A stretch of 64,000 nucleotides of DNA from Extensimonas vulgaris (lineage in GTDB: Bacteria > Pseudomonadota > Gammaproteobacteria > Burkholderiales > Burkholderiaceae_C), in the NCBI RefSeq assembly GCF_003337425.1, contig NZ_QPJU01000004.1:186001-250000 (forward strand), in the 5' to 3' direction. How positions within the stretch are numbered: position 1 is the first letter of the stretch; the number at the start of each line of letters is the position of its first letter. Shown here one piece after another: positions 1 through 64,000 of this stretch. A program made the position numbers and the translations under genes. The notes under the pieces were generated by a model, which did no database searches, had not been told where the DNA came from, and worked only from the letters and a program-made list of their open reading frames with translations.

Positions 1-1
1 G

Positions 2-640
2 GCCGAGCGCAGCGGCCTGGGCTGGCGCGGCAAGCACACGCTCGTGATCGACCGCGCCGCGGGTTCGATGTTTTTTCTCGGCGAAATTTATACCGATCTG
101 GTGCTTGAGCCCACGCAGCCGGTGCCAGAGCACTGCGGAAGTTGTAGCGCCTGCCTGAGCGCCTGCCCCACGGGGGCGATCGTCGCACCCTACCGGCTGG
201 ACGCACGGCGCTGCATTTCCTACCTGACCATCGAACACCCGGGCGCGATCCCGCCCGAACTGCGCCCGCTGCTGGGCAACCGCATTTACGGCTGTGACGA
301 CTGCCAGCTCGTCTGCCCCTGGAACAAGTTTGCCCAGCGCAGTAGCCTGCCTGACTTCGACGCGCGCGCCGAGCTCACGGGGCAGCGGCTGGTGTCGCTC
401 TTCGCCTGGGACGAAGCCACGTTTTTGCGCCGCACCGAAGGCTCACCGATCCGCCGCATAGGCCACGAGCGCTGGCTGCGCAACATCGCAGTGGCGTTGG
501 GCAATGCGCTGCACAGCCGCAATGACGCAGTGCAGGGTGAAGAGCAGGCCGCGATGCGCGCCGCGCTGCAGGCACGCTCTGGCCACGCAAGCCCGCTGGT
601 GCGCGAACACGTGGCCTGGGCACTCGCGCAGGGCGGTTGA
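2..640 (+). CDS. queG: Epoxyqueuosine reductase QueG, C-terminal part (5' end outside the window)
   Basis: QueG carries out the last step of queuosine synthesis, reducing epoxyqueuosine to queuosine in tRNA; it is a cytosolic cobalamin and Fe-S enzyme. The reading frame is open from base 2, so the gene starts upstream of the window and about 212 C-terminal residues are visible. The diagnostic part is the bacterial 2[4Fe-4S] ferredoxin module: [12 protein letters not shown] near visible residue 44 and [10 protein letters not shown] near residue 98. A helical HEAT-like tail follows ([20 protein letters not shown]), as in QueG. It converges on the AEC permease gene with 14 bases between the stop codons. 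The ATG at base 44 is internal and should not be taken as the start. Confidence 0.93.
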
Positions 641-654
641 GGCTCGCGCCGGAT

Positions 655-1566
655 TCAAGCCCCGCGCAGCACGCTGAGCGCAAACGGCAGGCTCAGCATG
701 CCGAGCAGGGTGGACAGCGTCACGAGACCGGCCACGTAAGCGCCGTTGTAGCCCATGCGCGCGGCCAGCACGTAGCAGGTAGAGGCCGTGGGCAGGGCCG
801 TGAAGGCCAGCAGTATCGTGGTTTGCAGTGCGTCCAGCCCCCACAGGCGCGCAAGCACGCTGGCTATCAGCGGCTGCAGCAGGTGGCGTATGCCCAGCAC
901 CCCGGCAGCGAGCAGTTTGCCGCGGTGCAACAGGCCCAGCTGCATGCCCGCGCCCGCCGACATCAGCCCGAGCGCGAGCGAGGCCGCGCCGACGCGGCCG
1001 ACGGCGGGCTCCAGCCAGGTGGGTATGCGCAAGCCCAGCAGGTTGGCCGTGAGCCCGGTGACGGTGGCGATGATCAGTGGGTTGCGCAGCAGCTCGCGCA
1101 CGAAGCCGCGCTCGCCATGCCGCGCCATAGGCCAGACCGCGGCCACGTTGAAAATCGGCACGCACACGCCGATCAGCACGGCGATCAACAGCACCCCTTG
1201 CGTTCCGGCCAGGCGCTCGGCCAAGGCCAGGCCGATGAAGGAGTTGAAGCGAAACGCCACCTGCGCGCTCGCCGCGTGGTCGCGCCGGGGGATATGGCGC
1301 CCGAGCCAGGGCCAGTGCGGCAGGCTGTAGGCCAGCGCGATGCCCGCGAGCCCCGAAAGCACGCCCGCCGCGAGCAGGTTGGCGGTGGCGTGCAGTTCGA
1401 TGGGGCTTTTGAGGATGGAGTGAAACAGCAGCACCGGAAAGAGCAGGTAATACACCAGGCTCTCCACGGGCTGCCAGATGGAGCGGTCGAGCGCCGTAAA
1501 GCGGCACAGCAGGTAGCCGGACAGAATCAGCGAAAAATCGGGGAAAAGCAGTTGCGCGTAGTTCAC
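655..1566 (-). CDS. AEC family (auxin efflux carrier-like) permease
   Basis: This 303-residue protein has about ten hydrophobic segments and the two-half layout of the AEC (auxin efflux carrier / malonate permease) family of inner-membrane carriers. The segments [22 protein letters not shown] and [18 protein letters not shown] match the conserved second half of the family; the latter is the usual Pro-Thr-Ala unwound region. The substrate cannot be told from sequence. The start taken is GTG at 1566. A 166-bp palindromic element begins only five bases upstream (1571), so its end sequence forms the whole leader and no normal Shine-Dalgarno is visible. Expression may therefore be set by the repeat, or the native start region may have been lost. 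Confidence 0.85.
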
Positions 1567-1570
1567 GCAC

Positions 1571-1736
1571 CTAGTGTAGTGTTCGACGCTATCTGCGACG
1601 TAAAACCGCGTCTTTTCGGTCTGGGCCGCGTTGCAAATCCTCGCGATACCACCTGGTATCGCTGCGGTTTGCGCCTTGCCCAGACCAAAAATCCATCGGT
1701 TTTATTGGTCGCATCAAGCATCAGACACTACACCAG
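1571..1736. repeat. Palindromic element family 1, copy A (166 bp)
   Basis: Nearly the whole element is one imperfect inverted repeat. The outer ends are CTAGTGTAGTGT and the complement of CACTACACCAG, and the centre is GATACCA-CC-TGGTATC at 1645-1660. A second 166-bp copy lies at 28776-28941 with about six differences by eye. There is no reading frame of its own and no transposase. It lies between the AEC start codon and the leader of the Bug receptor gene. Equal length and conserved asymmetric details in two distant places mark it as a miniature mobile or REP-type element rather than a chance hairpin. Confidence 0.85.
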
Positions 1737-1842
1737 CATAGCGGCAAAGATGCCGGCAAAAATGCTGGCCAGCCAACGCTATACAGCCGCGCGGCATGTG
1801 CGCATACCATACTATGGTTTTGTTTTTTCCAGGAGATACCCC

Positions 1843-2805
1843 ATGCACCGACGTACTTGGCTTGCCCTGGCGCTGGCCGCTGCGGCAGGGTCCGCCGCAG
1901 CGCAAGGCTACCCCAACAAGGTCATCAAACTGCAAGTGCCGTTCGCACCCGGCGGCACGACCGACATCATTGCGCGCGTGATCGCCGATCCGCTCGGGCG
2001 TGCGCTGGGGCAGAGCGTGATCGTCGAGAACAAGAGCGGCGGTGGAGGCATCGTGGGTGCGAACGAAACGGCGAAGTCGCCGCCGGACGGCTACACCCTG
2101 GGCATTGCCACGGTATCTACGGTCGCGGCAAACCCCGCCATCAACCCCAAGACGCCGTACCACCCGCTGACGGACTTCACGCCCATCACCAACGTCGCGG
2201 CCACGCCCAACCTCATCGCAGTGCACCCCAGCTTTCCGGCCAAGGATTACAAGTCCTTCGTTGCGGCGCTCAAGGCCGCGCCAGGCCAATACTCGTATGC
2301 GTCCTCGGGCACGGGCGGCATAGGCCACCTGCAGATGGAGCTCTACAAAAACCTCAGCCACACCTTCGTCACGCACATTCCGTACCGCGGCGCGGGGCCG
2401 GCGCTCAATGACGTGGTGGCCGGGCAGGTACCCATCATCTTCGACAACCTGCCCTCGGCGCTGCCCTTCATCAAGGAAAAGCGCCTCGTGCCCATCGTCG
2501 TCGCCGCGCCGCAGCGCGTAGCGGCGCTGCCCGACGTGCCCACATTCAAAGAGGTGGGCCTGGAGCCGGTGAACCGCATGGCCTTTTACGGCATCGTCGG
2601 CCCCAAGGGCCTGCCCAAAGACGTGGTGGACAAAATTTACGCTGCCACGCGCAAGGCGCTCGAAGATCCGGCCGTGCGCAAGCGCATCGAGGACACGGGC
2701 TCCATCATCGTCGGCAACACGCCCGAGCAGTTTGCTGCGCAGATCCGCGCCGAGTACGAGGTCTATAAGCGCGTGGTGGCGCAGCAAAAGCTCTCGCTGG
2801 AATGA
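1843..2805 (+). CDS. Bug family (TctC-like) tripartite tricarboxylate transporter substrate-binding protein
   Basis: A 320-residue periplasmic receptor. The N-terminus is a classical signal peptide ([21 protein letters not shown]) with cleavage likely after AAA or AAAQ. The mature protein opens with [20 protein letters not shown], the Bug/TctC signature that contacts a carboxylate ligand, and continues with [14 protein letters not shown] and YASSGTGG near residue 150. These receptors bind small carboxylic or amino acids and feed TctAB permeases, but no tctA or tctB is next to it, so it is one of the orphan Bug receptors abundant in Burkholderiales. ATG 1843 follows AGGAG at good spacing. A much longer upstream reading frame through the repeat element is not real. 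Confidence 0.92.
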
Positions 2806-2854
2806 CCAAAGCACGGCAGCGCTCTTTTACGCGACCCGAAAATATGAGCAAAAT

Positions 2855-3796
2855 ATGCCTTTTGCGCAGTATTCACGTGCGCAAGCAGCTCCTGAATTGA
2901 TTGCGCAAAGCCACCTGGCCATAGACGCCTTCATCGACGCCCTGTGGCTCGAGGACGGCCTGGCGCGCAACACGCTCCAAGCCTACCGGCGCGACCTGCG
3001 CCTGTACGCCGAGTGGCTCGCGCGCCAACAGCCGCCCATCGCGCTCGACGCCACGGCCGAGCACCACCTGCAGTCCTACTTTGCCGAACGCCACACGCAA
3101 AGCCGCGCCACCTCGGCGAATCGGCGCCTGTCGGCCCTGCGGCGCTACTTTCGCTGGGCGCTGCGCGAGCGGCGCATCACGGCCGACCCCACGGCGCGCC
3201 TCGACGCCGCGCGCCAGCCGCTGCGCACCCCGCGCACGCTGACGCAAGCGCAGGTCGAGGCATTGCTGCAGGCGCCCGACGTGGCGAGCGCGCTGGGCCT
3301 GCGCGACCGCGCCATGCTTGAGCTGATGTACGCGAGCGGCCTGCGCGTGAGCGAACTCGTGGGCCTCAAGACCTTCCAGATCGCGCTGCACGACGGCGTG
3401 CTGCGCACCCTGGGCAAAGGCGCGAAGGAGCGCATGCTGCCCTTTGGCGACGAGGCCAGGGAATGGCTGTTGCGCTACGTGCAAGACGCACGCCCCGCGA
3501 TCCTCGCTGGCCAGCAGAGCGAGGACTTGTTCGTGACGCGCCGCGGCGCCGGCATGACGCGCGTGATGTTCTGGATGCTCGTCAAAAAATACGCCGTGCA
3601 GGCCGGCATCACCGCGCCGCTCTCGCCCCACACCCTGCGCCACGCCTTCGCCACGCACCTGCTCAACCACGGCGCCGACCTGCGCGCCGTGCAACTGCTG
3701 CTGGGCCACGCGGATATCTCCACCACCACCATCTACACCCACGTGGCGCGCGAGCGCCTCAAGACGCTGCACGCCCAGCACCACCCGCGCGGGTGA
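2855..3796 (+). CDS. xerD: Site-specific tyrosine recombinase XerD
   Basis: A 313-residue tyrosine recombinase that, with XerC, resolves chromosome dimers at dif under FtsK control. The SAM-like core-binding domain occupies roughly residues 20-110 (LEDGLARNTLQAYRRDLRLY). The catalytic domain shows Arg in YASGLRVSEL near residue 163, Lys in LGKGAKERMLP, His-x-x-Arg in SPHTLRHAFATHLLNHG near residue 260, His in LLGHADIS and the nucleophile Tyr in TTIYTHV near residue 292. The HTLRHAFATHLLNHGADLR stretch and the length favour XerD over XerC. ATG 2855 gives the family length; in-frame codons upstream run into the previous gene. Confidence 0.93.
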   Translation: MPFAQYSRAQAAPELIAQSHLAIDAFIDALWLEDGLARNTLQAYRRDLRLYAEWLARQQPPIALDATAEHHLQSYFAERHTQSRATSANRRLSALRRYFRWALRERRITADPTARLDAARQPLRTPRTLTQAQVEALLQAPDVASALGLRDRAMLELMYASGLRVSELVGLKTFQIALHDGVLRTLGKGAKERMLPFGDEAREWLLRYVQDARPAILAGQQSEDLFVTRRGAGMTRVMFWMLVKKYAVQAGITAPLSPHTLRHAFATHLLNHGADLRAVQLLLGHADISTTTIYTHVARERLKTLHAQHHPRG

Positions 3797-3885
3797 ACGC
3801 GCCAGCAGCTCGCGCGTTGAACAAGTATGCACGCGCTCACTGAAGGTAAAAAATAAGAAAAATATGCCTCAAAGGCAGATATATC

Positions 3886-3900
3886 AAGCGCAATTAGCTC
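3886..3900. repeat. Dispersed 'AAGCGC...TAGCT' repeat, copy 1
   Basis: One of about seven copies in the window of a degenerate intergenic repeat whose core is TAGCTGCTTGCGC or its complement, here read as AAGCGCAATTAGCTC. The flanks (a GCCTCAAAGGC tract upstream, TTATTTTGA downstream) resemble the copies at 11.68 and 30.29 kb. It lies in the leader of the SH3b protein gene. Confidence 0.5.
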
Positions 3901-3926
3901 TTATTTTGAAAGCAAAAGGATTTGCC

Positions 3927-4619
3927 ATGAAAAAATTCACCATGGGGGCCGTTCTGGCCGCAGCGCTGGCCGTGCCGGCATGGGCCCAGGCCCAAACGGC
4001 CTACCTCTCGGCCACGGTCAATCTGCGCGCCGGACCAGGACAGGTTTATCCGGTCGTCGCCGTGTTGGGCAGTGGCTTGGCGATCAACGTGCAAGGATGC
4101 CTGAGCGATTACAGCTGGTGCGACGTGGTAGCCGGCCCCTACCGCGGCTGGGTGTACGGCGGTTACATCACGTATCCCTACCAAGGAACCTACGTGCCCG
4201 TGCCCGATTACGGCCCGGTGATTGGCATAGGCATCGTCAGTTTCACGCTCGGCGCCTACTGGTACGACCACTATCGCGACCGTCCGTGGTATGCAGAGCG
4301 TCACCGGTGGGAGCATGGCCCCATCCATGATGGGCACCGCCCGCCTCCGCCGCCACCCTATCGGCCATCGCCTGGTTACCAACCCCCACGCTTCCATCCC
4401 CCACGCAATCCGCCGCCCCCTGGGCCGGGGCAGTACCGCACGCAGCCGCCTGAGCCACAAGCACGCCCCGGAGCCGAAGGGCCCCAGCGTTTTCCCGAAG
4501 GGCCAAGACACGACCCCGGTGCCATGCGCCCCCCTCGTGGCGAACCCCGCGGCGAACCCCACGGCGAAGGCCCGCGGCCCGACCGCGGCAGCCCAAGATT
4601 TGGCGAGCGGGGGCATTGA
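3927..4619 (+). CDS. Secreted SH3b-domain protein with proline-rich tail
   Basis: A 230-residue exported protein. The signal peptide MKKFTMGAVLAAALAVPAWA ends with AQAQ. An SH3b fold follows at roughly residues 24-85: TVNLRAGPGQVYPVVAVLGSG, then CLSDYSWCDV with a probable disulfide, then GWVYGGYITY. A hydrophobic glycine-rich stretch around residues 95-110 (GPVIGIGIVSFTLGAYWYDH) and a tail of more than 100 residues rich in Pro, Arg and Gly come after. SH3b domains usually bind peptidoglycan or peptides; the exact role is unknown. ATG 3927 has AAAGGA just upstream. The stop codon at 4617-4619 shares its last base with the first base of the 178-bp repeat, so the C-terminus ends exactly at a mobile element and could have been altered by it. 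Confidence 0.85.
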   Translation: MKKFTMGAVLAAALAVPAWAQAQTAYLSATVNLRAGPGQVYPVVAVLGSGLAINVQGCLSDYSWCDVVAGPYRGWVYGGYITYPYQGTYVPVPDYGPVIGIGIVSFTLGAYWYDHYRDRPWYAERHRWEHGPIHDGHRPPPPPPYRPSPGYQPPRFHPPRNPPPPGPGQYRTQPPEPQARPGAEGPQRFPEGPRHDPGAMRPPRGEPRGEPHGEGPRPDRGSPRFGERGH

Positions 4620-4796
4620 ACCCAGATTGTCCATTAGGCGGTGCTGCGCACCTACGCGGGCGTTGGCGGACGTCTGCCGGTCATTTCGGCCGCGGCTTCG
4701 GCGTCTATGGCACTGGCCATGGACTTCTCACCCGCGACCAAACTGCCACGCCAGCCGCCTCGCCACCATCCCGCGTCCTAATGAACAATCTGGGTT
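4619..4796. repeat. Inverted-repeat element family 2, copy A (178 bp)
   Basis: The ends are near-perfect 20-bp terminal inverted repeats: AACCCAGATTGTCCATTAGG on the left and CCTAATGAACAATCTGGGTT on the right, with one mismatch. An equal-length copy, about nine-tenths identical by eye, is at 56108-56285. The element has no gene. Its first A is the last base of the stop codon of the SH3b gene, and copy B also overlaps a stop codon. This structure fits a MITE-like element. Confidence 0.85.
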
Positions 4797-4925
4797 GAAC
4801 CCAGGTTGTTTGCGCGCCTACGTGGGCGTTGGCGGACGCCGGAAGCTATTTTATTTTGGCTGCCGCTTAGTCGTCCATGGCTCGGCCGTGTGCTGATCTG
4901 TCGTGATCAAACTACTCGGTACGGT
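4797..4925. repeat. Degenerate partial copy of element family 2
   Basis: Directly after copy A the sequence restarts with GAACCCAGGTTGTTTGCG, then CACCTACGTGGGCGTTGG-like, GTCGTCCATGGC and GATCAAACTACTCGG stretches in the same order as family 2, with gaps and many changes and without a recognisable right end. It looks like an older, decayed tandem copy. Confidence 0.5.
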
Positions 4926-5059
4926 TTCCTTGGCTGGGCATGCTGGCTTGGGCGCTCAAGCATGTCTATAACGTCCCCTATCAGGGTGGCGGTGCAAGCA
5001 TGTGGCCCATGCCCAATCATTCGCGGGCGCCGCTGCGGCGGTTGTGAGGTTGGCAGCCC
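4926..5059. other. Intergenic stretch with no assignable gene
   Basis: No start codon, domain or RNA can be supported here. One frame reads LGMLAWALKHVYNVPY and stops at about 5048, which may be a scrap of a lost gene, but it matches nothing I recognise. Confidence 0.3.
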
Positions 5060-5205
5060 ATGCCATTTTTCAGCGCAAAAGGCGGGCGGAGAGAACTTCT
5101 TGAAAAATGCCCGTCAGGCAACCTACAGACCGAGAAGGCGTACCTGTACTGGGTGCGATTTTTCATTCGCTGGCATGGCCGTGCGCGGGATAAATTAGGG
5201 TCAAA
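5060..5205 (+). pseudogene. Fragment of an integron-type tyrosine recombinase (core-binding domain)
   Basis: About 40 residues read LLEKCPSG, then LQTEKAYLYWVRFFIRWHG and ARDKLG. The (R/Q)TE(K/Q)AYxYWVRFFIRxHG pattern is the SAM-like N-terminal domain of IntI and related integrases, in which the next residues are usually a variant of RHPxxMG. No catalytic domain (no R, HxxR or Y box) follows, and the frame runs into unrelated repeat DNA. The ATG at 5060 is only the first in-frame codon. This is a remnant next to two copies of a mobile repeat, not a working enzyme. The identification is from motif memory and needs a profile search. Confidence 0.55.
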
Positions 5206-5214
5206 TTTCGATTA

Positions 5215-5500
5215 TCTGCCAACGCCGCACCACAAAGGCCGAGCGCAGCGATGGCCCGTGTGGTATTTCAAGCCCTTCTGCCTGCGCCGAGGAGCGCAGC
5301 GCCCGGTGGGAAAAAGGCGCACGATTGTTTGAGCTCAGCGAGTTTCGCGCGACCCCGCCGGGCGTGAGCACCGCAGGTTGCCCTGACCGCCGCGAGGCGG
5401 GCAGGGACGCAGGCAGCAGGGTCGCCTTCTTTTGCCTTTTTTTCTTGGCGAGACAAGAAAAGAAGGTGCGCCGCCGGGCGCACATCCCGGCATCCGCACT
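5215..5500. repeat. GC-rich dispersed repeat with strong hairpin
   Basis: This stretch contains GACCCCGCCGGGCGTGAGCA, CCGCAGGTTGCCC, GACGCAGGCAGCAGGGTCGC and a hairpin with T-rich and A-rich arms at about 5427-5467 (CTTTTTTTCTTG, loop, CAAGAAAAGAAGG), then GGGCGCACATCCCGGC. I recall very similar text between genes in many Comamonadaceae genomes, so I treat it as a dispersed non-coding repeat; that recollection is unverified here. Reading frames across it are not supported. It lies at the 3' side of folK and could also end transcripts. Confidence 0.5.
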
Positions 5501-5584
5501 TGGCCTAAGCGCCCCCGCCATTACGAATCTGCTCCCAATGGTTCCCCTGGCGTTGGCAGACGAACGCCTGAAACCGGCCCTTGA

Positions 5585-6052
5585 TTACCCCAGCCGTTCC
5601 ACCCGCTGCCCCTGCACCGCTCGCAGTTGTTCGGGCGTGACGCGCTCGGGTGCGATTTCGGCCAGCGGCAGGAGCACGAAGGCGCGCTCGTGCATGCGGG
5701 GGTGTGGCACGGTCAAGGTGGGAGTGTGCAGCTGCAGCTCGCCCCACCAGAGGATGTCCAGGTCCAGCGTGCGCGGGGCGTTGCGATAGGGGCGCTCGCG
5801 GCCTGCGGCGTGCTCCAGATTTTGTAGGGCTTGCAGCAGCGCCTGCGGGCTCAGCGTGGTGAGAATCTCGGCCACGGCGTTGACGTAGTCCGGCCCCGTG
5901 GCGGCGACGGGGGCGCTGCGGTAGAGCGATGACTGGCGCAGCAGCTGCGTGCCGGGCAGGGCGGCGATGCCTTGCAGCGCCTGGCGCAGCGTGGCGGCGC
6001 AGTCGCCGAGGTTGGCGCCCAGGCCGATGCCGGCGGACACGGCTTCCACCAT
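5585..6052 (-). CDS. folK: 2-amino-4-hydroxy-6-hydroxymethyldihydropteridine pyrophosphokinase
   Basis: FolK transfers pyrophosphate from ATP to 6-hydroxymethyl-7,8-dihydropterin in folate synthesis. The chosen form has 155 residues, close to the 159 of the E. coli enzyme. Visible marks are GIGLGANLG at the N-terminus, QSSLYRSAPV, DYVNAVAEI, the LEHAAGRERPYRNAPRTLDLDIL signature with the catalytic and Mg-binding DLDI near residue 105, and PHPRMHERAFVLLPLAEI. The frame can start earlier at ATG 6136, but that adds 28 low-complexity residues, so ATG 6052 is preferred; neither has a strong ribosome site. It is the last gene of a leftward folK-pcnB-HAD cluster. Confidence 0.9.
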   Translation of the reverse strand: MVEAVSAGIGLGANLGDCAATLRQALQGIAALPGTQLLRQSSLYRSAPVAATGPDYVNAVAEILTTLSPQALLQALQNLEHAAGRERPYRNAPRTLDLDILWWGELQLHTPTLTVPHPRMHERAFVLLPLAEIAPERVTPEQLRAVQGQRVERLG

Positions 6053-6151
6053 CCGCACCGCCGCCGGGCTAGCCGAAGGTGGTGCGGCGTTCTGGGCAGC
6101 GCCGTTGGGGTGGTCGGTGCGCCTAGGTGGGGGCATGCGGGCGGGAATCGG

Positions 6152-7846
6152 TCAGTGGGAATCAGGCACAGCGTTCGGCGCGGCGCCCGATTCGGCATTT
6201 CTGCCAGCGGCGTTGGCGCCTGCGTCTGTTCCAGCGTCTGCGTGGTTTGACGCGTCCCCCCCGGCTTCTGCGCCCGTGCCTTGCGCGGCGGGCTTGCGGC
6301 GGCGGCGGCGGCGTTTTTTCGGGGGCTGGTCTGCGTCTGCGGCTTCGTCGGCAACTGCATCGGCGGCTGTAGAGGGTGCCGGCTCTGCAGTCGGCGGCGT
6401 GCCGTCCTCGGACGGTGGAAGTGCCGCGCGCCGCGGCTTGGTGGGGCGTTTGCGCGATTTTTCCTGACCTTTTTGCTCTTCGCGCGCCTGTGCGATCAGG
6501 TCGGCGCGGCGCTCGTCGTCGGCGTTCTGGAAGTCTTGCCACCATTCGGCCAGGGCTTCTTCGACTTCGCCTACGTCGGCGCGCAGGCGCAGAAAATCGA
6601 AGCCGGCGCGAAAGCGCGGCTGCTCGACAAGGCCAAAGGGCGTGTTGCCGGTGCGCTTTTCGAAGCGCGGCTGCATGACCCAGATTTCGCGCATGTCGGC
6701 CGCGAGTTTGCCGCGCCCGGACACGTCGCCGATGCGTCGCTCGAACACTTCGTCGATGGCCTCGTGCAGCGCGGGCAGGGGGTGCTGCGTGTGCAGGCGC
6801 TGCTGCCAGGCCGCGCGCACGTCGTCCCAGAGCACGCAGGCGAGCAGAAAGCTCGCCACCACGGACTTGCCTTCGGCCACGCGCCGGTCGGTGTCGAGCA
6901 GCGCGGCGCGCACGAAGGGGGTGTCGGCGCGCTCCACCACCATGTCGAGCAGCGGGTAGATGCCGCGCGCGAGCCCGAGTTTGCGCAGTTGTTCGACCGA
7001 AGCGATGGCGTGGCCCGTTTGCAGCAGCTTGAGCATTTCGTCGAACATGCGGCTGGGCGGCACGTCGGCGAGCAAGGGCAGCGAGGCTGCGAGCGGCGCG
7101 GCGGTCTGCGGCGCGAGCGTAAAGCCCAGCGCACTGAGCTTGGCGGCAAAGCGCACGGCGCGCACGATGCGCACCGGGTCTTCGCGGTAGCGCGTGGCGG
7201 GGTCGCCGATCATGCGCAGGAGTTTTTTCTGCGCGTCCTGGATGCCCTTGTGGTAGTCCACGACGATCTGCGTTTCGGGGTCGTAATACATCGCGTTGAT
7301 CGTGAAGTCGCGCCGCGCCGCGTCTTCTTCCTGCGAGCCCCAGACGTTGTCGCGCAGCACACGCCCCGAGGCATCGACGGCGTGCTGCACGCCCGCGAGC
7401 GCCTGGCGCGAGCTTTTTTCGTTGCCGCTGACCTGCTCGGCCGCGGCGCTGTCGAGGTAGGCGCGGAAGGTCGAGACTTCGATCACCTCGTGCTCGCGCC
7501 CGCGCCCGAACACCACGTGCACGATGCGAAAGCGCCGTCCGATGATGAAGGCGCGCCGAAACAGCTGCTTGACCTGCTCGGGCGTGGCGTTGGTGGCCAC
7601 GTCGAAGTCCTTGGGGCGCAGGCCCAGCAGCAGATCGCGCACCGCGCCGCCCACGATGTAGGCCTCGAAGCCCGCCTGTTTGAGCGTGTGCACCACCTCG
7701 GCGGCGCGGCGATCGACCAGGTTCGGGTCTATGCCGTGCACGCTCGCGGGCACCTCGGCGCGCCGGCCGAACGAGGGCTTTTTCTTGGTCTTGGCGCTGC
7801 CCGCGGGCGCTTTGCCCAGCAGCTTGTCGATGAAGTTTTTGATCAT
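6152..7846 (-). CDS. pcnB: Poly(A) polymerase I
   Basis: A 564-residue class II nucleotidyltransferase that adds 3' poly(A) tails to RNA and promotes its decay. The head domain shows AYIVGGAVRDLLLGLRPKDFD near residues 60-80, with the metal-binding DFD, then RRFRIVHV and RDFTINAMYYDP. The RNA-binding part has DPATRYREDPVRIVRAVRF near residue 215. The last 60 residues form a basic tail with PPKKRRRRRRKPA, typical of beta- and gammaproteobacterial PcnB, which distinguishes it from CCA-adding enzymes. ATG 7846 overlaps the upstream HAD stop codon as ATGA, so translation is probably coupled. The frame runs on upstream, but that part lies in the HAD gene. Confidence 0.93.
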   Translation of the reverse strand: MIKNFIDKLLGKAPAGSAKTKKKPSFGRRAEVPASVHGIDPNLVDRRAAEVVHTLKQAGFEAYIVGGAVRDLLLGLRPKDFDVATNATPEQVKQLFRRAFIIGRRFRIVHVVFGRGREHEVIEVSTFRAYLDSAAAEQVSGNEKSSRQALAGVQHAVDASGRVLRDNVWGSQEEDAARRDFTINAMYYDPETQIVVDYHKGIQDAQKKLLRMIGDPATRYREDPVRIVRAVRFAAKLSALGFTLAPQTAAPLAASLPLLADVPPSRMFDEMLKLLQTGHAIASVEQLRKLGLARGIYPLLDMVVERADTPFVRAALLDTDRRVAEGKSVVASFLLACVLWDDVRAAWQQRLHTQHPLPALHEAIDEVFERRIGDVSGRGKLAADMREIWVMQPRFEKRTGNTPFGLVEQPRFRAGFDFLRLRADVGEVEEALAEWWQDFQNADDERRADLIAQAREEQKGQEKSRKRPTKPRRAALPPSEDGTPPTAEPAPSTAADAVADEAADADQPPKKRRRRRRKPAAQGTGAEAGGDASNHADAGTDAGANAAGRNAESGAAPNAVPDSH

Positions 7847-8529
7847 GAGGCGAACAGGTCCAGAATGCGCCAGCCGCGCTCTTGCGCGAGGGCCCGCAGG
7901 CGCGGGTCGGGGTTGGTGGCCACGGGGTGCTCGACTTTTTCGAGCAGCGGCAGGTCGTTCATCGAGTCGCTGTAAAACGTGCTTTCGATGTCGTTCCAGC
8001 GCCAGCCGCGCTGGGCCAGCCATTGTTCCATGCGTTGTACCTTGCCTTCGCGCAGGCAGGGCACGCCCTCGATTTCGCCGGTGATCCAGCCGCTGGCATC
8101 GCGCGCCAGGCGCGTGGCGAGCAGCTCGGGCACGCCCAGCGCGTCGGCGATGGGGCGCGTGACGAATTCGTTGGTGGCGGTGATGATGAGCACATGCTCG
8201 TCCGCCGCCTGGTGCTGGCGCAGCAGCGCGAGCGCCTCGGGTCGGATGGCGGGCGCGATCACTTCGCGCATGAAGCGGGCCTGTGCGGCGGCGGCCTCCT
8301 GCGGGCCACGCTCGCGCAGCGCGGCGGTGGCAAAGCGCACGTAGTCGTGGATGTCGAGCGTGCCGGCCTGGTAGTCGGCATAAAAGGCGTCGTTGCGGCG
8401 CAAAAACTCGTCGCGGTCGTGCCAGCCGATGCGCACGGTGAATTCGCCCCAGGAATGGTCGGAGTCTATGGGCAGCAACGTGTGGTCCAGGTCGAACAGC
8501 GTGACGCGGGGGCGGAGCGGGAGGGTCAT
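7843..8529 (-). CDS. HAD superfamily (subfamily IB) phosphatase
   Basis: A 228-residue SerB-like HAD hydrolase. Motif I is FDLDHTLLPID near residues 12-22 with the nucleophile Asp and the acid/base Asp; motif II is the Thr in LIITATNEF near residue 117; motif III includes the Lys in REGKVQRM; motif IV is YSDSMNDLPLLE near residue 188, with the metal-binding SDSMND. This matches HAD-IB enzymes annotated as phosphoserine phosphatase-like. The natural substrate is unknown, and SerB itself is normally longer with an ACT domain. It sits between hda and pcnB, as in other Burkholderiales, and is coupled to pcnB by ATGA. Confidence 0.85.
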   Translation of the reverse strand: MTLPLRPRVTLFDLDHTLLPIDSDHSWGEFTVRIGWHDRDEFLRRNDAFYADYQAGTLDIHDYVRFATAALRERGPQEAAAAQARFMREVIAPAIRPEALALLRQHQAADEHVLIITATNEFVTRPIADALGVPELLATRLARDASGWITGEIEGVPCLREGKVQRMEQWLAQRGWRWNDIESTFYSDSMNDLPLLEKVEHPVATNPDPRLRALAQERGWRILDLFAS

Positions 8530-8557
8530 GCGCAGGTCAAAGGTGGTATGAAAATAA

Positions 8558-8570
8558 TAGCTGCTTGCGC
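8558..8570. repeat. Dispersed TAGCTGCTTGCGC repeat, copy 2
   Basis: The exact core TAGCTGCTTGCGC lies in the 45-base gap between hda and the HAD gene, preceded by AAAATAA. The same 13-mer occurs at 48034 and 49950. Confidence 0.6.
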
Positions 8571-8574
8571 CCGT

Positions 8575-9255
8575 TCAAAGGGCCTCCAGCATGGTTTTGA
8601 GCAGTGGAATCGTGACGGCGCGCTGGGTGCGCAGGGCGAAGGTGTCGAGCGCATCGAGCAGCTGCATGAGGCTGCCCAGGTCGCGCGAAAAGCGCTGCAG
8701 CATGAAGTCCAGCACCTCCTCGCTCAGGCGGATGCCGCGCGCCGCGGCCTGCGCGCGCAGCACGGCGCGGCAGTCGGCTTCGCCCAGCGGCTGCAGCTGG
8801 AACACATGGCCCCAGCCCAGGCGGCTGCGCAAGTCCTCGCGCAGCGGCAGGTCGGCGGGCGGCAGCGCGCCCGCCGCAAGCACCCAGCGCGGGTGGCCGC
8901 TCGCAGGATGCAGGGCGTTGACGAACCAGTTGAAGGCCACCGCCTGCCGGGCGCTGTCGTAGGCGTGCACGTCGTCGAGCAGCACTGCGGCCCAGCCTTC
9001 GTCGAAAGCGGGCGGCGCGGCCGTATCGGCAGCCAGCCAGCCCACGCTTGCGCCACGCCCTTGCAAGTCGGCGCGCACGGCCTGCAGCAGATGCGTTTTG
9101 CCGCTGCCGGCTTCGCCCCACAGGTAGGTGGGCACGGGCGCTGCAGATGCGAGCATCAGGCGCAAATGCTGCAGCGCGGCCGCGTTTGGGCCGGCGTGAA
9201 ACTGCGCGAGCGAGGGCGGCGGGGCCAAGCCCAGGTCCAATGCCAGTTGTTTCAT
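8575..9255 (-). CDS. hda: DnaA regulatory inactivator Hda
   Basis: A 226-residue AAA+ protein homologous to the ATPase part of DnaA. With the beta clamp, Hda stimulates ATP hydrolysis by DnaA after initiation and so prevents re-initiation. The N-terminal MKQLALDLGL is the QL(A/S)LDL clamp-binding motif that defines Hda. Walker A is LWGEAGSGKTHLL near residues 47-59, Walker B is AVLLDDVHAYD near residue 93, and sensor 2 lies in SRDLGSLMQLLDALD near residue 195. There is no DNA-binding domain IV. ATG 9255 is chosen because the clamp motif begins there; 29 in-frame residues upstream look unrelated. It is divergent from purM. Confidence 0.92.
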   Translation of the reverse strand: MKQLALDLGLAPPPSLAQFHAGPNAAALQHLRLMLASAAPVPTYLWGEAGSGKTHLLQAVRADLQGRGASVGWLAADTAAPPAFDEGWAAVLLDDVHAYDSARQAVAFNWFVNALHPASGHPRWVLAAGALPPADLPLREDLRSRLGWGHVFQLQPLGEADCRAVLRAQAAARGIRLSEEVLDFMLQRFSRDLGSLMQLLDALDTFALRTQRAVTIPLLKTMLEAL

Positions 9256-9457
9256 GGAGGCTTCATCGTGCGGGCAGCGAAGGGAAGGGGGCGAAGGCCG
9301 AGGGCATGCTGGCTTGGAATGGAGGGCAGGCTTGGGGCGCAAGGGGCGTAGCGAACATCAGGCCGCCGAAGGGAAAAGCGGCGGGGCAGGCCACCCGGCA
9401 CCGTAGAATCGGCGCGAATTTTAGTCTGCCGTGCACGTTCGCCCGTGCCGCCTTGCC

Positions 9458-10522
9458 ATGAGTGCTGCTGATCCTATTACTACCCCCCTGTCGTACAAAG
9501 ACGCCGGCGTCGATATCGCTGCTGGCGACGCTCTCGTCGAGCGCATCAAACCGCTGGCGCGCAAGACGCTGCGCGAAGGCGTGCTGGCCGGCATCGGCGG
9601 CTTTGGCGCATTGTTCGAGGTGCCCAGGCGCTACCGCGAGCCCGTGCTCGTGAGCGGCACCGATGGCGTGGGCACCAAGCTCAAGCTGGCCTTCGAGTGG
9701 AACATGCACGACACCGTGGGCATAGACCTGGTGGCCATGAGCGCCAACGACGTGCTGGTGCAGGGCGCCGAGCCGCTGTTCTTTCTCGATTACTTCGCCT
9801 GCGGCAAGCTCGACGTCGATACCGCGGCGGCCGTGGTCGGCGGGATTGCGCGCGGCTGTGAGCTCGCGGGCTGCGCGCTCATCGGCGGCGAGACGGCCGA
9901 GATGCCCGGCATGTACCCGCCCGGCGAATACGACTTGGCCGGCTTTGCCGTGGGCGCGGTCGAAAAGTCACAGATCCTCACGGGCCAGAACGTGCAGGCG
10001 GGCGACGTGGTGCTGGGGTTGGCCTCGAGCGGCGTGCACTCCAACGGCTTCAGTCTGGTGCGCAAGTGCCTGGAGCGCGCCGCGGCGCAATTGCCCGCAA
10101 CGTTGGACGGCAAGCCCCTGCGCGCCGCCATCATGGAGCCCACACGCCTGTACGTGAAAAGCGTGCTCGCCGCGCTCGCGCAGCACCCGGCGCAGGGCAG
10201 CCGCGGCATCAAGGCGCTGGCGCACATCACAGGCGGCGGCCTGCTCGAAAACATCCCGCGCGTGCTGCCCGAGGGGCTCGCAGCGCATCTTGTGAAGGGT
10301 AGCTGGCCGCAAACCGAGCTGTTTGCCTGGCTGCAACAAACTGCGGGCATCAACGACGTGGAGATGAGCCGCACCTTCAACAACGGCATAGGCATGGTCG
10401 TGATCGTGGCCGAGGCCGACGCCGATGCCGCGAGCAGCACGCTGCGCGCCGCAGGCGAGCAGGTGTACCGCATAGGCCGCATCGCAGCGCGTGGTGCGGG
10501 TGCAGCGGTGGTGGTGGCGTGA
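9458..10522 (+). CDS. purM: Phosphoribosylformylglycinamidine cyclo-ligase
   Basis: PurM (AIR synthetase) closes the imidazole ring in purine synthesis, using ATP to turn FGAM into AIR. The 354-residue protein is close to the E. coli length of 345. Marks in order are [21 protein letters not shown] at the start, [10 protein letters not shown] near residue 48, [15 protein letters not shown] near residue 67, [25 protein letters not shown] near residue 90, [11 protein letters not shown] near residue 146, and [16 protein letters not shown] near residue 255. ATG 9458 gives the standard [16 protein letters not shown] start. The 200-base gap to hda must hold both divergent promoters. Confidence 0.96.
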
Positions 10523-10648
10523 GCGTGTGGGGCACCAATTTTGGCCCCCAACGCAGGCAGCCCACTTCGCTATAGGACTTCCGCAAACAAGGGAGCACCG
10601 GGGATTTTTCGATGGGGCGGATGCATTGCCTAAGCCCGATTTGCGTGA

Positions 10649-11668
10649 TTGAGTGCCGTGCCAAACTCCTCATCCTCCTCGCGTGCCGTAAAGCTTGCCA
10701 GCTACGTGCTCATGGCGTGCGCGCTCGTGCTCATCTTGCGCTACCACTTGCTGCCGGGCCTGCTGGCGGTGTGCCTGGGGTTTCTGGGCGCCCGTTGGCT
10801 CGGCATGCGTCTCGGCGGGTTCATGCATTCGGGTGCAGCGGCGAACCTCGCGGCCGCTGCGATCGTGCTGATGCCCTTGCTGCTGATTGCCGCGGCCTTC
10901 CCTTATACGCGCGGTGTGGTGCTCGATGCGCCCGCGCAGTACCGTGAGCTGCTGGCCTTCATGGCGCGCACGGTGCTCGAGCTGCGCGAGCGGCTGCCGC
11001 CCGACATTGCGAGCCAGCTGCCCGAAGGCGCGGCGGAGATCCAGCGCGTCCTTGCCGCCTATCTGGGCAGTAAAGCGGGCAGCCTCGCCATTACGGGGCG
11101 GGCCTGGCTCGCGGGCTTGGTGCATGTGGTCGTTGGTTTGATCATCGGTGCACTCGCTGCGACCCGCCCGCCGACCTTGGCGCTCAAGCCCTTGAGTGCG
11201 CAATTGCACATTCGTGTTCGGCGTTTTGGCGAGACGTTCCGGCAAATCGTGGTCGCGCAGTTTTGGATCGCGCTGTTCAACACCGGTCTGCTGACGCTGT
11301 TTTTGTTTCTCGTGCTGCCGCTGTGGGGATACCGCCTCCCATATGCGATGGTGTTGATTTTGTTGAGTTTCGTGCTCGGCCTGATCCCTATCGTCGGCAA
11401 CCTGCTCTACAACACCGTTTTGACGCTCGTCGGGCTGTCGGTGTCTGCGGTGGTGGCGCTGGCCTGCCTCGTGTTTCTGATCCTGATTCACAAGGCCGAA
11501 TACTTCATCAACGCCAAAGTGGTGGGCCAGCGCACGCAACTCACCGTGTGGGAGCTGCTGGCCACCATGTTCGTGCTCGAGGCCATTTTTGGCCCCGCAG
11601 GTTTGGTGGCGGCACCGCTGTTTTACGCCTACCTCAAAAAAGAGCTCCAGGCCGAAAATTTAGTATGA
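10649..11668 (+). CDS. AI-2E family transporter (PerM-like membrane protein)
   Basis: A 339-residue inner-membrane protein with seven or eight hydrophobic segments, in the order typical of the AI-2E transporter / PerM family. The conserved C-terminal half shows FVLGLIPIVGNLLYNTVLTLVGL near residue 245 and QLTVWELLATMFVLEAIFGPAGLVAAPLFYAYLKKEL at the end. Family members export varied small molecules or act in Na+/H+ balance; the substrate is not predictable. The start is TTG 10649, or GTG 10658 nine bases further on; no ATG fits. It follows purM on the same strand and converges on recN with 23 bases between the stop codons. Confidence 0.85.
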   Translation: MSAVPNSSSSSRAVKLASYVLMACALVLILRYHLLPGLLAVCLGFLGARWLGMRLGGFMHSGAAANLAAAAIVLMPLLLIAAAFPYTRGVVLDAPAQYRELLAFMARTVLELRERLPPDIASQLPEGAAEIQRVLAAYLGSKAGSLAITGRAWLAGLVHVVVGLIIGALAATRPPTLALKPLSAQLHIRVRRFGETFRQIVVAQFWIALFNTGLLTLFLFLVLPLWGYRLPYAMVLILLSFVLGLIPIVGNLLYNTVLTLVGLSVSAVVALACLVFLILIHKAEYFINAKVVGQRTQLTVWELLATMFVLEAIFGPAGLVAAPLFYAYLKKELQAENLV

Positions 11669-11671
11669 AAT

Positions 11672-11712
11672 CGGCCTCTAAGCTAATTCCATCAAGCGCT
11701 ACCAGCTACTGA
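11672..11712. repeat. Dispersed repeat, copy 3, at the AI-2E / recN junction
   Basis: TCGGCCTCTAAGC followed by TCAAGCGCTACCAGCTACT matches the copy at 30.27-30.31 kb in order and spacing. The recN stop codon (11692-11694) lies inside it, so the last residues of RecN are encoded by the repeat. Confidence 0.5.
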
Positions 11713-13383
11713 AATGGTAGTTTTTGCAGGCGCCTGGTGCAGTGCCATGAGCATCTCGCGTGCGTGTGCCAAGGTGGTTTCGGTCAGCTCTGCGCCGCCC
11801 AGCATGCGCGCGATCTCGGCTTCGCGCGCGGCGCCTTGCACTTCGGTCACGGTGCTGTAGCTGCCGCCAGCGGCACGCTGCTTGACGACGACGAGGTGCT
11901 GGTCGGCGCAGGCCGCCACTTGTGCGAGGTGCGTCACGGCCAGCACCTGGCGCTCGCGCCCGAGCTGCTGCATGAGCCGCCCCACGGTCTGCGCCACGGC
12001 CCCGCCGACGCCGGCATCCACCTCGTCAAAAATCAGCGTCCCTGCGTCGCCGAGCGCACTGGTCGTGACGGCGATCGCGAGCGAAATGCGCGACAGCTCC
12101 CCGCCCGAGGCGACCTTACCCAAAGGCCGTGGCGTGGCGCCCGGATGCCCGGCGACGAGGAATTCCACCGCGTCGATGCCGTGCGCCGTGGCCTGTGCCG
12201 CGGGCTGCACGCGCACTTCGAACACGCCGCCGGCCATACCCAGCCCCTGCATGGCCTGCGTGATGGCGGCGGACAGGCGCGGTGCGGCCTCGTGGCGTGC
12301 GGCCGACAGCGCCTGCGCCGCCGCCCGGTAGGCTTGCGCGCTGCGCGCCTCGGCGGCCTCGAGTGCGGCCAGGTCGGCGGCGGCATCGAGGCGCTGCAGC
12401 TCATGCTGCCACGATTGCAGCAGCGCCGGCAGCTCCGCCGGCGGGCGCCGGTAGCGCCGCGCGAGCGCGAGCCATTGGGCCAGACGCGCGTCGAGCTCGG
12501 CCAGGCGCTGCGGTTCGAGCTCGGTGCGGCCCAGATAGGTCTGCAGCGAATGCTGCACGTCTGCCGCGAGCGCGAGGCAGGAGGCCAGAATTTCGCTGAG
12601 GTTGGCGAATTCGGGCTCGAGTTCGGCCAACCCTTGCAGGCGCACCTGCGCTTGCGCGAGCTGCGTCTGCGCGCCGGCGTCCTCGTGCTCCAGATGCGCG
12701 AGCGCCGCGCCCGCCGCATCGAGCAGCGCCTGCGCGTGTGACAGGCGCCGGTGCTGCGCGTCCAGCGTCTCCCACTCGCCCTCTTGCGGCGCGAGTTTTT
12801 CGAGCTCGCCGATCTGCCACTGCAGCCGCTCGCGCTCGGCGTGCAGGCTTTGCTGCGCTGCTACTGCCGCCTCCAGTGCCTGCACGTCTGCGCGCCAGCG
12901 CGTCCACAGCGTGGCCACCTCCTCGGCGGAGGCGCCCGCGTAGGCGTCGAGCAGGGCGCGCACCGCGTCGGGCCGCATCAGGCTTTGCCAGGCGTGCTGG
13001 CCGTGGATGTCGAGCAGTTGCTCTCCAAGCTGGCGCAGCTGCGCCGCCGTCGCAGGCGTGGCGTTGATCCAGGCGCGGCTCTTGCCCTGTGCGTCGATGC
13101 TGCGCCGCAGCAGCAGCGTGTCCTCGGCATCGAAGCCGGCCTCTTCGAGCCAGGGGCGCAGGGCTGCGGGGCAGTCGAATTCGGCACAAATCTCGGCCTT
13201 GGCGGCGCCCTCGCGCACCACGCCCGCGTCGGCGCGTGCACCCAGCGCGAGTTGCAGTGCGTCGATCAAAATGGACTTGCCCGCGCCGGTTTCCCCAGTG
13301 AGTACGGTGAAGCCGGAGTGCAATTCGAGCTCGAGCGCGGGCACGATCACGAAATCCCGCAGGGTGATCCGTTTGAGTGCCAT
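11692..13383 (-). CDS. recN: DNA repair protein RecN
   Basis: A 563-residue SMC-like ATPase that acts at double-strand breaks in recombinational repair. Walker A is VLTGETGAGKSILIDAL near residues 28-44. A long coiled-coil arm rich in Gln, Ala and Leu covers roughly residues 150-370. The signature motif is LGKVASGGELSRISLAI near residue 425, Walker B is TLIFDEVDAGVGGAVAQ near residue 455, and the D/H-loop region is QVLAVTHLAQVAACADQH. ATG 13383 places MALKRITLRDFVIVPALELEL at the N-terminus as in the family; eight in-frame upstream residues are not needed. nadK lies just upstream with two bases between stop and start, so the two are cotranscribed. Confidence 0.95.
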   Translation of the reverse strand: MALKRITLRDFVIVPALELELHSGFTVLTGETGAGKSILIDALQLALGARADAGVVREGAAKAEICAEFDCPAALRPWLEEAGFDAEDTLLLRRSIDAQGKSRAWINATPATAAQLRQLGEQLLDIHGQHAWQSLMRPDAVRALLDAYAGASAEEVATLWTRWRADVQALEAAVAAQQSLHAERERLQWQIGELEKLAPQEGEWETLDAQHRRLSHAQALLDAAGAALAHLEHEDAGAQTQLAQAQVRLQGLAELEPEFANLSEILASCLALAADVQHSLQTYLGRTELEPQRLAELDARLAQWLALARRYRRPPAELPALLQSWQHELQRLDAAADLAALEAAEARSAQAYRAAAQALSAARHEAAPRLSAAITQAMQGLGMAGGVFEVRVQPAAQATAHGIDAVEFLVAGHPGATPRPLGKVASGGELSRISLAIAVTTSALGDAGTLIFDEVDAGVGGAVAQTVGRLMQQLGRERQVLAVTHLAQVAACADQHLVVVKQRAAGGSYSTVTEVQGAAREAEIARMLGGAELTETTLAHAREMLMALHQAPAKTTISVAGSA

Positions 13384-13385
13384 GG

Positions 13386-14282
13386 TCAGGAAGCTCCTTC
13401 GTTCCAATGCAATTTTTTGCGCAGCGTGGCAAAGTAGTTCCAGCCCAGCGGGTGCAAAAAGCGCACTCGATATTGCGCGCGTCGCACGAGGATGCGGTCG
13501 CCATGCAGCAGCGAGGCGAGCGACTGCATGTCGAAATTCGCGCTCGCATCGCGCCCGCTCACCAGCTCGATGGCGATCTCTTCATCGTCGGGCAGCACGA
13601 TGGGGCGGTTCGAGAGCGTGTGCGGCGCGATCGGCACCAACACCCAGCCCGGAATCGCCGGGTGCAGCATGGGGCCGCCCGCCGAGAGCGCGTAGGCCGT
13701 GGAGCCCGTGGGCGAGGCGACGATCAGGCCATCCGCGCGCTGTGTCGCCAGAAAGCGCCCGCCGACCTCCACACGCAGCTCCACCATGCCCGAAGTCGCG
13801 CCGCGGTTCACCACGACGTCGTTGAGCGCGAGCGCCTCGAACACCACACTGCCATCGCGCAGCACGCGCGCGTGGAGCATCGCGCGTTGGTCTTCCTCAT
13901 ACTCGCCTTGCAGCATGGACGTGAGCGCGGTTTGGTAGCCGCCAAAGGGAATGTCGGTGATGAAGCCCAGTCGCCCCTGGTTGATGCCGATCAAGGGCGT
14001 GCCATAACGCGCCATCTGCCGCCCAATGCCCAGCATGGTGCCGTCGCCGCCCACCACCAGCCCCAGGTCACACTGCGCACCGATCTTGGGCACCGTGAGG
14101 GTGGGGTACTGGCCGAGGCCCGTATTGGCCGCCGTCTCCGCCTCGAGTACCACCTCACAGCCGCGGCGCGCGAGAAACTCGGCGATGTCTTCGAGCGCCG
14201 CGCGGGCGCTCTCGGACTTGCCGGCTGCGTGCGTGGCTTGATATTTGCCAAAAAGCGCTACATGGTGAAAATTGGACTTCAT
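13386..14282 (-). CDS. nadK: NAD kinase
   Basis: NadK phosphorylates NAD to NADP using ATP. The 298-residue protein shows the family motifs in order: [11 protein letters not shown] near residues 71-81 (GGDG, catalytic Asp), [14 protein letters not shown] near residue 98 (NxGxLGF), [15 protein letters not shown] near residue 155 and [22 protein letters not shown] near residues 183-204. ATG 14282 is only 26 bases from the divergent hrcA start, so the two promoters overlap each other's coding regions. The arrangement recN-nadK / hrcA is standard in Burkholderiales. Confidence 0.95.
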
Positions 14283-14308
14283 CTGTAAATTACATCATCA
14301 AATCCGCC

Positions 14309-15325
14309 ATGCTCGATGACCGTGCCAAGTTGTTGCTCAAAACCCTGGTCGAACGCTACATCGCCGAAGGCCAGCCTGTGGGCTCGCGCACGCTCTCGCG
14401 CGCCTCGGGGCTGGACTTGTCTCCGGCCACGATCCGCAACGTCATGGCCGACCTTGAAGACCTCGGTCTGATCGCCAGCCCCCACACCTCGGCCGGCCGC
14501 GTGCCCACGGCGCGCGGCTACCGCCTGTTCGTGGACACCATGCTCACCGCGCAGTCCGAGCCCCTTCCGGCGCCCGAACTGCCGCCCGAGCTCCCCCCCG
14601 AACAGCCGCAAAAAGTCATAGCAAACGCGGCGCAGCTGCTCTCGAATTTGTCGCAATTCGTCGGTGTAGTGCTGGCCCCGCGTCGCGCCTCGGTATTCCG
14701 TCAGATCGAATTCCTGCGCCTGTCGGAGCGGCGCCTGCTCGTGATCATCGTCTCGCCCGAAGGCGACGTGCAAAACCGCGTGATCTTCACCGACGTGGAC
14801 TACACCCAGTCGCAATTGATCGAGACCGCGAATTTTCTCAACGCCCACTATGCCGGTCTATCGATGGATCAGGTGCGCGAAAAGCTCAAGTCCGAGGTGG
14901 AATCCCTGCGCGGTGAAATCGCTGCGCTCATGCAGGCCGCGGTGAACGCCAGCTCCGAAGCCTTGAGCGAAGCGCAGGAAGAGGTCGTGATCTCAGGCGA
15001 GCGCAACCTCCTGTCCGTGAGCGACTTTTCTGCCGACATGGAGCAATTGCGCCGCGCATTCGCGCTGTTCGAGCAAAAAACGCAAATCCTGCGCCTGCTT
15101 GACATCACCAACCAAGCCGAAGGCGTGCGCATCTACATCGGCGGCGAAAGCCAGGTCGTGCCCTTTGAGGAGTTGTCGGTAGTCAGTGCGCCTTATGAGA
15201 TCGACGGCAAGGTGGTGGGCACCCTGGGCGTGATCGGCCCCACTCGCATGCCCTACGACCGCATGATCCAGATCGTGGACATCACCGCTAAACTCGTCTC
15301 GAACGCCCTGAGCCACCGCCCCTGA
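14309..15325 (+). CDS. hrcA: Heat-inducible transcription repressor HrcA
   Basis: A 338-residue repressor that binds CIRCE operators upstream of groESL and dnaK-type operons and is released on heat shock. The N-terminal winged helix (residues 1-75) shows [23 protein letters not shown] and [36 protein letters not shown], the signature of HrcA. The GAF-like dimerisation part follows, and the C-terminal block [42 protein letters not shown] near residue 275 is also diagnostic. No CIRCE site (TTAGCACTC-N9-GAGTGCTAA) is seen in the tight nadK-hrcA gap. Confidence 0.95.
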
Positions 15326-15330
15326 GGCAC

Positions 15331-15336
15331 TACAAT
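15331..15336 (+). promoter_or_regulatory. Probable -10 element for the tRNA gene
   Basis: TACAAT lies about 39 bases before the mature tRNA 5' end, just after the hrcA stop codon. The -35 region is inside hrcA and not clearly matched. Confidence 0.35.
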
Positions 15337-15374
15337 AGCGCTCTTTTCGCCCGCCCGGTTCAGCGGCGGCATAC

Positions 15375-15451
15375 GGGGCGTTAGCTCAGTTGGTCAGAGC
15401 AGAGGACTCATAATCCTTTGGTCGTAGGTTCAAGTCCTACACGCCCTACCA
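15375..15451 (+). tRNA. tRNA with CAT anticodon (tRNA-Met, or lysidine-modified tRNA-Ile2)
   Basis: The 77 bases fold as a complete cloverleaf: acceptor GGGGCGT / ACGCCCT with a G-T first pair, D arm GCTC...GAGC, anticodon stem GAGGA / TCCTT with loop CTCATAA, T arm GTAGG-TTCAAGT-CCTAC, discriminator A and encoded CCA. The anticodon CAT can be elongator Met or, with lysidine, Ile for AUA. The block GGACTCATAATCCTTTGGTC recalls tRNA-Ile2 as much as tRNA-Met, so the acceptor identity is left open. The gene is intact and is the integration site of the following element. Confidence 0.92.
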
Positions 15452-15457
15452 ATAAAA
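15404..15457 (+). repeat. attL, 54-bp direct repeat within and after the tRNA
   Basis: Begins at GGACTCATAATCC in the anticodon arm and runs through CCA plus ATAAAA. Identical to 25099-25152. Integration keeps the tRNA whole because the element supplies the matching 3' part. Confidence 0.93.
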
Positions 15458-15509
15458 TCAAGCACTTAGCGCGGTTTTGCTACATCCTTCGTAGCAAGCA
15501 CTTTTCCCG

Positions 15510-15531
15510 ATGTAAGCGCCATGTAACCGAC
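15510..15531 (+). repeat. Arm-type integrase repeats, left side (2 x 11 bp)
   Basis: ATGTAAGCGCC followed directly by ATGTAACCGAC. The same 11-bp unit occurs three times in tandem next to the other end (24950-24982). Direct 11-bp repeats flanking att sites are the usual arm sites for P4-type integrases. Confidence 0.7.
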
Positions 15532-15592
15532 AACGGCGTAGGGTTATTCGGTTCGGCTTGGTCATGGTGGTTTGCACCAGGGATGCGCAGGC

Positions 15593-15620
15593 ACAAAAAA
15601 CCCGGCACGGTGGCCGGGTT
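15593..15620 (-). terminator. Rho-independent terminator (leftward)
   Basis: On the minus strand AACCCGGC and GCCGGGTT form an 8-bp stem around a 6-base loop, followed by TTTTTTG. It lies 23 bases after the stop codon of the edge gene and closes leftward transcription of the element before attL. Confidence 0.85.
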
Positions 15621-15642
15621 TATGGTGGTGGTCAGCGGTGGG

Positions 15643-15900
15643 CTATGCTGCAACTTCCTCGTATGGTTTGAGGATGCCTTTTTCCCTCGCCCATTCGATC
15701 AGAGTTTCCTCCGACCATCCGCTGGCAGTGACATAGTTGCCGCGCACATCCACAAAATAATAGTCGCCTAGCTCCGCGTGGGCGCTTGTGCCCTGTCGGC
15801 ATCGCTTGAGAGTATCTCCATCATGGGTTTCAGCATAGCGCTTGCAGCGGGCCTCGAGCGCTCGAAGGCTTACCTTCACTTTTCCTTCGGTTTCGGTCAT
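15643..15900 (-). CDS. Hypothetical 85-residue protein at the left edge of the element
   Basis: I do not recognise this protein. It is a compact charged product starting MTETEGKVKVSLRALEARCK, with an aromatic middle (GDYYFVDVRGNYVTASGW) and an acidic end; no signal peptide or membrane segment is seen. The start at 15900 has AAGGAG seven bases upstream, so the longer form from 15924 is not used. It has its own AT-rich promoter (15931-15958) and its own terminator (15593-15620), apart from the replication operon. That is the usual layout of a moron or cargo gene expressed while the element is dormant. A host-directed role is possible but is inference only. Confidence 0.7.
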   Translation of the reverse strand: MTETEGKVKVSLRALEARCKRYAETHDGDTLKRCRQGTSAHAELGDYYFVDVRGNYVTASGWSEETLIEWAREKGILKPYEEVAA

Positions 15901-15930
15901 GGGTGCTCCTTCTTGGTTGTGCACACAAGC

Positions 15931-15958
15931 ATATTATCACATAAACATAAATTATCAA
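15931..15958 (-). promoter_or_regulatory. Sigma-70-like promoter of the edge gene
   Basis: Read on the minus strand: TTGATA, 16-base spacer, TAATAT, about 31 bases before the start codon at 15900. The surrounding 60 bases are very AT-rich compared with the rest of the window. Confidence 0.6.
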
Positions 15959-15991
15959 ACGCACAAATACACAAGCGCAATGTTTGGCGTC

Positions 15992-16234
15992 TCACTCGCG
16001 CGCCAGCAGCGCATGCACGCACTCGAGGGGCGGCAATGGGGCCTCGCGCGGTAGCCGAGCGCGGTGCCAGGGACGCAGCAGTTGCATGTGAACGTGCCGC
16101 ACCACGCGATGCGTCGCGGCCACGCTCAGGCCGTGCAGCGCTGCAATCTGGCGGACGGTGCGGCCCATAGCCCGATCAGCGCGCATCGCTGCGTTTCTAC
16201 GTTCTCGGGCGGCTTGGCTTGGTGCTCGTGGCAT
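15992..16234 (-). CDS. Small helix-turn-helix protein
   Basis: An 80-residue basic protein. Residues 24-50 (GRTVRQIAALHGLSVAATHRVVRHV) form a clear helix-turn-helix of the resolvase / sigma-like kind, with AALHGLS as the turn; the N-terminus has many Arg and Ala residues. It is the last gene of the leftward operon of the element. Possible roles are a late regulator or a DNA-binding accessory factor; it is too short for a recombinase. The start at ATG 16234 has only a weak purine tract upstream. Confidence 0.6.
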   Translation of the reverse strand: MPRAPSQAARERRNAAMRADRAMGRTVRQIAALHGLSVAATHRVVRHVHMQLLRPWHRARLPREAPLPPLECVHALLARE

Positions 16235-16376
16235 TTTTCGTCAGTACCTTGTGGGGCCACTACCTACCCAAAGCGCGGGGGTCGAATTACCCGCGAGGTG
16301 GGAGGTGGGGAAGTACCTTTTTTGCAGCCGGGCATGGTCGCGCCGGGCCGGGCGGTCAGGCCCAGCCCTTGCCTCG

Positions 16377-16793
16377 CTACGCGCTCAGCAAACTCAAGCG
16401 CCGGCACAATCGCCACCAGGTCAGCAAGTCGCCCATGACTGCATCATCGAACGACGTGCACGGGGTGCGCAGCTCGGGCAAGATCGCCCACACGGGCCAC
16501 ACGGGCCACACGGCGCGCCATGGCTGCCGGTCGGCTCGGAAGCAGAGCAGCGGGATGGTGCCCTGCGCGTTCGCCTGCGTCACGGCCTGGGGCCACCACT
16601 CGCGGGCGACCAGGGACAGCGGCGCAGAGCGCGCGCGCTTGCTTTCGATGCACCAGTCGGGCAGGCCCACCAAGTCAGAGTCACCCGCATGCTGCCGGAC
16701 ACGGCGGGCAATGCGGCGCCCGGTCAGTTCGGACAACAGGGCGGCAAGCTCGCGCTCGCCACTCTGCCCCTTGGTGCGGCTCAGGCTGCCCAT
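16377..16793 (-). CDS. PDDEXK-type nuclease (Holliday-junction-resolvase-like)
   Basis: A 138-residue protein. The N-terminus SRTKGQSGERELAALLSELTG carries the Glu of the first helix of archaeal Hjc-like resolvases. The core DSDLVGLPDWCIESKRARSA near residues 41-60 provides the Asp and the E-x-K of the PD-(D/E)xK fold. It should be a metal-dependent endonuclease processing branched or replication DNA of the element; the exact substrate is inference. ATG 16793 overlaps the end of the exonuclease gene by 13 bases. The much longer open frame upstream is a shadow of that gene. The C-terminal third is Trp-rich. Confidence 0.7.
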   Translation of the reverse strand: MGSLSRTKGQSGERELAALLSELTGRRIARRVRQHAGDSDLVGLPDWCIESKRARSAPLSLVAREWWPQAVTQANAQGTIPLLCFRADRQPWRAVWPVWPVWAILPELRTPCTSFDDAVMGDLLTWWRLCRRLSLLSA

Positions 16794-17512
16794 GGCTCGC
16801 ACCCCTCGCCGGTCATGACGCGCCACGCGCTGCGCACAGCCTGCACGTCGCGGGCGCAGTATTCGGCAATCTCTGTGTGGCGCCCAGCAAGCCAAAGATC
16901 GAGGACTGCGGCGCCGGTGGTGCCGTCGGCTTTCGGGCTGGCAACCCCAAGCGCCCGGCAAAGACGGTCGAGGCTGATTTTGTCGCGCAGGCCAGCGAAC
17001 AGCACCATGGTGTCGCCGTAGTCCCTGCCAACCCGCGCCAGTGGGCCGGGCATCCAACCGGGCAGCTTGATGCGGCTCACCCAGAGTCTGGCGCGCAAGA
17101 AGGGCAAGTCGAACCCGCCGATGTTGTGGCCCACCAGGTGCGGGCGCACGCCGTCGAACCATGGCGCGGCAGGGTCGCTCGGATCAGGACGGCGGGCTTC
17201 CAGCAGCGCGTTGATCGCCTTGAGCGCGCGCAGCAGAAAATCGCGCTCAGACTCTTCGAGCGTGCGCACCACGGCCACGGCGTCGGCATCGTCAAGTGCG
17301 AATCCTACGCAGCAGACTTCGCCAGCGGCGGGATCGAGCGCTTGCCGACGGTAGGCGTCTTCGACGGCGGCAGGGCCGGACTCAGCCCACCAGGTCGCGA
17401 TGCTGTCTTCGCGCTTCAGCGTGCCAGGCGGGCGCACGGATTGCCGCGCCTGCTCGCGGGCGTCGGGGTGCTGGGATGGGACGGTTTCCAGGTCTATGTG
17501 CAAGATCGTCAT
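16781..17512 (-). CDS. DnaQ-like 3'-5' exonuclease (DEDDy)
   Basis: A 243-residue protein with the three Exo motifs of the DEDD superfamily: Exo I ILHIDLET at residues 3-10 (Asp and Glu), Exo II VGHNIGGFDLPFL near residue 126 (Asp), and Exo III EIAEYCARDVQAVRSAWRV near residue 223, where Tyr four residues before Asp makes it the DEDDy type. It resembles exonucleases of phage replication modules related to the 3'-5' domain of family A/B polymerases. It lies ten bases after the SSB-like gene and overlaps the PDDEXK gene. An AAGGCGG ribosome site precedes ATG 17512. Confidence 0.8.
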   Translation of the reverse strand: MTILHIDLETVPSQHPDAREQARQSVRPPGTLKREDSIATWWAESGPAAVEDAYRRQALDPAAGEVCCVGFALDDADAVAVVRTLEESERDFLLRALKAINALLEARRPDPSDPAAPWFDGVRPHLVGHNIGGFDLPFLRARLWVSRIKLPGWMPGPLARVGRDYGDTMVLFAGLRDKISLDRLCRALGVASPKADGTTGAAVLDLWLAGRHTEIAEYCARDVQAVRSAWRVMTGEGCEPWAA

Positions 17513-17522
17513 GGCGGCCGCC

Positions 17523-18155
17523 TTAGAACGGAATGTCCGAATCCATATCGTCGAAGCCCGACGATGCTGCGGCCCCAGCCTGGGCAGCAGGTGCGGCAGC
17601 AGGTGCAGCGCGGCGGGTCAGCTCCCGCCACTCGGGGCTTGCCTCAATTTGCTCGCGCAGCCGCTGGGGCAGCAGCGGCAGGTCTTCGCCGCAGGTCGGG
17701 TCGGACAAGTTGAAGATCACGGGTGCAATGACGGGCGGCGGGGGCTGCATGCCCCTGGGCAGGGGCGATATGCCAAGGATGTTTGCGTACTCCCGTTCGC
17801 CGCGCTGCACGTGCACCAAATTAAGCAAGGCGGGCGCGTTGATTAGCTTCTCAACGTCGAACCCGGTCAACTCCGTGGGCGAGAATGGGCGCCCGCGCCA
17901 GCTTTCGAGGAGGGTGCGCAAGGCGGATTTTTTGTGCAGGCTCGCCGTGAACCTTCTGGACACGGTGAACGGTTCGCCGTCGCTGCGCAGCTCGGCAAGC
18001 TGCCAAGTCAGCAACAGCTTGCGGGCGCTTTTGGTTTCGCCGTTGAAGTCTGATTGCTGGGTGCCAAGATCGACGATGCGCGAGCATCGGGCGGGCTGGG
18101 GGCCGCTGGGCGGCAGTTCAAAGGTTGCGGTTGAATTTTCTGCAATGGTCAGCAT
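17523..18155 (-). CDS. Candidate single-strand DNA-binding protein of the replication module
   Basis: A 210-residue protein with no family I can name with certainty. The body has a beta-rich look (STATFELPPSGPQPARCSRIVDLGTQ, KSARKLLLTWQL, FTVSRRFTASL). A Pro/Ala linker follows, and the protein ends with FDDMDSDIPF, very like the acidic DDDIPF tail through which SSB recruits partner proteins. Position between replication genes and nucleases supports an SSB or annealing-type role, as for DUF669-like phage proteins. AAAGAGG precedes ATG 18155. It overlaps the preceding small gene by 38 bases in another frame. Confidence 0.6.
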   Translation of the reverse strand: MLTIAENSTATFELPPSGPQPARCSRIVDLGTQQSDFNGETKSARKLLLTWQLAELRSDGEPFTVSRRFTASLHKKSALRTLLESWRGRPFSPTELTGFDVEKLINAPALLNLVHVQRGEREYANILGISPLPRGMQPPPPVIAPVIFNLSDPTCGEDLPLLPQRLREQIEASPEWRELTRRAAPAAAPAAQAGAAASSGFDDMDSDIPF

Positions 18156-18366
18156 TGGGTGCCTCTTTGGATTGGTTGATGCGGTGCTCGGTCTGGGTTC
18201 GGTCTGTCGCGGTCGGGTATCTGGTGCGGCGCCAGCTCGCGCAGGCGGCGTCGCGCGCTTGGTACTGGTGCAGTGGGATCACGTGCATGGGGTCGGTCGC
18301 GGCGCACACGTGCCGGTCAACGTGCGCCAGCTTGTGGTGTGCGCACGATGCACACGGGCGGCTCAT
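18118..18366 (-). CDS. Small Cys/His-rich protein
   Basis: An 82-residue protein starting MSRPCASCAHHKLAHVDRHVC. The CxxC-x2-H and further Cys and His residues could bind zinc. The function is unknown. Its start codon overlaps the preceding stop codon as ATGA (18363-18366), which supports the chosen start, and its 3' end overlaps the SSB-like gene. It resembles a reduced version of the C-terminal Cys motif of its upstream neighbour. Confidence 0.6.
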   Translation of the reverse strand: MSRPCASCAHHKLAHVDRHVCAATDPMHVIPLHQYQARDAACASWRRTRYPTATDRTQTEHRINQSKEAPNADHCRKFNRNL

Positions 18367-18983
18367 GCTTCGCCCCAGCTCGGGCAGCGCTGCAACGTCG
18401 CCACCAGCGGCTCGCGCATCCCGCCTGGGGCATGGCAGCGCCACGCGCCGGGCCTGCCGCGCAGGTGGCGGCACTCAAGGCACAGCCGCCTATCGTCGCC
18501 GTCGCGGTCGCGCAGCAGCAGCGTGTCGGCCATGCGCCCAGCCTCGTGGTCAGGCAGCCCCAGCCGCTCGAAGCGCTCGCAGCGCTGCGCCATGGTCGCC
18601 AGCTCTGCATCGCTCGCTGGCGCGTGATTCCATGACTTCGGCGCCTGGGGCTTGGCGCTGTACGCCGGGCACGTGGCGGCGTGGCCCTCGGGCGGCCACA
18701 CGATGCCGAAGTGCTCGCGCAGGCCAGCCGCTACGGGCTGCGAGCAGGTCGCATAGGGCAGGCGGTGGGCGCAGTCTGCGCAGGCGCGCACGCAAACATC
18801 GGGCGCAGTTTGCTTTGTGCGCTCTGGTGGTGTTTCAGGTGTATCAGGTGTGCAGCCCAATGTTTGCGCGGGTTTCGCCTGATACACCGGGTTTTGCGCA
18901 GGTGTATCAGGTGTATCGGGTGGGCCTACTGGCGCAGGTTGCGCGGCGGCGGTGCGGGCCGCAAGGTAGTCGGCGAGGCTCAT
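18363..18983 (-). CDS. Cys-rich zinc-finger-like protein with TPDTPDTP repeats
   Basis: A 206-residue protein of unknown function. The N-terminal 50 residues are a Pro/Thr/Asp linker with DTPDTP and PDTPETP repeats, encoded by a short DNA motif that also occurs inverted in the DUF927 gene. The rest has paired cysteines: CVRACADC near residue 67, ATCPAY near residue 105, LCLECRHLRG near residue 167 and RC in the last ten residues, suggesting two zinc sites. The start overlaps the DUF927 stop codon as ATGA. Similar Cys-rich proteins accompany primase genes in prophages, but no activity can be assigned. Confidence 0.65.
   Translation of the reverse strand: MSLADYLAARTAAAQPAPVGPPDTPDTPAQNPVYQAKPAQTLGCTPDTPETPPERTKQTAPDVCVRACADCAHRLPYATCSQPVAAGLREHFGIVWPPEGHAATCPAYSAKPQAPKSWNHAPASDAELATMAQRCERFERLGLPDHEAGRMADTLLLRDRDGDDRRLCLECRHLRGRPGAWRCHAPGGMREPLVATLQRCPSWGEA
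18829..18922. repeat. Iterated GGTGTATCAGG motif, cluster 1
   Basis: The minus strand reads CCTGATACACC units. The 27 bases at 18829-18855 are the exact reverse complement of 20798-20824. Further partial units lie at 18878-18888 and 18900-18921. All are within the start of the Cys-rich protein gene. Confidence 0.75.
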
Positions 18984-20875
18984 TGCGCGCCCTCCACCAG
19001 CTTCGTCGGGTCGATCACGTACACGCGCACGCCACGGCCATCGATGCGCCGGAAGACAGAGCGCTTGCCATCCGCACCAGGCGCAGGCAGCGCGCCCACG
19101 GATGCAAGAACATCCGTCACCAACTTGGTGTCGAAGCCCTTGGCAGCCTCGGCAAGCCCGCTCGCGGTGAACAAGTAGCGCACACCATCGCCGGTGCTTT
19201 CGCGCCAGCCTGCACGGTCGGGAATGGGCCGCGCATCTTCTGGCGCATCAAGGCCTTGGAACCGTGCGGCACCGTAGCGGTCGAGGAACGCACCCACGGC
19301 GGCAAGCACTTTGCCGCGCTCATCGTTTTCGGCGGTGCCGCCTCGTGCCTCGTGCCACAGTTGCAGCGCCAGCCCTGCGGCCTCTACAGCGTGCCCCTGG
19401 GGCCACGGGGTCAGGCCGTACTCAATCGCCAGCTCGCCCGCAAGTGCGATCAAGGCCAGCCGGGCGGCGGCGCGCTTGACCTGACCTTGTGCGCCAGGCG
19501 GATTGAACTCGGGCAGCGCCTTGACGGCTTCGAGCGCCTGCCCAAAGTCGCGTTCGTCGTGCGCCAGGCGGTCGAGGAGGGCGCGGCCTGCGGTGCCATA
19601 GTTTTCGGCGGCAGCGGTTTTGAGCGCGTCGGAAAACGCGCGGCCATCGGCGTGGCCGTGCAGCGCATCCCACGCTCCATACTGGCGCGCCACGGGAATA
19701 TCGAGCAGGCGCACGGCCTGCCCAGCCTTGGCACGCTGCCCGCCTTCGAGCATGGCCGTGGCAAGGGTCTTTTCGCCGGTCGAGAGAATGCAGCAGCGCC
19801 AGTGCCGGACGGTGCGGGCGGCGCCGGTGCGCGTCGCGCGCTGCTTGCCCGTTCCGTTTGTGAGCGCGTAGGCGATCAGGCCGATCTCGCGCGGCTCGCA
19901 TTCTGATATTTCGTCGAGCGGAAGCAGGCAGTCGTTCGACAGTGCGGCGGCGCCCTCCATCCCGTTCGCCGTGCTGCGCCAGCTACGCCGAAACTCGGGG
20001 CCGCCCCACACGGAACGCGCGGCATCAAGGCACGATGTTTTGCCGGTCGAGGATTCGCCCACCAGGTGCACGCCGCCACCTTCGGCATGCACCTTCGCCA
20101 GCAGCGGGCCAGCGAAGGCCGTCGATAGCGCCAGCACGAGCATGGGGTTGTCCTGCGCCAGCGTCGCCACCGAATCGCGCCAGGCCGTGAGCGTGCCCTT
20201 CTGCGTGAAGGCGTGTTCTGCGGCTTCTTCGGCTTGGAACACCACGGTGTCAGGCGTGGGGCCGATGGTCGCGTCGGGCAGAACGAAGTTTTTCCCGTGC
20301 CAGCCGACGGACAAAGCGCAGGTCACGCGGCGCTGCGGCGTTTCGCCCTGCAAATACATTGCAAGGTGGTTCTGCGCAGCCGGGTTGATGCGCAGCCCAG
20401 CCGCCAAAAGCTCGCCGCGCAGCTCGTCGCCGCGCCCAGCGAGTAGGCGCATGGGCATGGCCCACGTCTTCCAGCGGCCTAGGGTGTTCTGGAACCTGAG
20501 CAGGCGGCCAAAGCTGCCCTCGCGCACGTCGGACAAAACGGCCTCGACGTGTAGCGGGTCGCACACCCACGTTTGCGCTGGGCGGACAAGCGGGGTCTTC
20601 GGCGTGCCCACGTTTTTCATGAAAAAGTGCCACACGCCGGGCCGCTGGCGCTTGTCTTCGGCGTCAGTCCACCAGGTGCCAAAAACCCGGTAGCAGGGGC
20701 GATCCTCTTCGCCTGGGACTTGCGGCGCTGCGCCTGATACACCAGATACACCAGCAGATTCGGCGGTGTATCGGGAGGAACCCGCGCCAGTGCTTGCCTG
20801 CACACCTGATACACCTGAAACACCTTCGCGTGTATCACTGCGATCAAAGGTCTCGAAAACGACGTGTTCATCCAT
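18980..20875 (-). CDS. DUF927-domain ATPase (replicative helicase-like)
   Basis: A 631-residue P-loop protein. The DUF927 part includes CALSVGWHGKNFVLPDATIG near residue 195, Walker A LVGESSTGKTSCLDAA near residue 282, Walker B CLLPLDEISECEPREIG near residue 328, and an arginine-rich RATRTGAARTVRHWRCCILST region near residue 355. These proteins act with a TOPRIM primase in phage and satellite replication modules, and a helicase or loader role is likely by context. Residues 15-60 are a flexible linker with GVSGVSG repeats made by the inverted form of the iterated DNA motif. ATG 20875 is chosen; it overlaps the primase gene by 8 bases. Confidence 0.75.
   Translation of the reverse strand: MDEHVVFETFDRSDTREGVSGVSGVQASTGAGSSRYTAESAGVSGVSGAAPQVPGEEDRPCYRVFGTWWTDAEDKRQRPGVWHFFMKNVGTPKTPLVRPAQTWVCDPLHVEAVLSDVREGSFGRLLRFQNTLGRWKTWAMPMRLLAGRGDELRGELLAAGLRINPAAQNHLAMYLQGETPQRRVTCALSVGWHGKNFVLPDATIGPTPDTVVFQAEEAAEHAFTQKGTLTAWRDSVATLAQDNPMLVLALSTAFAGPLLAKVHAEGGGVHLVGESSTGKTSCLDAARSVWGGPEFRRSWRSTANGMEGAAALSNDCLLPLDEISECEPREIGLIAYALTNGTGKQRATRTGAARTVRHWRCCILSTGEKTLATAMLEGGQRAKAGQAVRLLDIPVARQYGAWDALHGHADGRAFSDALKTAAAENYGTAGRALLDRLAHDERDFGQALEAVKALPEFNPPGAQGQVKRAAARLALIALAGELAIEYGLTPWPQGHAVEAAGLALQLWHEARGGTAENDERGKVLAAVGAFLDRYGAARFQGLDAPEDARPIPDRAGWRESTGDGVRYLFTASGLAEAAKGFDTKLVTDVLASVGALPAPGADGKRSVFRRIDGRGVRVYVIDPTKLVEGAQ
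20730..20824. repeat. Iterated CCTGATACACC motif, cluster 2 (inverted relative to cluster 1)
   Basis: Plus-strand units CCTGATACACC lie at about 20732-20742 and 20805-20815, with a further ACCAGATACACC at 20741-20752. The 27 bases at 20798-20824 form a perfect inverted repeat with 18829-18855. The cluster lies in the start of the DUF927 gene. Confidence 0.75.
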
Positions 20876-21770
20876 GGCGCCCCTCCGTTTCCAGGAACAG
20901 CGCCAGGTCGGCAAAGTCGCTCAGTTCCAGCGGCGCACCTGCGGGCCACGCCGGACGGGCGAGCGTGCCGCCTACAGCGCTGGCGGCTTCGCGGGCTTTG
21001 ACAAGGCCGGGGTTTCCAGGCGTGCAGCGATCATCGTCGGCACACAGAACCAGTTCTGCACCTGGGAATCGCTGGCGCGCGGCCTGGGCCACGTGTAGCA
21101 GGTTCCCGCAATCGAGCGCAGCAAGCACGGCGGCACCGGGAAAGAAGTGCTGCGCCACGGCCATCGCGGTAGCCCAGCCCTCGGCAACGGCGATCAGCTT
21201 GGGCGCTGCAAGGTCGCCCACCACGTGAATGAAGTGGCCGGTCTTCGCCATGCCGGTGGTGAAACGCTTCTCGCCACTGGGGGCGATGAATTGCAGCCCG
21301 TGAACGGCGCCGTCGAAGTCCTGCACGCAGAGCGCCAGCCGGTCGCCATCCTGCCGCGCAAGCCCTGGGGGGATGCGCTTTTTCAGCAGGTAGGGATGAA
21401 GCGGCTCTGCGGGCGGCAGGGATGCCCACTTGCGCGCTGCGCGCTCTGCGGCAGCTTGCCGGGCCTGGGCTTCGGCCTGAGAGCGTTGCGCCTGCATGGT
21501 GCGCACGCGCTCGCGGTGGGCGACCTCTTCGGCAGCGGTCAGCTTGCGGCCTATGTCAGCGCGCCAGCTTTGCCAGCCCAACCCGTCACGGTGGTTTTGC
21601 ACGCCACCAGCCGGGATGCCGTCAAGGTGTAGTAGATAGCTGCCATCGCTGCGCCCATGCTTGCCCACGGCGTCGCAGCGGTGAATTTTCCCGTCCGCGA
21701 TTATTTGGCCGGGCGGTATCAACCCGCGCGCTTCGAGCACGCGGCGGAATTGGTCGAGGTAGGCATTCAT
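20868..21770 (-). CDS. TOPRIM-domain primase
   Basis: A 300-residue protein. The N-terminal part (DQFRRVLEARGLIPPGQIIADGKIHRCDAVG) resembles the zinc-binding or substrate-binding start of P4-alpha-like primases, with HRC near residue 31. A charged coiled segment near residues 85-120 follows. The TOPRIM domain begins near residue 190: IAVAEGWATAMAVAQHF (the conserved Glu) and ELVLCADDDRCTPGNPG near residue 240 (the DxD). It should prime replication of the element together with the DUF927 ATPase. ATG 21770 is chosen as the family-like start; 11 further upstream codons are doubtful. It is the first gene of the replication operon. Confidence 0.8.
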   Translation of the reverse strand: MNAYLDQFRRVLEARGLIPPGQIIADGKIHRCDAVGKHGRSDGSYLLHLDGIPAGGVQNHRDGLGWQSWRADIGRKLTAAEEVAHRERVRTMQAQRSQAEAQARQAAAERAARKWASLPPAEPLHPYLLKKRIPPGLARQDGDRLALCVQDFDGAVHGLQFIAPSGEKRFTTGMAKTGHFIHVVGDLAAPKLIAVAEGWATAMAVAQHFFPGAAVLAALDCGNLLHVAQAARQRFPGAELVLCADDDRCTPGNPGLVKAREAASAVGGTLARPAWPAGAPLELSDFADLALFLETEGRHG

Positions 21771-21828
21771 GCGCAACCTCGCATTCCAATTGCCACGGCG
21801 CAAAACACTCCAATTTGAAAACCCACGC

Positions 21829-21856
21829 TTGCGAAAACGAACGCAGTCGTTACAAT
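21829..21856 (+). promoter_or_regulatory. Rightward promoter opposing the replication operon
   Basis: TTGCGA, 16-base spacer, TACAAT on the + strand, in the leader of the leftward primase gene. The expected start is near 21863. No + strand gene follows, only a terminator at 21890-21919. Confidence 0.5.
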
Positions 21857-21862
21857 CAGGTC

Positions 21863-21919
21863 TTCAGTCGGATTTTTGGAAACCGTTATTGCCGCCCATA
21901 GCCGGGCGGCATTTTTTTT
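21863..21919 (+). ncRNA. Predicted short antisense RNA over the replication-operon leader
   Basis: A promoter-like pair (21829-21856) and a strong terminator (21890-21919) enclose about 55 bases with no reading frame. A transcript would be antisense to the leader of the primase mRNA, as in countertranscript control of plasmid replication. This is predicted from sequence signals only. Confidence 0.35.
21890..21919 (+). terminator. Rho-independent terminator (rightward)
   Basis: TGCCGCCC, loop ATAGCC, GGGCGGCA, then TTTTTTTT on the + strand: an 8-bp stem, 6-base loop and T tract. It points against the leftward genes on both sides, so it must serve a + strand transcript. Confidence 0.8.
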
Positions 21920-21944
21920 GATTGCTCGCATGGCGGCGCTCCAA

Positions 21945-22148
21945 TCAGGCAGCGCCCAGCAGTTTTTTCAGCTCGGCAGTGGGCCAAAGCAGGCGGCCAT
22001 GCAGGCGAATGGGCCGGATGGGGCCATTTTCAAAGCACGCCCACAATCGCAATGTCTGCGGCTTGCGCCCCAAGTGATATGCCGCGCACTCGGTCGGTAC
22101 GGCGTGGCGGGTTTCATTCGCCAGCGGGGGATATTCTTGCACTCGCAT
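21945..22148 (-). CDS. Small HTH protein (AlpA / excisionase-like)
   Basis: A 67-residue protein: VPTECAAYHLGRKPQTLRLWACFENGPIRPIRLHGRLLWPTAELKKLLGAA. The layout, a helix-turn-helix, then a wing with RPIRLHGRLLWP, then a short C-terminal helix after a WP(T)AEL motif, is that of MerR-like AlpA or excisionase proteins of integrated elements. It may control integrase direction or the replication operon. GAAAGGA stands eight bases before ATG 22148. Its upstream region (22149-22252) carries three symmetric sites. Confidence 0.75.
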   Translation of the reverse strand: MRVQEYPPLANETRHAVPTECAAYHLGRKPQTLRLWACFENGPIRPIRLHGRLLWPTAELKKLLGAA

Positions 22149-22160
22149 CGGTAGTCCTTT

Positions 22161-22180
22161 CCGTCAATTGGTGTTGACGG
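22161..22180. promoter_or_regulatory. Perfect dyad in the leader of the AlpA-like gene
   Basis: CCGTCAA, 6 bases, TTGACGG: a perfect 7-bp inverted repeat directly upstream of the ribosome site of the 22148 gene. It could be an operator or an mRNA hairpin. Confidence 0.55.
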
Positions 22181-22210
22181 ATGGAATGTGCCGATGGGCG
22201 CAAGGAAAGT

Positions 22211-22245
22211 CATTGCACCTGCAATGGTGGGCGTTGCAGTTGCAA
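22211..22245. promoter_or_regulatory. Tandem operator-like dyads, 21 bp centre to centre
   Basis: CATTGCA-CC-TGCAATG (22211-22226) and TTGCA-GT-TGCAA (22234-22245) share the core TTGCA-NN-TGCAA and have centres 21 bp apart, two helical turns. That is the usual geometry for cooperative binding of a repressor dimer pair. They lie between the two regulatory genes of the element. Confidence 0.65.
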
Positions 22246-22252
22246 TGCTGCG

Positions 22253-22894
22253 CTATTTGTTTTGAAGCGCTCTGTTGGCTTCTGCAAACTTCCCGTCGGT
22301 GGTGCGCTTGGGTAGGGCGTATTCGTCTTCCAGGTACGCGACAAGCTCGGCTTGGGACTTGAAGGGGCCTTTGTCCATGATGGTTTCCAGCATGGCGCCG
22401 ATGAGCACCAACAGCGTTTGGCGCTCGCGCTCGCCCAGCTCTGGTTTTGGTTTTGGCAATTCGCCAGCATGGGCGCCGATGCGGTATTCGCGCTCAAAGC
22501 GGTCTAGCTCTTCGCGGACTATGACCAGGTCTTTTGCGGTGAATATCTGCGGGGGGTCAAAATCGAATCCCACGTCCCCAACCAATGCTTCGTCTCCCGA
22601 AACCGGGGGAAGCACAATATATGGCCTGCAACCATCGCCAAAAGCGCCGCGTAAATCTTCTGGCGTCAAGCCCAGCGGCAACATGGTTTCAGTCCATTGG
22701 TTTGGCGTGTTTTTGGTGGCGCTCTTTTCACGCCAGGCAATGCAAATCTTTCGCGCGGGTCTTACCGATATTCGCAGCGCTTCATTCTCGCCATAATCAA
22801 TCAGGTCTTCAATTGTGCAGCCCCATCGCCGGGCAACCTCTTCGAGGGTGAACCAATCTCTTTTGGGTAGCTGGGGGCGGTCTTTGTCGCTCAT
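22253..22894 (-). CDS. Putative HTH-containing protein of the element
   Basis: A 213-residue protein. The N-terminus LPKRDWFTLEEVARRWGCTIEDLIDYGENEALRI is a MerR-type helix-turn-helix start (WFTLEEVARRWG). The middle has an acidic stretch and GFDFDPPQIFTAKDLVIVREELDRFE; the C-terminal half is helical (GERERQTLLVLIGAMLETIMDKGPFKSQAELVAYLEDEY). I cannot name the family, though similar 200-residue proteins occur in prophages and integrated elements. It is a candidate master regulator for the neighbouring operators. Its base composition is visibly less GC-rich than its neighbours, suggesting separate origin. Confidence 0.6.
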   Translation of the reverse strand: MSDKDRPQLPKRDWFTLEEVARRWGCTIEDLIDYGENEALRISVRPARKICIAWREKSATKNTPNQWTETMLPLGLTPEDLRGAFGDGCRPYIVLPPVSGDEALVGDVGFDFDPPQIFTAKDLVIVREELDRFEREYRIGAHAGELPKPKPELGERERQTLLVLIGAMLETIMDKGPFKSQAELVAYLEDEYALPKRTTDGKFAEANRALQNK

Positions 22895-22991
22895 GGTGCG
22901 TCCTGCGCGCAACCTGCATTCGGGTGCCAGCGCCAGGCCGGGGCAGGAACCCGGCTTTTCACCCCGTCGGGCTAGGCGCTGGCGAAACGGG

Positions 22992-23285
22992 TCACGCCGT
23001 CGCTGCGTCGCTCTGTTCGATGCGCAGGCGCAGCTTGCCGCCCACGGCCTGGGCGAATCGCTCCACGGTGCGCAGCGATGGCAGGGCGCGGCCTGATTCC
23101 ATGCGCGCCACGGCGCTTTGCGTGGTGCCCATGCGTTGCGCCACGTCGGCTTGGGTCAGCCCTGCGCGGGTACGCGCTTCGATCAGCGCGCGGGCAATGG
23201 CGTATTCATCGGCCATGGCATCAAAGGCGGCTTTGGCCTGGGCATCGGCGAGCAGCTTTTCTTCGAGGGCGTCAAGGGTTTGCAT
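22992..23285 (-). CDS. XRE-family antitoxin (HigA-like)
   Basis: A 97-residue protein with a Cro/CI-type HTH at residues 41-85 (GLTQADVAQRMGTTQSAVARMESGRALPSLRTVERFAQAVG). The N-terminal helix (EEKLLADAQAKAAFDAMADEYAIARALIEART) is typical of HTH antitoxins paired with RelE/HigB toxins. It follows the toxin gene with a 14-base overlap, toxin first, which is the HigBA order. It should neutralise the toxin and repress the pair. Confidence 0.85.
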   Translation of the reverse strand: MQTLDALEEKLLADAQAKAAFDAMADEYAIARALIEARTRAGLTQADVAQRMGTTQSAVARMESGRALPSLRTVERFAQAVGGKLRLRIEQSDAATA

Positions 23286-23604
23286 CGTTCATCCTTCGCA
23301 TGCGCAGTAGCGCGGTGTCAATGGCACGTCGTGGCGTTTTCTCGGTCTTTTTGGTGAAGACGTGCAGCACGGTCAGCCGCTGCCCAGCGCGTGCCACATA
23401 GACGGCGCGGGCGATGCCATCGCGCCCGTGCATGCGTATCTCCCACAGTTTGCCTTCGAGCGGGCGCACGTGGGGCATACCTACGTTCAGCGGGCCGAAT
23501 TCGATCAACAGCCGCCGGATATGCACAAAGCGGGCGCGAATGTCAGGCGGTGTCGCCAGCAGCTCAGTTTCTGCCTCGGGCAGCAAGTCCACTATCCACG
23601 CCAT
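23272..23604 (-). CDS. RelE/HigB-family toxin (Gp49-like)
   Basis: A 110-residue basic protein: MAWIVDLLPEAETELLATPPDIRARF, then GMPHVRPLEGKLWEIRMHGRDGIARAVYVARAGQRLTVLHVFTKKTEKTPRRAIDTALLRM. The KLWEIR, ARAVYVA, VLHVFTKKTEKTP and A(I)xxALxRM segments are the phage-derived Gp49-like / HigB signature, with the Lys/Arg cluster in FTKKTEKTPRR. Such toxins cleave mRNA on the ribosome. With the following antitoxin it would stabilise the element in its host. Confidence 0.87.
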   Translation of the reverse strand: MAWIVDLLPEAETELLATPPDIRARFVHIRRLLIEFGPLNVGMPHVRPLEGKLWEIRMHGRDGIARAVYVARAGQRLTVLHVFTKKTEKTPRRAIDTALLRMRRMNDANP

Positions 23605-23633
23605 GATGTTATCTTTTTTTTGCTATTCATGGA

Positions 23634-24932
23634 TCACTGCACCACGCGCAGGCGCTGCGCGTCTTCCTGGGGCTGGGCGATGCCTGCGGCCTCGAGGATG
23701 GCGCCCTCGATCTTGGTGTGCCACATTCGCAGCAAGTCCAGCGGGCGGGCGCGGTAGTGCTTTTCGGCAATGGCGCTCGGCTTGTGCCCCATGATCTGCG
23801 CGACTACGCCAGTCGGTGCCTCCACCCATTCTGCGAGCGTGCCAAAACTGCGGCGCAGCCCGTGCAGGGTGACGTGGGGCACGCCAGCGGTGGCACACGT
23901 CCTTGTCAATTGGTGGTTCGGGGACGTGATAGGGCCGTCGGTGCGGGCCGTCATGAATACCCACGCGCCACGACGCGGCAGCGCTTGCAGCAGGGTGGAC
24001 ACATAGGGCGTCAAGGGGATGGTGCGCTCACCCTCTACCTTGTCACGGATGCGCATGCTCTTCCAGGTGAAGTCCAGGTCTTCCCAGCGCAGGTCGCGCA
24101 GCTCGCCGGGGCGGGCGCCGGCCAGCAGCAGCGCTTGCAGGTAGGCGGCAATGGCCGGTTCTTGCTGGCGCGCGGCGGCGAACCAGGCGGGCAGTTGCTC
24201 GCGCTGTAGCGCATCGCCTTTCGCCTTTGGGGTGCCCAACTGCTCGCGGGCCTTGCGCGACTTGGCTGCATTGGCGTCTTTGATGGCGGGGCCGTAGTCG
24301 GGATGTGCGGCGCACCAGCTGACGAAGGAGCGCAGCAGGCGCAGCCCCAGCCGGGCCACGGTGGGGCGCTCGGGCGCGTGGCGCTTCGCCCAGCCCTCCA
24401 CGGCGGCGGCGGTCAGGGTGGACAAGGGCTTGTCCAACAGCTCGCGCAGCGGGCCGGGTGCGGTGACGCCAGGGCCGCCCTTGCCGCGTGTTTTGGGTTC
24501 GCCGCCAGGCGCCACCATGGCGCGGTGGTCGCGGTAGTGCAGAGCGCCCCATGCGGGCTTGCGCTCTTCGCAGTAGGCGTCCCACACGTCAAGCGCGCGC
24601 ACCTGGGCGGCTTGCTGTAGTGCACGGGCAGCGGCGGCTTGCTGCGCGCGCTCGCGCTTGACTTCGCGCGGGTCGTGCCCTTGGTCTATCTGCTGGCGCA
24701 GCTCGCGCGCTTTTGCGCGTGCCTGGGGCAGGGGCCAGGTGCTGGGGTGGCCGATGGTGACGCGCAGCGGTGCGCCGTTTGCACGGGCCTGAAAGATGTA
24801 GGACGCGGCGCCGTTGCTGGTAACGCGCAGCCCCAAGCCGGGCGCGTCGGCGTCCCAAAGGAACGCCTGGGCCTTGCCAGGCGGGCAGGTGAAGTTCGCC
24901 ACGCGCGCGGCGGTGAAATTGATCTTGTCCAC
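23634..24932 (-). CDS. P4-type tyrosine integrase
   Basis: A protein of about 432 residues. The N-terminal arm-binding domain (DUF4102-like) shows KINFTAARVANF and FLWDADAPGLGLRVTSNGAASYIFQ; the core-binding domain lies near residues 95-190; the catalytic domain shows Arg in LLAGARPGELRDLRWEDLD near residue 285, HGLRRSFGTLAEW near residue 375, and the Tyr in IAEKHYRARPLDLL near residue 410. GTG 24932 is preferred because GGAAAGGGG stands just before it; the ATG at 24962 adds ten residues and lies inside the arm-type repeats. The gene is at the end of the element opposite the tRNA and reads inward. Confidence 0.93.
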   Translation of the reverse strand: MDKINFTAARVANFTCPPGKAQAFLWDADAPGLGLRVTSNGAASYIFQARANGAPLRVTIGHPSTWPLPQARAKARELRQQIDQGHDPREVKRERAQQAAAARALQQAAQVRALDVWDAYCEERKPAWGALHYRDHRAMVAPGGEPKTRGKGGPGVTAPGPLRELLDKPLSTLTAAAVEGWAKRHAPERPTVARLGLRLLRSFVSWCAAHPDYGPAIKDANAAKSRKAREQLGTPKAKGDALQREQLPAWFAAARQQEPAIAAYLQALLLAGARPGELRDLRWEDLDFTWKSMRIRDKVEGERTIPLTPYVSTLLQALPRRGAWVFMTARTDGPITSPNHQLTRTCATAGVPHVTLHGLRRSFGTLAEWVEAPTGVVAQIMGHKPSAIAEKHYRARPLDLLRMWHTKIEGAILEAAGIAQPQEDAQRLRVVQ

Positions 24933-24949
24933 GGTGCTCGCCCCTTTCC

Positions 24950-24982
24950 ATGTAATCGCCATGTAATCGCTGTGTAAGCGGA
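24950..24982 (+). repeat. Arm-type integrase repeats, right side (3 x 11 bp)
   Basis: ATGTAATCGCC, ATGTAATCGCT and GTGTAAGCGGA in direct tandem, matching the two copies near attL. They overlap the promoter and leader of the integrase gene, which would let bound integrase repress its own gene. Confidence 0.75.
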
Positions 24983-25098
24983 TTCTATCGAAAAAGGCGA
25001 ATCTTTATCAACGATAACGCTTGAAGTGTGTGCTGCAACTCGTTGATTTACTAGGGAAACGTCAACATCGGTCAACAGGGGCAAAAGTGGGGTTGAGC

Positions 25099-25152
25099 GG
25101 ACTCATAATCCTTTGGTCGTAGGTTCAAGTCCTACACGCCCTACCAATAAAA
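25099..25152 (+). repeat. attR, 54-bp direct repeat with a tRNA 3' fragment
   Basis: Identical to 15404-15457. It carries the last 48 bases of the tRNA (anticodon arm to CCA) without D arm or acceptor 5' strand, so it is not a gene. It marks the right end of the element. Confidence 0.93.
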
Positions 25153-25370
25153 AATCATTAGCGTGAAATCTCTTCCGCCAAGGCTCCAGCTTCTTCTGGC
25201 TGGGCTTTGCCATGGTGCAAGAAGGCCGGTAATGCTCGCCCCTGGCAGCCTGTCTGGGAGCTGAGCAGTTACGTATTGCGCTACATTTTTTGGAGTTGAC
25301 TCTCTTATTCTCTGTGCGCAGAGGTCATAATTTGTGAACAATGTACGGCAGGGCGCAACGATAGGGCCCA

Positions 25371-26696
25371 TTGTTTACAGTGACTTCTTCCATTTACATC
25401 GACGTCGATCAGCTTTGCATCGGCATGTTCATCCAGTTGGAGGTGGGCTGGATGAATCATCCTTTTCCGGTGAATAGTTTTCGCATCGCGTCGGTGCAAC
25501 AAATCGCCACCTTGCGCGACCTGGGGTTGACGAGAGTTCGCGTCATCCTGGACAAATGTGATGCCGATGTCCGTCGCGCATTGGCAACATCGGAGCAAAA
25601 GGAAGTGCCCTCTACGGTGACGGAGTCTGGCGGGCCAGTAGCTGCGCAGCCTGCAAGCGCGGACGCTTCCTTACCCGAGGCGATGCGTCTGGCGTTGCTG
25701 GCGGAACAAAATCGTCGCCTGCTGGAGTGTGACCGGCGCTTTGCGCAAGCAACCCGTGAATATGTCTCGATCGAACGCACGGTGCGGGAGCTCCCTGCGC
25801 ATGCCTGTGCGCAAGCCCAAAAGTTGGTGGCCGAGTGTGTCTGTGGCCTACTCGCCCAAGACGAGGTGGCCATCCGTCTCTTGTCTGAGGGGGCTGGCGA
25901 GCGCGCAGCGCTCCACCCGGTCAATGTGATGGTCGCAAGCTTGCTGCTCGGGAAAGCCTTGGGTCTGCAGAGTACGGCGTTGCAGGAGCTGGGCATGGCC
26001 GCTTTGCTGCACGATGTGGGCAAGATCACCCTGCCCCCAAAATACCGGCACCCGCTGCCCACGATGACACCGGCAGAGCGTGCGCAGTACGAGGGGCACG
26101 TGCGTGCGTCGGTTGCCTTGGCCCGCAGCATGGGGCTTCCCGATGCTGCCGTGATTGCGATAGCCCAGCACCATGAGATGGCCGATGGCAGCGGGTTTCC
26201 CAAGCGGCTCAGTGGCAGTGAACTTGGGCGCGTGAGCCAGATGCTCGCGTTGGTGAACCATTACGACCGGCTCTGTAATCCGGTGCGCGAGGCCGATGCC
26301 CTGACCCCGCACGAAGCCTTGGCTTTGATTTTCGCGCGGCGCAAGGCATGTTTTGATGAGATGGTGCTGGCCGCTTTTGTTCGCATGATGGGGGTGTACC
26401 CACCGGGGTCGGTGGTGCAACTGGCCAATGACCGTTACGCGCTCGTCGTGTCTGTGAATTCGAGCCGACCTCTGCGCCCCAAGGTGATCGTGCATGACCC
26501 GCAAGTCCCCAAGGAAAAGGCGCTGATTCTGGACTTGGAGGCAGAACCAGAGCTGAGCATACGCCGCAGCCTCAAACCGGGCCAACTCCCGCGCGAAGCA
26601 TTGGACTACCTCTCACCCCGTAAAAAGATTTGCTACTTTTTTGAGCGCGCGGTATCGCTGGAGGCGGTGCAAGGGCAAGAGGAGGCCACGCAATGA
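25371..26696 (+). CDS. HD-GYP-type c-di-GMP phosphodiesterase with DUF3391-like N-terminus
   Basis: A 441-residue cytosolic signalling protein. The N-terminal about 70 residues (IYIDVDQLCIGMFIQLEVGWMNHPFPVNSFRIASVQQIATLRDLGL) match the DUF3391-type start common to these proteins. The HD domain shows ALLHDVGKITLPPKYR near residue 212, with HD and the Lys, and QHHEMADGSGFPKRL near residue 266, the HHE...DGxGYP motif with Phe for Tyr. Such enzymes hydrolyse c-di-GMP. The start is TTG 25371 or GTG 25380; no ATG fits. The stop overlaps the next start as ATGA, so this pair is translationally coupled. Confidence 0.85.
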   Translation: MFTVTSSIYIDVDQLCIGMFIQLEVGWMNHPFPVNSFRIASVQQIATLRDLGLTRVRVILDKCDADVRRALATSEQKEVPSTVTESGGPVAAQPASADASLPEAMRLALLAEQNRRLLECDRRFAQATREYVSIERTVRELPAHACAQAQKLVAECVCGLLAQDEVAIRLLSEGAGERAALHPVNVMVASLLLGKALGLQSTALQELGMAALLHDVGKITLPPKYRHPLPTMTPAERAQYEGHVRASVALARSMGLPDAAVIAIAQHHEMADGSGFPKRLSGSELGRVSQMLALVNHYDRLCNPVREADALTPHEALALIFARRKACFDEMVLAAFVRMMGVYPPGSVVQLANDRYALVVSVNSSRPLRPKVIVHDPQVPKEKALILDLEAEPELSIRRSLKPGQLPREALDYLSPRKKICYFFERAVSLEAVQGQEEATQ

Positions 26697-28765
26697 CCCT
26701 GCAGGTGGAAAAGTCCTGGATTGACCCTTTGCAAGAGGCCGTCTGGCTCGTCGATGCGAAATCCTTGTGCATTGTGCAGTCAAACGAAGCGGCCGCGCGG
26801 CTGCTTGGGTGGTCCTGTGACGAAATGCGGGGGATGCCGGTGTTGCGCCTTGCTGTCACGCCCGAGGATCAGGCGTTTTGGGGTGGCACTGCAGAAGAAA
26901 TTGCGCGGGGAATCGACTCCTATACCCATGTGCTGCGGGCCGACGGCGCATGGGTAGCCGTGGCGCGCCGGGTGGCGCCCTTGCAGGCCTTCGACGGCAG
27001 CGGTTATTTGGTGCTCAGCATGCTCGATCGCACGGAGCAGGAGAACACCGAGCGTGAATTGGAAACCCTGCTGGCCGAGTTGCGTGCCACGCTCGATTCG
27101 GCTGCGGAAGGGATTTTGGTGTGCGACCTGCAGGGCCGCATTCGCGCTTTCAATCGGCGCATGGCACAAATCTGGGATATTCCCGAGCGATTGTTGGTGG
27201 AGCGCAATGACCAGGCGGTGTTTGCGCACATGGCAGCCCAGGTCACCGACAAAAAGGCCTATAAAAAACGGCTTGCCGAGCTGGTCAAAAACCCAGAGGC
27301 GCAAGCCTGCGACGTTCTGCATTTGCGCCATGGCACCGTAGTCGAGCGTCTGGTGGTGCCGCAGTTGCAGCGCGGCGAACTGGCGGGGTGGGTTTATTCT
27401 TTTCGCGACATCACACAGCAGCAGGCTGATCGGCAGCGCATTCAGGAGCTTGCCTACACCGACGCGCTGACGGGGTTGCCCAACTACCTGCAGTTTGCGC
27501 AGCGGGTAGAGGCCGCTATCCAGGAACCTTCTGAAAAGGCGTCGCGCTTTGCCATTGTTTTTCTCGATCTGGACCGCTTCAAGATCGTGAACGATTCCCT
27601 GGGGCATTCCTTTGGCGACAGGGTGTTGCAACTGGTGGCCGAGCGTATCGCAGCCTGTCTGCGTCAGACGGATATGCTGTGTCGTCTGGGCGGGGACGAG
27701 TTCTTGCTTTATCTGCACGAGGCCGATGCGACCGCAGCAGAAGGTGTGGCGCGTCGCATCCTGGAAAGCATGCTGCGTCCCTGCGAGCTCGACGGCATGG
27801 GCTTTTCGGTGATGTGCAGCATGGGCATTGCGTTATATCCACAAGACGGCTCCACGCTGGATGAACTCATCAAACAGGCAGACACGGCGATGTACCGTGT
27901 CAAAGACCGGGGGCGCGGCAACTATAGCTTTTACCAGCCGCAGATGAACGCGCATCTGCTGTCACGCATGAAACTGGAGCATGCGATGCGCCAAGGGCTG
28001 GAGGCGCAGCGGTTTTTTGTGCACTATCAACCGCAGGTGTGTCTGGCTACGGGTGGTATCACGGGGGCCGAGGCTTTGCTGCGCTGGAATGATCCCGAGC
28101 TTGGGGCGGTGTCGCCCGGGCAGTTCATCCCTCTTGCAGAAGAGTCCGGCTTTATCGTTGTTCTGGGCGCCTGGGTCATGGAGCAGGCAATACGCGAAGC
28201 ATCGCAGTGGATGCACGCTGGACGCCCGCTTGTTGTCTCCGTCAATGTTTCGACACTGGAGTTTCGTCAGCCGGATTTTGTCGAACGCGTCACACGGCTG
28301 CTCGCAGTGCATCAATTGCCTCCTTCATTGCTGGAGCTCGAACTGACAGAATCGATTATGTTGCAGGACGCAGTGGAAATGGAGCAGCGGCTGCAACAAC
28401 TGGCTGAGCTTGGGGTCAATCTGGCCATCGATGATTTCGGCACCGGCTATTCCAACCTCGCTTACCTCAAAAAGCTGCCTATCCACAAACTCAAGATCGA
28501 CCAGTCTTTCATTCGCGGCCTACCTGACGACGAGGGCGATATGGCAATCGTGCAGGCCATCGTGGGCATGGGGCAGGCCCTGCACATCGAAGTGGTGGCG
28601 GAAGGGGTGGAAACCATCGCTCAGCGGCTGGCATTGCAGCACTTGCACTGCGGTCATTTCCAGGGTTTTTTATGTGCACCGGCGCTATCCGCCAGAGAAT
28701 TCTGGCAAAGGCTCGCGCACCCTGGTGCAGCGACGCAGGATGCGCATGCCGATCCATTGTGCTGA
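26693..28765 (+). CDS. PAS-GGDEF-EAL c-di-GMP signalling protein
   Basis: A 690-residue protein with no membrane segment. Two PAS-like domains come first (residues about 10-110, EAVWLVDAKSLCIVQSNEAAARLLGWS; and about 125-240, TLDSAAEGILVCDLQGRIRAFNRRMAQIW). The GGDEF domain spans about 255-420 with DLDRFKIVNDSLGH and an intact RLGGDEF near residue 330. The EAL domain spans about 430-680 with GAEALLRW near residue 458, NVSTLEF, ELTESIML, IDDFGTGYSNLAYLKKLP and KIDQSFI, so both metal and general-base positions look present. It may be able to make and break c-di-GMP. ATG 26693 overlaps the stop codon of the HD-GYP gene. Confidence 0.93.
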   Translation: MTLQVEKSWIDPLQEAVWLVDAKSLCIVQSNEAAARLLGWSCDEMRGMPVLRLAVTPEDQAFWGGTAEEIARGIDSYTHVLRADGAWVAVARRVAPLQAFDGSGYLVLSMLDRTEQENTERELETLLAELRATLDSAAEGILVCDLQGRIRAFNRRMAQIWDIPERLLVERNDQAVFAHMAAQVTDKKAYKKRLAELVKNPEAQACDVLHLRHGTVVERLVVPQLQRGELAGWVYSFRDITQQQADRQRIQELAYTDALTGLPNYLQFAQRVEAAIQEPSEKASRFAIVFLDLDRFKIVNDSLGHSFGDRVLQLVAERIAACLRQTDMLCRLGGDEFLLYLHEADATAAEGVARRILESMLRPCELDGMGFSVMCSMGIALYPQDGSTLDELIKQADTAMYRVKDRGRGNYSFYQPQMNAHLLSRMKLEHAMRQGLEAQRFFVHYQPQVCLATGGITGAEALLRWNDPELGAVSPGQFIPLAEESGFIVVLGAWVMEQAIREASQWMHAGRPLVVSVNVSTLEFRQPDFVERVTRLLAVHQLPPSLLELELTESIMLQDAVEMEQRLQQLAELGVNLAIDDFGTGYSNLAYLKKLPIHKLKIDQSFIRGLPDDEGDMAIVQAIVGMGQALHIEVVAEGVETIAQRLALQHLHCGHFQGFLCAPALSAREFWQRLAHPGAATQDAHADPLC

Positions 28766-28775
28766 CTTGCCGGCT

Positions 28776-28941
28776 CTAGTGTAGTGTTCGACGCTATCTG
28801 CGACATAAAACCGCGTCTTTTCGGCCTGGGCCGCGTTGCAAATCCTCGCGATACCACCCGGTATCGCTGCGGTTTGCGCCTTGCCCAGACCAAAAATCCA
28901 TCGGTTTTATTTGTCGCATCAAGCATCAAACACTACACTAG
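28776..28941. repeat. Palindromic element family 1, copy B (166 bp)
   Basis: Same length and nearly the same sequence as 1571-1736 (about six differences). It starts ten bases after the stop codon of the PAS-GGDEF-EAL gene. Its right end CACTACACTAG runs directly into the CTAG start of the family 3 element. Confidence 0.85.
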
Positions 28942-29105
28942 CAGCCTGTCGGACTTTGGAATCGTCGGCTGCGAATGTGCCGCAGCGTTTCATTTTTTAC
29001 CGGCTTCTTGCCCCATAGTCCCGCTATGGGGCAAGAAGCCGGCAAAAACTGGCCTCGCCGGGGCCCATTCTCGCTATCGACGCCCAAAGTCCGACAGGCT
29101 GCTAG
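28938..29105. repeat. Palindromic element family 3, copy A (168 bp)
   Basis: The outer arms are CTAGCAGCCTGTCGGACTTT and its complement near the right end, so the element is flanked by CTAG on both sides. The inner arms differ from each other (AATCGTCGGCTGCG on the left, the complement of GCGTCGATAGCG on the right); the same asymmetry occurs, inverted, in copy B at 58992-59080. The centre holds a perfect 19-bp hairpin (29000-29042), lacking in copy B. Confidence 0.8.
29000..29042. repeat. Perfect 19-bp hairpin inside family 3 copy A
   Basis: CCGGCTTCTTGCCCCATAG, loop TCCCG, then the exact complement. It is flanked by T6 on the left and A5 on the right, so it could act as a terminator in either direction, for both the c-di-GMP gene and the TauE gene. 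Confidence 0.75.
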
Positions 29106-29131
29106 GCGCAGCTTGCATCATTGTTCCGGTT

Positions 29132-29950
29132 TCAGGCTGCGGCCAACCCCTTCCAGAGCATGTAGGCCGCAAGCCCCAGGAGCAGACTCGCGAAGATGCG
29201 CTTGAGTTGCGCCACCGGCAGTTGGTGCGCTGCGCGTGCGCCCAAAGGGGCCGTAAGCACGCTGCAGGCAGCGACGAAGACGAGTGCGGGCAGCCAGATA
29301 TAACCGAACGATAGGGCCGGCCGGCCAGCGACGGACAGGCCGCTAAGCACGTAACCCAGGACGTTCACGATCGCAATCGGAAAGCCCAGTGCGGCGCTGG
29401 TGGCAACGGCGCTGTGGATGGCGACGTTGCACCAGACCATGAAGGGCACGCTCACGAAGCCGCCGCCAGCGCCGACCAGCCCGGACAGGAAACCGATCAT
29501 GCCCCCCGCCAAGAGCTGTCCGGCCGCATCCGGCATTTGCCGGGTGGGAGAAGGTTTTCTGTCCGCCCACATGCGCATTGCGGAGAAACCCACGAACAGG
29601 CTGAAAAGGATGGCCAGCCATGATCCCTTGAGCAGGCTGAACGCGCCAAGACTTGCGAGCAAGCCCCCCAAAACGATGCCGGGTGCGAGCCTCAGCACGA
29701 TGTCCCAGCGCACGGCGCCGTGCCGGTGGTGCGCGCGCACGCTGGACAGCGAGGTGAACGCGATGGTCGCCATGGAGGTGGCGATGGCCATCTTGACGGC
29801 CAGATCGGGGTTGACCTGCTGGCGCCCCAGAAGATAGGTCAGCATGGGCACGAGCAGCATGCCGCCGCCTATGCCCAGCAGGCCGGCGAGGAACCCTGCG
29901 ACCAGACCGAGGGCGCACAACTCGAGGATCAGGAAGAGTGAAAGGTGCAT
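29132..29950 (-). CDS. TauE/SafE family permease
   Basis: A 272-residue membrane protein with about eight hydrophobic segments in two repeats. The repeat signatures are GLVAGFLAGLLGIGGGMLLVPMLTYLL near the start and GMIGFLSGLVGAGGGFVSVPFMVW near residue 150, the GxGGG motifs of the TauE/SafE (DUF81) family. Members export sulfite, sulfoacetate or related organosulfur anions; no sulfur gene is adjacent, so the substrate is open. ATG 29950 follows GAAAGG. Eleven earlier in-frame codons are not needed. Confidence 0.85.
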   Translation of the reverse strand: MHLSLFLILELCALGLVAGFLAGLLGIGGGMLLVPMLTYLLGRQQVNPDLAVKMAIATSMATIAFTSLSSVRAHHRHGAVRWDIVLRLAPGIVLGGLLASLGAFSLLKGSWLAILFSLFVGFSAMRMWADRKPSPTRQMPDAAGQLLAGGMIGFLSGLVGAGGGFVSVPFMVWCNVAIHSAVATSAALGFPIAIVNVLGYVLSGLSVAGRPALSFGYIWLPALVFVAACSVLTAPLGARAAHQLPVAQLKRIFASLLLGLAAYMLWKGLAAA

Positions 29951-30325
29951 GGATGGGGAGGCGAGAGCGCTTTGCGGCGCCATCCCAGCTGCGCTGAAAA
30001 GGTGTCTGCAGATGCCACCGAACCGGCATCCTGAACCGGGGGTTCAGGGGGGCGAGGGCAGCCAGGCGTTGGGTTCATCTGACGCGAGACGATCACGCTC
30101 GCCTGGCAATGTACCAAGCCCGTGCTCCAAGAGCATTGGTTCAAGGAAATATAAGGCCCGACAACACTGCAGACCCGGTGATTGTATGGTCTGCGCTTTC
30201 CAGATCAAGCGTTGCAGATCAAGCGCAGTGTTTTTTGGAGATTTCCCTTTGGGTTCTAAAATTTACGTGAAATTGGCCTCTAAGGCTTGATAATAAAGCG
30301 CAAGTAGCTACTATAAGTATAGCTT
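29951..30325. other. 375-base intergenic stretch upstream of the TauE gene
   Basis: It should hold the TauE promoter, but no good -35/-10 pair stands out. Only the dispersed repeat near its end (30270-30312) is recognisable. No open frame with a ribosome site and no RNA fold was found by eye. Confidence 0.5.
30270..30312. repeat. Dispersed repeat, copy 4
   Basis: AATTGGCCTCTAAGGCTTGATAATAAAGCGCAAGTAGCTACT follows the order of the copy at 11.67-11.71 kb. It lies 14 bases beyond the ppsR stop codon. Confidence 0.55.
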
Positions 30326-31150
30326 TCAGGAGAAGGCGGGTCGTTCCAGTTGCATCTCTTGCAAGATGGTGGTCGCGATTTCTTCGATCGATTTGGTGGT
30401 GGTCGAGAGCCAGCGTATGCCTTCGCGGCGCATCAGCGCTTCGGCTTCGGCGACTTCATAGCGGCAGTTCTCTAGGCTCGCGTACTTGGAGTTGGGACGG
30501 CGTTCATTGCGTACTTCCGCAAGGCGTTCGGGCTGGATGCTCAGGCCGAAGATTTTTTTGCGATAGGGCAGCAGCGCCTTTGGCAACTGGCGGCGTTCGA
30601 AGTCTTCAGGGATCAAGGGGTAGTTGGCGGCCTTGATGCCATATTGCATCGCAAGGTACAGGCTGGTTGGGGTTTTGCCGCTGCGCGACACGCCAACGAG
30701 GATGACGTCTGCGTCCGCGAGGTCCTGATTGCTTTGCCCATCGTCGTGCGCCAGGCTGTAGTTGATGGCTTCGATGCGCGCTGCGTATTCGCGACTGCGA
30801 CTGACGTTGCTGAAGCGCCCGACGCGATGGTGCGACTTGACGCCCAATTCTTGCTCGAGCGGATTGACGAAGGTGCTGAACATGTCAAGCAGCATGCCTT
30901 TGCAGTGTTTCTGGATGACTTCGAGCACTTCGGTATTGACGAGGGTGGTGAAGACGATGGGTCTTTTGCCTTGGATTTCACCGCTGTGGTTGATTTGCCG
31001 CACGGCTTGGTGCGCTTTGTCTACGGTGTCTATGAAAGGCAGGCGGATGAAGCGGAATTGGATGTCGAACTGGGCCAGGATCGCCTTGCCAAAGGTTTCG
31101 GCGGTGATGCCGGTGCCGTCGGAGACGAAAAAAACGGTGCGTGCGTGCAT
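30326..31150 (-). CDS. ppsR: PEP synthase regulatory protein (bifunctional kinase / pyrophosphorylase)
   Basis: PpsR switches PEP synthase off by ADP-dependent phosphorylation and on by Pi-dependent dephosphorylation. The 274-residue protein starts [23 protein letters not shown], shows [15 protein letters not shown] near residue 105, and the P-loop-like [34 protein letters not shown] near residue 150, all characteristic of the DUF299 family; GRF-x-R-containing DUF299 enzymes that act on PPDK are nearly indistinguishable, but the divergent ppsA settles the partner. ATG 31150 is the family start; 33 upstream in-frame codons are not conserved. Confidence 0.95.
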
Positions 31151-31230
31151 GGGGCTCTTTGAACTGTGGCTGGATGCGGGAGTGTCAGACCTACAATGAC
31201 AGTCACTCATTATCTTGATTCCCCTTCGCC

Positions 31231-31323
31231 ATGGCTGGCCCCAAATCAAAAAAGAAAGCCGCCATGCGCGAATCCATCGTCAGCGCAGTGGCGGCAGCGT
31301 TGGCGAATAGCGCGGTTTTTTAA
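31231..31323 (+). CDS. Possible 30-residue small ORF before ppsA
   Basis: ATG 31231 opens a 30-codon frame ending with TAA at 31321, 16 bases before the ppsA start. It encodes a basic head ([14 protein letters not shown]) and an Ala/Val-rich amphipathic tail ([16 protein letters not shown]). There is no strong ribosome site (CCCCTTCGCC upstream). It could be a leader peptide, a small protein or chance. Position in the ppsR-ppsA intergenic region and clean charge segregation make it worth keeping. Confidence 0.35.
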
Positions 31324-31339
31324 CTTTGGAGCTTTCCAC

Positions 31340-33730
31340 ATGTCAGCACTTTTCAGCCCGGATGCCTTGGTCGTACCGTTTGAAAAACTTCGCATGACCG
31401 ACGTTGCCGTGGTCGGTGGCAAGAATGCGAGCCTCGGTGAGATGATTTCGCAATTGCCGCATGGCGTACGTGTGCCCACGGGCTTTGCCACTACGGCGCA
31501 TGCCTACCGTGAGTTTTTACGGCACGGTGGTCTCGACCAGCGCATCAATGCCCTACTCGAAGCACTGGATGTGGACGACGTGCGCGCGCTCGCAAAGACC
31601 GGGGCCGACATCCGTGCCATGGTGCAGGCGCAGCCTTTCCCCCCCGCGCTCGAGCAGGCCATCGACGAGGCATTCGCGCGTTTGAGTGCCGACAACCCGG
31701 GCGCGTCCTTCGCCGTGCGCTCGTCGGCCACGGCAGAAGACCTGCCGGACGCATCGTTTGCCGGACAGCAGGAGACCTTTCTCAATGTCGTAGGTCTTGT
31801 CGAAGTCAAGCACAAGATCAAGGAGGTGTTTGCCAGCCTGTACAACGATCGCGCGATCAGCTATCGCGTGCACAAAGGCTTTGCGCATTCCGAGGTGGCC
31901 TTGTCCGCGGGCGTGCAGCGCATGGTGCGCTCCGACGTGGGTGCCTCGGGGGTGATGTTCACCATTGACACGGAATCGGGTTTCGAAGACGTGGTTTTCA
32001 TCACGAGCAGCTACGGGCTCGGTGAGACGGTGGTGCAAGGCGCCGTCAATCCAGACGAGTTTTACGTGCACAAGCCCATGCTGCGCGCGGGCAAAAAGGC
32101 GCTGATCCGCCGCAACCTGGGCAGCAAGCTAATCCAGATGGTGTTTTGCACGCCCGAGGAAAAGGCGCAGACGGGCAAGCTCATCAAGACCGTCGAAGTG
32201 CCCGCCGAGCAGCGCAACCGCTATTCGATCACCGACGACGAGGTCTTGGAGTTGGCTCGCTATGCGCTCCTGATCGAGGAGCATTATGGGCGCCCCATGG
32301 ACATCGAATGGGGCAAAGACGGCGTGGACGGGCTGCTCTACATTTTGCAGGCCCGCCCCGAGACCGTGAAAAGTCAGGCCAAAGGCCAGGTGGAATTGCG
32401 CTACAAGCTCAAAGGCAAGGGCGCAGTGCTCGTGGAGGGACGTGCGATCGGGCAAAAAGTGGGCACCGGCCCGGTGCGCGTGGTGCACAGCCTCAGCGAG
32501 ATGGACAAGGTGCAGCCCGGTGACATCCTCGTGACCGACATGACCGACCCGAATTGGGAGCCCGTGATGAAGCGCGCCGCTGCGATCGTCACGAACCGCG
32601 GGGGGCGCACCTGCCATGCGGCGATCATCGCGCGCGAGCTGGGCATCCCGGCCGTCGTGGGCTGCGGCGATGCGACCGAGCGGCTCAAAGACGGCATGTT
32701 GGTCACCGTGAGCTGTGCCGAAGGTGATACGGGCCGCGTTTATGACGGTTTGCTCGAAACCGAAGTCACCGAGGTGGAGCGTGGCAGCATGCCCGCCATT
32801 GCAACCAAGATCATGATGAACGTGGGCAATCCGCAGCTCGCCTTCGATTTTGCCCAGCTCCCCAACGAAGGGGTGGGGCTCGCGCGCTTGGAGTTCATCA
32901 TCAACAACAACATCGGCGTGCACCCCAAGGCCATCCTTGACTATCCGAACATCGACAGCGATTTGAAAAAAGCCGTGGAATCCGTGGCCCGCGGCCATGC
33001 GAGCCCGCGCGCTTTTTATGTGGACAAGGTGGCCGAGGGCGTGGCGACGATCGCCGCGGCGTTCTGGCCCAAGCCGGTCATCGTGCGCCTGTCGGACTTC
33101 AAGAGCAACGAGTACCGCAAGCTCATCGGCGGCAGCCGCTACGAGCCCGAGGAAGAGAACCCCATGCTCGGCTTTCGCGGTGCGGCGCGCTACCTCAGCG
33201 CAGATTTCGGCGAGGCGTTTGCGATGGAGTGCGAGGCGCTGCGGCGCGTGCGCACCGAGATGGGGCTCGTGAACGTGCAGGTCATGGTGCCCTTTGTGCG
33301 TACGCTGGGCCAGGCCGAGCGCGTGGTGCAGCTGCTCGCGCGGCACGGCCTCGAACGTGGCAAGGACGAGCTCAAACTCATCATGATGTGCGAAATCCCC
33401 AGCAATGCCATTCTGGCCGAGCGCTTTCTGGAGTTTTTCGACGGGTTTTCGATCGGCTCCAACGACTTGACCCAACTCACGCTGGGACTGGATCGCGATT
33501 CGGGGCTGGAGTTGCTCGCGCAGGACTTCGATGAGCGCGATCCGGCTGTCAAAGCGCTGATCCATCAAGCCATCCAAGCCTGCCGCGCGCAGGGCAAATA
33601 CATCGGAATTTGTGGCCAAGGGCCTAGCGATCACCCGGACTTCGCGCGTTGGTTGATGCAAGAAGGCATTGCATCGATTTCGCTCAATCCGGACAGTGTG
33701 ATTGCGACTTGGCAACAATTGGCGAGCTGA
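31340..33730 (+). CDS. ppsA: Phosphoenolpyruvate synthase
   Basis: PpsA makes PEP from pyruvate and ATP with release of AMP and Pi, for growth on gluconeogenic substrates. The 796-residue protein matches the family length (792 in E. coli). The N-terminal ATP-grasp part shows [12 protein letters not shown] and [27 protein letters not shown] near residue 125. The phosphohistidine swivel domain shows [26 protein letters not shown] near residue 418, with the catalytic His. The C-terminal PEP/pyruvate domain ends with [17 protein letters not shown] near residue 755, containing the catalytic Cys. ATG 31340 follows TTTGGAG. Divergent from ppsR. Confidence 0.97.
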
Positions 33731-33813
33731 GTCCCGGCTGCACGTGGGCGCATGCGTGTCTTGACGCGGTGCCCATCTTGACGCGGTGCTGGAAAACCCA
33801 CCAGAGGCACGAA

Positions 33814-34134
33814 ATGTCCGAGAAGGCGCGTCCTGAGACCGATGGCGCGGGCTTCGGCGCGCTGCCTCCCGTGCCTGATTTGCGCCACGCTGGGCTCAAA
33901 GGCGTATTGATCGCACTCTGGACGGCAGTCGCATTCGGTGTGCCTTTCTTTGCGCGCGAGTTGCAAGCCTGGACCACCGGGCCGTGGCCCCTCGGGTATT
34001 GGCTCGTGGCGCAAGGGGCTGTGTTGGTATTCATTGGCATCGTGGTGTTTTATGCATGGGCCATGAATCGTTACGAGCGGCGCGCAAAAAGGGCTGCAAG
34101 CCAAGTTTCCGTGGTGCAGCGGCGCGGTGATTGA
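33814..34134 (+). CDS. DUF4212 small subunit of a sodium:solute symporter
   Basis: A 106-residue protein with two membrane segments (GVLIALWTAVAFGVPFFA near residues 29-46 and WLVAQGAVLVFIGIVVFYAWAMNRYERR near residues 62-90). The YxxAMNRYERRA ending of the second segment and the length match DUF4212, the small partner always encoded directly before VC_2705-type Na+/solute symporters. The gene overlaps the next one if the GTG at 34127 is used, or precedes it by seven bases with ATG 34142. Confidence 0.85.
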   Translation: MSEKARPETDGAGFGALPPVPDLRHAGLKGVLIALWTAVAFGVPFFARELQAWTTGPWPLGYWLVAQGAVLVFIGIVVFYAWAMNRYERRAKRAASQVSVVQRRGD

Positions 34135-34141
34135 GCGAGCC

Positions 34142-36205
34142 ATGGCTGACCCAGGCAGTAAACATGGTTGGCGCTGGCACAGGGCACTCCTTGGGTGCGT
34201 GCTGTGCCTGATGGGCTTTTTGTTGGTGATGGCGTGGGCCGAGCGCCGCGGACTTTCGCGTCAGTGGATAGGGCCGATTTTTTTGTTCGGCTCCATCATG
34301 GTCTATGCCGCCATCGGTGTGCGTGGACGCACGACCGATGCCGAAGAGTATTACGTGGCCGGGCGGCGCATTCCGCCGATGTTCAACGGTATGGCGGCGG
34401 CCGCCGATTGGATGAGCGCGGCCTCGTTCATCAGTCTCTCGGGCGCTTTGTATCTGCAGGGGTTTTCGGGTTCGCCGGGGCAAACCGGCGGACTTGCGTA
34501 CCTGCTCGGCTGGACGGGCGGATTTTGCCTCGTGGCCATGCTGATTGCGCCGCAATTGCGCGCCCTCGAGATCTACACCGTGCCGGACTTCTTCCAGTTG
34601 CGCTTCGGGGGCCGCTGGCCACGCATCCTGGCGGCGTGGGCCGCGGTGTTGTGCTCGTTCACCTACGTGGTTGCGCAGATTTATGGCGTGGGCCTGATCG
34701 CCTCGCGTCTTACGGGGGTGCAATTCGAGATCGGCATCATGCTCGGGCTCGGTGGTGTGTTGCTGTGTTCATTTCTGGGTGGGATGCGGGCCATCACCTG
34801 GACGCAAGTAGCGCAATACGTCGTTCTGCTGCTGGCTTTTTTGATACCTGTGTCGTGGCTTTCTTACCAGCAATTGGGCAACCCCCTGGCGCCGCTGGTG
34901 TATGGCGTGCAGATCGGCAAGATCGCAGAGCTCGAGGCGCAATTTTTGGAGTCACCTGCCGAGCGCGAAGTGGCACGCGCCTATTTGCAGCGCGCGTTGG
35001 ACTTGCAGGAGCGCTTGCGCAATGTGGAGGCAGCGCTGCAACACGAGCGCGAAAAGGGCAGGGCGCAGATACAGACCCTGCGTGCACAGAACGCCGATGT
35101 GGAGCAGATCGTGCGCGCCAGCCAGGCGCTCGCAGCCTTGCCGCGGGATGCGGCGCAGGCACGCGAGCGCTGGACGCGCGAAATGCGCGAGAGCTTCGAA
35201 CGTGCGCGCCCGCTCGGCGGGCTGCCACCTCATAGCCGGGCTTTTGCTGGAAATCCACACGGTACACCGCACGAACAGGAGGAATACACGCTTTCGCGCC
35301 GCAATTTTCTGGCGTTGATGTTCTGCCTCATGGTCGGCACGGCTGGCTTGCCGCATTTGCTGACGCGCTACTACACGGTGCCCTCGGTCGCGGCCGCACG
35401 CACTTCAGTGGCTTGGTCATTGTTTTTCATCGCCTTGCTGTACCTGAGCACGCCCGCGCTTGCGGCTTTGGTGAAATTCGAGGTGATGCAAAACCTCGTC
35501 GGCAGCCATTTCGATGCCCTGCCACACTGGATGGCGCAATGGGCGCGCGTCGATCCCTCCTTGCTCTCGGTCGAGGACATGAACGGCGACGGCATCGTGC
35601 AGTTCGGTGAGATCCACCTGGGCGCCGATCTCATCATGCTCGCCACACCGGAAATCGGCGGCTTGCCTTATGTGGTTTCAGGCCTCGTCGCTGCGGGCGG
35701 TTTGGCGGCGGCCTTGTCCACCGCCGATGGCTTGCTGCTGACCATCAGCAATGCATTGGTGCGTGACTTGTATTTTCAGGGCGAAAAAGAGACAAAGGCA
35801 TCGCCCGAGCAGCGGGTGATTTTGAGCAAGTTTGCGCTCTTGGCTGTGGCCTTGACTGCGGCCATGGTGGCCTCGTTCAAGCCCGCGGAAATTCTGCCCA
35901 TGGTGTCGGCGTCGTTTTCTCTTGCTGCGTCGGCTTTCGTGCCGGCCATGGTCTTGGGCCTGTTCTGGCGCGGCATGACGCGGCAAGGCGCTGTGGCCGG
36001 AATGCTCGCTGGGTTTGGTGTCACGACGTACTACATGCTTGCACAAATACCCGCGCTGCGTTCCCTGGGCGTATTGCCGCGCTGGCTGTTCGTGGAGGGG
36101 CTGTGGTGGGGGATAGAGCCGGCGGCGGCAGGGGTGTTCGGTGTGCCGGTTGGCTTCGTGGTGGCCGTGGGATGGAGCTGGTGGCGTCGGATTGCTGCAC
36201 GGTAG
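34142..36205 (+). CDS. Sodium:solute symporter, VC_2705 type, with coiled-coil insert and EF-hand-like loop
   Basis: A 687-residue member of the SSS family of Na+-coupled carriers. The core shows TDAEEYYVAGRRIPPMFNGMAAAADWMSAASFISLSG near residues 60-100, GWTGGFCLVAMLIAPQLR and YTVPDFFQLRFG, as in acetate/monocarboxylate symporters. Between membrane helices lies a hydrophilic insert of about 120 residues (270-390) rich in Glu, Arg and Gln that should form a coiled coil. A later loop has DMNGDGIVQFGE near residue 480, which fits the DxNxDGxxxxxE Ca2+-binding loop of EF hands. GGLAAALSTADGLLLTISNALVRDLY follows. The substrate is unknown; acetate-like acids are typical. ATG 34142 is used, GTG 34127 is possible. 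Confidence 0.88.
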   Translation: MADPGSKHGWRWHRALLGCVLCLMGFLLVMAWAERRGLSRQWIGPIFLFGSIMVYAAIGVRGRTTDAEEYYVAGRRIPPMFNGMAAAADWMSAASFISLSGALYLQGFSGSPGQTGGLAYLLGWTGGFCLVAMLIAPQLRALEIYTVPDFFQLRFGGRWPRILAAWAAVLCSFTYVVAQIYGVGLIASRLTGVQFEIGIMLGLGGVLLCSFLGGMRAITWTQVAQYVVLLLAFLIPVSWLSYQQLGNPLAPLVYGVQIGKIAELEAQFLESPAEREVARAYLQRALDLQERLRNVEAALQHEREKGRAQIQTLRAQNADVEQIVRASQALAALPRDAAQARERWTREMRESFERARPLGGLPPHSRAFAGNPHGTPHEQEEYTLSRRNFLALMFCLMVGTAGLPHLLTRYYTVPSVAAARTSVAWSLFFIALLYLSTPALAALVKFEVMQNLVGSHFDALPHWMAQWARVDPSLLSVEDMNGDGIVQFGEIHLGADLIMLATPEIGGLPYVVSGLVAAGGLAAALSTADGLLLTISNALVRDLYFQGEKETKASPEQRVILSKFALLAVALTAAMVASFKPAEILPMVSASFSLAASAFVPAMVLGLFWRGMTRQGAVAGMLAGFGVTTYYMLAQIPALRSLGVLPRWLFVEGLWWGIEPAAAGVFGVPVGFVVAVGWSWWRRIAAR

Positions 36206-36421
36206 CCGGTGCCGCCCACCCGATCGCATGGCGCATGGGTCATGGAAAGCCCCGATTTACGGGGGATCCTGGGGGCGAGAAACTCCTTCGGGGGTGTTGG
36301 GGCATGGTTTCAATGATGCCCTCGCCATCCACTGTATGCGCTCGGATTTTGTATCCTGCCGGTGCTCCCCATCCATGGAAATGCCGGAAACAGCGCACAG
36401 GTCATTTTTTTCAGGAAGGCC

Positions 36422-36931
36422 ATGGTTCTCAGCAAAACGTCGGCAGGTTTGGCGGCACTCAAGGATCGGCATGGCGGCCTCACGCCACGTCAGCGCGCGG
36501 CTTTCATTCTGTTCGATGGCAAACGGAGCACTGCAGAGGTGCTGGCGGCTACGGCGGCCATAGGGATCACGCAAGCCGATGTGCAGGCCATGCTGGAGCA
36601 GGGGCTGCTCTGCGCGACCGAGGGCTTTTCTGAATCGGTCTTGACTGCATCAATGGCCGCTTCGCCGGACGAGACGCCCTCGGCTGTGGCGGATGAAACC
36701 GTTGCAGTAGAGAGCAGCCAGGGAAGCGGCCGCTCCGACATGGAGCGTTATCAGGCGGCGTATCCGATCGCCATCCAGCTGACGGCGGGGCTTGGTTTGC
36801 GCGGATTCCGTTTGAATCTGGCCGTGGAGAGCGCGCACGGATATGCCGATCTGGCGACGCTGGCACCCAAAATTCGTGACGCCGTGGGCGATGCCAAATA
36901 CGCTGCATTGGCGCGCGTCTTGTTCGATTGA
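36422..36931 (+). CDS. Hypothetical protein, two-part helical
   Basis: A 169-residue protein I cannot assign. Residues 1-65 (SKTSAGLAALKDRHGGLTPRQRAAFILFDGKRSTAEVLAATAAIGITQADVQAMLEQGLL) look like a winged helix in which ITQADVQAMLEQGLL is the recognition part; a disordered acidic linker follows, and residues 105-165 (MERYQAAYPIAIQLTAGLGLRGFRLNLAVESAHGYADLATLAPKIRDAVG) form a second helical domain. Similar proteins accompany c-di-GMP or type IV pilus genes in some Burkholderiales, as far as I recall, but nothing here shows a role. ATG 36422 has AGGAAGG close upstream. Confidence 0.65.
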   Translation: MVLSKTSAGLAALKDRHGGLTPRQRAAFILFDGKRSTAEVLAATAAIGITQADVQAMLEQGLLCATEGFSESVLTASMAASPDETPSAVADETVAVESSQGSGRSDMERYQAAYPIAIQLTAGLGLRGFRLNLAVESAHGYADLATLAPKIRDAVGDAKYAALARVLFD

Positions 36932-37026
36932 GGCGAGGTGGGTGGCACTTGCCGCAACCGGCATGCGCGGCAAATCATCCGTATCCATGGCGCGGCACGT
37001 GATGCCACCACGGACGGGCGCCAGCC

Positions 37027-37332
37027 TTATTTTTTCGCCCGTGCTGCCGCCCAGCGCGAGGCGAAGGCTTGAACGTCGCTCAGGCGTTTGACCAAGTCGG
37101 CCCCGGCGGGGGTGAGGAAGTAGCCGCCGCTGCCATGGTCGAGCAAGCCGGCCTCGCGCAGGTCTTTGATGCGCGTGTTGAGTGTATTCGGGGTGATGCC
37201 GCCGACACTGTCTTGCAGCAGACGAAAGGTTTGTGGATGCCCGTCGCGCAGCGCCCAGAGTACGCGCAGGGCATAGCGGGCCTCGAGCAAGTCAAACAAC
37301 TGACTGATGGCGGTTTTTTCTTTGGTGCTCAT
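37027..37332 (-). CDS. HxlR-like winged-helix transcriptional regulator
   Basis: A 101-residue single-domain regulator: ISQLFDLLEARYALRVLWALRDGHPQTFRLLQDSVGGITPNTLNTRIKDLREAGLLDHGSGGYFLTPAGADLVKRL. The RYALRVLWAL...RFxxLQ...ITPNTLNxRIKDLREAGLL pattern matches HxlR/MarR-type winged helices. No cysteine is present, so it is not an obvious redox sensor. CAGGAG precedes ATG 37332 by seven bases. It is divergent from the acyl-CoA ligase gene (237-base gap) and may control it. Confidence 0.8.
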   Translation of the reverse strand: MSTKEKTAISQLFDLLEARYALRVLWALRDGHPQTFRLLQDSVGGITPNTLNTRIKDLREAGLLDHGSGGYFLTPAGADLVKRLSDVQAFASRWAAARAKK

Positions 37333-37569
37333 GGATGCTCCTGACAAATGGCGTGCTGAAACGAAGTTGGGTTCGCAAACTATAGCGTGGAATCGTTTTC
37401 GCTACAAGTTTAATAGTTGTTCGGTAGGGCCGGCGCGGGTCTTCTCGCAATGAGGCAGCCATGCAAGGGGCGGGAGCAGCCGTTGGCTTGCTTGCGCGAT
37501 GCGGTGTCGACCCGCGGTAACATCCGCGCCTTTCTTTCATCACCAACCGCTATTCAGAGAGGAATATCC

Positions 37570-39210
37570 ATGCTGGGACTCATGCAAAAACAACCGTTGC
37601 TGATTTCTTCGTTGATCCAGTTCGCCGAGCGCTACCATGGGGACACGGAGGTCGTCTCGCGTCGGGTCGAGGGTGACGTCCACCGCTACACCTACCGCGA
37701 CCTCGCGGCGCGTGCGCGGCAGCTGGCGAACACGCTCGAGCAGGAAGGTTTGCAGTTTGGCGACCGCGTGGCCAGCCTGGCCTGGAATGGCTACCGCCAC
37801 TTGGAGATGTATTTCGGCGTGAGCGGCTCGGGCCGCGTGCTGCACACCATCAATCCGCGTTTGCACCCCGAGCAGGTCGCCTGGATCGTGAACCATGCCG
37901 AAGACCAGGTGCTGTGCTTTGACACCACCTTTTTGCCGCTGGTGCAGGCCGTGCATGCGCAGTGCCCCACGGTGAAGAAATGGGTCGCCCTGTGCGACGC
38001 GGACAAGCTGCCGACCGACGCTGGCATCCCCGGCCTCGTGAGCTATGAGTCCTGGATTGGCGGCGCGAGCAGCACCTACACCTGGCCCGAGTTCGACGAA
38101 AACACCGCCTCGGGCCTGTGCTACACCAGCGGCACGACGGGGCATCCCAAGGGCGTGCTCTACAGCCACCGCTCGAACGTGCTGCACGCCTATGGTGCGG
38201 CGCTGCCCGACGTGATGGGGTTGTCTGCACGCGACACGGCCATGCCCGTGGTGCCCATGTTCCATGTGAACGCATGGGGGCTGCCGTATTCGGCGCCGCT
38301 CACGGGTTGCAAGCTCGTGCTGCCCGGGCCTGCGCTCGACGGCAAGTCGCTGTACGAACTGATGGAGGCCGAAGGCGTGACCTTTGCTGCGGGCGTGCCC
38401 ACCATCTGGCAGATGTTGCTCAACCATGTGCGCGCGGGCGGCCTCAAGTTCAGCAGCCTGCGGCGCACGGTGATCGGCGGCTCGGCCTGTCCGCCGGCCT
38501 TGATCGACGCCTACCGCGACGAATTCGGCGTGACGGTACTGCACGCCTGGGGCATGACCGAGACGAGCCCACTGGGCACGCTCTCGACGCTCAAGCGCAA
38601 GCATTTGAGTCTGCCGCGCGAAGAGCAGATGAAGCTGTTGCAAAAGCAGGGCCGCCCGATTTTTGGTGTGGACTTGCGCATCATCGACAGCGCAGGCCAG
38701 GATCAGCCCTGGGACGGCAAGACCTACGGCGACCTGCTGATCCGCGGCCCCTGGATCATCGACAGCTACTACAAGGGTGAAAAATCGCCGCTCGTGTTCG
38801 ACGCCGAAGGGCATGGGTGGTTTCCCACGGGCGACGTGGCCACCATAGACCCCGACGGCTTTATGCAGATCACCGACCGCAGCAAGGACTTGATCAAGTC
38901 GGGCGGCGAGTGGATCAGCTCGATCGACATCGAAAACATCGCCATGGCGCATCCGGCCGTCGCCATGGCGGCCTGTATAGGCATGCCGCACCCCAAGTGG
39001 GACGAGCGCCCCATCATCGTCGTGGTCAAGCGCCCCGGCGCCGAAGTCACGCGCGAGGAATTGCTGGCCTTTTATGAAGGCAAGATCGCGAAATGGCAAA
39101 TTCCCGACGACGTGGTGTTCGTCGATGCGATTCCGCTGGGCGCCACAGGCAAGATGCTCAAGACCAAGCTGCGCGAGCAGCTCAAGGACTACAAGCTGCC
39201 TGGCGTGTGA
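37570..39210 (+). CDS. Acyl-CoA ligase (AMP-forming; long-chain fatty acid or methylthiopropionate type)
   Basis: A 546-residue member of the adenylate-forming superfamily, activating a carboxylic acid to its CoA thioester. The motifs are CYTSGTTGHPKGVLYSHRS near residue 183 (P-loop), PMFHVNAWGLPYS, IGGSACPPALI near residue 303, HAWGMTETSPLG near residue 325, GWFPTGDVATIDPDGFMQITDRSKDLIKSGGEWIS near residue 415 and the catalytic Lys in GATGKMLKTKLRE near residue 530. Closest types are FadD-like ligases of medium/long chains and the DmdB-like 3-methylthiopropionyl-CoA ligase; motifs alone do not separate them. ATG 37570 follows AGAGGAA. It is ended by a strong terminator. Confidence 0.9.
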   Translation: MLGLMQKQPLLISSLIQFAERYHGDTEVVSRRVEGDVHRYTYRDLAARARQLANTLEQEGLQFGDRVASLAWNGYRHLEMYFGVSGSGRVLHTINPRLHPEQVAWIVNHAEDQVLCFDTTFLPLVQAVHAQCPTVKKWVALCDADKLPTDAGIPGLVSYESWIGGASSTYTWPEFDENTASGLCYTSGTTGHPKGVLYSHRSNVLHAYGAALPDVMGLSARDTAMPVVPMFHVNAWGLPYSAPLTGCKLVLPGPALDGKSLYELMEAEGVTFAAGVPTIWQMLLNHVRAGGLKFSSLRRTVIGGSACPPALIDAYRDEFGVTVLHAWGMTETSPLGTLSTLKRKHLSLPREEQMKLLQKQGRPIFGVDLRIIDSAGQDQPWDGKTYGDLLIRGPWIIDSYYKGEKSPLVFDAEGHGWFPTGDVATIDPDGFMQITDRSKDLIKSGGEWISSIDIENIAMAHPAVAMAACIGMPHPKWDERPIIVVVKRPGAEVTREELLAFYEGKIAKWQIPDDVVFVDAIPLGATGKMLKTKLREQLKDYKLPGV

Positions 39211-39239
39211 GTCCGTGAAGTAGGTCACATGGGTGACTT

Positions 39240-39271
39240 GCGCTCAGGGATTGCCCTGAGCGCTTTTTTTT
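39240..39271 (+). terminator. Rho-independent terminator after the acyl-CoA ligase
   Basis: GCGCTCAGGG, loop ATTG, CCCTGAGCGC, then TTTTTTTT: a perfect 10-bp stem with a 4-base loop and T tract. It separates the ligase from the ABC transporter operon. Confidence 0.93.
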
Positions 39272-39320
39272 GTGCACTGCAGTAGGCTTGCCGCTTGTCC
39301 AATTCACAGGAGACGATCCT

Positions 39321-40553
39321 ATGCAATTCGCTTTCAAGACAATAGCTGCAACCGTCCTGCTGGCAAGCGCTAGCGGTGTTTTTGCCCAAAAAGGTGAGAC
39401 GGTCAAGATCGCCTGGCTGGACCCGCTTTCAGGGCTCATGGCGGCGGTAGGGACGAACCAGCTCAAGACCACACAGTTCTTTGCCGAAGAGTTCAACAAA
39501 AAGAACGCGGCCGGCGTCAAGTTCGAGGTCATAGGCATAGACAACAAGCTCAGCCCGCAGGAAACCACGAGCGCGCTGCGCTCGGCGATGGACCAGGGTG
39601 CGCGCTATGTGCTGCAGGGCAATGGCTCGGGGCCGGCGCTCGCGATCATCGAGGCGCTCGAAAAGCACAACGCGCGCAACCCCGGCAAAGAAGTGGTCTA
39701 TCTGAATTACGCAGCCGTCGATCCTGACCTCACGAACAGCAAGTGCAGCTACTGGCACTTTCGCTATGACGCCGACACTTCGATGAAGATGGAAGCGCTG
39801 ACCACCTACATGAAAGACCAGCCCGACATCAAGAAAATCTACCTCATCAACCAGAATTATTCGCACGGCCAGCAGGTCTCGAAATACGCCAAGCAAATGA
39901 TGAAGCGCAAGCGCCCCGACGTGGAATTCGTGGGCGATGACCTGCACCCGCTCGCCCAAGTACGCGACTTTGCGCCTTACATCGCCAAAATCAAGCAGTC
40001 CGGTGCCGACACCGTCATCACTGGCAACTGGGGCTCCGATTTGACTTTGCTGATCAAAGCTGCGAACGACGCGGGTCTGAACGCGAAGTTCTACACCTAC
40101 TATGCCGTCACGACGGGCACGCCCACGGCCATGGGTGCCGCTTCCGCAGGCAAGGTCTATCAGGTCAGCTATGCGCACTACAACATGGGCGGCGAGATCG
40201 GCAAACTTTCCGACCAATTCAAGGCCAAGTTCAACGACGACATTTTTGCGACCGACCTCTACACGGTATTCGCCTCGCTGGTCGAAGCATTCGCGCGCAC
40301 CAAATCGACCGACCCTGTGAAAGTCGCGGCCACCCTTGAAGGCATGCGTTTCAAGAGTTTCAATGGCGATGTCGAGATGCGCAAGACCGACCACCAATTG
40401 CAACAGGGCCTCTACATCACCCGCTGGGAAAAGGCCAGCGCCAAGTACCCCTATTCGCCTGAAAACACGGGCTATACGCTGGTACCCGTGAAGTATTACG
40501 AGCCCTACGTCGCGAGCACGCCCACTTCGTGTCAGATGAAGCGGCCGTCCTGA
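39321..40553 (+). CDS. livK: Branched-chain amino acid-type ABC transporter substrate-binding protein
   Basis: A 410-residue periplasmic receptor with signal peptide MQFAFKTIAATVLLASASGVFA-Q. The mature start KGETVKIAWLDPLSGLMAAVGTNQLKTTQFFAEEFN is the LivK/AmiC-like type I fold. In Burkholderiales such receptors often bind aromatic or acyl acids or amides rather than leucine, and the flanking beta-oxidation genes point that way here (inference). AGGAGA precedes ATG 39321. A strong hairpin follows the stop codon and could set a higher level of receptor than of permease. Confidence 0.88.
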   Translation: MQFAFKTIAATVLLASASGVFAQKGETVKIAWLDPLSGLMAAVGTNQLKTTQFFAEEFNKKNAAGVKFEVIGIDNKLSPQETTSALRSAMDQGARYVLQGNGSGPALAIIEALEKHNARNPGKEVVYLNYAAVDPDLTNSKCSYWHFRYDADTSMKMEALTTYMKDQPDIKKIYLINQNYSHGQQVSKYAKQMMKRKRPDVEFVGDDLHPLAQVRDFAPYIAKIKQSGADTVITGNWGSDLTLLIKAANDAGLNAKFYTYYAVTTGTPTAMGAASAGKVYQVSYAHYNMGGEIGKLSDQFKAKFNDDIFATDLYTVFASLVEAFARTKSTDPVKVAATLEGMRFKSFNGDVEMRKTDHQLQQGLYITRWEKASAKYPYSPENTGYTLVPVKYYEPYVASTPTSCQMKRPS

Positions 40554-40600
40554 GAACCTATGCATGCTCTTTTCCTATGAAAAGAGCATGAACAGGTTCT
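40553..40600 (+). promoter_or_regulatory. Intercistronic hairpin between receptor and permease genes
   Basis: AGAACCT...GCATGCTCTTTTC, loop CTAT, GAAAAGAGCATG...AGGTTCT: a long inverted repeat with a small bulge starting at the last base of the receptor stop codon. There is no T tract, so it is more likely an mRNA-stabilising 3' hairpin or attenuator than a full terminator. Confidence 0.7.
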
Positions 40601-40704
40601 GACGCCGCCGGCCGGCGAGGCCAAGCCGTGAGCGGGGTGCGCAGGGATTGCGCCTTCCCTGCGGCGGCTTGGATGTTCGATTTTCTTGCTGCACACCACC
40701 TCCG

Positions 40705-41658
40705 ATGAATGCCGAGTTTTTCGTGATTTCGCTGCTCAATGGCGTGAGCTATGGGTTGCTTTTGTTCATGCTCAGTGCGGGCCTCACGCTGATTTTCAGC
40801 ATGATGGGCGTGCTCAATTTCGCGCACACGAGCTTTTACATGCTGGGTGCGTATTTCGCCTACAGCGTCTCGGGCGTATTGGGCTTTTGGCCCGCGCTGG
40901 TGATCGCGCCGCTGCTGGTGTTCGCGCTGGGGGCTGCATTTGAGCGCTACTGCCTGCGCCGCGTGCACCGCTTCGGGCATGTGGCCGAGCTGCTCGTCAC
41001 TTTCGGCCTCTCGTACGTGATCCTCGAACTCGTGCAGCTCGTATGGGGCCGAGCGGCCGTGCCTTACGGCTTGCCCCCGCAATTGCAGGGCGCGCTGTTC
41101 ACCTTGTATGGCACGCAATTTCCCAAATCACGTGCCTTCATCATGCTCGTAGCCGTGCTGATGCTGTTTGCGGTATGGCTGCTGCTCACGCGCACGCGCA
41201 TCGGGCTCGTGATCCAGGCCGCGCTCACGCATCCGCAGATGGTCGAGGCGCTGGGCCATAACGTGCCGCGCGTATTCACGCTGGTGTTCGGCGGCGGCGC
41301 CGCGCTCGCAGGCCTCGCGGGGGTGATTGGTGGCAACGCCTACATCACCGAGCCGGCCATGGCGGCATCCGTGGGCTCGATCGTGTTCGTGGTGGTGGTG
41401 GTCGGCGGCATGGGCTCGCTCGCCGGAGCGTTTCTGGCTTCGCTGTTGATCGGCGTCGTGCAGACTTTCGCTGTGGCCATAGACGCGTCGTTTGCGAGCG
41501 CACTGCAGAACTTCGGCGTGGCCGTGTCCGATACCACCTTTGGTGCGCCGTTGCTGCAGCTGACGCTGGCGCAGGTGGCGCCCATCTTGCCGTACCTGTT
41601 CCTGGTGCTGATGCTGATCTTCCGCCCGAAGGGGCTGCTTGGCACGCGCGAGGACTGA
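40705..41658 (+). CDS. livH: ABC transporter permease, LivH type
   Basis: A 317-residue inner-membrane protein with about eight segments. FFVISLLNGVSYGLLLFMLSAGLTLIFSMMGVLNFAHTSFYMLGAYFAY at the start is the LivH signature (GLTLIFGxxxxxNFAHG-like), and FGGGAALAGLAGVIGG near residue 195 is the EAA-like coupling region. It pairs with the LivM-type permease to form the channel. ATG 40705 is the family start; the longer frame adds a Cys-rich stretch that is not conserved. Confidence 0.9.
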   Translation: MNAEFFVISLLNGVSYGLLLFMLSAGLTLIFSMMGVLNFAHTSFYMLGAYFAYSVSGVLGFWPALVIAPLLVFALGAAFERYCLRRVHRFGHVAELLVTFGLSYVILELVQLVWGRAAVPYGLPPQLQGALFTLYGTQFPKSRAFIMLVAVLMLFAVWLLLTRTRIGLVIQAALTHPQMVEALGHNVPRVFTLVFGGGAALAGLAGVIGGNAYITEPAMAASVGSIVFVVVVVGGMGSLAGAFLASLLIGVVQTFAVAIDASFASALQNFGVAVSDTTFGAPLLQLTLAQVAPILPYLFLVLMLIFRPKGLLGTRED

Positions 41659-41691
41659 CCCATACGACAAAGTTTCCCTTTCAAACCATCC

Positions 41692-42981
41692 ATGCCTTTT
41701 TCCTCTGCCGCCACGCACCGTGGCTACCACTTTCGGCCCTTGAACCTCGGACGCATGCTCGTCTGGGGATTGTTCGCACTGATGCTCGCGCTGGCCCCGC
41801 AGCTGTTTCGCAGCAGCCTCGCGCTGACCATGCTCGCGCAGATCGGCTATCTCATCATCATTTGCCTGTCCTACAACATTCTGCTTGGACAAGGCGGCAT
41901 GCTGAGCTTCGGTCATGCCGTCTATACGGGGCTGGGCGCCTTCATCGCCGTGCATGCGATGAACCTTGCAAGCCAGGGGACGATCACGCTGCCGCTGGTG
42001 CTGGTGCCGCTCGTGGGTGGCGTGGCCGGGATGTTTTTCGCCGCCTTGTTGGGCTATGTGAGCACGCGCAAGGCCGGCACTACCTTCGCCATGATCACGC
42101 TTGGAATCGGCGAGCTCATGGCCTCGATGGCGCTGATGTTCCCGGGCTTTTTCGGGGGCGAGGGCGGCGTGAGCACCAACCGCGTCTACGGCCGGCCATT
42201 TTTTGGCTTCGACTTCGGCGCCAGCATTCAGGTGTATTACCTGATCGCGGTCTATTGTTTCGTGTGCACGGTGGCGATGTTTGCCTTCACGGGCACGCCG
42301 CTGGGGCGCATGCTCAATGCCGTGCGCGACAACCCCGAGCGCGTGGAGTTCGTGGGCTACAACACGCAGCGTGTGCGCCACCTGGCCTTCATCATCGCGG
42401 GCTTTTTCGCGGGCATAGGCGGAGCGCTCACCGCGATCCAGTTCGAGATCGTCACCGCGGCCGATAGTCTGAGCGTGGTGCGCTCGGGGAGTTATCTGTT
42501 GTTCACCTTCCTGGGCGGCGCGACCTTCTTTTTCGGCCCCATCATCGGTGCGGTGCTGCTGGTGCTCGCTTCGGTGTTGCTGTCCGAACTGACCAAGGCG
42601 TGGCTGCTCTACCTCGGGCTGGCGTTCCTCTTCATGGTGATGTTCGCGCCCGGCGGCATTGCGAGCCTGGTCATGCTCAACCTGCGCCTGGCCTCCCTGG
42701 GCAAGCTGCGCGGCCTGGGCACGGGCTATCTCGCGCTGGCCGGCACCGCGCTCGTGGCCGTACTCGGCGCCGCAGCCATGGTCGAAATGACTTACCACCT
42801 GCAGCTCAATGAGGCCTTGGGGCCGCAAATGTCCTTTTTGGGCGCCACGCTCGATGCCAAGGCGATCGACAGCTGGGTCGGTGCGGCTTTCGTGCTGCTC
42901 ACCGGTGGCGGCCTGTTCGAGTTGTGCCGGCGCCAGTTTGCGCGCCAGTGGGATGCTGCCATGGAGGGCGCTGCGCCATGA
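41692..42981 (+). CDS. livM: ABC transporter permease, LivM type
   Basis: A 429-residue permease, longer than usual because of a C-terminal extension. The core has SYNILLGQGGMLSFGHAVYTGLGAFIAVHAM near residue 60, the LivM signature, and GMLNAVRDNPERVEFVGYNTQRVRHLAFIIAGFFAGIGGAL near residue 205, the coupling loop. The last about 90 residues add two further hydrophobic stretches ending ELCRRQFARQW. The stop codon overlaps the livG start as ATGA. Confidence 0.9.
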   Translation: MPFSSAATHRGYHFRPLNLGRMLVWGLFALMLALAPQLFRSSLALTMLAQIGYLIIICLSYNILLGQGGMLSFGHAVYTGLGAFIAVHAMNLASQGTITLPLVLVPLVGGVAGMFFAALLGYVSTRKAGTTFAMITLGIGELMASMALMFPGFFGGEGGVSTNRVYGRPFFGFDFGASIQVYYLIAVYCFVCTVAMFAFTGTPLGRMLNAVRDNPERVEFVGYNTQRVRHLAFIIAGFFAGIGGALTAIQFEIVTAADSLSVVRSGSYLLFTFLGGATFFFGPIIGAVLLVLASVLLSELTKAWLLYLGLAFLFMVMFAPGGIASLVMLNLRLASLGKLRGLGTGYLALAGTALVAVLGAAAMVEMTYHLQLNEALGPQMSFLGATLDAKAIDSWVGAAFVLLTGGGLFELCRRQFARQWDAAMEGAAP

Positions 42982-43799
42982 CGACCTCCACCCCTGCCGT
43001 TTCCCCAGCGACGCAAGCCTACGCGCTCGAGCTGCGTGATCTGCGCAAGCGCTTTGGCAAGACCGAGATCATTCGCGGCGCGAATCTGGCCGTGGCTGCG
43101 GGCGAGCGCGTGGCCATCATCGGCCCCAACGGTGCTGGCAAATCGACCTTGTTCAACCTCATCAGCGGGCGTTTCGCGCCCACGAGCGGCGAAGTGCTGC
43201 TCCATGGCGCCCGCATAGACGGCAAAAAACCGTTCGAAATCAACCGCCTGGGGCTGTCGCGCAGCTTTCAGATCACGAACATCTTTCCCAACCTCAGCGT
43301 GTTCGAAAACCTGCGCTGCGGCGTGCTCTGGAGCCTGGGTTATCGCTATAGCTTCTGGCGTCTGCTGCGCAAGCTGCACGACGCGAACGAGCGCGCCGCG
43401 CAGCTCATGGAGATGATCCACCTCGCGCACAAGCGCGAGACCCTGGCCATGCACCTGACCTACGCCGAGCAGCGCGCGCTCGAGATCGGCATCACCATCG
43501 CGGGCGGCGCGAGCGTGATCCTGCTCGACGAGCCCACGGCCGGCATGAGCCACAGCGAGACGGCGCACTTCATCGAGCTCATTCGCAGCGTCACCGAAGG
43601 GCGCACGCTATTGACCGTGGAGCATGACATGGGCGTGGTGTTTGGCCTGGCCGACAAAATCGCCGTGGTCGTCTATGGCGAGGTCATTGCCTTCGACGCG
43701 CCCGAAAAGGTGCGTGCCAACGCGCGTGTGCAGGAGGCTTACCTCGGCTCGGCCGTGGCCGATGCGCAGGCGCCGGCCAGCGTGCAAGGAGGACACTGA
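42978..43799 (+). CDS. livG: ABC transporter ATP-binding protein, LivG type
   Basis: A 273-residue ATPase. Walker A is IIGPNGAGKSTLFNLISG near residue 49, the Q-loop lies in LGLSRSFQITNIFPNLSVFENL, the signature region is degenerate (HLTYAEQRALEIGITIA, YAEQR in place of LSGGQ, normal for LivG), Walker B is ASVILLDEPTAGMSHSET near residue 180 and the H-loop is LLTVEHDMGVVFGLADKI. It is coupled to livM by ATGA and stops one base before livF. Confidence 0.9.
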   Translation: MTTSTPAVSPATQAYALELRDLRKRFGKTEIIRGANLAVAAGERVAIIGPNGAGKSTLFNLISGRFAPTSGEVLLHGARIDGKKPFEINRLGLSRSFQITNIFPNLSVFENLRCGVLWSLGYRYSFWRLLRKLHDANERAAQLMEMIHLAHKRETLAMHLTYAEQRALEIGITIAGGASVILLDEPTAGMSHSETAHFIELIRSVTEGRTLLTVEHDMGVVFGLADKIAVVVYGEVIAFDAPEKVRANARVQEAYLGSAVADAQAPASVQGGH

Positions 43800-43800
43800 C

Positions 43801-44496
43801 ATGCTGCAAATCCGCGATCTCCACGCCTTTTACGGCAAAAGCCACGTGCTGCATGGCGTGTCTTTCGACGTGCAGCCGGGCGAAATCGTCGCGCTGCTCG
43901 GGCGCAATGGCTCGGGCCGCTCGACCACCGCCAAGGCCATCATGGGCCTGGTGCAGTGGCAGGGCGACATCCGCTGGAAAGACAAACCCCTTGCGGGCCG
44001 CAAAACCTACGAAATCGCCCACCTGGGCCTGGGCTACGTGCCCGAGAGCCGCGACATCTTCCCGCGCCTGACGGTGCACCAGAACCTGCTGCTCGGGCAA
44101 AAGGGCAAGGGGCGCGGCAGCCGCTGGACGTTCGACGACATGTACCGCATGTTCCCGCGCCTCAAGGAGCGCGAGCACACCGAAGCGGGGGTGATGTCGG
44201 GCGGCGAGCAGCAGATGCTCACGCTGTGCCGCACGCTCATGGGCGACCCCGACCTCATCCTCATCGACGAGCCCACCGAGGGGCTGGCGCCCAAGATCGT
44301 CGAGCAGGTCGGGCAATACCTGCAAGCGCTGCGCGCACGCGGCGTGTCGGTGCTGCTGATCGAGCAAAAACTCACGATCGCAATGCACATTTCCGACCGC
44401 GTGCTGGTCATGGGCCACGGCCGCATCGTGCATGAAGGCCCGCCCGCGAGCCTGGGCGCCGACAGCGCCGTGCGCAAGGAGTGGCTCGAGGTGTGA
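43801..44496 (+). CDS. livF: ABC transporter ATP-binding protein, LivF type, with Arg in Walker A
   Basis: A 231-residue ATPase, the usual LivF size. It starts MLQIRDLHAFYGKSHVLHGVSF. The Walker A box reads LLGRNGSGRSTTAKAIMG near residue 35: the invariant Lys is Arg. The rest looks intact: VPESRDIFPRLTVHQNLLLG, signature VMSGGEQQMLTLCRTLMG near residue 135, Walker B LILIDEPTEGLAP near residue 158 and LLIEQKLTIAMHISDRV. The change may weaken ATP use at one site while LivG keeps a normal box; I recall Arg here in other Burkholderiales LivF proteins, unverified. Confidence 0.88.
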   Translation: MLQIRDLHAFYGKSHVLHGVSFDVQPGEIVALLGRNGSGRSTTAKAIMGLVQWQGDIRWKDKPLAGRKTYEIAHLGLGYVPESRDIFPRLTVHQNLLLGQKGKGRGSRWTFDDMYRMFPRLKEREHTEAGVMSGGEQQMLTLCRTLMGDPDLILIDEPTEGLAPKIVEQVGQYLQALRARGVSVLLIEQKLTIAMHISDRVLVMGHGRIVHEGPPASLGADSAVRKEWLEV

Positions 44497-44634
44497 CGGC
44501 AAAGGCTTTGCGTCGGCTCCGGGGCTTGTCTCTGGTGCGACAGGGGTTCCAGCAAGTTTCGGGCATCGGGTTTTGGGAAGTCCCTACAATAAAAACGCAC
44601 GACCGTTCTTTTTTACTCACGAAGGAAGCGCAGC

Positions 44635-46746
44635 ATGACCGCTGAATACCAAGTCCACGGCGACGTTGCCGTGATCACGCTGAACAATCCACCCGTCAAC
44701 GGGTTGGGCTATGCGACCCGCAAGGCCATCGTCGCGGGTCTCAATCGCGCCGAAGACGACGCCGCGGTGCAGGCCATCGTGCTCACCGGCGCGGGCGCGG
44801 CTTTTTCGGGCGGCGCCGACATCAAGGAATTCGGCACGCCACAGGCCATGCAGCAGCCGAACCTGCCCGCAGTGATCGCCGCGCTGGAGCAAGTGCGCAA
44901 ACCCGTCATCGCGGCCATCCACTCGGTGTGCATGGGGGGTGGGCTCGAGTTGGCGCTGGGTTGCCACTACCGCGTGGTGGCGCCGGGCTGCAGTGTGGCG
45001 CTGCCCGAGGTCAAACTCGGTCTGCTGCCGGGTGCGGGCGGCACGCAGCGCCTGCCGCGCGTGCTGGGTGTGGAGACGGCGCTCAACATGATCGTGAGCG
45101 GCGAGGCCGTGAAGAGCGAGATGCTCGCCGCGCTGCCCGGCCAGAAACACTTTGACAAGCTCGCCGCTTCGCCCGAGGCGCTGCTGGACGAGGCCATGGC
45201 CTTCGCGCGCGAAGTCGCGGCCAAGCACCAGGCCGGCGCGCCGCTGCCGCTCGTGCGCAGCCTGCCGTGCAAACACCCGCAGGGCGACGGCTACTTTGGC
45301 TTTGCGCGCAACATGGTGCGCGGCATGGCCAAAAACTTCCCCGCGCCGCTCAAGTGCGTGGATGCAGTCGAAGCGGCCACGCAGGGCAAGTTCGAGGACG
45401 GCTTGCGGCGCGAGGGTGAACTGTTCGCACAGCTCATGCTCACGCCCGAATCGCGCGCGCTGCGCCACCTGTTCCTGGCCGAGCGCGCCGCGTCCAAGAT
45501 TCCGGACGTGCCCGCCGATACGCCCAAGCGCACCATCGCCACGGTGGCTGTGATTGGCGCGGGCACCATGGGCGGCGGCATCACGATGAACTTCCTCAAT
45601 GTCGGAATTCCCGTGAAACTGCTCGAAGCCAAGCAGGAGGCGCTCGATCGCGGCGTCGCCACGATCCGCAAAAACTACGAGGCGCAGATCAAAAAGGGCA
45701 AGCTCACGCAGGACAAATACGAGCAGCGCATGGCGCTTTTGAGCACCACGCTCGCCTACGCCGACATCGCCAATGCCGACCTCGTGATCGAGGCCGTGTT
45801 CGAAGACATGGGCGTCAAGGAGGCCGTGTTCCAGCAGCTCGACGCCGTGATGAAGCCCGGCGCCATCCTGGCCACCAACACCTCGACGCTCGACGTCAAC
45901 AAGATCGCCGCAGTGACCAAGCGTCCGCAGGACGTCGTGGGCATGCACTTTTTCAGCCCCGCGAACGTCATGAAGCTGCTCGAAGTCGTGCGCGGTGAAA
46001 AGACGGCCAAAGACGTGCTTGCCACCGTCATGGCGCTGGCCAAGAAGATCAAGAAGGTTGCCGTGGTCGCGGGCGTGTGCGATGGCTTCATCGGCAACCG
46101 CATGATCGAGCAATACAGCCGTCAGGCGGGCTTTTTGCTCGACGAGGGCTGCACGCCCGCGCAGGTGGACAAGGCCATCGAGAAATTCGGCTTTGCGATG
46201 GGGCCGTTCCGCATGGGCGACCTTGCGGGCAACGACATCGGCTGGGCGATCCGCAAGCGCCGCTACGTCGAAAAGCCCCACATGAAATACAGCAAGACGG
46301 CCGACCTGCTGTGCGAGATGGGGCGCTTCGGCCAGAAAACCGGCGCCGGCTGGTACGACTACCAGCCGGGCAAGCGTGACGCCATCCCCAGCCCCGTGGT
46401 CGAGAAAATGCTCGAAGAGCACCGCAAGAGCCTGGGCATCACGCCGCGCAAGATTTCCGACGAAGAAATCGTCCAGCGCCTGGTGTTCGCGCTCGTCAAC
46501 GAAGGCGCGCACATCCTCGAAGACGGCATCGCGAGCCGAGCCAGCGACATCGATCTCGTGTATTTGATGGGCTATGGCTTTCCGCTGCACCGTGGCGGCC
46601 CCATGCTCTACGCCGACGAGGTGGGGCTGTTCAACGTGGTGCAGGCGATGCGCCGCTTTGCCAAAAACCCCTACGACGACGCCGCCTTCTGGCAGCCCGC
46701 GCCCTTGCTCGCGCGCCTGGCCGACGAAGGCAAGACGTTCAACTGA
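44635..46746 (+). CDS. Bifunctional enoyl-CoA hydratase / 3-hydroxyacyl-CoA dehydrogenase (FadB/FadJ type)
   Basis: A 703-residue multifunctional beta-oxidation enzyme. The crotonase domain (residues 1-190) shows [14 protein letters not shown] near residue 56, [17 protein letters not shown] near residue 98 and [23 protein letters not shown] near residue 123, with both catalytic Glu residues. The NAD domain starts near residue 300 with [24 protein letters not shown], followed by [32 protein letters not shown] (catalytic His) and [19 protein letters not shown]. It turns enoyl-CoA into 3-ketoacyl-CoA. GAAGGAAG precedes ATG 44635, and the thiolase gene follows closely, as in fadBA operons. Confidence 0.93.
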
Positions 46747-46788
46747 AAACGACCGTTTCGAACATCCCTTCGAACCAAAGGATTCTCC

Positions 46789-47964
46789 ATGACTTCCGCT
46801 GTAATCGTATCCACCGCCCGCACTCCGCTCGCCAAGAGCTGGAAGGGTTCTTTCAACATGACGCACGGCGCCACGCTGGGCGGCCACGTGGTGCAGCACG
46901 CCGTTGCACGCGCGGGCATAGACCCGGCCGAGGTCGAAGACGTGCTCATGGGCTGCGCCAACCCCGAGGGCGCGACGGGCAACAACATCGCGCGCCAGTG
47001 CGCGCTGCGCGCGGGCCTGCCGGTGTCGGTTTCGGGCATGACCGTGAACCGCTTTTGCTCCTCGGGTCTGCAGACCATCGCGCTGGCCGCGCAGCGCATC
47101 ATCGCGGGCGAGGCGCAGGTCTTCGTTGCGGGTGGCGTGGAGAGTATTTCCTGCGTGCAGCAGGAGATGAACAAGCACATGATCATGGACCCCGTGCTGG
47201 CCCAGCAAAAGCCCGAGATCTACTGGAGCATGCTGCAAACGGCCGAACAGGTGGCCAAGCGCTACGGCATCAGCCGCGACGCGATGGACGAGTACGGCGC
47301 CGCGAGCCAGCAAAAAGCCTGCGCCGCGCAGGCTGCGGGCAAGTTCGACGCCGAAATCGTCCCCATCACCGTGACCGCGGGCGTGGTGGACAAGGTGCGC
47401 GGCATCATCACGCGCGAAGTCACCGTGAGCCGCGACGAAGGCACGCGGGAAGGCACGACCAAAGAGGCCATCAGCACCATCAAGCCTGCGCTGCCCGGTG
47501 GCGTGGTTGCGGCGGGCAACGCGAGCCAGTTTTCCGACGGCGCGGGCGCCTGCGTGGTCGTGAGCGAGGAATACGCGAGCAAAAAGGGCCTGCAGCCGCT
47601 CGGGCGCTTCCTCGGTTTTGCCGTGGCGGGTTGCGAGCCCGACGAGATGGGCATAGGGCCCGTGTTCGCCGTGCCCAAGGTGCTCAAGCAGCTGGGCCTC
47701 AAGGTCGATGACATCGACCTGTGGGAGCTCAACGAAGCCTTTGCCGTACAGGTGCTCTACTGCCGCGACAAGCTCGGCATTCCGAACGAGCGCCTCAACG
47801 TCAACGGCGGCGCCATCGCGCTCGGCCATCCCTACGGCATGAGCGGCCAGCGCCTGACCGGCCACGCGCTCATCGAAGGCAAGCGCCGCGGTGCCAAGCG
47901 CGTGTGTATCACCATGTGCATCGGCGGCGGCATGGGCGCGGCAGGCGTGTTCGAAGTGCTCTGA
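46789..47964 (+). CDS. fadA: Acetyl-CoA acyltransferase (thiolase)
   Basis: A 391-residue thiolase that cleaves 3-ketoacyl-CoA with CoA to acetyl-CoA and a shortened acyl-CoA. The nucleophile Cys is in [19 protein letters not shown] near residue 88, the His in [23 protein letters not shown] near residue 347, and the second Cys in [18 protein letters not shown] near the end. [10 protein letters not shown] near residue 315 also fits. It forms the beta-oxidation pair with the preceding gene (42 bases between). A terminator follows. Confidence 0.94.
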
Positions 47965-47987
47965 ACTTCGCACCATGAGGCCAGAGG

Positions 47988-48028
47988 GCGCTGGAGCAGG
48001 GCAGTGGGCTTTGCTCTGGCGCTTTTTT
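47988..48028 (+). terminator. Rho-independent terminator after the thiolase gene
   Basis: GCGCTGGAGCA pairs with TGCTCTGGCGC (11 bp including two G-T pairs), followed by TTTTTT. It closes the FadB/J-fadA unit. Confidence 0.8.
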
Positions 48029-48033
48029 ATTGA

Positions 48034-48046
48034 TAGCTGCTTGCGC
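48034..48046. repeat. Dispersed TAGCTGCTTGCGC repeat, copy 5
   Basis: Exact core directly after the terminator and before the acyl-CoA dehydrogenase gene, followed by GTAAAAGCCATTTTTGATG. Confidence 0.6.
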
Positions 48047-48086
48047 CCGTCCATGCTGCGTAAAAGCCATTTTTGATGCCTAAACC

Positions 48087-49928
48087 ATGAACCACCGCCA
48101 GACCCTCGAATTTTTGCTCTACGACTGGCTGCAGGCTGAGTCGCTCAGCGCCCGGTCGCGCTTTGCCGAGCACACACGCGCGACCTTCGACGCCGTGCTC
48201 GACACCTGCGAGCGCATCGCGCGCGAGAAGTACGCGCCGTTCAACCGCCTCGTCGATACCGAGGAGCCGCGCTTCGACGGCGAAAAAGTCATCCTGCCGC
48301 AAGCCACGCACGAGGCTTACCGTGCCTATGCGGAGTCGGGCATGCTCAGCGCGGCGCAGGACTACGACATCGGCGGCATGCAGCTGCCCTACACCGTGGA
48401 GGCCGCGGCGAACAGCTTTTTTGCGCTCGCCTCGATCAGCATCAACCCCGCGCTGCTCACCGTGGGCAACGCGAACCTGCTCATGGCGCATGGCAGCCCA
48501 CTGCAGCAAAAGGTGTTTGCGCACAACGAATTCAGCGGGCGCTTTTCGGGCACCATGTGCCTGAGCGAGCCGCAGGCGGGCTCGTCGCTGAGCGACATCG
48601 CCACGCGCGCCGTGCCCGACGCGCAGGACGATGCTTCGTGGGAGCAAGACCCGCTCGGGCCGCGCTACCGCCTCACGGGGCACAAGATGTGGATCTCGGC
48701 GGGCGAGCACGAACTCAGCGAGAACATCATCCACCTCGTGCTCGCCAAAATCCCCGGCCCCGACGGCAAGCTGGTGCCGGGCACCAAGGGCATCTCGCTG
48801 TTCATCGTGCCGAAAAAGCTCGTCGATACCGAAGGGCGCCTCACGGGCGAGCGCAACGACGTGGCGCTCGCGGGCCTGAACCACAAGCTCGGCTGGCGCG
48901 GCACGAGCAACACCTTGCTGAACTTCGGTGAGGGCAAATACCCGGTCGCGGGCCGCGCCGGTGCCATCGGCTACCGTGTGGGCGAGCCCGGGCGCGGGCT
49001 TTCGTATATGTTCCACATGATGAACGAGGCGCGCATCGCGATCGGCATGGCCGCGACCATGCTGGGCCTGGCCGGCTACTACGCAAGCCTGGACTACGCG
49101 AAGAACCGCCCGCAAGGCCGCCCCGTAGGGGAGGGCGGCAAGGACGCCGCCAAGCCGCCGGTGCGCATCATCGAACACGCGGACGTGCGGCGCATGCTGC
49201 TCGCGCAAAAAGCCTACGGCGAAGGCGCACTCGCGTTGAACCTGCTGTGCGCGCGCCTCGTCGATGAGCGCTACACCGGCACGCCCGAGTCCGCCGAAGA
49301 AGCGCGCCTGCTGCTCGAGGTGCTCACGCCGATCGCCAAGAGCTGGCCCAGCGAAAACTGCCTCGAAGCCAACAGCCTCGCGATCCAGGTCCACGGCGGC
49401 TACGGCTATACGCGCGACTTCCCCGTCGAGCAATACTGGCGCGACAACCGCCTGAACATGATCCACGAGGGCACGCACGGCATCCAGGCCATGGACTTGC
49501 TGGGCCGCAAGGTGCTCATGGAAGGCGGCCGCGGCCTCACGCTGCTGGCCGAGCGCATGCGCGCCAGCGCCGCCCGCGCGCAGGCCGAGCCCGCGCTGCG
49601 CGAGCCAGCGCAGGCGCTCACACTCGCGCTCGCGCAAATCGGCCAAGCCACGCAGGAAGCCTGGGCCACGGGCCAGCCGAGCGAGGCGCTCGCCAATGCC
49701 GTGCCGTACCTGCAGGCTTTCGGCCACACCGTGCTCGCCTGGGTCTGGCTCGACGTGGCGCTCGCCACGCTGCGCGCCGACGCTACGCTTTCAAAAGCGC
49801 AAAGCGTAGGCAGAATGGGCGCCATGCAGTATTTTTACCATTACGAGCTGCCCAAGATCGGCGCCTGGCTGCAGGTCGTGCGCCAGCGCGACATGACCTG
49901 CGCGAACCTGCCTGAAGAAGCATTCTGA
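48087..49928 (+). CDS. Acyl-CoA dehydrogenase, large (DmdC-like) type
   Basis: A 613-residue flavoprotein, about 200 residues longer than short-chain acyl-CoA dehydrogenases. Marks are CLSEPQAGSSLSDI near residue 155, GHKMWISAGEHEL near residue 197, EPGRGLSYMFHMMNEARIAIGMAA near residue 305, GGYGYTRDFPVEQYWRDNRLNMIHEGTHGIQAMDLLGRKV near residue 440, with the probable catalytic Glu in HEGT, and a C-terminal helical extension. It introduces the 2,3 double bond in acyl-CoA, upstream of the hydratase. The type is shared with 3-methylmercaptopropionyl-CoA dehydrogenase; the ligase at 37.6 kb is of the matching DmdB-like type, but general fatty acyl-CoA use is equally possible. Confidence 0.9.
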   Translation: MNHRQTLEFLLYDWLQAESLSARSRFAEHTRATFDAVLDTCERIAREKYAPFNRLVDTEEPRFDGEKVILPQATHEAYRAYAESGMLSAAQDYDIGGMQLPYTVEAAANSFFALASISINPALLTVGNANLLMAHGSPLQQKVFAHNEFSGRFSGTMCLSEPQAGSSLSDIATRAVPDAQDDASWEQDPLGPRYRLTGHKMWISAGEHELSENIIHLVLAKIPGPDGKLVPGTKGISLFIVPKKLVDTEGRLTGERNDVALAGLNHKLGWRGTSNTLLNFGEGKYPVAGRAGAIGYRVGEPGRGLSYMFHMMNEARIAIGMAATMLGLAGYYASLDYAKNRPQGRPVGEGGKDAAKPPVRIIEHADVRRMLLAQKAYGEGALALNLLCARLVDERYTGTPESAEEARLLLEVLTPIAKSWPSENCLEANSLAIQVHGGYGYTRDFPVEQYWRDNRLNMIHEGTHGIQAMDLLGRKVLMEGGRGLTLLAERMRASAARAQAEPALREPAQALTLALAQIGQATQEAWATGQPSEALANAVPYLQAFGHTVLAWVWLDVALATLRADATLSKAQSVGRMGAMQYFYHYELPKIGAWLQVVRQRDMTCANLPEEAF

Positions 49929-49949
49929 GTACGATTGCTCTTGCAAAGA

Positions 49950-49990
49950 TAGCTGCTTGCGCCTGATACATAAGGGCTAGCTGCCGATTT
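49950..49990. repeat. Dispersed TAGCTGCTTGCGC repeat, copy 6
   Basis: TAGCTGCTTGCGCCTGATAC then ATAAGGGCTAGCTGCCGATTTT: the fullest copy, including the second half of the consensus seen at 11.67 and 30.27 kb in reverse. Confidence 0.6.
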
Positions 49991-50004
49991 TGTTCAAAAA
50001 ACAC

Positions 50005-50997
50005 ATGTCACCCCAAAATCGGCCCGATTGCGCGCCCCACCACGCGCCCGATGGCCGCTTTCGCAACCTGCCCATGGCCGCGCCGGTGCCCGCGCACCGG
50101 CTGTCCCTGCTCAAGGCACTGCGCTGGCTCGTCGCCGGCATTGCGCCCGATCCGGGCTTCGACGCGCACGTGCCGGCAGACTTCGTCTATCCGAATCCGC
50201 GCACACCGCTCGATGCCGCGCGCCCGCACGCGACCTGGATAGGGCACGACAGTTTTTTGCTGCAGCTCGCGGGCTTGCGCATCCTGACCGACCCGATTTT
50301 TGGCGACTACGCCGCACCCGTGCCCTGGCCTGCAATGCGCCGGCTGCGCCCGCCGGGCCTGGCGCTCGAACAGCTCGGGCCGGTGGATGCGGTGCTGCTC
50401 TCACACAACCACTACGACCACCTCGAAGCGGCCACCGTGCGCGCACTGGGTGCGCGTGCGCACTGGTTCGTGCCGCTCGGGCTCAAGGCCTGGTTTGCAC
50501 GCCGCGGCGTGCAGCGCGTGACCGAGCTCGACTGGTGGCAGAGCGCGGAATTGGCGGGCCGCGTGCAGCTCACGTTCACGCCGGCGCAGCACTTTTCGGC
50601 GCGCGGGCTGTTCGACCGCAACCGCAGCCTCTGGGGCGGCTGGGTGGTGCAGGGCGCGCAGCGGCGCGTGTATTTCGCAGGCGACACGGGCTACCACGAC
50701 CGCATCTTTCGCGACATCGGCGCGCGTCTGGGCCCGCCCGATCTGGCGCTGCTGCCCATCGGCAGCTACGAGCCGCGCAGCTTCATGCAGTCCATGCACG
50801 TCGATCCGGCCGACGCGGTGCAAATCCACCGCGATCTCTGCAGCCGCCTGAGCGTGGGCATGCATTGGGGCAGCTTTCGCCTCTCGGCCGAGCCGCCGCA
50901 GCACCCGCCCTGGCGCCTGTTCCAGGCGCTGCAGGCCGCGGGCGAAGCGCCCGAAAATTTCCGCGTGCTCGAGCACGGGCAGGCGCTGAATTTTTGA
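50005..50997 (+). CDS. Metallo-beta-lactamase-fold hydrolase (NAPE-PLD / UlaG-like)
   Basis: A 330-residue cytosolic protein. The metal motif is LLSHNHYDHLEAATV near residue 130 (HxHxDH with Asn and Tyr in the x positions), then FTPAQHFSARGLFDRNRSLWGGWVV near residue 193 and VYFAGDTGYHDRIF near residue 222, and GMHWGSFRLSAEPP near residue 290 for the last His. These fit the lipid-hydrolase-like subgroup related to NAPE-phospholipase D. The substrate is unknown; a phospholipid or acyl amide would suit the neighbourhood. ATG 50005 is used; TTG 49990 is possible. A 7-bp hairpin ACCCGCC/GGCGGGT follows the stop codon without a T run. Confidence 0.85.
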   Translation: MSPQNRPDCAPHHAPDGRFRNLPMAAPVPAHRLSLLKALRWLVAGIAPDPGFDAHVPADFVYPNPRTPLDAARPHATWIGHDSFLLQLAGLRILTDPIFGDYAAPVPWPAMRRLRPPGLALEQLGPVDAVLLSHNHYDHLEAATVRALGARAHWFVPLGLKAWFARRGVQRVTELDWWQSAELAGRVQLTFTPAQHFSARGLFDRNRSLWGGWVVQGAQRRVYFAGDTGYHDRIFRDIGARLGPPDLALLPIGSYEPRSFMQSMHVDPADAVQIHRDLCSRLSVGMHWGSFRLSAEPPQHPPWRLFQALQAAGEAPENFRVLEHGQALNF

Positions 50998-51116
50998 ACC
51001 CGCCTGCGTTGGGCGGGTGCAAAATCTTCACGGCGCCGCGCCATAGCCACCACAGTGATGCACCCCGGCTGCCACGGCAGTGGTGGCCGGTGGGCTCACA
51101 AAAATCATGAGGAGAC

Positions 51117-52574
51117 ATGCAGATCATGCCCACGACAGTTCCATCCCCACGGGTGCCGGCAGCGGCCGCTGCTGCCATTGATCCCATCCCCGATGCCGGC
51201 ACGATCTCGGCGCGCCTCGACCGGCTGCCAGCCACGCGCACGGTCTGGCGCCTCGTCGTGCTGCTGAGTCTGGGCATGTTTTTCGAGATTTACGATCTGC
51301 TCTACAGCGCCTATGTGGCGCCCGGTCTCGTGAAGAGCGGCATCCTGACCCTGTCCACGCCGGGCTTGTTCGGCACGACGGGCGTGGCCAGCTTCATTGC
51401 GGCCTTGTTTGCGGGTTTGTTTCTCGGCACCATCGCCTGCGGGTTTCTTGCCGACCGCTTCGGGCGGCGTGCGATCTTCACGTACTCCTTGCTGTGGTAC
51501 ACGGTTGCGAACGTGGTGATGGCGTTCCAGGAGACGGCCTGGGGGCTGAATTTCTGGCGCTTTCTCGTGGGTCTTGGGCTCGGCGTCGAGATGGTCACCA
51601 TAGGCACCTACGTTTCGGAGCTCGTGCCCAAGCAGATTCGCGGCCGCGCCTTCGCGTGCAACCAGGCGATCGGTTTTGCCGCGGTGCCGGTGGTCGCGTT
51701 CCTGTCCTACCTGCTCGTGCCGCGTGCGCCGCTGGGGCTCGATGGCTGGCGCTGGGTCGTGCTCATCGGTGCGCACGGCGCGCTGTTCGTGTGGTGGATA
51801 CGCCGTGAGCTGCCCGAGAGCCCACGCTGGCTTGCGCAGCACGGGCGCCTGCACGAGGCCGATCGCGTGGTGCGCGCGCTCGAAGCCAGGGTCGAGGCCG
51901 AATACGGCCGCCCCTTGCCGCCGCCCGTCCCGGTTGCGCCGTTGCTGCCGACCGCGGCGCCGGTGCGCGGCCGCTTTCGCGACCTGTGGGTGGCGCCGTA
52001 CCGCAGTCGCACCTTGATGATGGCGGTGTTCAACATGTTCCAGACCGTGGGCTACTACGGCTTTGCCAACTGGGTGCCCACGCTGTTGGTCAAGCAGGGC
52101 ATCACGGTCACGACGAGCCTGCTGTATTCGAGCATCGTCGCGCTGGCCGCGCCGCTCGGGCCTTTGCTGGGCCTGGCAATCGCCGACCGCTTCGAGCGCA
52201 AGACGGTGATCGTCGCCATGGCGGGCTTGACGGTGCTCCTGGGCCTGCTGTTCAGCCAGACCGCCATGCCGCTGCTGTTGATCGCGCTCAGCATCGGTCT
52301 CACGCTCAGCAACAACATCATGTCGTACAGCTTCCACGGCTACCAGGCCGAGCTGTTTCCGACCACGATCCGCGCCCGCGCGGTCGGCTTCGTCTATGCC
52401 TGGAGTCGGTTTTCCGCGATCTTCACGGCGTTCATGATCGCGGCGGTGCTGCAGCGCTTTGGCACCACGGGGGTGTTCGTGTTCGTCGCGGCCGCCATGG
52501 CCGTGGCGATGGCGGCGGTAGGATTTTTCGGCCCGCGCACCAAGGGCATCGCGCTCGAAGCCATTGCGCAGTGA
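51117..52574 (+). CDS. MFS transporter (metabolite:H+ symporter type)
   Basis: A 485-residue 12-segment carrier. The first segment FFEIYDLLYSAYVAPGLVKSGIL carries the acidic residue of the metabolite:H+ symporter group. GFLADRFGRRAIFTYSLLWYTVANVVMA near residue 100 is the loop 2-3 MFS signature, and RELPESPRWLAQHGRLHEADRVV near residue 230 is the sugar-porter-like loop 6 motif. Substrates in the family include carboxylates, aromatic acids and sugars. AGGAGA precedes ATG 51117. Hydrophobic TM12 ends FFGPRTKGIALEAIAQ. Confidence 0.88.
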   Translation: MQIMPTTVPSPRVPAAAAAAIDPIPDAGTISARLDRLPATRTVWRLVVLLSLGMFFEIYDLLYSAYVAPGLVKSGILTLSTPGLFGTTGVASFIAALFAGLFLGTIACGFLADRFGRRAIFTYSLLWYTVANVVMAFQETAWGLNFWRFLVGLGLGVEMVTIGTYVSELVPKQIRGRAFACNQAIGFAAVPVVAFLSYLLVPRAPLGLDGWRWVVLIGAHGALFVWWIRRELPESPRWLAQHGRLHEADRVVRALEARVEAEYGRPLPPPVPVAPLLPTAAPVRGRFRDLWVAPYRSRTLMMAVFNMFQTVGYYGFANWVPTLLVKQGITVTTSLLYSSIVALAAPLGPLLGLAIADRFERKTVIVAMAGLTVLLGLLFSQTAMPLLLIALSIGLTLSNNIMSYSFHGYQAELFPTTIRARAVGFVYAWSRFSAIFTAFMIAAVLQRFGTTGVFVFVAAAMAVAMAAVGFFGPRTKGIALEAIAQ

Positions 52575-52716
52575 GCGCGGCGTGCTGCCAGGCCTGGCCC
52601 AATCGCCCAGGCGACAGCGGGCGTGCGGTGTTGGCTGCACAATGGCGCGGGCTGATGCAAGTGCTGCACCGGCCATTTTTTCTTCCTTTTGGTTTTCGCT
52701 TTTCAGGAGACACCCC

Positions 52717-53508
52717 ATGACCCGTACCGTGCAACAACTGTTCGACCTCACCGGCAAGACCGCGCTGGTCACCGGCGGCTCGCGTGGCCTGGGCCTGCAA
52801 ATGGCCCATGCGCTGGGCGAAGCCGGGGCGCGCATCATGCTCACCTCGCGCAAGGCATCCGATCTCGAAAAAGCTGCGGCCGAGCTGCAAGACGCCGGTA
52901 TCGACGCGCGCTGGATCGCCGCCGACTGCGCGCAGGAGTCCGAAATCCAGCGCCTCGTCGATGAAACCCTGCAGCGCGTGGGCGACGTGCACATCCTCGT
53001 GAACAACGCCGGTGCCACCTGGGGTGCGCCCGCCGAGGAGCACCCGCTCGACGCCTGGGACAAGGTCATGAACCTCAACGTGCGCGGCTACTTCATCCTG
53101 AGCCAGCTCATCGCCAACCGCAGCATGATCCCGCAGCGCGGTGGCCGCATCATCAATATCGCCTCCATCGCGGGCCTGGGCGGCAACCCCAGCGACATGA
53201 AAACCATCGCCTACAACACCTCCAAGGGCGCGGTGATCAACTTCACGCGCGCGCTGGCGGCCGAGTGGGGACGCTTCAACATCACGGTGAACGCGATCTG
53301 CCCGGGCTTTTTCAAGACCAAGATGGCCCGCGGCCTGATGGAGATCATGGGCGAGGAAAAACTGCGCGAAAACGCCCCGTTGCGCCGCCTGGGCGACGAC
53401 GAAGACCTCAAGGGCATCACGGTGCTCTACGCGAGCGACGCGGGCAAGCACATCACGGGCCAGTGGCTTGCCGTCGATGGCGGCGTGAGCGCGGTGATCA
53501 ACGGCTGA
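52717..53508 (+). CDS. Short-chain dehydrogenase/reductase (SDR)
   Basis: A 263-residue classical SDR using NAD(P)H. The Rossmann motif is ALVTGGSRGLGLQMAHALG near residue 16, NNAG is at VNNAGAT near residue 93, the catalytic Ser is in INIASIAGLGG near residue 148, and the YxxxK motif is in AYNTSKGAVINFTRALAAEW near residue 168. VDGGVSAVI at the end is typical. It resembles gluconate 5-dehydrogenase or 3-oxoacyl-ACP reductase-like enzymes. TTTCAGGAG precedes ATG 52717; the longer frame upstream lies in non-coding DNA. Confidence 0.88.
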   Translation: MTRTVQQLFDLTGKTALVTGGSRGLGLQMAHALGEAGARIMLTSRKASDLEKAAAELQDAGIDARWIAADCAQESEIQRLVDETLQRVGDVHILVNNAGATWGAPAEEHPLDAWDKVMNLNVRGYFILSQLIANRSMIPQRGGRIINIASIAGLGGNPSDMKTIAYNTSKGAVINFTRALAAEWGRFNITVNAICPGFFKTKMARGLMEIMGEEKLRENAPLRRLGDDEDLKGITVLYASDAGKHITGQWLAVDGGVSAVING

Positions 53509-53610
53509 GCGCTGCTGCGATCGCGCCGTTTTACCCGCATTTTTCTGTATTGCGCTGCCTGCCGCGCCCTCTGACGTGGCACGGTGGGGCATGCTTTGGA
53601 GGAGTTTTTC

Positions 53611-54039
53611 GTGTCCGGTATTCCAGTGGATGTGCCTTTCGTGCAGCACCTGGGCTTGGTCGTGCGCCGTATGGAAAACGGTGAGTCCGAGGTGTTTTTC
53701 GACGTGCGCCCCGAGCACATGAATTCCTTTGCCGTGGCGCACGGCGGCGCCACCATGACCTTGCTCGACGTGGCCATGGCCACGGCTGCGCGCAGCCAGA
53801 CGCCCGAGCTCGGCGTGGTCACCATCGAGATGAAAACCAGCTTCATGCAGGCCGGGCGCGGCGCGCTGCTGGCCAAGGGCCGCGTGCTGCACCGCACCGC
53901 GCGCATGGCCTTTGTCGAAGGCATGGTCTATGACGCCACGGGGCGCGCGTGCAGTCACGCCACGGGTACCTTCAAATTCGTACCACGCCAGCCGCCCGCG
54001 GGTGAGCAGACCGCGCAACCCGTGATCTACACCGATTGA
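53611..54039 (+). CDS. PaaI-like hotdog-fold thioesterase
   Basis: A 142-residue hotdog protein: PFVQHLGLVVRRMENGESEVFFDVRPEHMNSFAVAHGGATMTLLDVAMATAARSQTPELGVVTIEMKTSFMQAG. The HGGATMTLLDxAMA block with the Asp near residue 58 and the preceding His and Gly is the PaaI/YdiI signature. It hydrolyses acyl-CoA, releasing CoA, which fits the surrounding beta-oxidation genes. GTG 53611 is chosen because GGAGGAG stands six bases upstream; an earlier GTG at 53584 has no site. Confidence 0.85.
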   Translation: MSGIPVDVPFVQHLGLVVRRMENGESEVFFDVRPEHMNSFAVAHGGATMTLLDVAMATAARSQTPELGVVTIEMKTSFMQAGRGALLAKGRVLHRTARMAFVEGMVYDATGRACSHATGTFKFVPRQPPAGEQTAQPVIYTD

Positions 54040-54086
54040 GGCCCGAGAAATTTCGATGAAAAAGCCGCTTTGCGCTTGAAGGGCAA

Positions 54087-54099
54087 GCGCGAGCAGCTA
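54087..54099. repeat. Dispersed repeat, copy 7 (inverted)
   Basis: GCGCGAGCAGCTA, the complement of TAGCTGCTCGCGC, with CTTGAAGGGCAAGCGC before it. It lies in the 88-base gap before the oxidoreductase gene. Confidence 0.5.
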
Positions 54100-54127
54100 T
54101 TCAAACCATAGTAATCAGGAGCTCACC

Positions 54128-55147
54128 ATGCCACGCAACACGCAAATCCTGCTCGCGAGCCGCCCGCAAGGCGAAGCCACGGTGGACAACTTTCAGCTCG
54201 TCGTCACCGAAACCCCGCCGCTGCAAGAAGGGCAGGTGCTCGTGCGCCACCACTACCTGAGCCTGGACCCGTACATGCGCGGGCGCATGAACGCGGGCAA
54301 GAGCTACGCGCCGCCGCAGCCGCTGGGTGAGGTCATGATCGGCGCCACCGTGGGCGAGGTGGTCGAAAGCCGCCACCCTGACTACGCCGTGGGCGACCAG
54401 GTGGTGGGCATGGGCGGCTGGCAGGAATACAGCGTGGTCGATGCGCGCCAGCCCGGCGTGCTGCGCAAGGTCGATACGCGCCAGGTGCCGCTGTCGTACT
54501 ACCTCGGCGCCGTGGGCATGCCGGGCGTCACGGCCTGGTACGGTCTCGTGAAGATCATCGCGCCCAAGGCCGGCGACACGCTGGTGGTCAGCGCCGCCAC
54601 GGGCGCCGTGGGCAGCGCCTTTGCCGCGCTCGCCAAGGCGCGCGGCTGTCGCGTCGTGGGCATCGCGGGCGGCAGCGAAAAATGCCGCTACGCGCTCGAT
54701 GAACTGGGCTTCGACGCCTGCATAGACTACAAACTCCACCAGGGCGACACGCAATCGCTCGCGCGTGTCCTGCAGCAGGACTGCCCGCAAGGCATAGACG
54801 GGTACTTCGAAAACGTGGGCGGCTGGATCATGGACGCGGTGATGCTGCGCATGAACGCCTTCAGCCGCATGGCCCTGTGCGGCATGATCGCGGGCTACGA
54901 CGGCCAGCCGCTGCCCATGAGCTACCCCGCGCTGATCCTCACACAGCGCATGCGCCTCGAGGGCTTCATCGTCAGCGAGCACATGGACGTCTGGCCGCAG
55001 GCGCTGCAAGAGCTCACCGGCCTGGTCGCAAGCGGCAAGCTGCGCCCGCGCGAGACCATCGCGCAAGGCCTCGCCGCCGCGCCCGAGGCGTTCCTCGGCA
55101 TGCTCAAGGGCAGGAACCTGGGCAAGCAACTCGTCAAGCTGATCTGA
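54128..55147 (+). CDS. Zinc-free NADP-dependent oxidoreductase (MDR, leukotriene B4 dehydrogenase / curcumin reductase-like)
   Basis: A 339-residue medium-chain reductase. LSLDPYMRGRMNAGKSYAPPQPLGEVMIGATVGEVVES near residue 42 is diagnostic of the prostaglandin / NADPH alkenal reductase group, as is PGVTAWYGLVKI near residue 135. The nucleotide motif is TLVVSAATGAVGSAFAALAKARGCRVVGIAGGSEKC near residue 155. It reduces activated C=C bonds of alkenals or enones. No zinc ligands are present, as expected. AGGAG precedes ATG 54128. Confidence 0.9.
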   Translation: MPRNTQILLASRPQGEATVDNFQLVVTETPPLQEGQVLVRHHYLSLDPYMRGRMNAGKSYAPPQPLGEVMIGATVGEVVESRHPDYAVGDQVVGMGGWQEYSVVDARQPGVLRKVDTRQVPLSYYLGAVGMPGVTAWYGLVKIIAPKAGDTLVVSAATGAVGSAFAALAKARGCRVVGIAGGSEKCRYALDELGFDACIDYKLHQGDTQSLARVLQQDCPQGIDGYFENVGGWIMDAVMLRMNAFSRMALCGMIAGYDGQPLPMSYPALILTQRMRLEGFIVSEHMDVWPQALQELTGLVASGKLRPRETIAQGLAAAPEAFLGMLKGRNLGKQLVKLI

Positions 55148-55172
55148 TGTAGCCCTAAAACGGAGCAGGGCG

Positions 55173-56078
55173 ATGATCGAAAATTTTCAAGGCAAAACCG
55201 CCGTGCTCACGGGCGCGGGTTCGGGCTTCGGGCGCGAGTGCGCACGCCTGGGCGCGCGGCTGGGCATGCAGCTCGTGCTCGTCGATGTGCAGCAGGACGC
55301 GCTTGACGCCGCCGCCGCCGAGGCGCAGGCCGCAGGCGTGCCGGTGCTTGCGCGGCGCATCGATGTGTCCGACGCGGCGCAGATGCAGGCGCTTGCCGAC
55401 GCCGTGGCCGAGCGCTTCGGCGCGCCGCATTTCGTCTTCAACAACGCGGGCGTGGCCACGGCGGGCTTGCTGTGGGAAAACACCGTGCAGGACTGGGAAT
55501 GGGTGCTGGGCGTGAACCTCTGGGGCGTGATCCACGGCGTGCGCCTGTTCACGCCCATGATGCTCGCCGCGGCGCGCCAGGATGCCGCCTGGCGCGGCCA
55601 CATCGTCAATACCGCGAGCATGGCCGGACTGCTCACGCCGCCGAACATGGGCATTTACAACGTCAGCAAGCACGCCGTGGTGGCGCTCACCGAAACGCTG
55701 TACCAGGACTTGCGCCTCGTCACCGACCAGGTGAGCGCGAGCGTGCTGTGCCCGTATTACGTCGCCACCGGCATAGGCCAGAGCGAGCGCAACCGCCCCG
55801 AAGACTTGCCCGGCGCCGCGCCCACGCCAAGCCAGCGCATAGGCCAGGCCATGACCGACAAGGCTGTGCGCGGCAGCAAAGTCTCGGCCGCCGAAGTCGC
55901 GCAAAAGGTGTTCGACGCCGTGGCCAAAGACCAGTTCTACATCTACAGCCACCCGCACGCACTGGGCGGCGTGCGCAACCGCATGGAAGACATCCTGCTG
56001 GCGCGCAACCCCACCGACCCGTTTGCCGAGCGCCCCGAGATTGACGCGCAACTGCGTGCAGCACTGCGCGGCGGGTGA
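55173..56078 (+). CDS. Short-chain dehydrogenase/reductase (SDR)
   Basis: A 301-residue SDR. The cofactor motif is TAVLTGAGSGFGRECARLG near residue 9, FNNAG near residue 89, the active Ser in IVNTASMAGLLTPPNMG near residue 148 and YNVSKHAVVALTETL near residue 166 with Tyr and Lys. The long C-terminal part (YIYSHPHALGGVRNRMEDILLARNPTDPF) is like bacterial SDRs annotated as cyclohexanol- or acyl-related dehydrogenases. The substrate is unknown. It follows the MDR gene by 25 bases and is the last gene of the rightward block before the repeat at 56.1 kb. Confidence 0.85.
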   Translation: MIENFQGKTAVLTGAGSGFGRECARLGARLGMQLVLVDVQQDALDAAAAEAQAAGVPVLARRIDVSDAAQMQALADAVAERFGAPHFVFNNAGVATAGLLWENTVQDWEWVLGVNLWGVIHGVRLFTPMMLAAARQDAAWRGHIVNTASMAGLLTPPNMGIYNVSKHAVVALTETLYQDLRLVTDQVSASVLCPYYVATGIGQSERNRPEDLPGAAPTPSQRIGQAMTDKAVRGSKVSAAEVAQKVFDAVAKDQFYIYSHPHALGGVRNRMEDILLARNPTDPFAERPEIDAQLRAALRGG

Positions 56079-56107
56079 GCGGATGCTTTTTCAACGGCAG
56101 TGGGATA

Positions 56108-56285
56108 AACCCAGATTGTCCATGAGGCGGTGCTTGGCACCTACGCGGGCGTTGGCGGGCGTCTGACGGTCATTTTGGCCGCTGCTTCTTCGTCCATGGC
56201 ACCGGCCATGGACTTCTCAGCCGCGACCAAACTGCCTCGCCAGCCGCCTCGCCATCGTCCCGCGTCCTAATGAACAATCTGGGTT
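56108..56285. repeat. Inverted-repeat element family 2, copy B (178 bp)
   Basis: Same length and TIRs as 4619-4796. Its right end (complement of AACCCAGATTGTTCATTAGG) overlaps the last base of the aldo/keto reductase stop codon at 56285-56287. It fills the space between convergent genes. Confidence 0.85.
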
Positions 56286-57316
56286 CAAAGCAACATGTTC
56301 GGGTTGTCTCGATCCAGCCGGGTGAAATCTAGCATCCACTTCGGATAGAGCCGTGATGGCTGGGAGACCTCGTCAAGCATGCGCATCTCGTCGCCGGTCA
56401 GGACCCAATCGGCGCTCCTGAGGTTGTCGTGCAGTTGCTCGGGCTTGGTGGCGCCGATGATGACGGAGCAAACCGGCGATTTGCGCAGCAAGTAATTGAG
56501 GGAAACTTGCGCCGGACTGACGTTGCGCTGGGCGGCGATGCGCTCCACGACATCGAGGATGGCGTAGGCCTTGTCTTCGTCGAGTTGGAGGAAGTTCTGC
56601 TCTTCCTTGCTGCGGCGGGCGTCGGCAGGGCCCTTGCCGCCCCGGGGGTACTTCCCGGTCAGGAATCCGGAGGCGAGCGGCGACCAGGGGGTCAGACCCA
56701 GCCCTTGGTCTTCGCACAGGGGTGCCAGTTCGTATTCGACATCGCGCGCAACCAGCGAATAGTGCGCTTGGAGAGAGATGAATTTCTCCCAGAGGTACTT
56801 CTCGGAAAGGGCGAGCGACTTCATGAGTTGCCAGGCGAAGAAATTCGAACAGCCGAGATACCGCACCTTGCCTTGACGCACCAAATCGTCCAGGGTCGAC
56901 AGCGTCTCCTCGAGCGGGGTCAGAAAATCGAAGCTGTGGACGATGTAAAGGTCAATATAGTCGGTTCCGAGCCGGCGCAGGCTGTTCTCACAACTCTGGA
57001 TGATGTGCTTGCGACTCAGGCCGACGTCGTTGATCTCTGGGCTCATGCGCCCGCGCACCTTGGTGGCGAGCACGACCCGATCACGTCGCGACCCGAGCGC
57101 CTTGCCGAGGATTTCTTCGGATTGACCGTACGAATAGACATCGGCTGTATCAAAAAAATTGACACCGGCATCGAGGGCAATGTCGACCAGTCGCTGGGCC
57201 GCTTGCTGGTCGAGGCCGCCGATTTTCTCCCAGTAACCGGCTGCGCCAAAGCTCATGCTGCCAAAGCAAAGCTCCGATACGAGGAGGCCGGAGCGGCCCA
57301 ATTTACGGTATTGCAT
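56285..57316 (-). CDS. Aldo/keto reductase
   Basis: A 343-residue NADPH-dependent reductase of aldehydes and ketones. It starts MQYRKLGRSGLLVSELCFGSMSFG; the catalytic set is Asp in NFFDTADVYSYGQSEEILG near residue 50 with Tyr in VYSYG, Lys in VVLATKVRG near residue 80 and His in LYIVHSFDF near residue 125; cofactor binding is in SVIIGATKPEQLHDNL near residue 300. It fits the AKR group of K+ channel beta-subunit-like or YghZ-type enzymes. AAGGAGG precedes ATG 57316. The base composition is less GC-rich than in neighbours, suggesting transfer. Its stop codon ends in the family 2 repeat. Confidence 0.88.
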   Translation of the reverse strand: MQYRKLGRSGLLVSELCFGSMSFGAAGYWEKIGGLDQQAAQRLVDIALDAGVNFFDTADVYSYGQSEEILGKALGSRRDRVVLATKVRGRMSPEINDVGLSRKHIIQSCENSLRRLGTDYIDLYIVHSFDFLTPLEETLSTLDDLVRQGKVRYLGCSNFFAWQLMKSLALSEKYLWEKFISLQAHYSLVARDVEYELAPLCEDQGLGLTPWSPLASGFLTGKYPRGGKGPADARRSKEEQNFLQLDEDKAYAILDVVERIAAQRNVSPAQVSLNYLLRKSPVCSVIIGATKPEQLHDNLRSADWVLTGDEMRMLDEVSQPSRLYPKWMLDFTRLDRDNPNMLL

Positions 57317-57448
57317 GATGGAAACCTCCTTGCTATTTGAGTCCCAAACCATACCCAAAAAGTTTTACATCGCTGAGCCTGAGTCGAGAAACCCCCATGC
57401 CACGATCGGCTACGAAAAGCCCTGCGCGATGGGGGTTGATGCTTGGTT

Positions 57449-57785
57449 CACGGATGCCTCACGGCTTCTTGAAACACGGGAAACAAGGTTTCGTCGGCTT
57501 CGACGTCGCCTGAGAGGGCGCTGGGCTTTTGCTGGTTGAGGAAGGCCACAAGCTTGTGGCGTTTGCGATAGGCATTTGTACCGAGATGTCCGTGCGCGCC
57601 ATGATCCGGCGCTGCGCCCCGTCGGCGTCTTGACGCTCGGGAAGGGCCTGGAGCATCGCATGCGCTCTTGCGGCAGCCCTTCGAGGCGGGGCGCCCACTG
57701 ATCGTTCAATGTGCGACTGTGCCATGTTGATTTTTCTGGGAAAAATGCACTGGTCTACGTTTTGCACGATGAACGCCAGCTAGGC
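57449..57785 (-). pseudogene. Frameshifted remnant of an unidentified gene
   Basis: On the minus strand one frame reads NVDQCIFPRKINMAQSHIERS, then MLQALPERQDADGAQRRIMARTDIS; from about 57580 a different frame continues smoothly with GTNAYRKRHKLVAFLNQQ, KPSALSGDVEADETLFPVF and stops at 57449. The two halves look like one protein split by a small indel. I cannot name the family. The rest of this 629-base gap (57317-57945) holds AACCCCCAT/ATGGGGGTT arms at about 57390-57440 and the ohrR promoter. Confidence 0.35.
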
Positions 57786-57896
57786 CGAAACCCGCTGTTC
57801 ACGTGGATGGGGGGGTGATGACGAGTCGCGGTTGCAAGCGCAAGCCCCCTGCCGCATCAAAGGGTCGAGCGACATAGCTTGCTGCCCATCCTAATT

Positions 57897-57938
57897 TACA
57901 AAAATTAAATTTTGTACAACTAAATTGTGTCCTATAAT
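57897..57938 (+). promoter_or_regulatory. ohrR promoter with overlapping OhrR-type operators
   Basis: TACAAAAATTAAATTTTGTA (57897-57916) is an AT-rich near-palindrome of the OhrR kind. A second dyad ACAAC-TAA-ATTGT lies at 57916-57928, and TATAAT at 57933-57938 is the -10 box; TTGTAC at 57912-57917 can be the -35 with a short 15-base spacer. OhrR bound here would block its own promoter until organic peroxide oxidises it. Confidence 0.7.
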
Positions 57939-57945
57939 TCTAGCC

Positions 57946-58410
57946 ATGCCCAACAGTTCATCTCCAGTGCAGCACAACATCGGTTTGCAACTCGATGCGC
58001 AACTGTGTTTTGCGCTGTATTCGACTTCGCTGGCCATGACCAAACGCTACAAGCCCTTGCTCGATGCGCTCGGGCTGACGTACCCGCAATACCTCGTCAT
58101 GCTGGCGCTGTGGGAGCGCGACGGCTGTACGGTCTCGGAACTCGGTGAGCGCCTTTTTCTTGATTCCGGCACGCTCACGCCCTTGCTCAAGCGCATGCAG
58201 TCTGCGGGTCTGCTGCAGCGCGAGCGCGACAGCGCCGACGAACGCCGCGTTCACGTCACCCTCACCGACACTGGCCGCGCCCTGCGTGCACAGGCCGAGC
58301 TGATACCTGCGCAATTGCTACAGCAAACGCAGTGCGATGTGGCCGATTTGCAAGCGCTGACACAGTCTTTGCAAGCGCTGCGCGCACGCCTTCTGAAGGT
58401 GGGCGATTAG
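57946..58410 (+). CDS. ohrR: Organic hydroperoxide-sensing repressor OhrR (MarR family)
   Basis: A 154-residue MarR-type repressor. [42 protein letters not shown] near residues 15-56 is the OhrR signature, with the peroxide-sensing Cys in QLCF near residue 20. The winged helix [47 protein letters not shown] follows. It controls the adjacent ohr gene. ATG 57946 has no ribosome site and lies at the expected transcription start of the TATAAT box, so the mRNA may be leaderless. Confidence 0.92.
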
Positions 58411-58520
58411 CCGCCTCACCCATGGCTCGCCATGGTTTGCATTTTCGATCTGCCCCGGTTTTTGCCGTTTTCACCCCCGCTTTCTTAGAAAGCATTCACC
58501 ACCTCGAAGGAGTTTTCACC

Positions 58521-58937
58521 ATGGCTTCACTGGACAAAGTTCTCTATACCGCACGCACCCACACCACCGGCGGACGCGAAGGCGCAGCGCGCAGCGACGA
58601 TGGGCGCCTTGACATCACCATGTCGCCCCCGGGAACGGCGGGCAAGGGTACCAACCCTGAACAGCTGTTTGCGGCCGGGTATTCGGCGTGCTTCATCGGC
58701 GCGATGAAAGCCGTCGCCATGCGTGAGAAGATCACCCTGCCTGCCGATTTGTCCGTCGACGCGGAAGTCGATCTCGGCCCGGTCGGGCAGGCCTACGGTA
58801 TTGCCGTGCGCATGCGCATCCAGCTGCCCGGTATGGACAAAGCCGCGGCCGAGCAACTGGTGGCCGCCGCGCACGAGATCTGCCCCTATTCGAACGCCAC
58901 GCGCGGCAACATCGACGTGCAACTCACGGTTGCGTGA
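58521..58937 (+). CDS. ohr: Organic hydroperoxide resistance protein Ohr (OsmC family)
   Basis: A 138-residue thiol peroxidase reducing organic hydroperoxides with lipoyl proteins as reductant. It starts [21 protein letters not shown]; the two catalytic cysteines are in [16 protein letters not shown] near residue 60 and [18 protein letters not shown] near residue 125, as in Ohr rather than OsmC. AAGGAG precedes ATG 58521. It is 110 bases downstream of ohrR on the same strand and likely induced with it. Confidence 0.94.
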
Positions 58938-58991
58938 GCGATTCGCAGCGAAAAACACTGTTTTTCACGCGCGCCGTCGTGCGCTGCGTTC

Positions 58992-59080
58992 AGGAGCCTT
59001 TCGGGCTTTGGGCGTCGATAGCGAGAATGCGCCGCAGCGGCGCATTCGCAGCCGACGATTCCAAAGTCCGACAGGCTCCT
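58992..59080. repeat. Palindromic element family 3, copy B (89 bp)
   Basis: The outer arms are AGGAGCCTTTCGGGCTTTGG and the complement of CCAAAGTCCGACAGGCTCCT, the inner arms meet at GAATGCGCCGC, and the orientation is opposite to copy A at 28.9 kb. It lies between ohr and the chrA fragment. Confidence 0.8.
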
Positions 59081-59104
59081 TGGCATGCAGGCTTGCCCAT
59101 CGCC

Positions 59105-59722
59105 ATGGGGCGGCGTGCTGGAGCCGTCTGGCTGGCCTTGTTTTTCGTGCTGCTGTTCGGCCTGCCGGCGCTGGCCGCGGCTTGGCCAAGCCAGACCTTG
59201 CGCCTGGTCGATGCTTTTTACCGCGCCGGCGCCCTGGTGTTCGGTGGCGGCCATGTCGTGCTGCCGCTGCTGCAGGCCGAAGTCGTGCCGCCGGGATGGG
59301 TGAGCCAGGAGGCTTTTTTGGCGGGCTACGGCGCGGCACAGGCGGTGCCCGGGCCGCTGTTCACGTTTGCAGCTTTTCTGGGAGCCGCGATGAATGTGGC
59401 GCCGTCGGGCTGGTGGGGCGGACTGCTGTGCCTCGCGGCGATTTTTGCGCCGAGCTTCCTGCTGGTGCTCGGTGCGCTTCCGTTTTGGAAGCTACTGAGG
59501 CACGATACACGGGCGCGAAAGGCACTTTTTGGCATCAATGCCGCGGTGGTGGGGCTGCTGCTCGCCGCGCTCTACACGCCCGTCTGGACGAGCGCCATCC
59601 ACGCACCGCGGGATTTTGGCCTGGCCTTGCTCGCGCTGGTGGCCTTGATGTTCTGGAAGCTGCCGCCCTGGCTGGTGGTGCTGGGCAGCGGCCTTCTTGG
59701 AGGCTTGGCGGGAGCTTGGTAG
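59105..59722 (+). CDS. Chromate transporter, C-terminal CHR domain only (truncated chrA)
   Basis: A 205-residue protein matching the second half of ChrA: RRAGAVWLALFFVLLFGLP, then LVDAFYRAGALVFGGGHVVLPLLQAEVVPPGWVSQEAFLAGYGAAQAVPGPLFTFAAFLGAAM. FGGGHVVLPLL and PGPLFTFAA are the CHR signature. Full-length ChrA has two such halves and about 400 residues; here the N-terminal half is missing and family 3 copy B ends 24 bases before the first usable ATG (59105). Single-domain CHR proteins exist but normally come in pairs, and no partner is seen. It is probably non-functional, though the remaining frame is clean. Confidence 0.7.
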   Translation: MGRRAGAVWLALFFVLLFGLPALAAAWPSQTLRLVDAFYRAGALVFGGGHVVLPLLQAEVVPPGWVSQEAFLAGYGAAQAVPGPLFTFAAFLGAAMNVAPSGWWGGLLCLAAIFAPSFLLVLGALPFWKLLRHDTRARKALFGINAAVVGLLLAALYTPVWTSAIHAPRDFGLALLALVALMFWKLPPWLVVLGSGLLGGLAGAW

Positions 59723-59751
59723 GGCCTTGGGTGTGGCCCCCGCTGTGACGC

Positions 59752-60948
59752 TCAAACCACCTTGGCGATCGCCTGGCAAACGTAGTCGATGTTCTTGCTG
59801 TTGAGCGCGGCCACGCACATGCGGCCCGTGTCGGTGCCATAGACGCCGAACTCGCTGCGCAGGCGCTGCATTTGCTCTTTGCTCAGGCCCGAGTAGCTGA
59901 ACATGCCGACCTGGCGCGTGATGAAGTCCATGTTTTGCCGCACGCCCGCGGCCCGCAAGCCTTCGACCAGTTTTTGCCGCATGAGCTTGATGCGGCCGCG
60001 CATGGCGCCGAGCTCCTGCTCCCACTGCGCGCGCAGGCTGGCGTCGCCAAGCACCTTGGCCACCACCGCGCCGCCGTGCGTGGGCGGGTTGGAGTAGTTG
60101 GTGCGGATCACGATCTTGAGCTGGCTCAGCACGCGCGCGGCTTCGTCCTGGTCTGCGCAGACGACCGAGAGCGCACCGACGCGCTCGCCGTACAGGCTGA
60201 AGCTTTTGCTGAACGAGGTGGCCACGAAGCACTGCAGCCCGGCGGCCACGAACTTGCCCACCACGGCGCCGTCTTCGGCGATGCCTTGCGCAAAGCCTTG
60301 ATAGGCCATGTCGAGAAAGGGCACGAGGCCGCGCGCCTGCACGGTCGCGACCACCTGGCTCCATTGCGCGGCGTCGAGGTCGTAGCCCGTCGGGTTGTGG
60401 CAGCAGGCGTGCAGCACGACGATGGTGCCCGGCGCAGCGGCCTTCAGGTCGGCCAGCATGCCTTCGAAGTTCAAGCTGCGCGTGGTGGCGTCGTAGTAGC
60501 GGTAGGTGCCGACCTCAAAGCCGGCCTGGGTGAACAGCGCGCGGTGGTTTTCCCAGCTCGGGTCGGAGATCAGCACCTTGGCGCTGGGGTTGAGTTTTTT
60601 CAGAAAATCCGCGCCGATCTTGAGCCCGCCCGTGCCGCCCAGCGCCTGCACCGTGGCCACGCGGCCCGACTGCAGGGGCTCGGAGCCCGCGCCGAAAACG
60701 AGGTTTTTCACGCCGGCGTTGTAGGCCGGGATGCCGTCTATGGGCAGGTAGCCGCGCGGCGTGGGCTGCTCCATCAGCGCTTTTTCGGCGCTTTGCACGC
60801 ATTGCAGCAGCGGCAGCTTGCCGTTGTCGTCGAAATAAACGCCCACGCCGAGGTTGACCTTGTTGGGGTTGGGGTCGGCGGCAAACTGTTCGTTCAGACC
60901 CAGAATCGGGTCGCGGGGGGCCATGGTGACGGCGGAAAACAAAGACAT
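59752..60948 (-). CDS. Aromatic/aspartate aminotransferase (class I, TyrB/AspC type)
   Basis: A 398-residue PLP enzyme that transaminates aromatic amino acids and aspartate with 2-oxoglutarate. It starts MSLFSAVTMAPRDPILGLNEQFAADPNPNKVNLGVGVYFDDNG. NPTGYDL near residue 190, DMAYQGFAQG near residue 220 and the PLP Lys in ATSFSKSFSLYGERVGALS near residue 252 are all typical, as is Arg in GMFSYSGLS...YGTDTGRMCVAALN for the substrate carboxylate. AspC and TyrB are not separable by motif. It is divergent from uvrB. Confidence 0.92.
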   Translation of the reverse strand: MSLFSAVTMAPRDPILGLNEQFAADPNPNKVNLGVGVYFDDNGKLPLLQCVQSAEKALMEQPTPRGYLPIDGIPAYNAGVKNLVFGAGSEPLQSGRVATVQALGGTGGLKIGADFLKKLNPSAKVLISDPSWENHRALFTQAGFEVGTYRYYDATTRSLNFEGMLADLKAAAPGTIVVLHACCHNPTGYDLDAAQWSQVVATVQARGLVPFLDMAYQGFAQGIAEDGAVVGKFVAAGLQCFVATSFSKSFSLYGERVGALSVVCADQDEAARVLSQLKIVIRTNYSNPPTHGGAVVAKVLGDASLRAQWEQELGAMRGRIKLMRQKLVEGLRAAGVRQNMDFITRQVGMFSYSGLSKEQMQRLRSEFGVYGTDTGRMCVAALNSKNIDYVCQAIAKVV

Positions 60949-61078
60949 GGTGAGTCCTCAGGCGCAGTGCGGGTGGTAAAAAGCGTCGCTCGGGTGGAAA
61001 TCCCGTGCCTTGCCCTCAGTTGAGGAGGGCTCTGCAAGGCTTCCATCGAAGCAAACCGCGAATTTTAGCTAAGCCACT

Positions 61079-63175
<2,097 letters not shown>

Positions 63176-63382
63176 CAGGCAACGGGTCTTGCCTTCAATC
63201 CCGACAAATTTGATTGGGAATTGTGCTAGAATTTGAGCCATTACGAAGAAAACAGCCCAATACAAAGGGCTTCGTCGCGGCAGGTTTTATTAGCAGCCGA
63301 GGCGAAGAAAAGGGTGGGGACGGAGCCTGCACATTGCAGCAGGCAGTTTTTGACAACCAAAGAGCCTTACCAGGAGCTTGCC

Positions 63383-63919
63383 ATGCGTCTCACAACCAAA
63401 GGTCGTTTTGCAGTCACCGCCATGATCGATCTGGCCCTGCGCCAGAACAATGGCCCCGTCACCCTCGCGGCCATCAGCCAGCGCCAGCATATTTCGCTCT
63501 CGTATCTGGAGCAGCTTTTCGGCAAGCTGCGCCGCAACGAGCTCGTCGAGTCCACGCGCGGCCCTGGCGGCGGCTACACGCTCGCGCGCAGGCCCGAAGA
63601 AATCACCGTGGCCGACATCATCCTCTCGGTCGATGAGCCCATAGACGCCACGCAGTGCGGCGGCAAGGAAAATTGCCTGGGTGATTCGGGCCGCTGCATG
63701 ACGCACGAGTTGTGGTCGGCGCTGAACCAGCGCATGGTCGAGTTCCTCGACTCGGTCACGCTGCAAAAGCTCGTCGATGACCAGCTCGCCAAGGGCGTCG
63801 AGGTGGAAGCCAAGCCCGCCGCGCGCCGCGCGATCTCGACCACGCCCGTGGTCAAGCCGATCCGTGTGAACGCACCGAATTCGGTGTTCGCGCTGGGCAA
63901 CGCCTTCGCCAAATCCTGA
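63383..63919 (+). CDS. iscR: Iron-sulfur cluster regulator IscR (Rrf2 family)
   Basis: A 178-residue regulator of Fe-S assembly genes. The winged helix starts MRLTTKGRFAVTAMIDLALRQNNGPVTLAAISQRQHISLSYLEQLFGKLRRNELVESTRGPGGGYTLAR. The [2Fe-2S] ligands are three Cys and one His in QCGGKENCLGDSGRCMTHELW near residues 91-111, exactly as in IscR. It normally heads iscRSUA, whose next genes lie beyond the window. CAGGAG precedes ATG 63383. The 207-base upstream gap has a TAGAAT -10-like box at 63227-63232, but I could not define the IscR operator by eye. Confidence 0.95.
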   Translation: MRLTTKGRFAVTAMIDLALRQNNGPVTLAAISQRQHISLSYLEQLFGKLRRNELVESTRGPGGGYTLARRPEEITVADIILSVDEPIDATQCGGKENCLGDSGRCMTHELWSALNQRMVEFLDSVTLQKLVDDQLAKGVEVEAKPAARRAISTTPVVKPIRVNAPNSVFALGNAFAKS

Positions 63920-64000
63920 TGTAACCGCTGCTGCTGCCCGCGCCTTTTGCTTTGCCTGGGGGCGCGACGCGGCGGTGCGCAGGGCAGTCCGCCCGGCAGC

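Follow-up and report, generated by a model that had tools for sequence, protein, structure and literature searches.

The 64-kb stretch of DNA analysed here, referred to as the window, carries two copies of a short repeat, each touching the stop codon of a neighbouring gene. Copy A follows an SH3b-domain gene (3927-4619, plus strand; Pfam SH3_3, E 6.8e-9) that ends with the TGA at 4617-4619, and copy B adjoins an aldo/keto reductase gene (56285-57358, minus strand; Pfam Aldo_ket_red, E 2.4e-79) that ends with the TGA read from 56287 to 56285. The original prediction had described a 178-bp element at 4619-4796 and 56108-56285 with its edge on a stop codon in both copies. Both copies are real and lie at these positions, the overlap is confirmed for each (base 4619, the first of copy A, is the final A of the SH3b stop codon, and base 56285, the last of copy B, is the A of the reductase TGA), and Pfam agrees with the two gene names; the true unit, however, is a 174-bp core, which starts with CCCAGATTGTCC (longer form CCCAGATTGT) and finishes with ACAATCTGGG, the 178 bp being reached by counting 2 bp of the target duplication on either side along with it. 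With up to three mismatches allowed, the window has four matches to the 18-bp end sequences, whereas shuffles predict 0.04.

The core of copy A (4621-4794; this and all following coordinates of copies and flanks refer to the plus strand) has terminal inverted repeats of about 20 bp and forms one long hairpin. The same 5 bp, TTGAA, flank it on the left (4616-4620), where they include the SH3b stop codon, and on the right (4795-4799), where they are shared with a decayed second element of the same family that lies head-to-tail with copy A (4800 to approximately 4913); the latter was recognised from a 71% match and a local alignment, and its right end is unrecognisable. Inside this decayed neighbour there is also a sigma-70-like promoter match (4848-4877, minus strand, 9 of 12 positions, none expected). 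The core of copy B (56110-56283) has unequal flanks, ATAAA on the left (56105-56109) and TTCAA on the right (56284-56288), the second of which reads TTGAA outward from the reductase gene and contains its stop codon. Since the outermost 2 bp on either side are part of the 5-bp target, the overlap with stop codons sits in host-derived DNA. The repeat is a miniature inverted-repeat transposable element (MITE), a non-autonomous DNA transposon: it is short, occurs in many copies, encodes no transposase of its own, and presents terminal inverted repeats, a fixed 5-bp duplication and empty sites.

Other repeats are present in the window. A direct repeat of 57 nt (98%) at 25096-25152 reproduces the 3' part of a tRNA-Met gene (15375-15451), and the interval 15375-25152 looks like a 9.7-kb element that has integrated in the tRNA gene and is bounded by att-like ends. 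A 187-nt direct repeat (92%) lies at 1552-1738 and 28757-28943, and inverted repeats around AGCCTGTCGGACTTTGG lie at 28940-29112 and 58983-59080; related stretches adjoin MITE copies in the own genome and in sister loci.

Copies, target site and movement

The own genome (Extensimonas, Comamonadaceae) contains at least 43 distinct copies with 85% identity or more, a lower bound, the best 40 of 127 candidates having been scored. It also holds 135 matches to the end sequence at three mismatches or fewer, hence further elements have the same ends. Together with 30 copies from two congeners, taken as Extensimonas sp. H3M7-6 and Extensimonas perlucida and counted only from the loci examined, these yield 73 copies with readable flanks. 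An exact 5-bp duplication is found at 58 of them (TTGAA 25, TTAAA 12, TTCAA 11, TTTAA 4, ATGAT 3, ATGAA 2, ATAAA 1), with TTNAA in 52 of the 58, and is missing from copy B and 14 others. When all loci are taken, i.e. 131 elements whose ends agree while their interiors, 78 to 390 bp long, are of several unrelated kinds, 105 show exact duplications, every one of them WTNAW and 90 of them TTNAA.

Beyond the 5 bp there is a weak symmetric preference for T at -9 and G at -8 (41% each). GGG stands directly outside the target at 15 of 237 ends, about twice the 6.5 expected (26 tandem ends omitted), and yields CTGGGTTNAACCCAG-like junctions (L008, L020, L024, L026, L029, L031, L035, L042, L055, L061, L070, L078, L127 and L140); these may be remnants of lost tandem neighbours. 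Head-to-tail copies have one 5-bp target in common, as copy A and its decayed neighbour do, and in four tandem pairs 163 to 173 of the 174 positions are identical, which suggests local duplication.

Concerning its occurrence among genomes, the family is patchy. Among 40 sampled genomes, the own one included (best 20 matches per genome), many copies occur only in the three Extensimonas, the others giving one full-length match of 74% and one of 30 bp. In a class-wide sample of 369 (best two matches per genome, light scoring) a long match appears only in the own genome and in one other (73% over 163 bp), with three further matches of 21 to 40 bp. A scan of genome contigs, whose pattern needs a perfect 20-bp end and thus favours well-kept copies, gave among the matches listed the hosts of related cores outside Extensimonas: Gallionellaceae, Thiomonas, Tibeticola, Rhodoferax, Casimicrobiaceae and one unclassified MAG. 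The 26 cores from outside the genus are 68 to 80% identical to copy A. No match to the element was found in phage records, nor to one 32-letter pattern in viral contigs.

The same ends also occur with other interiors. A Nitrosomonadales MAG (JACREB; L075, L086, L089 and others) contains a 112-bp MITE with these ends and an unrelated interior, of which 20 copies were read, and a Chitinispirillales MAG (JAITUP; L073, L101, L107, L144, L148, L153), outside Proteobacteria, shows the same 20-bp ends with TTNAA-type flanks and differing interiors. The Chitinispirillales occurrences could be misbinned contigs or the result of wide transfer; long ORFs lie near the end in L073 and L101, and by eye they are not transposase-like.

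An IncP plasmid for which an exact empty site exists demonstrates that the element moves. The sole match among 72,556 plasmid records is pYKBU009 (LC623927; L233), in which a 171-bp core with TTTAA on either side lies between kfrB and kfrA (2501-2681). Among the 15 records listed, 14 have a kfrB-kfrA stretch of 1525 bases instead of 1701 with identical flanks, and in pUO1 the empty site reproduces the joined flank with a single TTTAA, letter for letter. Over 162 aligned bases the plasmid copy shares 94% identity with copies of E. perlucida, hence the insertion is recent. A conjugative plasmid can therefore carry the element, and pYKBU009 is a possible carrier of it between families. Within the genus, own copy L032, with TTAAA on both sides, corresponds to a single TTAAA at the matching site of congener locus L079, the right flanks being 96% identical over 400 bp and the left ones alike for only about 27 bp; in the comparison of all copies with the sister genomes this pair was usable and L034/L160 roughly so, the repeats having matched each other elsewhere.

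Stop codons and gene ends

TGA terminates 39 of the 44 genes called in the window. A gene stop lies inside the duplication at 13 of the 73 copies, namely 12 with a called gene plus copy A, which was added by hand because the gene caller, a codon-usage model trained on the 64-kb window, missed the proline-rich SH3b gene. At the other 60 no called stop falls in the duplication, the very outcome that the original prediction had named as speaking against its reading. As background, a stop overlaps 10 of 92 unoccupied non-coding TTNAA sites, or 8 of 68 with a stricter method. The stricter test used 65 of the 73 copies, eight tandem second copies being omitted, and left out 18 copies called coding; of the two window copies, the caller took A as non-coding and B as coding. 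With both copies of the window left out, stops are overlapped by 11 of 46 copies against 8 of 68 sites (p=0.12), and with both included the difference becomes borderline (p=0.049); the copies are moreover not fully independent, given the near-identical tandem pairs and some possibly inherited sites (e.g. L006 and L053). Copies thus overlap stop codons not clearly more often than these sites do, any real excess being mild.

Nearness to gene 3' ends behaves differently. A 3' end lies within 60 bp of 26 of 47 copies (copy A included) and of 14 of 68 background sites (p=1.6e-4), and after removal of the copies that overlap stops the figures are 15 of 36 and 6 of 60 (p=6e-4); for gene 5' ends they are 6 of 47 copies and 16 of 68 sites. 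The 3' excess persists among copies off stops and is thus independent of the stop codon. Tolerance of insertions at 3' ends, with no aim involved, would explain their accumulation there.

The original prediction had offered two readings of the contact with stop codons. According to one of them the element targets TGA-like sites at gene ends, and of this the sequence preference holds, the target being WTNAW, chiefly TTNAA, with TTGAA as its commonest form. Because TTGAA contains TGA, overlap with stops is mainly a by-product of the target; some insertions would likewise land exactly on host stops through TTAAA and TTTAA, which hold TAA, and leave the protein unchanged. An element that recognises more than the TTNAA core and is aimed at stop codons or gene ends could draw on the 13 copies with a stop in the duplication, the borderline p value obtained with the window copies and the crowding near 3' ends, but it is improbable: the excess at stops is no longer significant once the two copies that prompted the idea are omitted, the 3' excess is independent of stop contact, the other target preferences (T at -9, G at -8, some GGG outside) are weak, and purging of insertions from genes and promoters also predicts a 3' excess. 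The second reading, in which the end of the element supplies the stop codon and so reshapes C-termini, had in its favour that both copies of the window touch a stop, two out of two, and it can hardly be maintained. The TGA at copy A belongs to the duplicated host target outside the core, and the comparison of C-termini, which had been proposed as a check, shows that the SH3b orthologues of both congeners, in which the element is absent, finish with the same ...GH* at GGGCATTGA, on the same TGA. For the reductase, whose C-terminus is close in length to those of its homologues, the comparison carries little weight, only distant homologues (46-51% identity) being available. The striking coincidence of repeat end and stop codon is accounted for by the target sequence, which cautions against over-reading similar cases.

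The probable link to IS1380

Two IS1380 elements in other genomes of the same order, L174 (1491 bp, TTAAA on both sides) and L204 (1493 bp, ATTAA on both sides), have both ends like those of the MITE, and their transposases exceed the curated NCBIfam cut-off for IS1380. Among the 15 transposase loci scanned, L205 and L211 show both ends with unequal flanks (TTCAA/ATGAA and ATAAC/GTTAA, respectively), L173, L203, L206 and L208 a single MITE-type end and L209 a poor end at most, and no MITE-type end was found in L207, L210, L212, L213, L218 and L219. In L163, a MAG contig, one perfect end lies beside the start of an IS1380 transposase, and one end likewise adjoins an IS1380 transposase or a fragment of one in L173 (a relic in congener G001), L203 and L208; the fragments of L173 and L208 match the IS1380 profile below the cut-off, as expected of fragments.

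Hence, the autonomous elements have matching ends, and their target and duplication length match as well; for a mover in the own genome, the profile search gave no IS1380 transposase above the cut-off. Its only match to the IS1380 profile (23.6 bits) is a 398-aa transposase that lies above the cut-off of the IS4 family and was rejected as the autonomous partner. Poor matches to the MITE ends (up to three mismatches) flank this gene 1585 bp apart with unequal flanks (CTGAA/CGGAA), and they were taken as chance or as a decayed element containing another IS. By eye, only the outer 17-20 bp or so are common to the MITE and the examined IS1380 elements, hence the MITE did not arise from these by simple deletion.

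Since the ends and the type of target recur in IS1380 elements elsewhere in the order, an IS1380 transposase probably moves the element, which is very probably a non-autonomous MITE of an IS1380-family insertion sequence, moved in trans and overlapping stop codons by way of its TTNAA target. Against this stand the failure to find a present-day mover in the own genome, the unrelated interior, the two loci with unequal flanks and the six without ends, the 15 of 73 copies (copy B among them) that have no exact duplication, and the fact that L163 is a MAG contig and can be misbinned. The transposase would be made elsewhere, from an element with ends of the same type (CCCAGATT..CCATTAG), and would bind the terminal inverted repeats and place the 174-bp core in a 5-bp WTNAW target, mostly TTNAA, duplicating this target in the process.

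ISEcp1 and ISPme1 (PMC9330008) as well as IS1247a (PMC3281130) belong to the IS1380 family. The likeness described here was judged from L174 and L204 rather than from ISEcp1 or other named members; it consists of the same type of terminal repeat and of 5-bp WTNAW duplications, and unlike these two elements the MITE has no transposase and an unrelated interior. IS1380 transposases form the outgroup in a piggyBac tree (PMC10813416); the piggyBac superfamily duplicates the T/A-rich TTAA, 4 bp as compared with the 5-bp TTNAA of the MITE.

Well-known examples of bacterial MITEs that combine a long stem-loop with a target duplication are Correia/NEMIS, RUP and ERIC (PMC2229807); these share with the present element a size of about 100-200 bp, terminal inverted repeats, a target duplication and a transcript predicted to form a single long stem-loop, but have mostly TA termini where ours has CCC/GGG ends, a 5-bp WTNAW duplication and IS1380 ends. 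MITEAba12 was tied to its mover in a comparable way, through shared inverted repeats and duplication size, and one of its copies lies at a gene 3' end; it differs in its 9-bp duplications and ISAba12 ends, and in that a copy of it created a premature stop, whereas here the stop is the host's own (PMC6382973). In the literature searched, which takes in few subscription journals and lies outside ISfinder, the available text (including PMC4133298, PMC3542288, PMC3281130, PMC9330008 and PMC10813416) yielded no IS1380-linked MITE.

The whole-element hairpin

The core is a full-length imperfect palindrome, and on either strand the whole element folds into one stem (z -6.8 and -8.4). In an alignment of 25 cores (26 representatives of 96 family members, minus the longer L160 and L161, plus L081), both partners of 28 of the 56 pairs change without loss of pairing, a number reached in 0 of 500 shuffles and compared with 2-8 pairs in slid controls. 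Of the cells, 96.8% are paired; shuffles reach 88.8% and slid controls no more than 43.7%, a comparison in which the structure is favoured over its slid versions, since the consensus was derived from the same alignment. These compensatory changes span bacterial families.

Events were counted by simple parsimony on one tree of 83 distinct cores. There are 46 double changes from one Watson-Crick pair to another on single branches, as compared with 11-16 in slid controls when every kind of double change is included. Where a single change breaks a Watson-Crick pair, the outcome is G-U in 36 cases, A-C in 35 and another combination in 45, and against these 116 departures stand only 12 single-step returns to pairing. 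Given that G-U and A-C are equal, there is no sign of protected RNA pairing in individual copies; pairing is kept between lineages and seemingly not at each landing site.

The suggestion of the original prediction that the hairpin may work as a terminator finds no support: stable as it is, the scan for terminators found no T-run behind the main hairpin of either copy, and the two minor terminator-like sites near each copy (0.6 and 0.5 expected) are not formed by it. More broadly, the hairpin could be a functional RNA in transcripts, i.e. a terminator, an mRNA 3' stabiliser or an RNase III site as in NEMIS, and its very stable fold, the strong covariation and the location near gene 3' ends agree with that, yet we consider this unlikely. 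Pairing protected in the RNA of one strand would not be expected to leave G-U and A-C at par, a gene terminates within 60 bp of the left end in 16 cases (17 if copy A is counted) and within that distance of the right end in 17, which favours no strand, the main hairpin is not followed by a T-run, and the copy A region (4500-5100) has no match in Rfam at E up to 1. The choice is rather whether the DNA hairpin matters for spread or the two arms correct each other by template switching during replication, either of which would probably account for the pairing that is kept. Arm-to-arm template switching (quasi-palindrome correction) as the sole source of the covariation, with no selection on the hairpin, is a serious candidate, though we do not hold it to be probable. 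It fits the surplus of double changes over the slid controls, several of them on very short branches, and the equality of the G-U and A-C intermediates; at odds with it are the departures from pairing, common and seldom restored, and some stem columns that by eye stay unpaired in the consensus structure. Tentatively, the DNA hairpin might be among the features recognised by the IS1380 transposase or by the replication fork, so that foldable lineages spread, the core evolves through compensatory change from one burst to the next, and landed copies decay free of RNA constraint; we would then be looking at one shape-dependent passenger that has moved between Comamonadaceae, Gallionellaceae, Thiomonas and others, with IncP plasmids as one carrier.

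The well-resolved outcome is a new IS1380-linked MITE family, whose element is of an ordinary kind; it connects a MITE family of betaproteobacteria with IS1380, of which ISEcp1 is a member, and comes with a target rule, WTNAW and chiefly TTNAA, drawn from more than 100 insertions. Its most noteworthy parts, worth following, are the insertion in the IncP plasmid and the covarying whole-element hairpin, which raises the question of whether the palindromy of MITEs is selected at transposition or is only a by-product of correction between the arms.
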